A stretch of DNA of 34,664 bases from a virus. Made by a program: the position numbers and the translations under genes. The stretch lies in IMG/VR virus record IMGVR_UViG_3300035183_000745, positions 1 to 34,664 of that record; one strand, 5' to 3'. Shown piece after piece: positions 1-34,664 of this stretch. The notes beneath the pieces are model-generated. The model had not been told where the DNA came from. It saw only the letters and a program-made list of their open reading frames with translations, and ran no database searches. How positions within the stretch are numbered: position 1 is the stretch's first letter; each line of letters opens with the position of its first letter.

Positions 1-150
1 CCAGATACGGGGGAATATCTACCGCCCCTTATCATTCCTGTGGAGTTTTCTGTTGGGTGTAATTGGGGCGCTTTGAATCTGGCGTATACAGCAATGCCCA
101 CCAAAAAGCAATGTGCCCAGGACCTTAGGGCGCTGCCATAGTCCTTTCTT
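1..150. other. Left-edge region downstream of the 1491-aa gene; no gene supported
   Basis: After the TAA stop of the large ejection-type gene at 151, the minus strand shows a Shine-Dalgarno-like AAGGA followed two bases later by an ATG, but that frame closes after four codons. One minus-strand frame stays open to the window edge, yet its only ATG (35..33) has no usable ribosome binding site. I see no convincing terminator. A next gene may start just outside the window. Confidence 0.4.
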
Positions 151-3100
151 TTACGGTTCTTTTGTCAGTGTTCTGGAAAGTCCGCGTCGTTGCAGACGGG
201 ATAGTCCTGGTCGCTTCGGCGTACTCAGAGGGGGGCGGGTAATGGGACTGTCTAGTGGGCTGGCCCCGTACAATTGCCCCATAACGGTGTCAAGTATGGG
301 CAATAAGCGCCGAGCCGCCCTATTGCGCTTCTCATATTCCCCCTGCGACCAATAGGCTAAAATAGCACCAAGGCGATCCAGTTGGGACCAGGCGGGAGGC
401 AAATGGCCCACAGCAAATTCGCGGCCAAACTGCGCGGTGCGGTCTCGTTTGATGGAACTCATGACATCCTGGGCGACTTCACCCTGCATGCCAAGCAGAC
501 CGCTCATGAAAATGCTCTGGGCGAATAAATCCATGTATCCTTGATCGCTGCGGTCTCGTTTGTGGATAGTGTCTTTGATGTAATCGTTCAGGGCAAGTGT
601 GCCGGTAAGGCCAAACACTAGGCGGGTGATAGGCTTCCAGTTGCCCCGCCGTGCTTGTTGCGCCATCAAGCTTGCCAAGGTGCCTAATGAGCGGACAATG
701 CTGGTAAATGCAAAGACCGCACGCAACGCCGGATGCGTCAAAGGGCGCCGTGTGTCCACCGCCAGGCTGTACATGGCGTTGGAACGCGATACAAATACAC
801 GAGCGGCCCAAGCGCGATCCTCTTCCGTAAGGCCCGTGTTGAGCACACGGTTTACACGATCTGGGTTCCAGTGCAGGAAATCTGCCAGGTCAGCAAGCAT
901 TTGGGGCTGTTGGTTTTTTGCCGCTGCGAGCGCCTCGTTGAGGGCGTCGTTGACGGCAATGGCTCCGAGCTTGTTGATGTCCCTGTTGATGGCGTCTACT
1001 GCTGTCACCTTTGTCACAACTTGACCGGATTGACGCGCCAATTGGCGTGCGGGGTGCGCCTCAAGCACGGCGCGAAAGCCGGTTTGTGGACCTCGCGCAT
1101 ATTGGCGTTGGGAAAGGGGGATTGTTGCGGACGGTCCCATCAGCCCTTCTAAGTAGCCCTGTTTGATCCACATGCCAAATTTGTCGCCCATCTGAAGTAT
1201 TTCATCTATTTGGTCCTTGCGAGCGCCTTTCAGAAGGCCCAGGCGGGCCGCATGGATGTCCTTCATGACTCCGAACGCTTTTGCAAATCCCCGTTGGGCT
1301 GCCGCAGGAACCCATCCGGCAAACGCATTCGGCATGGCGCTTTCGCTGAGGAGCCAGCCATTCAGCATGTCTACGAACCAGTCACCCTTTTTAATGAATC
1401 GTGCAGCTATGTCGTTGTATTCAACGCCTTGTAACAGCTGCACAGTCGATTTAAATTGCTTGCTGGCTACCTCCCAGTTAGCGCCTGCGCGATCAATGGT
1501 GAGGGCGTGTAATTTGTCAAAAAAATCTTGGGTGTTTGGCCCTCCCACCATTGCCGCGCCAATGCGTCGGGCGGCCAGCCGCACATATTGGAGAGGCACA
1601 TTCAAACCATCCACATCGAGCACCTGTACGCGCTTGCCATTGACCATGACCGATTCGGGAAGCTGCAATTTGCGCTCCAGCTCAAGAGGCCCATAGTGCC
1701 GGGTCGTGAGTTCGTCATAAAACAAATCGTTAAGCTGCTGTTCGATAATCCATGTGTCCTTTTCGGCTACGTTTGAGGCTTTCAAAATGGCTTCGCGGAG
1801 AGCCGGGTTTGCGTGCTTTGATCCCAGCGCCCTGCGCGCCGCTGGCGTAAGTTTCTGGGTGAAATACTGCGGGTCGTAGTTGGTGTTAAGGCGCGCTGGC
1901 CCACGAGCCATTGCATGCACATCGTCCATCACGTCTTTATATACGCCCATGTAGACGCGCAAATTGGGCATGTTGTTTGGTGCAGCCGTGGTGCCGCGTG
2001 CAAGCCCGCGCCCGTTGTGGCGGAGAAATGACAGCTCGGAAGGGGTAAGGTATTGGGCGGCATTGCGTAAGGTGGTGTCCCATTTCTGGGCAAGCAAGAA
2101 TTGGTTCATGTCAATTTCCACAAGCGGATTGACAACTTCTTTAGGCAATGTGCCCACCTTTGTGATGCCCCTGGCCGTAGCCCAAGCGATGGCTGCCCGA
2201 TCTTCCATCTCAGCGATAGTGCGGCCTGCTGGCCCAAACGGTCGGGTCTCTCGGCTCAGACCGCCCTTCAGGCGGGTAATAGCGTCGCTAATATACGCGC
2301 TCATATCGCTGATGATAGTGGTGCTGCCTGTTTCGTCCCCAAACACTTTAGCCGCGCTCAACGGGGTATCTTGTAGCGCGTTGAATACCCGTTTCAGGGC
2401 GAGGTTTGTTTTTTCCCCGCGCACGGATTGTTGTGCCAGAAGGGAAGCTAAAGATCGAGTGTTCCTTAGCTCTGGGGAGAGGGTGTTTGCGCGCCCGCCA
2501 GTCAAACCGTAAATGTCCAGGTTGTCTGGGTGGATGGGCAGACCTTGTTCTAGTGCTGCTTGCACGCCATCACGATGGGCCTGAAAAGCCTTGTTGCTGG
2601 CGCGTGTCAACATGGCGCGGCCCCCGCGTGTCACATTGGCGTTCATCAGATCACCGACGCGAGCGAGGCGCTCCGCACGAATATACTCATCAAGCGGCAC
2701 TTGAGCGAGCAGGGCCTTTGGGGGCGCGCCCAGATCCTTTGCCTGTTCGGCGCTATTCGCAAGGGCCATTGTTACTGGGCCGTCTTTGAGCGCTTGCCCC
2801 ACGGGAATGACCTCTTCGCTTGGCCCAAGCATTTGCGAGGGTTTGTGTGGTGGAAGGGCGCTGAGTTGTATTTGGCCCGTTGTGGGGTTTATGGGGCCTT
2901 CAGCCGAAGCGCGGGCTATGGCGCGTTCCGCGTCTAGTGTTGATGGTCCTTGTGGTGGTGTGGGCACCGTGGCGCGCCGCGTTCTGAGGAAGGCGGTGGC
3001 CAGCGCATCGTCGGGTAGATCGCTGACTTTGGCCATTTTGCTAGGGTCGTTGCTGAGGCCATAGGGCTTGTCGGGGCCGCCCAACGCTTCTTGCATGGTG

Positions 3101-4626
3101 CGGCGCTCTGCTGTCGTGAGGGGGGTCTCTTGGGTGCGACCAACAACACGCTGCGCTGTTTCGATCATGACGGCGTCTTCGGGAGTAGCGCCCCGCGTGC
3201 CCGTGTGGGCCGGTGCAGTACGACCGCTGAGGCCCTGCAAGTATTCTTCTGCGGCTTCGCGCCCTTGGGCCTGAAGAATATGTTGCACGTCCCACAGGGT
3301 GTCTGTGTCATGAGCAAAGTCCGGGCTGTCCGGGTAGTATTGCCTGTACAGATCACGGGCGCTATTGCGGTAGGCTCGCGCCACGGCGGCTGGCGTGCTG
3401 CCTGGCTGTGGCTGCGCCCCGGGTGAAGGCACGCTGGGCTGCGATTCGGCCCACCGCTTTTGGTCACGCGCCAATTTGCGCTCTGCGGCGGCGTCAAGCC
3501 GCGCTTGGATGGCTTCCGGTGTGCGCTGGTCCAATGCGGCATTCGGCGTCAACCGGGTGGCTCGGGGGTCATAAGGCGTAGCGCCCCTTTGTTCTGGCGT
3601 TAGTATTCGCCCCTCGTTCGTGGGTTGGGGCTGGCCCATTTCGGCCAGGGACGGTCCGCTGCCGGGATATGCAGCTTCCATATCCCCGGCATACTGACCT
3701 GCTGCTTCCTTTTTGGCCCGTTCCACGGCGCGTTGGAGGGCCGGGCCGGATTCTGTACGTTCCGCCAATGTGGCGGGGTACGGCATAACGCCGGTTGGCT
3801 CCTCTCTGGGCGCTCCTGCGCTCTCCTCGATGTGTTGCCGAAGGGCGCGGACATCACCCACATCCTGTGAGGCCACGGCAGAGCCGTAGGTTTGGCGTGC
3901 TGCGGCAGCCTCGTCGTCCGCCATGCGTCTGGCGCTTTGCTGTTGCTGATACGCCTCGTATCGGGCTTTTGCCTCTGCGGCAATGCGTTGTGCATTTGCC
4001 GCGTTTTCTGCATCTATATCCTCGTGGAATTGCGCGGCTTGTTCCGCTTGCCGTTCGGCGTTGCGAATGACTCGCTGCGCCTCCCGCTGCGTTTTCAGGG
4101 CTTGGCGCTGCTTGCCCCTAATCACATAGCCGCTGAGTCCACCCGTGGCGGCGGAGAGCGCCACGCTGGGACCCATGTCGGATATCGGTACGCCTTCACT
4201 GGCCTGGTACAAAGCGCTTTCTGAGGCTGCGGTAAGTGCGCCTTTTCCAATGGCGTAGGCTTTGGATGCCGCAGGTCCGGCAGGGCCAATTGCAGCGCCC
4301 CCCATCGCAATGGCGGTGCCGAGAAGGTTTCTCTTTTCGCGCTGCTTTGTAGCGAGTTCGATCTCCTGGGCTGCCTGTTCACCAATGCCAGCACCAGCAA
4401 TGAGGCCGGGAACGCCTGCAAGGAACCCACCTGCCAAGGGTCCGGCCACGCGGGCGGCTGTAGGCGCCCATTTTTGCAGGGTGGTAGGTTCAGGCTGTGG
4501 TGCTGGTGCAGGCGGTCCTTGAGGCTCCAACCCCCGGAGCGTCTCAAGGATGGTTTCCTCCGTGTCGTTATCGTCAAACTCGATATACGCGCCCGGTTCA
4601 TAGGGGTGCTCAACGTACTGCGGCAT
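151..4626 (-). CDS. Very large internal virion / DNA-ejection-type protein, 1491 aa
   Basis: No enzyme motif is recognised. Residues about 60-165 form an Ala/Gly-rich hydrophobic stretch with small-residue helices (APLAGGFLAG, AIAMGGAAIGPAG), able to insert in or cross a membrane. Residues about 175-260 are an Ala/Gln/Arg-rich coiled coil. A Pro/Gln-rich, probably disordered part follows to about 470, then a long helical body. Near the C terminus are further hydrophobic helices (AVFAFTSIVRSLGTLASL, LVFGLTGTLAL). This layout, and a place last in a structural operon after two other large helical proteins, fits podovirus internal virion proteins that are ejected to form a trans-envelope DNA channel (the T7 gp14/15/16 principle). 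The lytic domain is absent here and is encoded separately at 21.9-22.4 kb. The ATG at 4626 is chosen because it lies one base after the upstream stop; an in-frame start nine codons earlier would overlap that gene. The functional assignment is inference. Confidence 0.6.
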   Translation of the reverse strand: MPQYVEHPYEPGAYIEFDDNDTEETILETLRGLEPQGPPAPAPQPEPTTLQKWAPTAARVAGPLAGGFLAGVPGLIAGAGIGEQAAQEIELATKQREKRNLLGTAIAMGGAAIGPAGPAASKAYAIGKGALTAASESALYQASEGVPISDMGPSVALSAATGGLSGYVIRGKQRQALKTQREAQRVIRNAERQAEQAAQFHEDIDAENAANAQRIAAEAKARYEAYQQQQSARRMADDEAAAARQTYGSAVASQDVGDVRALRQHIEESAGAPREEPTGVMPYPATLAERTESGPALQRAVERAKKEAAGQYAGDMEAAYPGSGPSLAEMGQPQPTNEGRILTPEQRGATPYDPRATRLTPNAALDQRTPEAIQARLDAAAERKLARDQKRWAESQPSVPSPGAQPQPGSTPAAVARAYRNSARDLYRQYYPDSPDFAHDTDTLWDVQHILQAQGREAAEEYLQGLSGRTAPAHTGTRGATPEDAVMIETAQRVVGRTQETPLTTAERRTMQEALGGPDKPYGLSNDPSKMAKVSDLPDDALATAFLRTRRATVPTPPQGPSTLDAERAIARASAEGPINPTTGQIQLSALPPHKPSQMLGPSEEVIPVGQALKDGPVTMALANSAEQAKDLGAPPKALLAQVPLDEYIRAERLARVGDLMNANVTRGGRAMLTRASNKAFQAHRDGVQAALEQGLPIHPDNLDIYGLTGGRANTLSPELRNTRSLASLLAQQSVRGEKTNLALKRVFNALQDTPLSAAKVFGDETGSTTIISDMSAYISDAITRLKGGLSRETRPFGPAGRTIAEMEDRAAIAWATARGITKVGTLPKEVVNPLVEIDMNQFLLAQKWDTTLRNAAQYLTPSELSFLRHNGRGLARGTTAAPNNMPNLRVYMGVYKDVMDDVHAMARGPARLNTNYDPQYFTQKLTPAARRALGSKHANPALREAILKASNVAEKDTWIIEQQLNDLFYDELTTRHYGPLELERKLQLPESVMVNGKRVQVLDVDGLNVPLQYVRLAARRIGAAMVGGPNTQDFFDKLHALTIDRAGANWEVASKQFKSTVQLLQGVEYNDIAARFIKKGDWFVDMLNGWLLSESAMPNAFAGWVPAAAQRGFAKAFGVMKDIHAARLGLLKGARKDQIDEILQMGDKFGMWIKQGYLEGLMGPSATIPLSQRQYARGPQTGFRAVLEAHPARQLARQSGQVVTKVTAVDAINRDINKLGAIAVNDALNEALAAAKNQQPQMLADLADFLHWNPDRVNRVLNTGLTEEDRAWAARVFVSRSNAMYSLAVDTRRPLTHPALRAVFAFTSIVRSLGTLASLMAQQARRGNWKPITRLVFGLTGTLALNDYIKDTIHKRDRSDQGYMDLFAQSIFMSGLLGMQGEVAQDVMSSIKRDRTAQFGREFAVGHLPPAWSQLDRLGAILAYWSQGEYEKRNRAARRLLPILDTVMGQLYGASPLDSPITRPPLSTPKRPGLSRLQRRGLSRTLTKEP

Positions 4627-4627
4627 A

Positions 4628-6175
4628 TTACTGGCCCCACTCTTCGGACGCACCGTTGTTCGTCTTCAAGTCGGTGCCCCACTCTTCGGGTGTGCCTTGT
4701 TGCAATTGGGACGCACCTTGTTGCAGTTGTAATCCCTGAATAGTACGCTTGCCCGTCTTTGGATCGGTGTGGATTTTCGGCTTGTAAATTTTCACGGCTT
4801 CTCCCACCAGTTTTCCTGTCGGTCCTCGTACAGGCACGGGATTAGCGCCAGGGGTGCCTGGAGGGGCCATTGGGCCGAGGGGCCGTGCTTCATAAAAACC
4901 CGTATCTTTGTTCTGCTGAAAATCAAATCCGTAGGGGCGGAGTGTGCGAGCGGCAGCAGCCACAAGATTTTCCAAATCCTGGAAGGTGTATTGTTTTGCC
5001 TCTTTCGTTTTGGGGTCGGTGACAGTGACCGTTGTTTCCTCCAAAGGCGAATCGTGAAACCGGCCTTTTGACGCGGCTACAAGCTGTTCAAGCAAATCGT
5101 TTACTTCATCAACCACACCAAGCAAGTGATAAGACTTTTCCCCCAGGGATGCAATATTCTTTTGCTTGGTCGCAAGACGGTCCTGTACCTCCACATCAAG
5201 CGGCACGGCTGTTCGCGCGGTTGTTTCCCGTTCTTGTATGATTGCCTTGTTTTGCTGCTCAATCCCCCGAAATGTGCCCGCCGGAGTGGGCCCCGCCACT
5301 TCATGGCGTTCCACACCTTGCCCCTTCGCAAGGGGATCAATGACATACACAGAACCGTCAGTAGGGTCAATCTGGTATGTCATGCCCTTTCCGAGGGCCT
5401 CACGTATGGCGGCGTCCGTTTGCACGCTAACGGGCACACCTGCCTCGATAAGCTGTTTGCGTTGGGCTGTCCATGTGGCGATTTTTTCTTGCGCTAACTT
5501 TTCCCCATGCAGTTCACTTGCACGCTGCTCACGGCCATACGCGCCGGAGGCTTCCGCGCCATACTTCCCGATCAAGGCCCGTTCTTTTCGCAACTTGAAG
5601 GGTTGTAGCTCTTCCTCCATCAGCAGCTTTTGGTTTTGCCGATTTTCAATGGCCGCATCCCGCGCCGCTTTGGCTTCGGCTGAACCTTGCCGTATACCCA
5701 ACTCCATAAATTTCAGGGGCAGTTGCGGGTCATACTGCCCCATTTCAGCGGCGGCGCGGTTGAACGCCTCTTGTGAGGTCAGTTTATCTGCAAGCTCCCC
5801 ATATTTCGCACGAATGCCGGCCTGAATGGCCGCGTCTTTCCACGGTGTGAAAATGTCATTGCCCAAACGCTCCACATGGCCCTGGTGTTTCGCAAGGGGT
5901 TGAGCTTTACGGAGAATGTCCAGCTCCTTGTGGAACGAACCGGTAATGTCACCATCGGTGAGCATTTTGTAATATGCGTCCAGGTCCGGTTGCAGTTTTT
6001 TTTGCAGCTGTTTGTATTCCCACTCGTCCGCCTCCTTGTCCGTGGCGAAAAGGCTGCCAAGAAAGCCCATGCCCCCCTCTTCTTCGGGCTTTGTCATGCC
6101 AGAGGAGGCACGCCTATAGCCCTCCCCAAAACCTTCAAACAAACCGCTGAGGTCCACACCCGTAATATTAGCCAT
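4628..6175 (-). CDS. Large helical internal virion-type protein, 515 aa
   Basis: Unrecognised by motif. The N terminus has a Gly/Phe-rich amphipathic patch (GLFEGFGEGY) and a GFLGSLF segment. Residues about 45-240 are charged and strongly helical with coiled-coil character (DEWEYKQLQKKLQPDLDAYY, KAARDAAIENRQNQKLLMEE). The C-terminal third is Pro/Gly/Lys-rich. The last 35 or so residues contain two short duplications: LQQG appears twice and EEWG twice, and the DNA there is repetitive. It sits between the 692-aa and 1491-aa genes, nine bases after the former and one base before the latter, so the three are probably co-expressed and used together in the virion. The start is an ATG with only a weak AGG-type ribosome site. 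A role as a middle component of an ejection complex is inferred from neighbours, size and composition. Confidence 0.55.
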   Translation of the reverse strand: MANITGVDLSGLFEGFGEGYRRASSGMTKPEEEGGMGFLGSLFATDKEADEWEYKQLQKKLQPDLDAYYKMLTDGDITGSFHKELDILRKAQPLAKHQGHVERLGNDIFTPWKDAAIQAGIRAKYGELADKLTSQEAFNRAAAEMGQYDPQLPLKFMELGIRQGSAEAKAARDAAIENRQNQKLLMEEELQPFKLRKERALIGKYGAEASGAYGREQRASELHGEKLAQEKIATWTAQRKQLIEAGVPVSVQTDAAIREALGKGMTYQIDPTDGSVYVIDPLAKGQGVERHEVAGPTPAGTFRGIEQQNKAIIQERETTARTAVPLDVEVQDRLATKQKNIASLGEKSYHLLGVVDEVNDLLEQLVAASKGRFHDSPLEETTVTVTDPKTKEAKQYTFQDLENLVAAAARTLRPYGFDFQQNKDTGFYEARPLGPMAPPGTPGANPVPVRGPTGKLVGEAVKIYKPKIHTDPKTGKRTIQGLQLQQGASQLQQGTPEEWGTDLKTNNGASEEWGQ

Positions 6176-6184
6176 CTTGTATAC

Positions 6185-8263
6185 CTACACTAACAGCAGT
6201 GGGGCCAGAGAGCCTAGAGTGCCTAGAGCCGACCCTCCTAATTGGCCAAGAAGCTTCGCGCCTTCTTCCCCAAGTTTAAAACCAAAACTGGGGTTTTCCC
6301 GCATTTCTTCTTTGTGGTAATTAAAAGCCCCTACTTGACCCATAAGGGTTAGTTGTTTGGTCATGACATCAAACAAGGTGGCTCTTGCCGCATCGGACCG
6401 GGCCAAGCCCACCTCACCAGTACGCACCAATGAGTCGAACAAATTGCGTTGCGATTTAATGTCCTCGATCATGCCCCCGAAGATGGTGTTTGCCATATTC
6501 GTAGCGGCATTCATGGTGCTTGTGGCGGCGCCCATTTGTTCACGGTAAATGCCCAAGTTGTATTCGTCTGCGGCGGCTGCCGCTCTCTGGCCCACTTCGG
6601 CAAATCCCACAGCTGCTTGTTGCCGTGCTGCGTATGTCTGGGCGAGGAATCCAGCTTCCGTGCTGAACAGTGAGGCGTTGTAGCTATCGATGCCCTGCTT
6701 TGCCTGGCGCATAATGTCTGTCATACCCATCATTGTCTGGTTGTATTTGGCGATGGAGTCGGCGGTAATGCCATACGTTTGCAAATCTCGGGTCCACCCA
6801 TTTTCAACGGCGCGCTCAATGTAGTCAGCCATCGTGAATACGCGGTTGCGCATGTCAAGGACTTCTTGTTGGGACATTTGCACACGGGCGGCGGTGGCCG
6901 CAGACGAAGCGGTCCGTGATTCGCTAAGCAGGCGGGCAGCCACGTCCCCGTCGAACTGTGCAAGCTGCGCTTGTGCAACTGGGTGGGACGGGTTTATGCC
7001 GCTGAGGGCGAGCGAATCCATCAGTCGGCCACGATCCTGCTTCGCCACACGCTCCGTCTCAAATCGCTGAGGCTCATAGAGACTTTGGTACATGGATTCG
7101 CTGAGCGCTCTCATGGGCGCACTGTTGAATGTGCGTTCCAGTGCGCCAGGCCCCATGTACTCTTCCATTCCTTTTTGCACAAAGGGGGAAAACTGCTTTA
7201 CAAAAGATTCTTCGTAATTTGGTGCGTTCGGAATGTCCCGCAGCTCTGGCGTCTGAAACCCCGTCAGGGCGCTTGGACCCGGACGGTTCAACGCCGGAAT
7301 GGCCTCTGGACCGCCCATACCGCCCCCAGCAAGACCGGCTGAGAGGCTGGCTGGGGGAGGAGCCACACCGCTATGAAATCCGGTGGTGAACCCTTGGGCC
7401 ATTTGCAGTGCATCGGTCGGTGACATGCCCTGGAATGGTCCCTTAAAATACTGCGCGCCCAACGCGGACACATCCATTGTCGGCGGCAGTCCTGTCGTCG
7501 TGTCGAAGGCTCCAGGACCCATACGCATGATGGCGTCAAGGTGGCGTTGCCCCGCAACGGGTTGTCCGTACACATACGTTTGGCCTGTCTTCGGGTCGGT
7601 AATAAGTTGTGCCGTACCGGGCGCAGCCTCGGCCCATTGCTGTGTCTGGGGGTTCCAGCGGTATCCGGGCAGTTTCTTTTGCATTTCGGGTGAAAGCTCG
7701 GCGGGCGGTTGCGGCCCTGTACCGGCCTTCTTTTTCCCGGCTCCCCATGTGGCGTCAAACTGCTTGCGCGCCTGTTCCTCCATCTCTAACTGCGCTTCCG
7801 CATAGCCGCGCGCCCCTTCAGCGACGCCCCCAGAACGACCACTTAATTTCGCCGCGCGACGCGCCTTGTCCCACTGGTCCATTGTAAACTCGTTACCAAG
7901 GCCACCAGCACTGAGAATACGCGGGATATCTTGCTTCTTTTGTGGGTCGTGGGAATCGTAGTATTGAATAATGTCTTCAACGGTAAAAAGCGGCTGCCCT
8001 CCTTCGCCCTTTTTCCGTGGCGGGGCAATCAGCCCCGCTTCCACAGGATTTATATCGGCATAAATGCCCACAGGTGAAGATGACGTGGATGATATGCCGT
8101 AGGGACCAGTACCCTGCAACCCGCCCAAAATTCCGGCAATTCCACCCAAAGAGAGCGGCCCAAACCCGGCCCGCATCGCCGAATTCACAAAAAAGGGATT
8201 GAAGACGGTGCCTTGCAGGTCCATGTTTGAGGATTTTTTGCCACCACCAAATTGCATGCCCAT
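6185..8263 (-). CDS. Large internal virion / DNA-ejection-type protein, 692 aa
   Basis: No catalytic motif is seen. The N-terminal third is Gly/Pro-rich with low complexity, including GGIAGILGGL. The section around residues 350-650 is helical and Ala/Gln/Met-rich with long coiled-coil-like stretches. The C terminus ends in a hydrophobic Gly/Leu helix (LLGQLGGSALGTLGSLAPLL), which could insert in a membrane. This resembles virion proteins that leave the capsid with the DNA (P22 gp7/gp16/gp20 and T7 gp14/gp15 classes), although I cannot show homology. The ATG at 8263 has a good AAGGAG nine bases upstream. It begins a run of three large genes with almost no spacing. Tail hub or fibre-adaptor roles are possible alternatives. 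Confidence 0.55.
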   Translation of the reverse strand: MGMQFGGGKKSSNMDLQGTVFNPFFVNSAMRAGFGPLSLGGIAGILGGLQGTGPYGISSTSSSPVGIYADINPVEAGLIAPPRKKGEGGQPLFTVEDIIQYYDSHDPQKKQDIPRILSAGGLGNEFTMDQWDKARRAAKLSGRSGGVAEGARGYAEAQLEMEEQARKQFDATWGAGKKKAGTGPQPPAELSPEMQKKLPGYRWNPQTQQWAEAAPGTAQLITDPKTGQTYVYGQPVAGQRHLDAIMRMGPGAFDTTTGLPPTMDVSALGAQYFKGPFQGMSPTDALQMAQGFTTGFHSGVAPPPASLSAGLAGGGMGGPEAIPALNRPGPSALTGFQTPELRDIPNAPNYEESFVKQFSPFVQKGMEEYMGPGALERTFNSAPMRALSESMYQSLYEPQRFETERVAKQDRGRLMDSLALSGINPSHPVAQAQLAQFDGDVAARLLSESRTASSAATAARVQMSQQEVLDMRNRVFTMADYIERAVENGWTRDLQTYGITADSIAKYNQTMMGMTDIMRQAKQGIDSYNASLFSTEAGFLAQTYAARQQAAVGFAEVGQRAAAAADEYNLGIYREQMGAATSTMNAATNMANTIFGGMIEDIKSQRNLFDSLVRTGEVGLARSDAARATLFDVMTKQLTLMGQVGAFNYHKEEMRENPSFGFKLGEEGAKLLGQLGGSALGTLGSLAPLLLV

Positions 8264-8277
8264 AGCCTGATGCTCCT

Positions 8278-8757
8278 TTACCCGTCCTTACGGCCTATGG
8301 CGTTCACCTTAAAACTAAATACATGGCCCACTACTTTTGCCGCAGGAAATACGCGCTGCGCGAGGCGCTCAACACTGCGTTGTTGTTTGGGGTTAAAAAT
8401 GGTGGTGGTGACCTCATCGTACTGCTCTTCTTGCGCCCAAGTACGCACGGCCAAAAGCAAGGCGTCACGCACCGCATGCTCATGCGTGGGGTTATACAGC
8501 ATGGCCAATTGGGGTAGGGGGTATACATCCACACCACGCACCACTAGTGCGTAGCCTTTGGGCAGCCCCCGCTGGAAACAACCGAATGTGACGGCATCGC
8601 CCGTCGCCAAGCCCTCAAGCATGACACGGACCAGACCGTGTGCTGTAAACACCGGATGGTTTTTTACGCTGTCGTGCACCATATCTTGGAATATGGGGGC
8701 TAACAGGCCCGCAGGATTATTTATTGGAAAGGTTTCGTAGTTGTTCACGAACTTCAC
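8278..8757 (-). CDS. GNAT-like small virion-associated protein (candidate), 159 aa
   Basis: The pattern of a GNAT-like alpha/beta fold is suggested by a central strand region around residues 70-85 (LVVRGVDVYPLPQLAMLY) followed by a helix with AVRDALLLAVRTWAQ and a later strand pair ending VVGHVFSFKV. The classic acetyl-CoA P-loop (Q/RxxGxG/A) is not visible, so it may be structural rather than catalytic. Podoviruses often carry a small protein of this kind just before the large internal virion genes; T7 gp13 holds the same place. The start is a GTG at 8757 overlapping the preceding gene by 41 bp, with AGGTG just upstream. The next in-frame ATG at 8682 has no ribosome site and would cut the N terminus. 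An unrelated conserved phage protein remains possible. Confidence 0.4.
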   Translation of the reverse strand: MKFVNNYETFPINNPAGLLAPIFQDMVHDSVKNHPVFTAHGLVRVMLEGLATGDAVTFGCFQRGLPKGYALVVRGVDVYPLPQLAMLYNPTHEHAVRDALLLAVRTWAQEEQYDEVTTTIFNPKQQRSVERLAQRVFPAAKVVGHVFSFKVNAIGRKDG

Positions 8758-8959
8758 TCAACACCTGAATGAGCGCCTTTGTTGTTGCGTCCACCGCTCT
8801 GAGGGCCTCAACAACCTGTTCATTGAGCGTCTGCCGTGAGTGTTCCATCGCGGTAAAGCATCGGTCAACTATGGGTTTGACCACTACAGACAGCACAAGG
8901 GCGCTGAAACCGGCGCCCCCCATTGCTGCAATTTCTGGCGGAATCGTAAATCCTTCCAT
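8717..8959 (-). CDS. Small membrane-anchored coiled-coil protein, holin-like, 80 aa
   Basis: Residues about 14-30 form one hydrophobic helix (GFSALVLSVVVKPIV), preceded by a short N-terminal tail. Residues about 38-78 are a charged amphipathic helix with coiled-coil spacing. One transmembrane helix with a coil in about 80 residues is seen in some holins and in other small phage membrane proteins. The ATG at 8959 lies one base after the stop of the Gly/Pro-rich gene; a longer in-frame reading upstream overlaps that gene completely and is rejected. The 3' end overlaps the GTG start of the next gene. No endolysin adjoins it, so a lysis role is only a suggestion. Confidence 0.5.
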   Translation of the reverse strand: MEGFTIPPEIAAMGGAGFSALVLSVVVKPIVDRCFTAMEHSRQTLNEQVVEALRAVDATTKALIQVLSEVREQLRNLSNK

Positions 8960-8960
8960 C

Positions 8961-10289
8961 TTACCGCACCCTGGCCGGCCTTCGGCCGCCTCCCCCGCCC
9001 GGTGCAGCCCGCCTGCGGGGCTGTCTGCCGCCCCCGCCAAATGCAGATGGATTTTCCCTGAAAGCACCACCACCGCCACCAAAGGCGGGTGGATTTGTAG
9101 GAACGCCAATAGGAGCGAAAATGTTGCCCTGAAACGCAGAACCATAAGCGCCAATTGGATATGGTTCACCCGACGGGTGTGTAGGGATTTCATATTTGCC
9201 GAGGGGCACACCGCCAACTACACCAGGGCCATATTTGCCTCCAGGTCCTGTGGGCATACCACCACCGACACCATCATAGCCATAGCCCCCGCCTCCAGAC
9301 CCGATTGGAAAGCCACGATTGTCTACCCGCAGGGGTAGCGTCGCAACAGGACCATAGGCGCCAGTGGGATAGGGAGGCTCACCAGGTGTGGGCATGGTGG
9401 TTCCATACTTGCCTCCAAGCCCTGCCTGCATATCACGGAGCATTTGATCTGCCAGGTGATGGCTGCCCGCAGTAAATCCGGGGTCTGGGCCAAAACGGGT
9501 ATCGGGACCGGGGAGTGTTCCTGATCCACCAGGCACGGCAGCTCCGAAATAGTCGCTTCCAGGCCCCCCGATGTAACCATTGCCTCCACCGCCCTGGGGT
9601 CCTGTCGGCATACCGCCACCCGCACCGCCTCCACCGGAGTTGTACTTGCCAGGGGGTCTTGCTGGAAAGCCGCCGGGCGCACCGCCGCCTGGATCATCTA
9701 CCGCCATACCCCCAACGTTACCATTACTACCTGGGGGCATTGGCAGATTAAAATCACCCGGACGTAAACGATACATTTGGTCCCTTACACCATAGAGGTT
9801 AGGGGGTTCCCCCGGTGTGGGCATAGTGGTTCCATATTTGCCTCCAGGTTCCGTTGGCATACCGCCACCCGCACTGCCCCCACCATAACCATATCGGCCT
9901 CTGGGGCCTGTTGGGAAGCCACCACCACCGCCTACCCTGTCGTCAAAACCAACAGGACCTATATTTGGGTACTGGTTATCGTCAGTGGGATTCCACCTGG
10001 CAGCACCACCATAGGAGCCAACAGGATCCTCTTGGGTTCCATACCACCTGATCCCACTGCCACCACCACCGTAGCCGAATCTGTCTATGGGATAGGGAGG
10101 CTCACCAGGTGTGGGCATGGTGGTTCCATACATGGGCATGATATTTCCGTAGGGGCTTTGCGGTGTGAAGGGTCCTTTGATACTCGCGGGCGGAGCACTG
10201 GGATTGCCGGGCGGACTTTGCACAACTCCGCCAACCGGACGGCTTCTTTGCGCCATATCGAGGGGCCTTTGGGGATACATTGCTGCCAT
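8961..10289 (-). CDS. Gly/Pro-rich low-complexity protein with repeated PTPGEPP motifs, 442 aa
   Basis: The protein is almost wholly Gly, Pro, Tyr and small residues. A motif YGTTMPTPGEPP occurs three times, joined to GGKYG or PYP, and shorter GGGMPTGP/GGGMPTEP blocks recur at least four times. There is no Gly-X-Y collagen register. The last 25 residues are Arg/Gly-rich (RQPRRRAAP, GRRPARVR), which could bind nucleic acid or an acidic partner. The gene starts with a TAATG overlap on the upstream gene and is followed one base later by the membrane-protein gene. Its DNA carries 44-bp exact direct repeats. It is probably disordered or fibrous: a tail, spike linker or capsid-surface component by context, with no identified function. 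Confidence 0.6.
   Translation of the reverse strand: MAAMYPQRPLDMAQRSRPVGGVVQSPPGNPSAPPASIKGPFTPQSPYGNIMPMYGTTMPTPGEPPYPIDRFGYGGGGSGIRWYGTQEDPVGSYGGAARWNPTDDNQYPNIGPVGFDDRVGGGGGFPTGPRGRYGYGGGSAGGGMPTEPGGKYGTTMPTPGEPPNLYGVRDQMYRLRPGDFNLPMPPGSNGNVGGMAVDDPGGGAPGGFPARPPGKYNSGGGGAGGGMPTGPQGGGGNGYIGGPGSDYFGAAVPGGSGTLPGPDTRFGPDPGFTAGSHHLADQMLRDMQAGLGGKYGTTMPTPGEPPYPTGAYGPVATLPLRVDNRGFPIGSGGGGYGYDGVGGGMPTGPGGKYGPGVVGGVPLGKYEIPTHPSGEPYPIGAYGSAFQGNIFAPIGVPTNPPAFGGGGGAFRENPSAFGGGGRQPRRRAAPGGGGGRRPARVR
9365..9408. repeat. 44-bp direct repeat, copy A, inside the Gly/Pro-rich gene
   Basis: This block on the plus strand is identical to 10088..10131. It encodes the YGTTMPTPGEPPYP motif. A third, diverged copy lies at about 9805-9837. 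Confidence 0.85.
10088..10131. repeat. 44-bp direct repeat, copy B, inside the Gly/Pro-rich gene
   Basis: Exact second copy of the 9365..9408 block, 723 bp away. The spacing is a multiple of three, so recombination between copies would delete 241 codons in frame. Confidence 0.85.
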
Positions 10290-10558
10290 TAGTTATCTTC
10301 CTCCATATCGTATTCCATATCATGCTCCGTATCGGAGCCGGTATACAACGGACCGTGCTCTCGCAACTCTTCTTGAAGGTCTCGCACCAGAATACGCCGT
10401 GTACTCCACTCCCGTTCCTGAGACCATACAGCGTCCTCACGGTCCTGCACCTGCCGGATATTATTGCGAAGGCTGGTCGGTGTGTCCCCTTGCTCAAAAT
10501 CGCCAAAACGAGAAAACATCGAGACGAACACGCCTGTAGCCTTTTTGTTTTTACGCAT
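10289..10558 (-). CDS. Small charged protein with acidic tail, 89 aa
   Basis: Not recognised. A basic N terminus (MRKNKK) and a helical Arg/Glu-rich middle lead to a strongly acidic end rich in Asp, Glu and Met (HDMEYDMEEDN). The ATG at 10558 is preferred; an upstream TTG-initiated reading would run through the promoter-like sequence at 10586-10615. A weak AGGGA lies about 11 bases before the ATG. The stop overlaps the start of the Gly/Pro-rich gene as TAATG, which suggests coupled translation. The acidic tail might pair with the basic C terminus of that neighbour, but this is speculation. Confidence 0.55.
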   Translation of the reverse strand: MRKNKKATGVFVSMFSRFGDFEQGDTPTSLRNNIRQVQDREDAVWSQEREWSTRRILVRDLQEELREHGPLYTGSDTEHDMEYDMEEDN

Positions 10559-10585
10559 TATATATGCACTATTCCCTTCGGTACT

Positions 10586-10615
10586 ATTGTACCATACATA
10601 CTGGCGACTGGGCAA
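10586..10615 (-). promoter_or_regulatory. Candidate sigma70-type promoter before the 89-aa gene
   Basis: On the minus strand, TTGCCC (10615..10610) is followed after 18 bases by an extended -10, TG-G-TACAAT (TACAAT at 10591..10586). The -10 lies within a 5-bp-arm inverted repeat, GGTAC-aata-GTACC, at 10580..10593, which might be an operator. Confidence 0.4.
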
Positions 10616-10618
10616 GCC

Positions 10619-10993
10619 CTACGCGACATTTTTGGCCAAGGCGAAAAAGGCAAAATCTACGATGTGCGTGAACTGCCGTGCGACGGCAGCCGCGTCGTTC
10701 CAGCGAATCACAAAAATGGCCGTATGCACGTACACGTCCAACGGTGCAGGCCGAGGACTGCGTACACTGATGGTGTCGTTCTTTGACAATTTCCAGGTCA
10801 GCGTCGTTCCCGCAATGGTAACGCCGTTCGCGTTCAGGACATTTTGGGCGTTCCGGTTGTTGACGATTGCGCCTGTAAGTTCATCGAAGACTGTCAGTTC
10901 AGCGGCTGTTATGGGCTGGCTGTCTGTGTTCAGCGTGGCCACGAACTCTCCGGTCGTACCCTCATTAATGGGTTGAAATCGTACCCTGCCCAT
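10619..10993 (-). CDS. Small beta-rich virion-type protein, 124 aa
   Basis: No named family recognised. The protein is beta-strand rich with an immunoglobulin-like alternation (GEFVATLNTDSQPITAAELT, TIAGTTLTWKLSKNDTISV, HTAIFVIRWNDAAA). The phrasing of a short domain with a default/assigned value and a TWKL strand is common in small tail or fibre accessory proteins of environmental phages. The ATG at 10993 lies 12 bases after the previous stop, with an AAGG about ten bases upstream. It is the last of four neighbouring small or medium beta-rich genes read before the candidate promoter at 10.6 kb. Confidence 0.6.
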   Translation of the reverse strand: MGRVRFQPINEGTTGEFVATLNTDSQPITAAELTVFDELTGAIVNNRNAQNVLNANGVTIAGTTLTWKLSKNDTISVRSPRPAPLDVYVHTAIFVIRWNDAAAVARQFTHIVDFAFFALAKNVA

Positions 10994-11005
10994 AATCCAC
11001 GCGCC

Positions 11006-11443
11006 TTATGCAAGGGTGAAAACATTTCCGGCTGAACCAACAGCGGCATTGTTAAACTTAATGTCAAAGGAATCCCCGTCCGTAAGGGTCAATGCCGAAC
11101 CCCGGTCCCACCAGGCAATGAGCGGCCTGAGGGGGCTTGTTGGCGTGTCGTTAAACAGCACGACAAATTGGAACGGACCAATGCTCCCCCCCGAAGCAGT
11201 GATGCGGAGGGAGACGCCCTGAAGGGTGCCGGTGCCACTCGTTTCCGACCATGTTGGTGTGATGGATGTGCCGCCGGCTGTATAGCCATTGCCGCCGGCA
11301 ATTTCGGCAATATCCGTCTTTACCGTATCGGTTACAAGGGGTTGTTCGTTGCTAAGGTATATTTTTATGGCGTGGGCGGAGAAATTATGCACTCCCCGGC
11401 CCAACTGATCTACAAAGTCCTGAAATTTATTATATGCGGCCAT
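11006..11443 (-). CDS. Small conserved-type virion protein, 145 aa
   Basis: The N terminus is a short helix (YNKFQDFVDQLGRGVHNF) followed by beta-strands and Gly/Thr/Ser-rich loops. The segment GPFQFVVLFNDTPTSPLRPL and the ending LTLTDGDSFDIKF give the look of a small phage structural protein found in many uncultured podovirus genomes. That comparison rests on recollection of such proteins and has not been tested. The ATG has AAGGA nine bases upstream. It probably decorates the tail or a fibre; no direct functional residue is visible. Confidence 0.6.
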   Translation of the reverse strand: MAAYNKFQDFVDQLGRGVHNFSAHAIKIYLSNEQPLVTDTVKTDIAEIAGGNGYTAGGTSITPTWSETSGTGTLQGVSLRITASGGSIGPFQFVVLFNDTPTSPLRPLIAWWDRGSALTLTDGDSFDIKFNNAAVGSAGNVFTLA

Positions 11444-11459
11444 GCGTATATGTCCTTTC

Positions 11460-12290
11460 TTATTGCGGTTCCACCACGAATTGCTCGTCGGTTAGGTATG
11501 CAGTGGTGAACGACGGAGCAGATACGCGGATGGGGGTCACAAACTGTTCCGCAGTCACACGCGCCGGCGTCGCTACTGACTCTCCGCTGAGAAAGCCAAA
11601 TGTAAATGTGCTGGTAATGATAAAAAGGATGTCCTCGACTTCTGAAACAAAAAACGCCGGGAGTCCCAGTATCGTGTAGTCGCCGGGAAGGGCCTTTAAC
11701 GTCGCAGCGTACAGTGTTTGCGCCGCAGCCCCGGTAAGAAGAAGGGTGCCCGATGAAGCCACAAGAGGATACAAAACATTAAGGAATGCGGCAATGCCCG
11801 TATACAAGTACGTTCCGGGACTCGCCACAATTACGGAAGAGGCCACAAAGGTCGCGGCAACTCCGGTGGTGCTATATGCTCCCGGACTGGCCAAAAGAGT
11901 GCGAAATAGAGCCAAGGTTGCATTTGCACCGGCGACCGTGTAGGCCCCAGGGGTGCACGGCAGCAGAAGAGCCGATGGCAGGCCCGCAACGACGCCTGTG
12001 ACACCATACGCTCCAGTCGAGCACGTCAGTGTCGGTACAAAGGCTAACCCGGCATTGGAGCCTGCAAGGGTATAACTACCAGAGCTGCACGACAATGTGG
12101 GCGCAAACGCCAGCCCGGCAGCCACGCCAGAAAGAGCATAGCTTCCAGGGTTGCAATCTAAGGTGGTGACATTGGTAGCTCTCGTCCACAACATCGAGAG
12201 CTTTTTTCGCCCCCGAACGCCAGGCACACTACGGTGCAGTGTTCGGGGCCAACCGCCAAGTCTGTAATAAGAAAGGGGTCCGTAGAACAC
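11460..12290 (-). CDS. Tandem-repeat fibre-like protein, eight 22-residue repeats, 276 aa
   Basis: Residues 46-220 consist of eight consecutive 22-residue units with consensus (C/A)xPGxYxxxGxxAxLxxxxxLx. The first four units begin with Cys and the later ones with Ala. The Gly-x-Tyr turn and Gly-x-x-Ala turn are kept in almost all. A regular 22-residue period suggests a beta-solenoid, beta-roll or beta-prism rod. A basic 30-residue N terminus and a C-terminal beta region of about 55 residues flank the array. The start is a GTG sharing one base with the upstream TAG stop, behind a GGGAG five bases away. It is likely a tail fibre, spike shaft or decoration protein by type and context. Confidence 0.65.
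   Translation of the reverse strand: MFYGPLSYYRLGGWPRTLHRSVPGVRGRKKLSMLWTRATNVTTLDCNPGSYALSGVAAGLAFAPTLSCSSGSYTLAGSNAGLAFVPTLTCSTGAYGVTGVVAGLPSALLLPCTPGAYTVAGANATLALFRTLLASPGAYSTTGVAATFVASSVIVASPGTYLYTGIAAFLNVLYPLVASSGTLLLTGAAAQTLYAATLKALPGDYTILGLPAFFVSEVEDILFIITSTFTFGFLSGESVATPARVTAEQFVTPIRVSAPSFTTAYLTDEQFVVEPQ
11631..12155 (-). repeat. Array of eight 66-bp coding repeats (22 aa each)
   Basis: The repeat units are nearly constant in length: seven of 22 codons and a last one of 21. They are conserved at protein level around the PGxY and Gly-xx-Ala positions. DNA identity between units is modest, so the array looks old or under diversifying change. Confidence 0.75.
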
Positions 12291-12745
12291 TATAACTCCC
12301 GGAACGTGACCGACACAACGCAGTTGAAGGATGTAGGGGCGTCAAGAAGCCGAATACCAGCGGATGCTCCGGGCGCAATGTATTTACGGGTTTCCGGAAT
12401 TCCACCATGATCCCACCCACCCAATGATGGAAATCCTTTGTGGCCAATCTCGGTATTCGCTGTATATGTTGGCTCACTTGCGGTCACGTTGGCTTTCACT
12501 GTCGAAGCTGCCGCACTTGACGCTGCTTCATGTTTTGCGGGAGTAAGGGGCGTGGCGGTTGGCGTTCCCAATGTGGTAATGTCCTGCCAGGTACAACGTA
12601 ATTGTTCGTTGGTTTCAGTGTCAGCATTGGTCACTGACGCCTCTAGAATCTCCACAACTTGAGTTGCCGGTGCAGTGATGTACAGCAATGTTCGTGCTGA
12701 ATTGCAGCCTGTAATGAGATAGGATGCCGTGTAAACTCCACGCAC
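12290..12745 (-). CDS. Small virion-type protein, 151 aa
   Basis: Beta-rich, with a short Thr/Ala-rich centre (TPLTPAKHEAASSAAAS) and a Gly-rich C-terminal part (FPSLGGWDHGGIPE, APGASAGIRLLD) ending in a strand (NCVVSVTFREL). I recognise this overall type from small structural genes of environmental phages, without a formal family name. The GTG start at 12745 follows the upstream TAA by one base and has GGAGG ten bases before it. Its TAG stop shares a base with the next GTG. It may be a head-fibre or tail accessory protein. Confidence 0.6.
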   Translation of the reverse strand: MRGVYTASYLITGCNSARTLLYITAPATQVVEILEASVTNADTETNEQLRCTWQDITTLGTPTATPLTPAKHEAASSAAASTVKANVTASEPTYTANTEIGHKGFPSLGGWDHGGIPETRKYIAPGASAGIRLLDAPTSFNCVVSVTFREL

Positions 12746-12746
12746 T

Positions 12747-14516
12747 TTAGACGTACCTCCGAGGTCGATTTACAACAACGGCAGATAGGGGAATTGTCGT
12801 TGTCCAGTTGTTGCTCGTAGTCACAGTACCACGAAACGTAAAAATCTGTTGGCCCAAGGAACTATCAATATCTGTGGGGTCTGCGTAGCCCAAATCCTGT
12901 GTAGCGCCAAGTTTGAGCGTTATAATCGCCTTCGTTCCCGGCGTGGAAGCTTTAATGAGCTGACGAATTGTCGAGGTGGCCCCCACATTCTCAAATCTCC
13001 CTGTAATGTTATATGTTTGGGAACTGGCAAACGTATGAGTCCGAGTAATCCCCAAAGCCGTATTGGTCAGTGTACCCACTGTGAACCCGCTCCCAGCGAA
13101 TGTCGCTGCACCGTTGGGCAGGGTGAGCGTCCCCGCCGTAAAAGCGTTGGTAATTGTCACCGTCACCCCCGCCCCCACCGTGATGTTATTCCATGTCATA
13201 TTGGCCGACGGCGTATTGAGCGTACAATTTGCGGTGAGGTTGAGGGTGGACCCCGTGGTAGTAATAGTACCAGACACGTAGGTCAATGTGTTGGTGCCAT
13301 AGTTTACCGTGCCGCTGATCGTAACATTACCCGCAAGATCGCAATTGTTATTTAGCGTTCCCGCACCAGCTGACCATGTCCCCCCCGTGAGGATAATCTT
13401 GGTGCTGCCATTCAAAGTCGTAGTTGTGGTGAGTCCGCCCGTGCGCCATGTCACTCCTCCAGAGGAGAACATACTTGAACTGTTGGTTTGAAATGTTGAC
13501 GTGTTTGTAATAACCACACTACGGGGCAGCGTAATACTGCCCGCTCCCGTTTTGAGGAATGAGTCTGCCGTAATGTCAAACGCGCCCGACCACGTAAACG
13601 ACGTAGATGAGGTTGAGGTCCACAATCCGGACGCTGTGATATTTCCAGACAGCGTTATGCCCTGCGTCGCACCGGACGTAGTTAATGCCCCCGTGGCTAT
13701 GTTGAACGCTCCAGAAAAGATCGCATTGGCCGAAATGGTTAAGGTGCCGGTGAGGTTGAGTTGGCTGGATAATGTGTATGTGGAAGATCCCGACAGTGTG
13801 ATGTTCGCCCAATTCATACCAGAGGTGTTAAACGTCGTTGCGGCAGAGCAGGTCAATGTGGATGTGCCTGCGGATATGGTGCCTGATGTGTATGTGAGCG
13901 TGCCCGTGTTGTAGTTAAGGGTTCCCGACAGGGTAATTGTCGCTGCGCCAGCGTTAAATGTAAGATTGTTCTGGAGTGTACTAGTGCCAGACCATGTTCC
14001 CGTAGACTCCAACGAAAAGACTGTAGTGCCCGAAGTATCCGTTGTGACACTGAGTCCGCCCCTGGCTTTTATGGTCTGCCCATTCACCGTAGCAGGGTTT
14101 GTTCCAAATAGCGTTACAAGCCCTTCGACCGTCCAGTTATCCGCCAAGGTGTAGGTTTGGCCGCCTTTCAGTTGGAGTCCGCCTGTGAGCGTTTTGCCAC
14201 CAGACGTAAGTGTGGCGGCTGTATCCACAATTAAATCGCCGGTTCCCGCGATTGTCATTTCGGGCACAAATGTCACAGTGCCGGTGGTCCCATCGCCGAC
14301 TGTTAAGTTGTTGTTGAATGTCAGTGTGCCGGTGTAGTTCGTCATGATGAAACTTGCAAGGCCCGTTCCACCGGACGCCACGTTAATGGTCAGATTTCCT
14401 GATGTACCATCTGACCGTGCAACAACGGCATCACCAGCACCGGGTACAATGCCCTCATCCCACGTAGACGTGGCGTTAAAATTGCCTCCCGCTGCTGAAA
14501 TGGTCCGTGTCGCCAT
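12747..14516 (-). CDS. Thr/Ser/Gly-rich beta-helix-like fibre or adhesin, 589 aa
   Basis: The protein is a long series of short strands with Thr, Ser, Asn and Gly turns and very few charged residues, typical of right-handed parallel beta-helix fibres. A block at about residues 171-262 recurs at about 378-466: both have GTWS, then LNYNTGTLTY or VNYGTNTLTY, then SGTI, then MNWANIT or MTWNNIT. A distinct C-terminal part from about 500 (RFENVGATSTIRQLIKAS) carries more charge and may be a cap or receptor-binding tip. The ATG at 14516 directly follows the TAA of the upstream gene. It is probably a host-recognition fibre or spike; no lyase or hydrolase residues can be assigned. Confidence 0.65.
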   Translation of the reverse strand: MATRTISAAGGNFNATSTWDEGIVPGAGDAVVARSDGTSGNLTINVASGGTGLASFIMTNYTGTLTFNNNLTVGDGTTGTVTFVPEMTIAGTGDLIVDTAATLTSGGKTLTGGLQLKGGQTYTLADNWTVEGLVTLFGTNPATVNGQTIKARGGLSVTTDTSGTTVFSLESTGTWSGTSTLQNNLTFNAGAATITLSGTLNYNTGTLTYTSGTISAGTSTLTCSAATTFNTSGMNWANITLSGSSTYTLSSQLNLTGTLTISANAIFSGAFNIATGALTTSGATQGITLSGNITASGLWTSTSSTSFTWSGAFDITADSFLKTGAGSITLPRSVVITNTSTFQTNSSSMFSSGGVTWRTGGLTTTTTLNGSTKIILTGGTWSAGAGTLNNNCDLAGNVTISGTVNYGTNTLTYVSGTITTTGSTLNLTANCTLNTPSANMTWNNITVGAGVTVTITNAFTAGTLTLPNGAATFAGSGFTVGTLTNTALGITRTHTFASSQTYNITGRFENVGATSTIRQLIKASTPGTKAIITLKLGATQDLGYADPTDIDSSLGQQIFTFRGTVTTSNNWTTTIPLSAVVVNRPRRYV

Positions 14517-14843
14517 TTAGCTACCTGGAATCTCTTGCGCCTGTGCAGACGCAATAAGCAATTCCGCCTCCCGATCGCTGATGCCAGTATCAGTAAGCTC
14601 CACGTCCATTCCGACAGAAAGAACTTTTAGAATTTGTACCCCAACGACACTGGCTCGGAATTTTGCAAGTTCTGATTCGCTACGCTTCCGAATGTTTTGA
14701 AGGATGTCACTCCCAGATTGTGGCTGAAAATGGGGAATGTCCACAGTCCACACATCCACCCCATTGACAGCGTAAGTAACTTTTGTTGTTACGGTGTCTG
14801 CTGTTCTTGTCGCTTCTACAATACGGTACGTTAAGGTGGACAT
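14517..14843 (-). CDS. Small protein, 108 aa, function unknown
   Basis: Not recognised. The first half is beta-rich (LTYRIVEATRTADTVTTKV, VNGVDVWTVDIP) and the second half helical and charged (DILQNIRKRSESELAKFRAS, DREAELLIASAQAQE). The ATG has a GAGG five bases upstream, and the TAA abuts the ATG of the fibre gene. The close coupling suggests a fibre-associated structural protein or chaperone-like partner, but nothing in the residues proves this. Confidence 0.55.
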   Translation of the reverse strand: MSTLTYRIVEATRTADTVTTKVTYAVNGVDVWTVDIPHFQPQSGSDILQNIRKRSESELAKFRASVVGVQILKVLSVGMDVELTDTGISDREAELLIASAQAQEIPGS

Positions 14844-14888
14844 ATTAACCTCGTGTATGTGCGGGAAGCGCCAATTGGTGGAAAGGCC

Positions 14889-14907
14889 GAAAGGGCGCTA
14901 AGCGCCC
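14889..14907 (-). terminator. Weak hairpin terminator after the lipoprotein gene
   Basis: A GC-rich perfect stem (GGGCGCT/AGCGCCC, 14893-14907) lies ten bases past the lipoprotein gene stop. On the minus strand it is followed by TTTCGGCCTTTCC, a broken rather than continuous T tract, so efficiency may be low. Confidence 0.4.
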
Positions 14908-14916
14908 CTCCAACAC

Positions 14917-15174
14917 CTACTGGGCCTTGGCCAGGCAGGCATCAAAAAATTTTTCAAGGGCGATATGTTCTGCTTCCATAGCGGCTCGCACTCTCACGTC
15001 CTGCACGATTGCACGCACCTCAGAGTAGTGCCGCTCGTGGTCCGCCTTGAGTGCCCTGCACCCTTCCTGTTTTTGGGCGTGCGCTTCCGGCGTGACAAGC
15101 CACGCGCTTGTTGCCGAACACCCACTCAACAGGACAAAAAGAAATAATGAGCATAACAATATTGTCGTTTTCAT
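14917..15174 (-). CDS. Small lipoprotein, 85 aa
   Basis: The N terminus is a type II signal peptide: MKTT, a hydrophobic core ILLCSLFLFVLL, then lipobox LSGC with the lipidated Cys at residue 19. The mature part is about 66 residues, Ala/Glu/His-rich and helical, with a second and third Cys. The ATG at 15174 is chosen because it puts the signal peptide at the N terminus and has GGAG nine bases upstream; longer in-frame readings add an unlikely leader. Candidates are an outer-membrane spanin (Rz1 type) or a superinfection/exclusion lipoprotein. It lacks the Pro-rich body of many Rz1 proteins and I find no inner-membrane spanin partner beside it. Confidence 0.6.
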   Translation of the reverse strand: MKTTILLCSLFLFVLLSGCSATSAWLVTPEAHAQKQEGCRALKADHERHYSEVRAIVQDVRVRAAMEAEHIALEKFFDACLAKAQ

Positions 15175-15238
15175 GTGTAGTTTCTCCATTTCAATTAGCA
15201 GCGGCAATATGAACGTTTCTGAATCCATTACGAAACGA

Positions 15239-15586
15239 CTATACCTGCTGCAACTCTAAATCGGCGTTGATAGTGCCGCTGGTGTAAGATGTTACACGGG
15301 CTTTGACCCATCGGGCAGGCAATACGCCGTTCAAATTTACCATGCCGTTAGACGATATGGACGTTCCGGCATTGACACCGTTGTCTGTTGCTAATGGTTT
15401 TGTGGGGCTATTTGAGATAGACACCTGGACTGTCGCTGTAGTAATGCCGCTCACATGCACGGAACCCGCCGTAAACCCCCGCGCTTCAACCCATTCGCCG
15501 TTGCCCGCAGCAACAGCGTTCGTAATTAACTGCACGGACATGTTCATTCGATCAAATACTTTAAGATATACCGGCGTTAAGGGCAT
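15239..15586 (-). CDS. Small beta-rich structural protein, 115 aa
   Basis: Residues about 15-110 alternate beta strands and Gly/Ser turns (GEWVEARGFTAGSVHVSGIT, VQVSISNSPTKPL, RWVKARVTSYTSGTINADLE), like a single jelly-roll or Ig-like domain. Small domains of this pattern are common as head-fibre, capsid-decoration or tail accessory proteins; which one it is cannot be told. The ATG at 15586 has AGGGGG seven bases upstream. Confidence 0.55.
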   Translation of the reverse strand: MPLTPVYLKVFDRMNMSVQLITNAVAAGNGEWVEARGFTAGSVHVSGITTATVQVSISNSPTKPLATDNGVNAGTSISSNGMVNLNGVLPARWVKARVTSYTSGTINADLELQQV

Positions 15587-15600
15587 TGCTTAACCCCCTT

Positions 15601-15801
15601 TTAGTCGTCGCTATCTTGGCTCATACTTGACTTATCGGCTTTTGCTTTGGGTAGCATTTTTGTTTCGGAGCCGCTCTGGGACTCACCGTCTTTCGACGTG
15701 CGCCCGGAAGTGCCCGAACCTTGATAGCCGGAATCGATGGTGTATGTCTCGTGCATGGCTTTGCTGTTTCCCCCGCCCTTTTTATCGTACATTTTCGGCA
15801 T
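15601..15801 (-). CDS. Disordered Ser/Gly/Lys-rich small protein, 66 aa
   Basis: Composition is Lys, Gly, Ser and Asp with almost no hydrophobic residues (KKGGGNSKAM, SQSGSETKMLPKAKADKSSM), so the chain is likely disordered. The ATG at 15801 is preferred because an AAAGGA lies ten bases upstream. An in-frame ATG at 15843 would start two bases after the previous stop and add 14 residues. Function unknown; its place among fibre genes suggests a small virion or assembly factor. Confidence 0.5.
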   Translation of the reverse strand: MPKMYDKKGGGNSKAMHETYTIDSGYQGSGTSGRTSKDGESQSGSETKMLPKAKADKSSMSQDSDD

Positions 15802-15844
15802 ATTGCTTCCATCCTTTCTTGAAAAATAAGATTGTATTACCATA

Positions 15845-16315
15845 TCACTTTTCGTGAGGGTACACAACGTCCTCGGCCACTTTTTTTTCTTCTGCCTGCT
15901 GGCGCGCCGCCACGAGTGCGCGCCGTTGCGCCCCCGGCGCTGTCCGGGGCGGTCCGGGGAGGTGTTTCAGCACTTCGGCAAAAAAAGGTTCGCATGTGGG
16001 ACACCGATGGTCCATATACGGAACCTCCGGCTGCTCTGGACAGGCGCACCAGCTGTAGGCCGGAAGATTTTGAAACCACCGTACCCGCTCAAGGACGGGC
16101 AATCCATCCGAATCGACAGCGCCCGTATACCGGGCAACGCACATACCACCGGTTTTGATGACGCCATCGAGGTCTTGGTGATGGCGACACACATGCGTCT
16201 CTGCACAGTGTTCACACGCCACATCACAACAAGAGCACCAGCATGAACTTACATCATGCACCGCATGGTCCCCAGAAAAACAATGTACAGTAGAACCGTC
16301 AAACACTAAAAGCAT
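15845..16315 (-). CDS. Cys/His-rich putative zinc-binding protein, 156 aa
   Basis: Thirteen cysteines lie in the first 108 residues. A dense cluster runs from residue 25 to 46 (CWCSCC, then CEHC, then CRHH). A second group gives CAC at 90-92 and CPTC at 105-108, a zinc-ribbon-like pair. The last 40 residues are Ala/Arg/Glu-rich and helical. This suggests two zinc sites and a helical tail. No named domain fits. The ATG at 16315 has a strong purine-rich site (GGAAGGA) five bases upstream. It stands just after the long fibre gene, with a promoter-like sequence before it, so it may be separately controlled. Possible roles are a virion metal-stabilised protein or a host-directed zinc protein. Confidence 0.6.
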   Translation of the reverse strand: MLLVFDGSTVHCFSGDHAVHDVSSCWCSCCDVACEHCAETHVCRHHQDLDGVIKTGGMCVARYTGAVDSDGLPVLERVRWFQNLPAYSWCACPEQPEVPYMDHRCPTCEPFFAEVLKHLPGPPRTAPGAQRRALVAARQQAEEKKVAEDVVYPHEK

Positions 16316-16439
16316 ATAGTTCCTTCCTTATGTGTGTATTGCGGTTTGTATAGCGAACACATACACAACATGCAATTACCACAAAACCTAATAGTGGAGG
16401 CCCACAGTCATGCCGCTTGTAAAAGCCCAACGTCTTCAT
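16299..16439 (-). CDS. Possible 46-aa small membrane protein
   Basis: An ATG at 16439 with GGTGG six bases upstream opens 46 codons overlapping the Cys-rich gene start by 17 bp. The product has a basic N terminus (MKTLGFYKRHD), a hydrophobic stretch (PPLLGFVVIACCVCV) and a basic end. It could be a tiny membrane protein, but the same DNA contains a promoter-like sequence, so it may be non-coding. Confidence 0.3.
   Translation of the reverse strand: MKTLGFYKRHDCGPPLLGFVVIACCVCVRYTNRNTHIRKELYAFSV
16348..16376 (-). promoter_or_regulatory. Candidate promoter before the Cys-rich gene
   Basis: TTGCAT (16376..16371) and TATACA (16353..16348) are separated by 17 bases on the minus strand. Each matches four of six sigma70 consensus bases. 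Transcription from about 16341 would give a 5' leader of roughly 25 bases carrying the GGAAGGA ribosome site. Confidence 0.3.
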
Positions 16440-16522
16440 GTTGTTCCACCCCCACTAACCGTTACGTGTGCCCGGGATAGTGCAAGCCCAAAGACGTACT
16501 CTAACTACTTCTACCATCACCC

Positions 16523-19500
16523 TTATGCATTGTATAATTGTAAATAGCCAAGAAGGGAGCCGTTGGAATCGCGCACGGCAATCCTCTTTCCCGCTCTTGT
16601 AGTTGATGCGTTCAAGTTCTCATACTCACTTGTGTGCCAAAGCCCGTTGAGGTGCAACGGACCACCGTTGCAATCCAAAGAAATTTTGGCGGTTGATGGC
16701 ACGTTCAACTGTATAGAATTGAGGGAAATTATCAGCACATCTCCCCAACGCTTTGTAAAGTAGCCTATGTAAAATTGGCCCATGCCATCTGTAGACGGTT
16801 GCATGGTCAGGTATGGGTCTGGTGCCCCGCTAATTTCCATTTGTTCTGCACCTGAAGAGTTTTCAAAAACCATTTTCGATGGCGTTGCGGTCAAAGTTTT
16901 TAACCTGACCTTCCCCCCATTATCAATAAATAGCGCCGTGGCCCCCGCCGCAGAGGGATTGATTGTCACCAAATCTTCAAGCCCCGCCGACTGCACCTTT
17001 TGGTCTGCTGCAACGCGCTTCCATGTGTTGACTTGCTGGAGCGGGCCGACTTCAACCCCCTTAGCCGTATTGCGATAGGTTGCAATGCCGTAGCTCACTA
17101 CAGAACCAGCCGACAGGGACCACTGAAACGTGAGTGCACGACTGCCAATATCAAGTTTTAGTTGGTGCTCGTTAGGTGTGGCGGTGTCTGCCGCCTGATA
17201 GTAGAGAACAAAACCATCGGCCAATTTGTTGTCGCCTGTAAGCGCCGGTTGTGTATACGCCCAGGTCAGGCGGTGTAGACGGTTGCCCGTATCAACGGTG
17301 GTGTTGAAAATGCCCAAAGTCGTCGGGTTATTTGTTGGAACGCCAGGAACCCGTGTTGGGCGCCACCCAACCCCACTTAATGCGATGATATCCGCGTCCT
17401 GTGTTTGGAAGGCAAGTTCCGCCCGTGCAGCCGGATCACTGGCAATTTTCCCGGCGTAACGCTCTAGGCCGCTGCCCTCACCGCGATCTATCTTACCGAC
17501 AAGCAAGTAGGCCGACTCGGACTGCACATTGCCGTTCAGCAGTGTGCGCGTTGCGCCCCAATAGGACAGGGCATCAACCATACCATTCAGCGAAAGGTTG
17601 GTTAGCGGATTTTTGCGTGTGTACAGCAGTAGCGCAAGATTATCGATTGCATCACCTGCCCGCAGGGCTGTGACAGCAGTGTCAAGCACCATCGCCAAAG
17701 ATGCTGTGCCCCGCATGCCATTCATCCAATATGCCGTTGCTCCCGTATACAACGTGTCCGTTGAGTATTCCTGAAAGTGCCATACAGCGGAGTTTGGCGA
17801 TAACTGATGCAGCGTTAAATCGGCCTGTTCGACCGTGGGCACTGTGAAGAAGCCGCCTTCAGGACGCAATGTTACACTACTCACAATGAGTTCGTCAAAG
17901 GTCAAGGTGCCGACAAATTGCCCGCTTGTCGCATCATTACTAAACCCCACCACTACGGCCAGCCCCGCCGTGGCGTGCTCTGTAATGTCAGACAGCGTTC
18001 CGCTTGAAGCGGTCACTCCCTCTTGCACCCCATTCACATACAAATGTAATTCGTTGTCAGATTCAATTTGGACGCAAACGTGCCGCCACACGCCATCCCG
18101 CACGTCAGTTGCCGATGCCGTCGTCGACCAGCGTGTCCCGGCAGAATCGCGCGCCCGCCCCTGTAGTCGGCCTGTACTTGTCAAAATTAGCACGGCATTG
18201 TCCAGAAGGGAGCCAAAGTCATCCAGACCAACAATCGCCCGCGCTCCTGTCGCGCCTGCGGCAATGTTAATCCACAAATCCACCGACTTGAGGTGCTGGT
18301 ACCGCGTGGAGACAGCAACCGTGCGGATGTATGCTGTTTGTCCTGTTGTTGCGGAGAGCTGCACACCACGACCAAACTGGCCATTTGCCGTCGTAACCAC
18401 CGATCCACCAGCCGCCGTAACGGGCGTCATACGATCCCCGTCGTCTACTGTCTGCGAAACAACCGTGCTTTCAAATGAATGTGCATAGGCGGCGGCTTTT
18501 GTGCCGAGGTCGTACAGCATGGCATTCCAGCTTTTGGTGGTGCCAACGCTTGTAGTCGTGAATCGGACGTCTGCCGCTGGCCAGCTTAATGTTGCACCAT
18601 CTTTGGTGATGCCAAAACCGCTCTCGTTGACGGCGCTGTCGCCTGTGGCGACAATAGTGAAATTGTGTTGCTCTTTACCCCACACAATCCCCACATAATT
18701 AGGAGTTCCCAGGGACACGTTATCCCAGTCGGGAGAACTGGTGGACCCCACAATAGAACCAATTTCTGTGGCGTTGTCCGTGCGCCGATACGCCGCCACC
18801 CCAAAGGTAAGCCCCGCATTTGAGGGCAAACCGCGCAGCGTGAACGCATACGTCAGCGCCCCGGCAGTCTGCCGCGCAGCCATACTAAAGTGAGGATCGG
18901 TTAGTGTAGGTGTGCCAGCGCCCGTTTTCCACCATATCAAAAACCCATCTGCTTTTCTCGTCCCCTGCGTGTATGACCACGTTAGTGTAAAATCGACAGA
19001 GCCGTCGTCACGGCCCACAGAGGCGAAGCCGGAGGGGCTGATAGACGCCGTTGGCGCTCCCGTAGACCGATAGTTCACGGTACCGTCAAAACTGGTTTTT
19101 CCATCCGCTGCATTGGCCACAACGGTGGCGGCAGGCGTGCCCCCAATGTTGCTGGTGTAATCACCCGTTGCAGAAATGTCCGCCCAATCTGGCGCACTTG
19201 TGGGAGCCACGACGTTGCCCGCCACATACGAGCCTGCAATTGAGCTTTTCCTTGCAGCGGCAATGGCAAATCTATAGTTGCTGTTTGGATTCCATCCCTG
19301 GAATGTGAAGGCCGTAGCAGTGGCCAGCACCGCTACGGCTTTATCGGCTGTACTTGGAGCGCCCAAAGGCGCTGTGCCCTCTTTCCACATGAGTATAAAC
19401 ACATCAGCCGGAAGCAGCCCTTGTGTATAGTCCCATGTTACCGTGACGTTAAACGACCCGTCTGCCTGGGTGACGGCGCTCAGCCCCGTAGGAACTGGTA

Positions 19501-19666
19501 GGTTCGTGGGCGCTAACCCTGTGCTGTCCACCGCGCTGCTTGCAAACAGCACATCAAGATCGGTCACAAGGTTAATGAACTGTTGGGAAAGCCCTCGCAA
19601 CGCAACATCAGTCGGCCACGATCCGGTTGGGCTGAGCGGAATCTCCGTGCTGGTAACGCGAGGCAT
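16523..19666 (-). CDS. Tail fibre with three FN3-like domains and a LamG-like domain, 1047 aa
   Basis: Three segments at about 55-160, 200-320 and 772-882 share an FN3-like pattern: a TW-x-YTQ strand, then ADxFxLxW, then a GIA/AAYR strand. Between them, about 400-610, is a concanavalin/LamG-like domain with the diagnostic run GVWRHVCVQIESDNELHLYV followed by an NG turn. The C terminus after about 880 is a beta-rich, probably trimeric tip. Such multi-domain proteins bind host surface sugars or proteins. The ATG at 19666 overlaps the upstream TGA (TGATG) and has GGAGG 11 bases ahead; an ATG six codons earlier is less likely. It follows the beta-propeller gene, so it is probably attached to the tail. 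Confidence 0.7.
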   Translation of the reverse strand: MPRVTSTEIPLSPTGSWPTDVALRGLSQQFINLVTDLDVLFASSAVDSTGLAPTNLPVPTGLSAVTQADGSFNVTVTWDYTQGLLPADVFILMWKEGTAPLGAPSTADKAVAVLATATAFTFQGWNPNSNYRFAIAAARKSSIAGSYVAGNVVAPTSAPDWADISATGDYTSNIGGTPAATVVANAADGKTSFDGTVNYRSTGAPTASISPSGFASVGRDDGSVDFTLTWSYTQGTRKADGFLIWWKTGAGTPTLTDPHFSMAARQTAGALTYAFTLRGLPSNAGLTFGVAAYRRTDNATEIGSIVGSTSSPDWDNVSLGTPNYVGIVWGKEQHNFTIVATGDSAVNESGFGITKDGATLSWPAADVRFTTTSVGTTKSWNAMLYDLGTKAAAYAHSFESTVVSQTVDDGDRMTPVTAAGGSVVTTANGQFGRGVQLSATTGQTAYIRTVAVSTRYQHLKSVDLWINIAAGATGARAIVGLDDFGSLLDNAVLILTSTGRLQGRARDSAGTRWSTTASATDVRDGVWRHVCVQIESDNELHLYVNGVQEGVTASSGTLSDITEHATAGLAVVVGFSNDATSGQFVGTLTFDELIVSSVTLRPEGGFFTVPTVEQADLTLHQLSPNSAVWHFQEYSTDTLYTGATAYWMNGMRGTASLAMVLDTAVTALRAGDAIDNLALLLYTRKNPLTNLSLNGMVDALSYWGATRTLLNGNVQSESAYLLVGKIDRGEGSGLERYAGKIASDPAARAELAFQTQDADIIALSGVGWRPTRVPGVPTNNPTTLGIFNTTVDTGNRLHRLTWAYTQPALTGDNKLADGFVLYYQAADTATPNEHQLKLDIGSRALTFQWSLSAGSVVSYGIATYRNTAKGVEVGPLQQVNTWKRVAADQKVQSAGLEDLVTINPSAAGATALFIDNGGKVRLKTLTATPSKMVFENSSGAEQMEISGAPDPYLTMQPSTDGMGQFYIGYFTKRWGDVLIISLNSIQLNVPSTAKISLDCNGGPLHLNGLWHTSEYENLNASTTRAGKRIAVRDSNGSLLGYLQLYNA

Positions 19667-21189
19667 CAGGCCCACAGCCTCCATCCGTGTGCGCGGGTGT
19701 TCACACTAATACGGTGAATTTCGCTTTCTCCAGCATTGCCCGTCCACGAGAGGCGGACGGACCAGGTGGAACCCGTAGCGCTCCAATCGTTGATGAGTGC
19801 CCGCGCCGTTTGAATGGCGTTGCTGCCCAGGGTCGAGCCAAGAGCGAATGCCGTAACGTTGTCTACTGCGCTGCCGTCATAGCGAATCCCCACGGTCAGG
19901 GGCACTTTCCCGTAGTATTCCACCTCAATTTCATGTACGCGCCCTTTGCGGGACGCCCCCTGTGCAATGGGAAGAAAGGGCGTCTGTATGGTATGCGTAA
20001 TGGCCGCGCCCCGGTCGGTCGTTCCGTCATCAAATTGGACCAAAAAGCCCTTATCCGCGCCAGCACGCACGCCGCCCACCAACGATCCCATATCGCCCAC
20101 GCCGGTAAAGGCCGTTGCCGCAGCAATTTCGGCCCCAGTATATTTCGACCACAAAGCCCCACCGCCCCCAGGCAATCTGGTGAGTATATAGGTGTTGCCG
20201 CCATGACCAAACCAAAACTGTTGGCGTCGTGGGTAGTACGCGCCACGGTGGGCGAATACGCCCTCTGATGCGAAATTTAATGTGGGATTCCCTAGAAGCG
20301 GCGTGAAAAACTGTTGTAAAGGGCCGGTAATGTCCTGCGTAAGGAGCTGATCCGGCGTCCATACACGAATGCCTTCCACGGAAACAAGGATAATGCCCCA
20401 CGGCGTAGACACAATGCTTAAAGGAAACTGCGACCCCACTTCAGACACCCGCGCATTCAGCCCCGGCGTGGTCGGCGTGCCCATGCGCGTCCACACACTT
20501 CCATCACGGATGACAACAAGGCGATCTTGTAACGAGACCACCCCCCGAATTTTTCCACCTTCAGGATCGTCAAACAAAAAGACATTCGTGCCCTGCACTA
20601 GGCTTTCGTTGGACGGATCGCTCAGGTACACAAACCTGTTTATATCCGCCAGCACCGTACTCACTAAGCGTGAAGCGTACACCGCAACATACGGCCCGTT
20701 GGTCTGCACGGGGGTTTGCGTTACCGCAGATAGGACGCCGTTGTACGAGTAGAGGCCATTGGACCCATTCGCCAAAAATGTGCGGTCTCGATCCGCCCAG
20801 TTCACGAAAAACCAGTCGGCCCCCTCCGCCGCATTAAATGCGCCGGTGGGCTGACTAAACGCCCCGCCACCCACGGAATGATACAGCACCCGCCGTGCAG
20901 CCGTGGCGTTTTTCACCCACACCAGTGTGGCGTTCGACCCTGTGCGGGGGTAATGCCGCCACACATCACTTACTGTGAGGTCGGCCCCCCCTCCGATAAT
21001 GGTGTTAAAATCGGCAATGCTGGTGCGCCCTCGCCGTGCTCGCACGCGCACGGGCGCTTGGGGATTCTCCTGGACATAATCAATATTTTCAGCCACAAGC
21101 AAGGCTGTGGAAGGCACGCCCAACGGTGCGCCTATTGGCGCTTGCCAGCCGTCCCGCCAGTCTGTCAGGTGCCAACGAAAATCCGCCAT
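19666..21189 (-). CDS. Beta-propeller tail (nozzle/hub) protein candidate, 507 aa
   Basis: The protein is built from repeated blades: strands of the type RDRTFLANGSNGLYSYNGV, RFVYLSDPSNESL, DRLVVIRDGSVWTRMG and QQFWFGHGGNTYIL, spaced about 40-60 residues. The last 130 residues look like an added beta-sandwich (HEIEVEYYGKVPLTVGIRYD). Beta-propeller proteins of this size serve as the nozzle or tail hub of several short-tailed phages, and this gene lies directly after two adaptor-like genes and before the fibre, which is the expected order. No hydrolase motif is seen. A secreted glycan-binding propeller is a weaker alternative. Confidence 0.6.
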   Translation of the reverse strand: MADFRWHLTDWRDGWQAPIGAPLGVPSTALLVAENIDYVQENPQAPVRVRARRGRTSIADFNTIIGGGADLTVSDVWRHYPRTGSNATLVWVKNATAARRVLYHSVGGGAFSQPTGAFNAAEGADWFFVNWADRDRTFLANGSNGLYSYNGVLSAVTQTPVQTNGPYVAVYASRLVSTVLADINRFVYLSDPSNESLVQGTNVFLFDDPEGGKIRGVVSLQDRLVVIRDGSVWTRMGTPTTPGLNARVSEVGSQFPLSIVSTPWGIILVSVEGIRVWTPDQLLTQDITGPLQQFFTPLLGNPTLNFASEGVFAHRGAYYPRRQQFWFGHGGNTYILTRLPGGGGALWSKYTGAEIAAATAFTGVGDMGSLVGGVRAGADKGFLVQFDDGTTDRGAAITHTIQTPFLPIAQGASRKGRVHEIEVEYYGKVPLTVGIRYDGSAVDNVTAFALGSTLGSNAIQTARALINDWSATGSTWSVRLSWTGNAGESEIHRISVNTRAHGWRLWA

Positions 21190-21194
21190 AATGC

Positions 21195-21902
21195 CTACTG
21201 GTTGGGCGTCAATTGCGCCGCTCTCGCCAACATCGCGGTGAATTTACGAGGACTCATGCGCCGCTGTTCCGCGCGGGCCTGCATACGCGCCGCGCCGCTC
21301 TCATACAGAGCTTGCGCCTGAGCCTGGTCCTGAATAATACCTTCCGCCTGGTCTGCCGGAAGATACCTTGCCGCCCAATACAAGCACCCATTCACCAGAG
21401 TGTTCAGGTCCTCAAAGCGCACTTCTGTAATTTCTGTAGTGCCGCTAATGATTGTAGGAGGCGCGAGATAAAAAACCCGCGCACTGGCCGCAGCATTGGC
21501 CTGATCGACAGGCGGCCACGTCTCCAGCTGCGTATCGTCTGGGTAGATTCGCCATATACGAGGCCGACCCCAGGTAGAGCTACCCAACCGCGCAGCATCG
21601 AAGGCCGGTTTGTCGGCCTGTACAAGCAAACCGTCAGGGTACCCCCAAGCGGGCACAAGCAACGATTGCACACGATACGGGTAGTGCGGAGAGGCCAACC
21701 CGGTAATGGTGCGTGTGTTGTACTGGTACACGCCCGCAGCACCCAAAGCGAACGTTGCCTCTTTGGCCAGGGCCGATATAGCGCCGCGCTGCGCCAAATC
21801 AGCCAGCACAAAATCGAACACCTCCCCCACAATTGTATTTAGCGTAGAGGAAATACTGGTCAACCGCCGACCCACCTGCTGAATAATGGCGTCTTTCGTC
21901 AC
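21195..21902 (-). CDS. Second head-to-tail adaptor/connector-like protein, 235 aa
   Basis: The N terminus (MTKDAIIQQVGRRLTSIS) and a helix with VFDFVLADLAQRG are followed by a beta segment with YRVQSLLVPAWG and a strand pair RPRIWRIYPDDTQLETWPP, then a long C-terminal helical part. This matches the general form of podovirus adaptor proteins of the SU10 class, a helical bundle with a beta insert that docks under the portal. The C-terminal helix rich in Gln/Ala/Arg may be the tail contact. It begins with a GTG overlapping the TGA of the transglycosylase gene (GTGA). The call is from fold pattern, length and position; a tail completion protein is the main alternative. Confidence 0.5.
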   Translation of the reverse strand: MTKDAIIQQVGRRLTSISSTLNTIVGEVFDFVLADLAQRGAISALAKEATFALGAAGVYQYNTRTITGLASPHYPYRVQSLLVPAWGYPDGLLVQADKPAFDAARLGSSTWGRPRIWRIYPDDTQLETWPPVDQANAAASARVFYLAPPTIISGTTEITEVRFEDLNTLVNGCLYWAARYLPADQAEGIIQDQAQAQALYESGAARMQARAEQRRMSPRKFTAMLARAAQLTPNQ

Positions 21903-22393
21903 GCAGTAACCCCCGAACCGCCCGGCGCACTATGCTTTTCCGCCCGTTCATCCGCAAGCAATTCCGCATGTATACGTTGCACACGCTGAATGTACACACG
22001 GGTTTCCGCCGGAATTTGTGCGATCCAATCCGCTTGGGTCATATTTGCATTTTTCAAAACCTTGAGGACATTTGCGATGCCCCAATTATACGCTGCCAGG
22101 GCATACTCAATAGCTCCGGTACGAGACAATAACCAAGTCATATAGTGGGCCTGCACCATAATGGCATGCTCCGGATTGCGCACATCCGCGTTGGGCAATG
22201 CGAGCTTCTTGGCCCATTCCGCCCACGTAGAGTCCATAAATTGGGCCAAGCCCTTTGCACCTGCCCACGATGTGGCTTGGGGGTCAAGCCCGCTTTCCAC
22301 ATACGCTTGCGCTTTGAGCCATTGCCAATCGAGCGGGAATTTTCCGCTCTGTGCATAGTGCTGGAACAGAGAATCGTATCGAGAAGATATCAT
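21899..22393 (-). CDS. Lytic transglycosylase (SLT family), virion-associated candidate, 164 aa
   Basis: The Slt70-type catalytic motif is visible: YVESGLDPQATSWAGAKGLA, with catalytic Glu33, then QFMDSTW, and a later AAYNWGIANV motif that forms the sugar-binding groove. The enzyme would cleave the MurNAc-GlcNAc bond of peptidoglycan, giving a 1,6-anhydro product. It has no signal peptide. The ATGA overlap with the upstream adaptor gene and GTGA overlap with the downstream adaptor gene show that it belongs to the structural operon. It is therefore more likely a virion enzyme that opens the wall during DNA entry than the lysis endolysin. Confidence 0.85.
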   Translation of the reverse strand: MISSRYDSLFQHYAQSGKFPLDWQWLKAQAYVESGLDPQATSWAGAKGLAQFMDSTWAEWAKKLALPNADVRNPEHAIMVQAHYMTWLLSRTGAIEYALAAYNWGIANVLKVLKNANMTQADWIAQIPAETRVYIQRVQRIHAELLADERAEKHSAPGGSGVTA

Positions 22394-23127
22394 CGGAGAT
22401 TCAACCTATCCCGTGGGGCCTGTGCGTCGCGCTGCGGCATCACAAAAATGCGTTTTGGCAACGCATCCGTTTTGGCGCGTCGCACAAGCCGGAAGAGTTC
22501 CTTGTCGGCCCTCGTTGTCGGATTGATTAGCGGCTCCTCTGTGACCGTCCACCGCATGGCGTTCGTTTCTTGCCCCGGTACGTCCTCCAGCAGTAGCCCC
22601 GCAGCAGCCCATATGATGTATTGCGCCGCATTTTCCGTGAACCAATTGGTGTCGGCATCTACGGCCAGGTCCCGTAGATACTCCCAATACAAAATTTTCA
22701 CGCGGTATTCCCCACCCGTCCAGTCACTTGCCCCATCGGGCATGGGATATACCTTAAAACTCTTTGGCAACTCCAAAATGACCTTTGGAGGCCCTACAAC
22801 GCGAGTGTCTTCTTTGTACCGCCGTAACACATCCTGCTCGGTCCACCACGCATCAAACAACTCTTGATGTTCGTTGCCTGTAAAGCGCACAAGATACGGG
22901 TTTCCTCGCACGCTTTTGAACCGCGTGGGTTTGTTGCCCAACGCAGTGGTGTTCACTGCCGTCGTCAACTGTATACTCGCCTCCATGCAGGGAAAATTGT
23001 ACACTTGCTGCGCGATGTACACGGCGCGATTCACATACGAGCCTGCATTTCTGGTCAGAAACTCATCATCCACCAGGTACGGACCCGCTTTTGACAACAC
23101 CGCCTCGATGAGGGACCCATAGGTCAT
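22390..23127 (-). CDS. Head-to-tail adaptor/connector-like protein, 245 aa
   Basis: Begins with an N-terminal helical pair (TYGSLIEAVLSKAGPYL, AGSYVNRAVYIAQQVYNFP) and a beta insert with RFKSVRGNPYLVRF and FKVYPMPDG, then a helix-rich C-terminal half (NAAQYIIWAAAGLLLEDV) ending with a basic tail. This arrangement is typical of phage adaptor proteins that follow the capsid gene in podoviruses. Known adaptors form a 12-mer ring under the portal. The ATG at 23127 is three bases after the previous stop. Sequence pattern and gene position support the call, not a specific catalytic residue. Confidence 0.55.
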   Translation of the reverse strand: MTYGSLIEAVLSKAGPYLVDDEFLTRNAGSYVNRAVYIAQQVYNFPCMEASIQLTTAVNTTALGNKPTRFKSVRGNPYLVRFTGNEHQELFDAWWTEQDVLRRYKEDTRVVGPPKVILELPKSFKVYPMPDGASDWTGGEYRVKILYWEYLRDLAVDADTNWFTENAAQYIIWAAAGLLLEDVPGQETNAMRWTVTEEPLINPTTRADKELFRLVRRAKTDALPKRIFVMPQRDAQAPRDRLNLR

Positions 23128-23130
23128 ACG

Positions 23131-23751
23131 CTAGTCCTTGTCGGTGGGATTGCCCAGGGCGATAGAATCCTCCCCGCCAGCGGCATCCTCACTGTCTTCG
23201 GCATCCAACGTAAATTTCCTCGCGGCCTTTGCTTTTCCTAAGTGCCTTTTTGCTTTTGGCGCAGCTTTCGGTTCGTCTGGCGGTTCCAATGCCGTCCCAA
23301 CCTGCGTAAGCACGCCGGGATCACATGCCATCTCGTACACCTGTCCCACCCGACCAGAAGAAGTGACGCCCAATTCTGGGGTCTGCTCCGGAGGCACAAC
23401 GAGATGGGCGTGCAGTTGTTCCTGCCTCCGTTCAAATTCCACAAGCTTGGCTTTCACCTCCTCTTCAATGCGGGCATTCACTTCCGCATCAATTTTCGCC
23501 CGCGCCTCAAGCAGCAATTTGCTGCGAAGGGCTTGTTTGCGGCTTTCGCTCACATTGAACCCTGCTTCCGCCGCCAGTTCCGGGCTTACCGGCTCACCAT
23601 AAATGTTAAAGTACTCTCCGGGAGAGTCCTTATACTCCGCAATATACCACCCTTGCGAGTGCTTACGCATACGCAGCCCCCGATCCAAATCAAGGGCGTG
23701 CTCTCTGTGTGCTGCTTTTTGTGCTTGGGCTGATGTTGGTATTGTAGGCAT
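23131..23751 (-). CDS. Coiled-coil protein with acidic tail, 206 aa
   Basis: Residues about 20-55 include a basic, aromatic patch (RMRKHSQGWYIAEYKDSPGEY). A coiled coil follows at about 68-115 (RKQALRSKLLLEARAKIDAE, VKAKLVEFERRQEQL). The C terminus is Lys/Ala-rich (KAAPKAKRHLGKAKAARK) then acidic (EDSEDAAGGEDS). No family recognised. The ATG at 23751 overlaps the ribosome site GGGTGG near the upstream stop; a GTG nine bases earlier is possible. Being between the small head proteins and the adaptor, it may be a minor head protein or assembly factor. Confidence 0.5.
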   Translation of the reverse strand: MPTIPTSAQAQKAAHREHALDLDRGLRMRKHSQGWYIAEYKDSPGEYFNIYGEPVSPELAAEAGFNVSESRKQALRSKLLLEARAKIDAEVNARIEEEVKAKLVEFERRQEQLHAHLVVPPEQTPELGVTSSGRVGQVYEMACDPGVLTQVGTALEPPDEPKAAPKAKRHLGKAKAARKFTLDAEDSEDAAGGEDSIALGNPTDKD

Positions 23752-23753
23752 GA

Positions 23754-24110
23754 TTACCACCCCACAACTTTAACGACAAGAGTTTGCGTCACCGGATTAG
23801 TACCATCCGTCACTTCAGTACGCACGCCGCCACTTACATCGTTCGCAGCCACAAATGCGTGCAGGGAATTATCACTGCGTTTCCACGACCACCAATAAGC
23901 GCTCGCGCCACTATCCAACACTGTGAGGCTTTCAATCTGCCTGTATAAACCCAACTTTGAAAGGCTTAGCGGCACACCCGCAGCCTGCGTATATTGTTCC
24001 GAGCCTGCACCAAACGTCAACGTGGCGATAATCACAGACCGTTCGCCCGCCACGCCTTCAAGTCGGCGCGAGTTAATGGTGTATGTGACATCGGAGGCTA
24101 CAAAAGCCAT
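23754..24110 (-). CDS. Small beta-rich head/tail protein, 118 aa
   Basis: The sequence opens MAFVASDVTYTINSRRLE, then has IIATLTFGAG, GVPLSLSKLGL and WWSWKRSDNSLHAF, which gives a compact beta domain with a helix-like linker. This pattern is common beside capsid genes in uncultured phages, and I know it only as a structural protein of unknown role. The ATG at 24110 has AAGGAG eight bases upstream; the TTG two codons earlier is rejected for lack of that spacing. It is the first gene after the terminator at 24126-24163, so it may be expressed by read-through or from an unseen promoter. Confidence 0.6.
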   Translation of the reverse strand: MAFVASDVTYTINSRRLEGVAGERSVIIATLTFGAGSEQYTQAAGVPLSLSKLGLYRQIESLTVLDSGASAYWWSWKRSDNSLHAFVAANDVSGGVRTEVTDGTNPVTQTLVVKVVGW

Positions 24111-24125
24111 AGACAATACTCCTTA

Positions 24126-24163
24126 CAAATAAAATGGGGTGGTGACTATATGCCACCACCCCA
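24126..24163 (-). terminator. Rho-independent terminator after the capsid genes
   Basis: A 10-bp perfect stem (TGGGGTGGTG and CACCACCCCA, 24135-24144 and 24154-24163) with a nine-base loop is followed on the minus strand by TTTTATTT. This is the clearest terminator in the window and falls between the minor head gene and the following gene. Confidence 0.75.
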
Positions 24164-24199
24164 CAACTATAGCACACTCACAGGGAAGGTGCGAGTGGC

Positions 24200-24649
24200 T
24201 TACACATTATCCCCAACCAGCACCACATTGGCGTTGCCGAGGGCATCTTTCGCTGCCGTGTTGAGGCCCCACGTTTGTAGTTCCAGAATGACCTGCCCCG
24301 CAAGTGTAGCGCCTGCGGCAGCTGTTACAGCCACCTGAATACGATCTCCGGCGTTTAATATCTCACCCTTATTGGGCATAAGCTTAGGATTCAAATAGAT
24401 AACATCATTCGCAAGATGCGTCGTTTTTCCTTGAATGGTGCCATATCGTGCGGCATCAATGGCCAGACCATTCAGCTTCCGGTGGCATTGCAGTCGCAGA
24501 AGCGCAGCGGATGTGGCGTCCGGTGTATACCCCCACCGTACAACCATCGTAGGACCCGTACAAACGTAATCAATAAGCACCACTGGCGGTGTTGTGGGAT
24601 TGAGGTTTGAGGCGGGGGCACTAAAAATGGTACGCAAAAAGTTATACAT
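24200..24649 (-). CDS. Minor head or capsid-decoration protein candidate, 149 aa
   Basis: An N-terminal helix (MYNFLRTIFSAPASNL) leads to a beta-rich domain (VVLIDYVCTGPTMVVRWGY, DRIQVAVTAAAGATLAGQ) ending in NANVVLVGDN. The fold looks like a single beta domain. Location 23 bases after the major capsid gene and before the terminator suggests capsid decoration or a head-stabilising role. The ATG at 24649 has AAGGAG eight bases upstream. A 34-codon upstream extension overlaps the capsid gene and is rejected. Confidence 0.55.
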   Translation of the reverse strand: MYNFLRTIFSAPASNLNPTTPPVVLIDYVCTGPTMVVRWGYTPDATSAALLRLQCHRKLNGLAIDAARYGTIQGKTTHLANDVIYLNPKLMPNKGEILNAGDRIQVAVTAAAGATLAGQVILELQTWGLNTAAKDALGNANVVLVGDNV

Positions 24650-24672
24650 ACATTTCTCTCCTTCACCACCTT

Positions 24673-25599
24673 TTACAGACTGGAAACGTGGATAACACGG
24701 GCTAACGCCGCCGTGTCCCAGACCAAACCGGCGTCCACTTCGCCGACCCACCCCACCTCACGGTGACGGCCAAGATCGGTGGGAATACCTGCCCGCAATT
24801 CGGGGGTCAGCACCTCCGCAAGCGCGACGGCATCCGCACCAAAGAAAATGCACTCACCGCAAATACCATTTGTGCCGATGGTGTTGTCCAGTGCATCGAA
24901 GTGGTTGGTTTCGTACAGAAGAAAGCCTTCCACATCGAACATCGAACCCGTTACAAACGGTTTTGAGGTCGTTGGCGCTTGCCACGATTTGTATTCGGGG
25001 TCATTTTTAATGCCCCGTGCCGGATTTGTCGTGAGGATGCCCACATACTTGCCGCCGCGAAATTTTGGAACTTTAAGTGTGCCGTGCATATAGTCATGAA
25101 TTTCCCGCAAATGGGGAATGGCCAGATTCACAGCAGCCGTACTATCAGGCGTACCATCAGTCACAAATTCCCCGGTGGTCACCGTCAAGGGCGTATACTT
25201 CACGAGCGTCAATTTCATTGCCTCAGCGACCATGATATCCATTGTCAGAGACAACTGGTCGCGGAGGACTTGCTGAAAAACATTAGTAATATCAAAGTGT
25301 GTCAAATTCGTTTCAAATTCGGTCATGGGAATTTTGAAGCCCCATTCCGCCGTCGGCACACTCACAGTTTGGATAATTGGACGACCGGCAGGCAACTGAT
25401 CCAACTCACTCACGCGGTTGGCCGGAGGGAGTTTCAGCACGCGGGTGATGGTAACATTCTCCCCTTTGCGGCGGCCATACCCCTCCTCAGCGCGGGCAAA
25501 TGGCAGAAAAATAGTATCGGCAATAGCCTCACGCCGAATGTTGCTGGACAGTGCATGATTCTTGTAGGCTCCAGTCGCAGCATCATAAATCCACGTCAT
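24673..25599 (-). CDS. Major capsid protein (HK97-like fold expected), 308 aa
   Basis: It lies in the usual position, after portal and scaffold, and has a typical length of about 310. An N-terminal arm (RREAIADTIFLPFARAEEGY) precedes a strand-rich E-loop region (GENVTITRVLKLPPANRVSE, QTVSVPTAEWGFKIPMTEFE). The spine-helix-like stretch (ITNVFQQVLRDQLSLTMDIM) and the P/A-domain strands (GKYVGILTTNPARG, GFLLYETNHF, ECIFFGADAVALAEVL) follow. This order suits an HK97-like capsid protein of the P22/podovirus kind. No protease gene is adjacent, so maturation by a scaffold without proteolysis is likely. The gene has its own candidate promoter at 25713-25742 and a terminator downstream. Confidence 0.8.
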   Translation of the reverse strand: MTWIYDAATGAYKNHALSSNIRREAIADTIFLPFARAEEGYGRRKGENVTITRVLKLPPANRVSELDQLPAGRPIIQTVSVPTAEWGFKIPMTEFETNLTHFDITNVFQQVLRDQLSLTMDIMVAEAMKLTLVKYTPLTVTTGEFVTDGTPDSTAAVNLAIPHLREIHDYMHGTLKVPKFRGGKYVGILTTNPARGIKNDPEYKSWQAPTTSKPFVTGSMFDVEGFLLYETNHFDALDNTIGTNGICGECIFFGADAVALAEVLTPELRAGIPTDLGRHREVGWVGEVDAGLVWDTAALARVIHVSSL

Positions 25600-25712
25600 A
25601 CAAACACGAACCTCTTCTCTGTAAATTCATGACGCCAACACGGTCATGCGCGGGAGGCAAAAAACGTGCGCTGTCTACCCCTCCAGGTAGGGTCAGGCGA
25701 TATATACACCAC

Positions 25713-25742
25713 ACAATATCACTCACTGTGTGTGATTGTCAA
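25713..25742 (-). promoter_or_regulatory. Candidate promoter for the major capsid gene
   Basis: On the minus strand TTGACA (25742..25737) and TATTGT (25718..25713) are 18 bases apart: a perfect -35 and a four-of-six -10. The 100-base leader carries a weak 5-bp hairpin with GGAGG in its loop (25675-25690). The ribosome site near the capsid start is only moderate (AGAGG, 11 bases away). Confidence 0.5.
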
Positions 25743-25780
25743 GGGCGTTTTGCGAAAGGGGCAAAAAAATTACACGGCCT

Positions 25781-25942
25781 CTAGCGATGCTCCCCTTTTT
25801 TCTTGGTAAAGGCGCTGTGCTTGAAGAACTCCACCTGCTGTAGCCGCTTCGTGGCCTGCTCCTTTGTGGGGTAGGGGCCGCCAAGGCGTCTTCCCGTTTT
25901 CTCCGAGCGCACCTCCCACCCATTTTTCGTTTTGTGTATCAT
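25781..25942 (-). CDS. Small basic protein, 53 aa
   Basis: The ATG at 25942 immediately follows the scaffold stop. The product opens MIHKTKNGWEVRSEKTGRRL, then GGPYPTKEQATKRLQQVEFF, then KHSAFTKKKGEHR, ending with TAG. It is basic and compact, with a strand-like start and a helix from about residue 27. It matches the form of a small protein family common in phage genomes (W-x-V-x-SEKTGR, EQA-x-KRL-x-QVE-FFKH); its function is not known to me. A reading in another frame over the same DNA is a shadow. Confidence 0.65.
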   Translation of the reverse strand: MIHKTKNGWEVRSEKTGRRLGGPYPTKEQATKRLQQVEFFKHSAFTKKKGEHR

Positions 25943-26755
25943 TTAGAAAAACCCGCTATTCCGCTGCCGTTGTTTAATTTCAGCCGCCATCGACGTTGGC
26001 GCCCCTGCCGCATCCCGTGCGGGGTTTCTTGCTGTCCGCGCCAGGTGTCCAGACGCAACACTATCCCGCCCCAATGCCGGCGCTCGCAGTGGCCGCCCGG
26101 CAGCACGTGGTTGTTGGGATGCACCGTTTGCCCATTGTCCAAAGCGACCAACCACCACCCGCGCATCATCAGCCACCCGATTGAGCACCGCACGCCAGTT
26201 GGACCCTAAGCGCCCCCCATAGTTCCCCCGGAAAATGGCGCCCAAAAGGTCCTCATAGGGCGCAACATCTGGGTGCATTTCTTGGAACCACAGCCAGGCA
26301 CGCTGTGCAAACTGCTGTTGGTGTGCGTGTAAGGCTCCGCTTTGCGCCGTCCGGGTCTGCATCTCTTGAATGGTGCTCTCGCGCACCCGCCGTTCCCATT
26401 CGGCCATGCGGCTCTCAAGCACCTCACCAAATTTCTCATCAGCCGGATCAATATCCGCCATACTGATGCTGGCCGCTTGCGCCTGCGACCCACCCCCATC
26501 CGGCCTTCGCGTCCACAAGGTCTCCAGGGCGCGCGCCTGATCCTCCAGCTCGCGCTCCAGGGCGTGAATGCGGTTTTGCTGCCGCGAGATATACTGGTCT
26601 TTCTGGCGCAACCGTTCAAGCTCCCGCTCCTCTTCCTCCTGCCGATCATCAACAGCGTCTTCAGCCTCTGAAGGTGCAAGAATATACTCATCCGGAATTT
26701 GCTCTTGCGGCGGTTCTTCAGCCTGTTGTTCAAATTGCTGTATGTCTTCGTCCAT
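25943..26755 (-). CDS. Scaffolding protein candidate, 270 aa
   Basis: Acidic N terminus (EEPPQEQIPDEYILAPSEAE) followed by a strong coiled coil at about 37-80 (EEERELERLRQKDQYISRQQ), a helical middle and a Arg/Ala-rich disordered region, ending in a short amphipathic basic helix (MAAEIKQRQRNSGFF). A capsid scaffold has just this layout: acidic and helical, with a basic C-terminal helix-turn-helix contact for the capsid protein. It precedes the major capsid gene. ATG at 26755 has AAGGATGG upstream. A head completion protein is the other option. Confidence 0.6.
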   Translation of the reverse strand: MDEDIQQFEQQAEEPPQEQIPDEYILAPSEAEDAVDDRQEEEERELERLRQKDQYISRQQNRIHALERELEDQARALETLWTRRPDGGGSQAQAASISMADIDPADEKFGEVLESRMAEWERRVRESTIQEMQTRTAQSGALHAHQQQFAQRAWLWFQEMHPDVAPYEDLLGAIFRGNYGGRLGSNWRAVLNRVADDARVVVGRFGQWANGASQQPRAAGRPLRAPALGRDSVASGHLARTARNPARDAAGAPTSMAAEIKQRQRNSGFF

Positions 26756-26776
26756 ATTGGTATACCATCCTTGTCA

Positions 26777-27022
26777 TCATTGCATTTTTTGCTGTACTCG
26801 TTTTACATCGGCGCGTGCCCGATACAAAAGTTTCAAAAAGGCGCCATACTCTGCGGCGTTGAGCGCCACCGCTGTTGCATCTGCACGATCATGCATAAGG
26901 GTGGCGTGTCGCGTAAGGAACTGCCGCGTAATATCATCCTGCAACACTTCCAGGTATTGCATGAGAAGGGCGCCCGACTGTCCTTTCAGCGTCTGTTGTA
27001 TTGCTTGTTCCAAGGAGTCCAT
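26777..27022 (-). CDS. Small helical protein between portal and scaffold, 81 aa
   Basis: Mostly helical, with a helix pair rich in Leu, Ala, Gln and Arg (ALLMQYLEVLQDDITRQFLT, EYGAFLKLLYRARADVKRVQ). There is no motif. The ATG at 27022 follows GAGGAGGT eight bases away, one of the strongest ribosome sites in the window, so it is probably made in quantity. It may act in capsid assembly with the portal and scaffold; no other evidence. Confidence 0.55.
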   Translation of the reverse strand: MDSLEQAIQQTLKGQSGALLMQYLEVLQDDITRQFLTRHATLMHDRADATAVALNAAEYGAFLKLLYRARADVKRVQQKMQ

Positions 27023-27037
27023 TGTGCCACACCTCCT

Positions 27038-28972
27038 CTAGGCCACGGGTTGCACCGCTTGTGGCGGCGCCTGCTGTTGCTCTCCTGGGGGCATCTGGCC
27101 CTTCGCAAGGGCCGCCTGGTCCTGTGCATTGTCCGAACCCATGAACACGTCTGGTGGAAGACTCTCGGCATCGCGTGCAATGCTCTCTACCCGCACGCCA
27201 AATCCCCGCATGACCTCATCAAACAGCTTGAGCGGGTCTACCCGCATAATCATAGCGCGTGTCAACTCACGCGAGCCGGTCACAACGGAGAGCGCCGTCA
27301 GCAGTTGTTGCAGTTCTACTTGCTTTTGCAGCACGCCCGAAAGGCCCCGAACGGTAAATCTGTAGGGACCAGCCAAAAGCCGGAGCCGCATCTCATAGGG
27401 AAGGTTCAGTAGCTCCTCATATTCCGGCATCAACTGCTCGTATAAATCTCTGGGCAACTCTTCTGGACTCATATGTTGCAGCGCCACCCACCATATGCGG
27501 GACAGAATAGGTTCCAGATAGCCTTGCTCAATCGATTCGGCAATGGCGGTGATAAAAGCGCCCGCACTGCCCGCCGCCGTATTGATCTCCGTGGCTGTCC
27601 GTTCCCCCCGCTTCGGCAAATTGCCCAACATCAGGTCGTTGAGCACTCCACCTTCTTGGATGCTGTTCTTCAGCATCCCTAAAATTTGCACAGCCCCACC
27701 GTCAATACTGCCCAAATTAATTTCATCAATAAATTCACTTTTTGTGCGGCCCGTTTCAAGCTTGTAATACTTGTTCCCGTGCAATCCCTCCTTCAAATCG
27801 TCGGGATCCTGCAACACCGAAGGATCCCCTGCAAACGCCTTCATGCCCGACAACTGTGTGCTGTCCATGACCTGGTTGATGTAATCAGTAAACGCTACAA
27901 CCAGGCGTTCCCACGCCTCAACGTAGGAGCGGCCATAAGGCGCACCGCGAACACGAAGCACAGGAGTCCACACCAACCAGTCCTGCCCGTGCAGGAAGGG
28001 ATTTGGTTCCGGGCCGCGCACAATGGTTTCTTCATTCGCCATGACAATGTATACATCCCGTAAATCCTCCCCATCAAACCGCGCCACTTGCCCCTTGCTA
28101 TTCAACACCGTGCATATATACTCATCGAGCACAATGGGTTTTCGGTATGTCGTCTGCTCCGTGCCTGTTTGCGTGTTGCTGGATTCCTGGCGGTCTCGTG
28201 AGCGCTCAGTATCCACAAACGCTTCCAACTCATCGATGGCGTCACGGTCCCACAAGGGATTGCCCTCAATGTCCACTTCCTTTTCCGCCCGCTCTTGCAG
28301 TTCGTGGAGGTCCATTTCTATGCGCCGCCTACGGTACAATCCCCTCCCCGTGTGGTCCACCCACACCGTGCGGGGATCAACCGCTTCCACGCTAATGACC
28401 CCTTCAGGACGCACTTCTTTCCGCATACGCGCACTAGGAATGGCAACAATTTCACCCGTGTCCGGGTCTTCCACTTCTTCAATGGCGTCTTCCACGGTAA
28501 TAATGGGGCGATCAAGTATCTTCCATGTGACGGTGGACGCCATCATCATGATAGCGCCGTCTTTGAGCGCCTCCTCAAACGGAACTAGAAACGACAGGGT
28601 GCCGGAAGTTATCGTTTCCCCCGCACGGGATAGCCAGTAATCCACCACGGTACGCACCAATTCGACGAAGCGGGAAAACTTCTTGCTTGGGTCTTCCACC
28701 GTATACCACCGGCCCGCCTGAACCAGTGACTTTTTAATAGACCCCGCGAATCGCTCTATCATCGTGGGGCCTTCTGGCATTACCAGCTGGTACTGCCACG
28801 GCGCTTTTTTGGAGAAATCATGTCGCTGCCAATAGACATTCCAATTGCGTCGCCATTGTTCCTCTCTGTCACGCCTGTTGGTTTCCGCCTCTTGGTTATA
28901 GGCCAACAGGCACCTCACAATGGCGTGCTCGTCTACCTCTTGCGTCGAATCATCGATGTCGTGCTCCGCCAT
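27038..28972 (-). CDS. Portal protein, 644 aa
   Basis: Length and position (between TerL and scaffold) fit a podovirus portal. The N terminus (CLLAYNQEAETNRRDREEQW, RRNWNVYWQRHDF) and the following MPEGPTMIERFAGSIKKSLV are typical of the portal clip/stem start in podoviruses. A long middle has the wing strands, and the helical part near residues 410-560 (GGVLNDLMLGNLPKRGERTA) carries the NLPKRGERTATEI-like stretch often seen in portal sequences. The Gln/Pro-rich tail is disordered. It would form the dodecameric DNA channel. GAGGAG in the end of the upstream gene serves as its ribosome site, 11 bases ahead. Confidence 0.8.
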   Translation of the reverse strand: MAEHDIDDSTQEVDEHAIVRCLLAYNQEAETNRRDREEQWRRNWNVYWQRHDFSKKAPWQYQLVMPEGPTMIERFAGSIKKSLVQAGRWYTVEDPSKKFSRFVELVRTVVDYWLSRAGETITSGTLSFLVPFEEALKDGAIMMMASTVTWKILDRPIITVEDAIEEVEDPDTGEIVAIPSARMRKEVRPEGVISVEAVDPRTVWVDHTGRGLYRRRRIEMDLHELQERAEKEVDIEGNPLWDRDAIDELEAFVDTERSRDRQESSNTQTGTEQTTYRKPIVLDEYICTVLNSKGQVARFDGEDLRDVYIVMANEETIVRGPEPNPFLHGQDWLVWTPVLRVRGAPYGRSYVEAWERLVVAFTDYINQVMDSTQLSGMKAFAGDPSVLQDPDDLKEGLHGNKYYKLETGRTKSEFIDEINLGSIDGGAVQILGMLKNSIQEGGVLNDLMLGNLPKRGERTATEINTAAGSAGAFITAIAESIEQGYLEPILSRIWWVALQHMSPEELPRDLYEQLMPEYEELLNLPYEMRLRLLAGPYRFTVRGLSGVLQKQVELQQLLTALSVVTGSRELTRAMIMRVDPLKLFDEVMRGFGVRVESIARDAESLPPDVFMGSDNAQDQAALAKGQMPPGEQQQAPPQAVQPVA

Positions 28973-28977
28973 GCGTG

Positions 28978-29205
28978 CTAGTTCTCCTCAGAAAGCCCTT
29001 CGGATGCTTGTTGCAAAACTTGCAGATCCTCCACAAACAGCCGCAACACCAAAAGGAACGCCTGGGGCTGCGTTAAGCCCTCCATAGCCGCTTCCTCCAA
29101 GTGCAGGGCCGATGCATGCAACCACTCTAACAAGAGTTTTTGCGCCTTCGTGAGCGTTACACCTGGACTTTGCCGTTTTTTCATGACATGTTTTGCCGTA
29201 CTCAT
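28978..29205 (-). CDS. Small helical protein between TerL and portal, 75 aa
   Basis: A basic N terminus (STAKHVMKKRQSPGVTLTKA) and two helices (KLLLEWLHASALHLEEAA, FLLVLRLFVEDLQVLQQASE). ATG overlaps the TerL stop as ATGA. No domain recognised. Small proteins at this place may assist packaging or head assembly. Confidence 0.55.
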   Translation of the reverse strand: MSTAKHVMKKRQSPGVTLTKAQKLLLEWLHASALHLEEAAMEGLTQPQAFLLVLRLFVEDLQVLQQASEGLSEEN

Positions 29206-30641
29206 AAACGTAACAACCTCGCGTCTTTGGGAATTCGCGCCCCCGGATATGTCTGAGGACCACCACCTGGACCGCCAACCACATGAACTCCAGACACCAC
29301 TCCGGCACTGGGAATTACCAGTTTTTTCCCACTATACCCCATTTTACCGATGCGGTCCAGCGGATACAGCCGAGCAACAAGATAGGCCAACGCATCAGCC
29401 GGATGGCTATGCTCATCTTTCACAATGCCCCCAATGGTATTGCCGTTTACGCGCCTATGCCAGCCGCCCCGCAAAGCGTGCCAAATGGCCCGCGCCTGGT
29501 GTTTATCCACCTTGAGGAGGTCATGCCTACGCAACACCGCCCGAAGGGATTCAATGCGGGTATACTCATCCCGTGGCCCCGCTTGGTAGAAACCGCCCAA
29601 CTGTTGCACCACGGACAGAGCAGCGGATCGTTTGCGGCTGGATTGATCCGGAATGCTCCCCGTAGGATCACCCACCCAGATGAGTCTGTGCCTCCGCACA
29701 TCGAATTGGTCAATCAGCACAGACCGCAGCGTTTCATCCACATACTCTTCAATGCCGAGGCCTTCCCCTACGCCGCACCACAACACATGGAGTTTGCCCA
29801 GTGGCGTTTTTTGGCAAATAACTGCCGCCGGATTATGCCAAAAATCCAATCCAATGTGGTACGGAATTCCCGGCATGGGCTGCAAATGGTCCACCAAATG
29901 CACTGCATCATTCCATTCGGGCGTCACCGCCTTGCCAATTTGCGTGAACCCGAACTGCCCCTTCACCAATCGCCGTAGCAAATCGGGGCGATGCTTGTAT
30001 CGGCGTTCCAGCGCCTCATAATACCCGACAGGCAAATTCTTCTCATTCTCCCGCCCATCCGTTTGGTAATAGCCCCAACCCGGTTCGCCCGGATCAACAA
30101 AGCGGTTATACAAATAATGGGATTCGTCCGGTGGGTTTGCGGCCAATTTCACCTGGTGCCATTTCATACCAGGCGCACTAATACGGCCCATTGCAAAGTC
30201 AAATACATCCTCGGCAATGCCCCCCTGGTCAATGCCAGGCGCCGCTTCGTCAATAAGAATGAGACCCGCCTCCAAGGATTGCAGCTTGCCCACATCCTTG
30301 CTGTCATCCAAGCCGAGGAACGTTATAGTGCCCTCAAGCCCCTCCATACCCCAAACAAACTCGCGGGACTCAGCCCGCCACGTACCGCAAATGCCCGGTG
30401 GAAATATGCGAAAAAACGTTTTCAGCGTTGTCCGTTGCAAGTTCGTCCACGTATCACGGATAATAACAATGGGAGCGCCGGGGTTCAGCCTCGTATACAC
30501 GTATGCGCTCCAGCACAAGCCCACCGTTTTGCCCGCACGCATTGTTCCACAGAAGAGCACGGCCTCACGACGGTCCAGCACAAACGCTTGTTGTGTGGGT
30601 GTTGGCTCAAAAACAATGCGGTGGACATGCTCACTGCCCAT
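29202..30641 (-). CDS. terL: Terminase large subunit (TerL), 479 aa
   Basis: Walker A is G32-TMRA-GKT39. Walker B is LILID131 with catalytic Glu132. A coupling motif follows near 167-171 (AANPP). The C-terminal RNase H-fold nuclease shows Asp266 (HIGLDFW), Asp325 (WVGDPTG) and Asp416 (HSHPADALAY), the expected metal-binding triad. The protein uses ATP to pump DNA into the prohead through the portal and cuts the DNA. It starts with TAATG overlapping the upstream gene. The nearly minimal length (479 aa) fits a podovirus-type terminase. Confidence 0.95.
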   Translation of the reverse strand: MGSEHVHRIVFEPTPTQQAFVLDRREAVLFCGTMRAGKTVGLCWSAYVYTRLNPGAPIVIIRDTWTNLQRTTLKTFFRIFPPGICGTWRAESREFVWGMEGLEGTITFLGLDDSKDVGKLQSLEAGLILIDEAAPGIDQGGIAEDVFDFAMGRISAPGMKWHQVKLAANPPDESHYLYNRFVDPGEPGWGYYQTDGRENEKNLPVGYYEALERRYKHRPDLLRRLVKGQFGFTQIGKAVTPEWNDAVHLVDHLQPMPGIPYHIGLDFWHNPAAVICQKTPLGKLHVLWCGVGEGLGIEEYVDETLRSVLIDQFDVRRHRLIWVGDPTGSIPDQSSRKRSAALSVVQQLGGFYQAGPRDEYTRIESLRAVLRRHDLLKVDKHQARAIWHALRGGWHRRVNGNTIGGIVKDEHSHPADALAYLVARLYPLDRIGKMGYSGKKLVIPSAGVVSGVHVVGGPGGGPQTYPGARIPKDARLLRL

Positions 30642-31039
30642 TACAGCACTTCAAACCCAATGTAACGCTCATCCGCCATTGGGCTGGCGTGGGCTAAGGG
30701 CAATGAGCACAACGCTACAATCGTAGCGTCAGGACCCCGAACCGCCAAAGCCCGGGCAACGTGCGGCAACAAACTATCCTCAACCGAACAATACACCGGG
30801 CTGTCTGCTTGCGTGAACGTGGACCACAGCACAGGATACGAAAAGGACACGCCTCGCATGAAGGGCACCGAATTGCCTGGAGGTTTCAATTTCAGCGCTT
30901 CCGTGCGCCACAGAGACCCCAGGGCGGTGTTTGTGTACAACCCCCGTGCCTTCTGGTATTGCCAATGTTGCCCGCCCAAAACCATTTGCCGTTCGGTGTG
31001 GGCTTTTTGAACATCCTTGAAATCTGCCGTAGTGCACAT
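30641..31039 (-). CDS. Protein of unknown function between TerS and TerL, 132 aa
   Basis: Mixed alpha/beta with a beta-rich centre (RGVSFSYPVLWSTFTQADSP) and an end with ATIVALCSLPLAHASPMADE. No motif recognised. ATG at 31039 is chosen because GAGGAGG lies eight bases upstream; the longer TTG-initiated reading from 31090 has no ribosome site. Its stop overlaps the TerL ATG, so the two proteins are translationally linked. A packaging or head role is likely from place only. Confidence 0.6.
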   Translation of the reverse strand: MCTTADFKDVQKAHTERQMVLGGQHWQYQKARGLYTNTALGSLWRTEALKLKPPGNSVPFMRGVSFSYPVLWSTFTQADSPVYCSVEDSLLPHVARALAVRGPDATIVALCSLPLAHASPMADERYIGFEVL

Positions 31040-31092
31040 AGCCTTTTCCTCCTCACAATTTGAAAGCGCCACAACCAAGGCGGACGCCAATT

Positions 31093-31656
31093 TTACGCAT
31101 CTTCTGAGTCATCCGGTGGAACTTCAACAAGCACCTCAAGCGCACCCTGAGCAAGCGCTTGCTCCGTCTGCTCCAAGGCCGCAGCCAGCGGGCTAATAAT
31201 TTGCACCGCCACAGTGGGTTTCTCTCCCCGTTCAGGATAATGGCCTTTAATCTCCGCCATAGCCTTCACCGCGCCAAGCTGCGTCGTATTATCCGTAAAT
31301 GCATCCCACTCCTTCGTTTCCGGATTCCACCGCACTGTAGAGGCATCCATCAAAGCCTTAAACTTTGCGGCAATAAACTGATCGGTTAATCCCGCGTTCT
31401 GAAGAATGTCCAAAAATTTCTGCCGTAATGCACCGCGTGACAATTTGTTCCGCAAGTTGGCGGGCGACATATTCGCTGTTGCCGCCGCCTGCACCACCGA
31501 CGCGCCTTGGGCGAGGGCACCTAACGCTCGACGGTCTTGTAATGTCACGCTTTTTGTGACAATGGGCGGTTTCTGCGGCGGCAATTTTGGCAGCAGGCTT
31601 TTAGAACCTTTTGGTCGTCCCGGTTTTCGGGCTGCGGTGGGCTGCTTTTGAGGCAT
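31093..31656 (-). CDS. Terminase small subunit candidate with AT-hook, 187 aa
   Basis: An AT-hook (GRPKGSK, residues 13-19) sits in a basic Pro-rich N-terminal tail. A helix-turn-helix-like stretch follows at about 44-82 (ALAQGASVVQAAATANMSPA, then NLRNKLSRGALRQKFLDIL). The C-terminal part carries a further helix and an acidic end. DNA binding next to TerL is what a small terminase does: it recognises the packaging site and recruits TerL. The gene lies directly before an unknown gene and TerL. Two bases separate the RHH stop from its ATG. Confidence 0.7.
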   Translation of the reverse strand: MPQKQPTAARKPGRPKGSKSLLPKLPPQKPPIVTKSVTLQDRRALGALAQGASVVQAAATANMSPANLRNKLSRGALRQKFLDILQNAGLTDQFIAAKFKALMDASTVRWNPETKEWDAFTDNTTQLGAVKAMAEIKGHYPERGEKPTVAVQIISPLAAALEQTEQALAQGALEVLVEVPPDDSEDA

Positions 31657-31658
31657 GG

Positions 31659-31871
31659 TTATTGGTGTGTCCTATGCAAAGAGGCCCAGTCCAACGCGGC
31701 TTTGCCCACCGGCTCCCGTTCCACCCAGGTAGAATCACCGCACAAATCTTGCCGAATCCAATTATTGATGGCAAAACGCAACACAGTATTTGTCGTTGTT
31801 GCAAGGGCCTTCGCCATATGTTGGACCCACGCCCGTTCTTCATCGGACAGGGCTATTGTTACACGCCGCAT
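31659..31871 (-). CDS. Ribbon-helix-helix transcriptional regulator, 70 aa
   Basis: The pattern matches a CopG/Arc-type ribbon-helix-helix: an N-terminal strand MRRVTIALS, then helix A (DEERAWVQHMAKAL), then TTTNTVLRFAINNWIRQDL as helix B with the conserved small residues. Such proteins bind DNA as dimers with the strands in the major groove of inverted repeats. The ATG at 31871 has no ribosome site, and a predicted transcription start from the -10 at 31879-31884 lies only one or two bases before it, so the mRNA may be leaderless. In-frame readings extending further (TTG at 31907) run over the promoter. It stands beside an 11-bp palindrome in the divergent promoter. Confidence 0.65.
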   Translation of the reverse strand: MRRVTIALSDEERAWVQHMAKALATTTNTVLRFAINNWIRQDLCGDSTWVEREPVGKAALDWASLHRTHQ

Positions 31872-31878
31872 GCCATGA

Positions 31879-31907
31879 AGTATAACACACCGACCCCGGC
31901 TTGACAA
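31879..31907 (-). promoter_or_regulatory. Minus-strand promoter for the RHH gene
   Basis: TTGTCA (31907..31902) and TATACT (31884..31879) are 17 bases apart, five of six consensus bases in each. The start would fall at about 31872, right at the RHH start codon. Confidence 0.6.
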
Positions 31908-31909
31908 GC
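31899..31909. promoter_or_regulatory. 11-bp palindrome over both -35 boxes (candidate operator)
   Basis: GCTTG-A-CAAGC is a perfect inverted repeat with one central base. It covers the -35 boxes of both divergent promoters, so one bound dimer could block both. The neighbouring RHH regulator is the natural candidate to bind it. Confidence 0.45.
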
Positions 31910-31929
31910 ACAGTAGAAATGCCTATAAT
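31901..31929 (+). promoter_or_regulatory. Perfect consensus plus-strand promoter
   Basis: TTGACA (31901..31906), 17 bases, TATAAT (31924..31929): an exact sigma70 consensus with ideal spacing. It points against every gene in the window, toward 32-34.6 kb. The transcript would start at about 31936 and contain the hairpin at 31958-31987. No plus-strand gene with a ribosome site is seen after it. Confidence 0.75.
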
Positions 31930-31951
31930 AAGGTCGTCATTTGTCCTCCTT
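31923..31951 (-). other. Strong ribosome site with a 5-codon mini-ORF before the RHH gene
   Basis: The minus strand has AAGGAGG (31951..31945), four bases, then ATG (31940) and MTTLL followed by TAG (31925..31923). It is in frame with the RHH gene. It may be a leader peptide or a relic of an earlier start. TAG is used as a normal stop elsewhere in this window. Confidence 0.4.
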
Positions 31952-31957
31952 CCCAAA

Positions 31958-31987
31958 GCCTGCGGGGATGCCTCCTGCCCCGCAGGC
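31958..31987. other. GC-rich perfect hairpin in the control region
   Basis: Arms GCCTGCGGGG (31958-31967) and CCCCGCAGGC (31978-31987) with a ten-base loop form a 10-bp stem. It has no T tract on either strand, so it is not a standard terminator. It lies seven bases before the mini-ORF ribosome site (minus) and near the 5' end of the plus-strand transcript. Confidence 0.6.
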
Positions 31988-32046
31988 CCTTCCGTACCAT
32001 CCACGCCGCCGCAAGAAACCCTACGAGTACAGCTCATACAAAGATG

Positions 32047-32283
32047 CTAGCGCCCCCAGACTATGTAGTATGGTGATTCTTGGGTCTCCGACGGTTTGGG
32101 CGCGAACGCCTCTTCTGGTAATCCCTGAATTAGGGAGTCTCTGGAGTGCGCCAAAAACTTTTCCAACGGAATAGGCGGGGCCGCATGGTGCCCCCACGCA
32201 TCGATGGTGGGATTCCACACATACCCGCATGCCTCTAGTATATCCTGCTTCGACTCATATTGCCCTAATGCTGTTTTATTCAT
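32047..32283 (-). CDS. Small protein of unknown function, 78 aa
   Basis: Unrecognised. It has an N-terminal helix (YESKQDILEACGYVW), a Trp/Asn/His-rich turn (NPTIDAWGHHAAPPIPLEKF) and a polar end. The ATG at 32283 has AGGAG seven bases upstream; an in-frame ATG six codons earlier lacks it. The gene starts inside the end of the ATPase gene, so it is translationally linked to it. Confidence 0.6.
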   Translation of the reverse strand: MNKTALGQYESKQDILEACGYVWNPTIDAWGHHAAPPIPLEKFLAHSRDSLIQGLPEEAFAPKPSETQESPYYIVWGR

Positions 32284-33307
32284 TTTGCACTCCTGTTCCA
32301 AGGGTGTAAAAATCCCCCTGCTTGATTAGCACACCAGCCTTTACAGCCTCCCCTAAACGGTTGCGTGTCGTGGTGATATTAACCCACCCCGCAGCCTGTG
32401 CAATTTGGTCCCGTGTCAGTGAGAGGCTGTGGGCGTCACGAAATGCCTGGATGATTTTTCCAAAAGATTTCCGAATTGTTCTGGCCTTGTGTAATTCTCG
32501 CACCTCCTCTGGCAGTTCCTCGTACCAGCGCCACCCGCCCGGACCCACTGAAAAGTACAGAGGTTGCGCCCGCACGCCCAAATTGGTCTTGATAAGCTCC
32601 AGGGAGCTATACACTGTTTGTTCCACTGCTATTTGCGACTTGATGGCGATGACGGAACGCGCCCGCGCCGTGAAGCCTACGGACCCCGCACCCCTATACT
32701 GGTCCGGCGTTTCCACCCCCTTCGTCCAATGCCGCACAAGGACAATGGCGGCGTGCGTATCCTTCGCCACTTTGGCAAGACCGCTGAGGAGGGGACGCAC
32801 CTCCTCTTGCCTATAGGTGTCCGCACGATCCGGCCAAAAATCCATGACAGGATCAATTACCACCAGTGTAGCATCTACACGCTGGATGAGGCTTTTCAGC
32901 GTGTGTGTTTTGTCTATACACCACTGCCACCCCTCATCAGGGAGGAGCACTGCACGGTCCAAATCAGCATGAACCAACTCCAATCGGGCGCGAAGCCTTC
33001 TAGGGGGATCCTCCGTCCCCAGATAAATGGTGTTTTGTGGGGCCAAAGCGCGCTGTCCCGGAAGGGCCTGGCCGCTCGATAAAGCGCCCGCCACAGCCAG
33101 CATCAAAAAAGATTTCCCACTCCCCGGATTGCCCTCCACAATCGTCACCTCTTCCCTGGGTATGTATGGTGTCCATAACCACGGCTCAGGTTCGGGTATA
33201 ACATCAACGGCTCTCACCAAAGGTCCACTGTCGTCGATAGTTCGGGAGGGGCGTGAAGGTAATGCAATAGACGCTCCTCCCACCTTGGAAAAATCTATTC
33301 TAGGCAT
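32276..33307 (-). CDS. RecA-fold ATPase of RepA/AAA_25 type, DNA-replication role likely, 343 aa
   Basis: Walker A is G59-NPGSGKS66. Walker B is LVVIDP (about 148-153), with Asp152. A VRHW motif follows at about 191-194, and a later GSVGFTARARSVIAIK segment is typical of AAA_25/RepA-type (hexameric helicase-like) ATPases. The C terminus (about 270-340) reads as a winged-helix domain with QAAGWVNITTTRNRLGEAV, likely DNA binding. It may be a phage replicative helicase/loader or a RepA-like replication protein. The ATG overlaps the previous gene by 13 bp. No primase or polymerase is visible in this window. Confidence 0.75.
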   Translation of the reverse strand: MPRIDFSKVGGASIALPSRPSRTIDDSGPLVRAVDVIPEPEPWLWTPYIPREEVTIVEGNPGSGKSFLMLAVAGALSSGQALPGQRALAPQNTIYLGTEDPPRRLRARLELVHADLDRAVLLPDEGWQWCIDKTHTLKSLIQRVDATLVVIDPVMDFWPDRADTYRQEEVRPLLSGLAKVAKDTHAAIVLVRHWTKGVETPDQYRGAGSVGFTARARSVIAIKSQIAVEQTVYSSLELIKTNLGVRAQPLYFSVGPGGWRWYEELPEEVRELHKARTIRKSFGKIIQAFRDAHSLSLTRDQIAQAAGWVNITTTRNRLGEAVKAGVLIKQGDFYTLGTGVQNE

Positions 33308-33579
33308 TGCGTCGCTGCGTATGTGAATGCCATTCGCGCCCGTTTGGCGTCCTGCACAAGGCCCTGCACGGTGGCAAGATCGTTACATTGCGGTCCACAC
33401 TGCGACACAGCATCAAATACGGCATCTTCCGCAGCCACCATTGCCACCGCCGCCCGCACCCCATCCGCGCAATTCCGCACGCGCCCCCCTCCCCGGTGGG
33501 AAACGGCCCAAAACAAACATGCAGTGTACAGCAACAAACCCGCAAAAAAGGGCAAAAGCCGATGTGTGTATGTGTTCAT
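33295..33579 (-). CDS. Small membrane-anchored Cys-containing protein, 94 aa
   Basis: A single N-terminal hydrophobic helix (LLPFFAGLLLYTACLFWAV) follows a short basic start. The remaining 65 residues (about 30-94) are helical with four cysteines (Cys37, 61, 65, 92), suitable for disulfides outside the cytoplasm. ATG at 33579 has a strong GGAGG five bases upstream. A longer in-frame reading upstream to 33984 passes through the repeat region and is rejected. It could be a signal-anchored periplasmic protein made early after infection. Function unknown. Confidence 0.6.
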   Translation of the reverse strand: MNTYTHRLLPFFAGLLLYTACLFWAVSHRGGGRVRNCADGVRAAVAMVAAEDAVFDAVSQCGPQCNDLATVQGLVQDAKRARMAFTYAATQCLE

Positions 33580-34001
33580 GATACCTCCATAATACCGCAC
33601 AATATACCAAAACGACACCAGGCAGGCAAGCACCCGCCCAAAAACCCGCCCAACCAACCCTTTTGGTCGGGTGGTCACCACCCGCCCGGCCACCCAACCC
33701 TTAAGAAATTTGGTCGGTCGGGTGCCCGACCCGCCCGCGTGGGCGAGCGGAGTCACTACCGCGTGACTCCTCCGCACGCTCTGCGGTCGCCCTCCCCCTC
33801 CGGTTGTCCCTTCGGGGGCGTGCGCCCGCTCCGCGTGCATCGCACCACAGGCAAAAAACGCTGTTCTACCTGCTAGAATACCCCGGTTGCCGGTATGCCT
33901 TCCGGCCTTGCTTAGCACCTTCCTTTCTGGTACAATACCGGATACACTGGGCATTGTGTATCTACGATGTGGCATTCGGTCCATTCAAGCCCACCCCACC
34001 A
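33580..34001. repeat. Repeat-rich non-coding region (about 420 bp)
   Basis: No ATG-initiated gene with a ribosome site lies here. It holds several perfect inverted repeats: CGGGTGGT-c-ACCACCCG (33668-33684), GGTCGGG-tg-CCCGACC (33716-33731) and GGAGTCAC-6-GTGACTCC (33749-33770). Direct copies of an ACCCGCCC core recur in 33630-33735 (at least four). GC-rich and hairpin-forming, it precedes the promoter for the ATPase operon. A replication origin or operator cluster is plausible. Confidence 0.65.
33601..33629 (-). promoter_or_regulatory. Candidate promoter for the membrane protein/ATPase operon
   Basis: TTGCCT (33629..33624) and TATATT (33606..33601) are 17 bases apart on the minus strand (four and five of six). 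The start would be just upstream of the GGAGG ribosome site of the 94-aa gene. Confidence 0.5.
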
Positions 34002-34346
34002 TCAATGCGCCATCGGCTCTTGCCCTTCAACGAGGCTCACCTCAGCGGGCCAGCACAACAGCACCTGTACGCCCTTCACCGGGTTGTCCAGCCGAACGGA
34101 CAACAACCAGCGCGTGTCTTCCGGACTGATACCGGGCCGCGTGTAACCCGTGATGGTGCCCGTTGAACCCTTGGGAATAAACGTCAGATGCTGAATCTCC
34201 CGCACGCCACAGGTCAGCTGCACCCGTGAGCCAACGGGCATGGTTTCCGCGTATGGGTTGCCCGCGCCTGTGTGTTTCATCGGAAACAGCCCCGACGCTT
34301 TTCCCGGCGCAACCAACCTGTCTTGTTCTTGTTTCCGTCTAGCCAT
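34002..34346 (-). CDS. SH3/KOW-like small protein, 114 aa
   Basis: The N terminus is basic (MARRKQEQDRLVAPGKAS). The rest is an SH3-like barrel: GSRVQLTC, a loop, then FIPKGSTGTITGYTRPG, then WLLSVRLDNP and GVQVLLCWPAEVSLVEG. This order is close to KOW or DUF4314-like small domains that bind nucleic acid or proteins. The ATG overlaps the TAA of the preceding gene (TAATG). It probably belongs to the early module; the exact role is not known. Confidence 0.6.
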   Translation of the reverse strand: MARRKQEQDRLVAPGKASGLFPMKHTGAGNPYAETMPVGSRVQLTCGVREIQHLTFIPKGSTGTITGYTRPGISPEDTRWLLSVRLDNPVKGVQVLLCWPAEVSLVEGQEPMAH

Positions 34347-34664
34347 TATCGGTCCCCCATATGCTCCCCAATTATATGCACAACGCAGCGGAGGGCCTGC
34401 TCCATTGTGCTGTGGGGAAACCCAACAAACTCCCGGATAAACGGGTGGTGATATGGTGAGGACTCGTCCGGGGGAAGCACCGCGACCACGGGAATGCGTA
34501 GCATATACGCCCATGCAAGCTCCGCCACCGAGCCGATGGAAGGCTGCGTGTGGGGCGTGTCCAGACGAGCCAGTACAACAGATGCGCGCCGTATATCATT
34601 CGCGTCGCGCTCCACAATGGCGCGGCTCGTATATTTGCCGTGCTGCGGTGTGGTGCGAGCCGTA
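34346..34664 (-). CDS. Nucleoside 2-deoxyribosyltransferase-like enzyme, C-terminal part (truncated by window)
   Basis: The visible 105 residues read through the window edge, so the start is missing. They contain a helix with VERDANDIRRASVVLARLD and the motif SIGSVAELAWAY followed by a strand (PVVAVLPPD), which is the Glu-containing catalytic stretch of nucleoside 2-deoxyribosyltransferases (Glu of AELAWAY). These enzymes swap bases on deoxyribonucleosides for DNA-precursor salvage. The remaining C terminus (HPFIREFVGFPHSTMEQALR) matches the family end. A related TIR-like nucleotide hydrolase is the alternative. Confidence 0.6.
   Translation of the reverse strand, partial: TARTTPQHGKYTSRAIVERDANDIRRASVVLARLDTPHTQPSIGSVAELAWAYMLRIPVVAVLPPDESSPYHHPFIREFVGFPHSTMEQALRCVVHIIGEHMGDR

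Follow-up and report, generated by a model that had tools for sequence, protein, structure and literature searches.

A conserved pair of back-to-back promoter sequences beside an RHH-like gene at the head of phage packaging genes, and its plausible autoregulation

The DNA analyzed here, a linear IMG/VR virus record, spans 34,664 bases and is referred to as the window; its main genes are carried by the minus strand. In a gap of ~175 nt between a small gene, which ends at 32047, and a 70-aa gene (31871-31662) there are two sigma70-type promoter sequences that point away from each other and use overlapping -35 boxes. The features of this region are:

29202 to 30641, minus strand: gene for the terminase large subunit (phrog_2, E = 1.5e-27), in the same gene run as the two genes that follow
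31093 to 31656, minus strand: gene for a 187-aa protein with a weak match to the terminase small subunit (TerS-like; phrog_4102, E = 0.047)
31662 to 31871, minus strand: gene for an RHH-like protein of 70 aa, which starts MRRVTIALSDEE; the first gene before the packaging genes
31879 to 31907, minus strand: sigma70-type promoter, TTGTCA (31907-31902), 17 nt, TATACT (31884-31879); 10/12 matches
31899 to 31909: 11-bp palindrome GCTTGACAAGC (GCTTG-A-CAAGC), with both -35 boxes within it; candidate RHH operator GCT-TGACA-AGC
31901 to 31929, plus strand: sigma70-type promoter, TTGACA (31901-31906), 17 nt, TATAAT (31924-31929); 12/12 matches, predicted start at ~31936
31936 to 31987, plus strand: predicted 5' part of the plus transcript, i.e., a conserved ATTTGTCCTCCTTCCC tract and then a 10-bp hairpin whose loop includes CCUCC
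31939 to 31951, minus strand: the same tract, AAGGAGGACAAAT, which is Shine-Dalgarno-like (SD-like) and is followed in the window by ATG ACG ACC TTA TTA TAG
32047 to 32283, minus strand: small gene, function not assigned, ATG with AGGAG; antisense to the plus transcript
32276 to 33307, minus strand: gene for an AAA_25/RecA-like ATPase (PF13481, E = 6.5e-25); antisense to the plus transcript if there is read-through

The packaging run is read on the minus strand in the order RHH-like, TerS-like, one further gene, large terminase and portal-like, where the TerS-like gene is found directly downstream of the RHH-like gene. With this gene order, the minus promoter leads the packaging run, while the plus promoter faces the ATPase side and is antisense to the genes located there. 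The phage belongs to a group without a close relative in the collection searched: blastn against 50,697 phage records recovered no relative of the window, tblastn with the RHH-like protein yielded zero matches in phages and a single weak, RelB-like match in plasmids (E = 0.05), and phage terminases related to that of the window share no more than 29% identity with it. Genome scans for relatives found none, and the Rfam and tRNA scans were empty. Scans of viral-contig proteins identified one relative only, an IMG/VR contig of 53,321 bp (IMGVR_UViG_3300035183_001064, referred to as G001).

Of the two promoters, the one on the plus strand is the stronger, and no site in the window scores higher. 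The -10 box of the minus promoter is preceded by TGT, i.e., it is an extended -10, and the predicted start is at 31872-31871. Back-to-back divergent promoters at 31879-31929 had been proposed in a first-pass annotation of this DNA, and their presence is confirmed in the sequence: when the whole window was dinucleotide-shuffled 150 times, neither a 12/12 site nor a divergent pair with overlapping -35 boxes and a summed score of at least 22/24 arose. Given the plus promoter, the probability of finding a minus-strand -10 box with at least 5/6 matches at a distance of 16-18 nt is ~0.009, and it is 0.00075 if this box also carries the TGn extension. From the letters alone we infer that both sites are active as promoters.

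The overlapping -35 boxes are found inside the palindrome. These two boxes are not independent because TTGACAA is self-symmetric, i.e., it is already a 7-bp palindrome, the reverse complement of which, TTGTCAA, matches a -35 box at 5 of 6 positions. The plus-strand -35 box therefore brings with it both the "sharing" of the -35 region and seven of the palindrome's 11 bases, and the extra symmetry is limited to the GC/GC flanks, which would be expected in about 1 case in 16. The palindrome is weaker evidence for an RHH switch than it first appears.

G001 and the window are largely collinear with ~83% DNA identity. The portal, terminase and ATPase proteins are 91-94% identical and the RHH-like protein is 84% identical, while 4-fold degenerate sites differ by 35-41%; the figure set against the conservation of the promoters is 36%. 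In G001 the plus promoter is kept at the same place with 11/12 matches (TACAAT); the minus promoter drops to 9/12 (TATGCT) with its TGn kept, and both spacers remain 17 nt long. A 17-nt block, TACTGTGCTTGTCAAGC, that includes the palindrome is identical in the two phages (P ~0.02 for 17 identical bases running within 130 neutral nt), and the spacer beside the plus-strand -10 box has changed freely. Conservation of palindrome and spacing in relatives had been suggested as a check, and both are kept in G001; because this is the only relative found, the conservation is that between two genomes.

A few other features of G001 were noted, of which the genes were recognized by eye. Replication-type genes are found on the other strand at 1-16000 and 50600-53321 (L006, L008), and this arm lies nearly entirely outside the window. 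It includes an apparent A-family DNA polymerase that is divided between two ORFs (13098-14771 and 15077-15952), which flank a small ORF, and, at 5165-6271, a gene of PD-(D/E)XK-like type. A TnpB-like transposon gene is found at 48400-49692 (L002 389-1681), just past the right end of the collinear region. In addition, the stretch from the upstream gene to the conserved hairpin in G001 (L002 4740-4870) holds an TGGTGTGGT-type tandem repeat, which is absent from the window.

The ATG of the RHH-like gene, at 31871, is found 7 nt past the minus-strand -10 box, i.e., at the predicted start of transcription. No Shine-Dalgarno sequence (SD) was found upstream of this ATG in the window or in G001, while most other genes of the window do have one; an alternative in-frame TTG start at 31907 in the window is likewise without an SD. 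Because both the 7-nt distance and the absence of an SD are conserved in G001, the leaderless start put forward in the first-pass annotation is well supported by the geometry at the predicted start, and the gene is taken as probably leaderless in the following.

The protein encoded by this gene (MRRVTIALSDEERAWVQHMAKALATTTNTVLRFAINNWIRQDL...) matches the RHH_1 family (PF01402) over all 39 positions in both the window and G001, with scores of 14.1-14.8 bits, which are below the curated cut-off of 20.5. The E-value is 0.035 in Pfam and, per record, 0.0014 (window, 14.8 bits) and 0.0034 (G001, 14.1 bits). An AlphaFold model of the monomer, of low confidence (pLDDT 61.6), places helices at 10-25 and 29-47, such that MRRVTIALSDEE is followed by two helices, with the N-terminal beta strand expected of an RHH protein not formed. 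A search of the PDB with this poor model matched no RHH fold, and a search of the PDB with the protein sequence was empty. With a score under the cut-off, the earlier designation as an RHH gene is sub-threshold, and "RHH-like" is a fair name. An antitoxin reading (RelB-like, E = 0.11) was set aside, as the neighbor gene is TerS-like rather than a recognized toxin gene.

On the plus strand, the ATTTGTCCTCCTTCCC tract, which is CCUCC-rich and resembles an anti-Shine-Dalgarno sequence, and the hairpin are kept in kind in G001, and beyond the hairpin the two phages diverge strongly. The hairpin folds better than shuffled sequences (z = -3.8 in the window and -3.3 in G001), has no U tract and is slightly more stable on the minus strand through G-U pairs. 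This predicted 5' region matches no other part of the window or G001 over more than 10 nt, and comparison of the two phages revealed no conserved open reading frame in the plus transcript. Of the opposing transcript proposed earlier, the promoter is conserved, while the RNA would be non-coding and antisense to the upstream genes. On the minus strand, a leader peptide MTTLL* after AAGGAGG is disfavored; the ATG that follows AAGGAGGACAAAT is ATA in G001, which argues against a conserved translation start at this position. The conservation of ATTTGTCCTCCTTCCC/AAGGAGGACAAAT may serve either strand.

Such back-to-back pairs recur in phages. An exact search for the 51-bp layout with an GCTTGNCAAGC center identified six contigs (L015, L045, L134-L137) in which a gp55-like late sigma gene lies downstream of it (match to phrog_234 with E = 1e-69 in one contig). 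These contigs are T4-like, AT-rich and unrelated to the window phage. The pair is conserved among them, with the 17/17 spacing and a GCTTGWCAAGC core, with one promoter co-directional with the downstream gene and one antisense to the preceding gene. The layout is the same as that of the window, but no RHH gene was recognized beside it in any of the six. This observation shows that the symmetry can exist for promoter reasons alone. Two other exact GCTTGACAAGCACAGTA matches (L131, L132) have a different arrangement. A search for ATTATA-16-TTGACAA-16-TATAAT found at least 120 contigs and its control with a reversed center found 1. A strong enrichment of shared -35 pairs in phages was considered from these numbers; the claim was dropped, as reversing the center abolishes the promoter as such and as the same loci contain 46 further perfect promoters at which a symmetric upstream -10 box is not in excess.

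Mnt and Arc of the P22 immunity I region are RHH proteins. In that region, these small repressors act in a regulatory island with a small antisense RNA (PMC2629481). The likeness of immunity I (mnt, arc, ant, sar) to the present locus is that of small RHH repressors near an antisense RNA, both of which are putative here. P22 is temperate and its repressors govern an antirepressor gene, whereas here the RHH-like gene leads packaging genes. No homologue of ant was noticed next to the locus, the neighbors of which are the TerS-like, terminase, small and AAA ATPase genes rather than mnt/arc-type genes that control ant, and no lysogeny genes were noticed in G001.

Among autorepressors, RA3 MobC represses its own promoter via a palindrome inside it (PMC4175270), and the AmrZ site GGC-AAAAC-GCC is composed of two half sites with a 5-bp linker, a length also found for Arc and CopG (PMC3325190). 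In MobC, AmrZ and CopG the palindrome overlaps the repressor's own promoter, as does the candidate site here: GCT-TGACA-AGC is an inverted repeat with 3-bp half sites 5 bp apart over the -35 box of the minus promoter, i.e., the geometry of RHH autoregulation. The binding of MobC, AmrZ and CopG has been measured and their sites are of other sequence, whereas the present site is a candidate and is common to two opposed promoters. In the bidirectional promoters described by Warman, Grainger and colleagues the -10 element is shared, starts are 7-25 bp apart and the output is often a non-coding antisense RNA (PMC10268837). The symmetry of an element permits both directions, as it would here. The present locus differs because it is the -35 region that is shared, the -10 boxes being non-overlapping and 39 bp apart, and because the predicted starts are ~65 bp apart, outside that range (PMC10268837, PMC12825309). 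Overall, the locus appears to be a conserved promoter pair of known kind, which is plausibly autoregulated.

The reading that we favor, with a probability of roughly 0.6, is that of a host-sigma70 promoter pair from which a leaderless packaging mRNA and an antisense RNA would be made in competing directions. In this tailed phage, the two promoters stand back to back in the gap that separates the replication side from the packaging side. The minus promoter would start a leaderless mRNA at the RHH-like ATG, continuing into the terminase and portal genes, and the plus promoter would start a short or long non-coding RNA, with a conserved first 50 nt, that runs antisense to the genes upstream. As one set of base pairs serves as both -35 boxes, the site would accommodate one RNA polymerase at a time, and we infer that the two directions compete for it.

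It is also plausible that the RHH-like protein recognizes GCT-TGACA-AGC and represses transcription either way, that of its own gene included; in our estimate this falls somewhat short of even odds. The first-pass annotation had proposed a two-way switch in which an RHH dimer governs its own gene and an opposing transcript. In the full form of this idea, a dimer of RHH dimers on the palindrome would shut both promoters and thereby time the packaging operon and the antisense RNA; this version is tentative and slightly less probable still. What stands of it is the operator geometry, with half sites and a linker as in the AmrZ autorepression site, Arc and CopG, together with an RHH-like gene that starts at the minus promoter and a palindrome identical in G001. 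Against it, the -35 box alone explains 7/11 bases, such that most of the palindrome simply follows from a consensus -35, the same palindrome and spacing are found in other phages beside which no RHH gene was recognized, the RHH call is sub-threshold, and no second site, i.e., no second perfect copy of the palindrome, is present elsewhere in the window or G001. Should the protein bind, the operator would coincide with both -35 boxes, which would make the locus a very compact phage switch and a clean system for testing how polymerases compete for a common -35 region; if it does not bind, the locus would still mark a conserved leaderless packaging start and a conserved antisense promoter.

Two further explanations concern the plus transcript. 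Only the minus promoter may be biologically relevant, with the plus promoter being a symmetric by-product whose spurious antisense RNA is quickly terminated or degraded. The main window genes are all on the minus strand and symmetric bacterial promoters commonly give non-coding antisense output (PMC10268837, PMC12825309), but a by-product is expected to be the weaker partner, and here the plus promoter is the best of the window, the stronger of the pair and retained at 11/12 in G001; we consider this explanation rather unlikely. More doubtful is that the plus promoter makes a regulatory sRNA of ~50-60 nt that pairs via CCUCC motifs with Shine-Dalgarno sequences. The ATTTGTCCTCCTTCCC tract and the CCTCC loop were kept while the flank towards the upstream gene changed completely, and the hairpin is better folded than shuffles, but lacking a U tract it offers no clear 3' end, the absence of longer matches elsewhere in either phage speaks against such pairing, and the tract may owe its conservation to an SD-like role on the minus strand. 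The combination of these ideas, where a single 11-bp site is both -35 boxes and an RHH operator that decides between leaderless packaging mRNA and an anti-Shine-Dalgarno sRNA, is distinctly improbable.

Elsewhere on the minus strand of the window, a second conserved and well-scoring promoter-like site, TTGACAATCACACACAGTGAGTGATATTGT, is found at 25742 (25713-25742), with 10-11/12 matches in G001. It is located upstream of a 308-aa gene (25599-24673), and its spacer holds an imperfect inverted repeat, TCACACACAGTGAGTGA. A strong intrinsic-terminator-like hairpin, composed of 13 pairs and then TTTTATTT, is found on the same strand at 24134-24164, ~500 nt past the 3' end of this gene.
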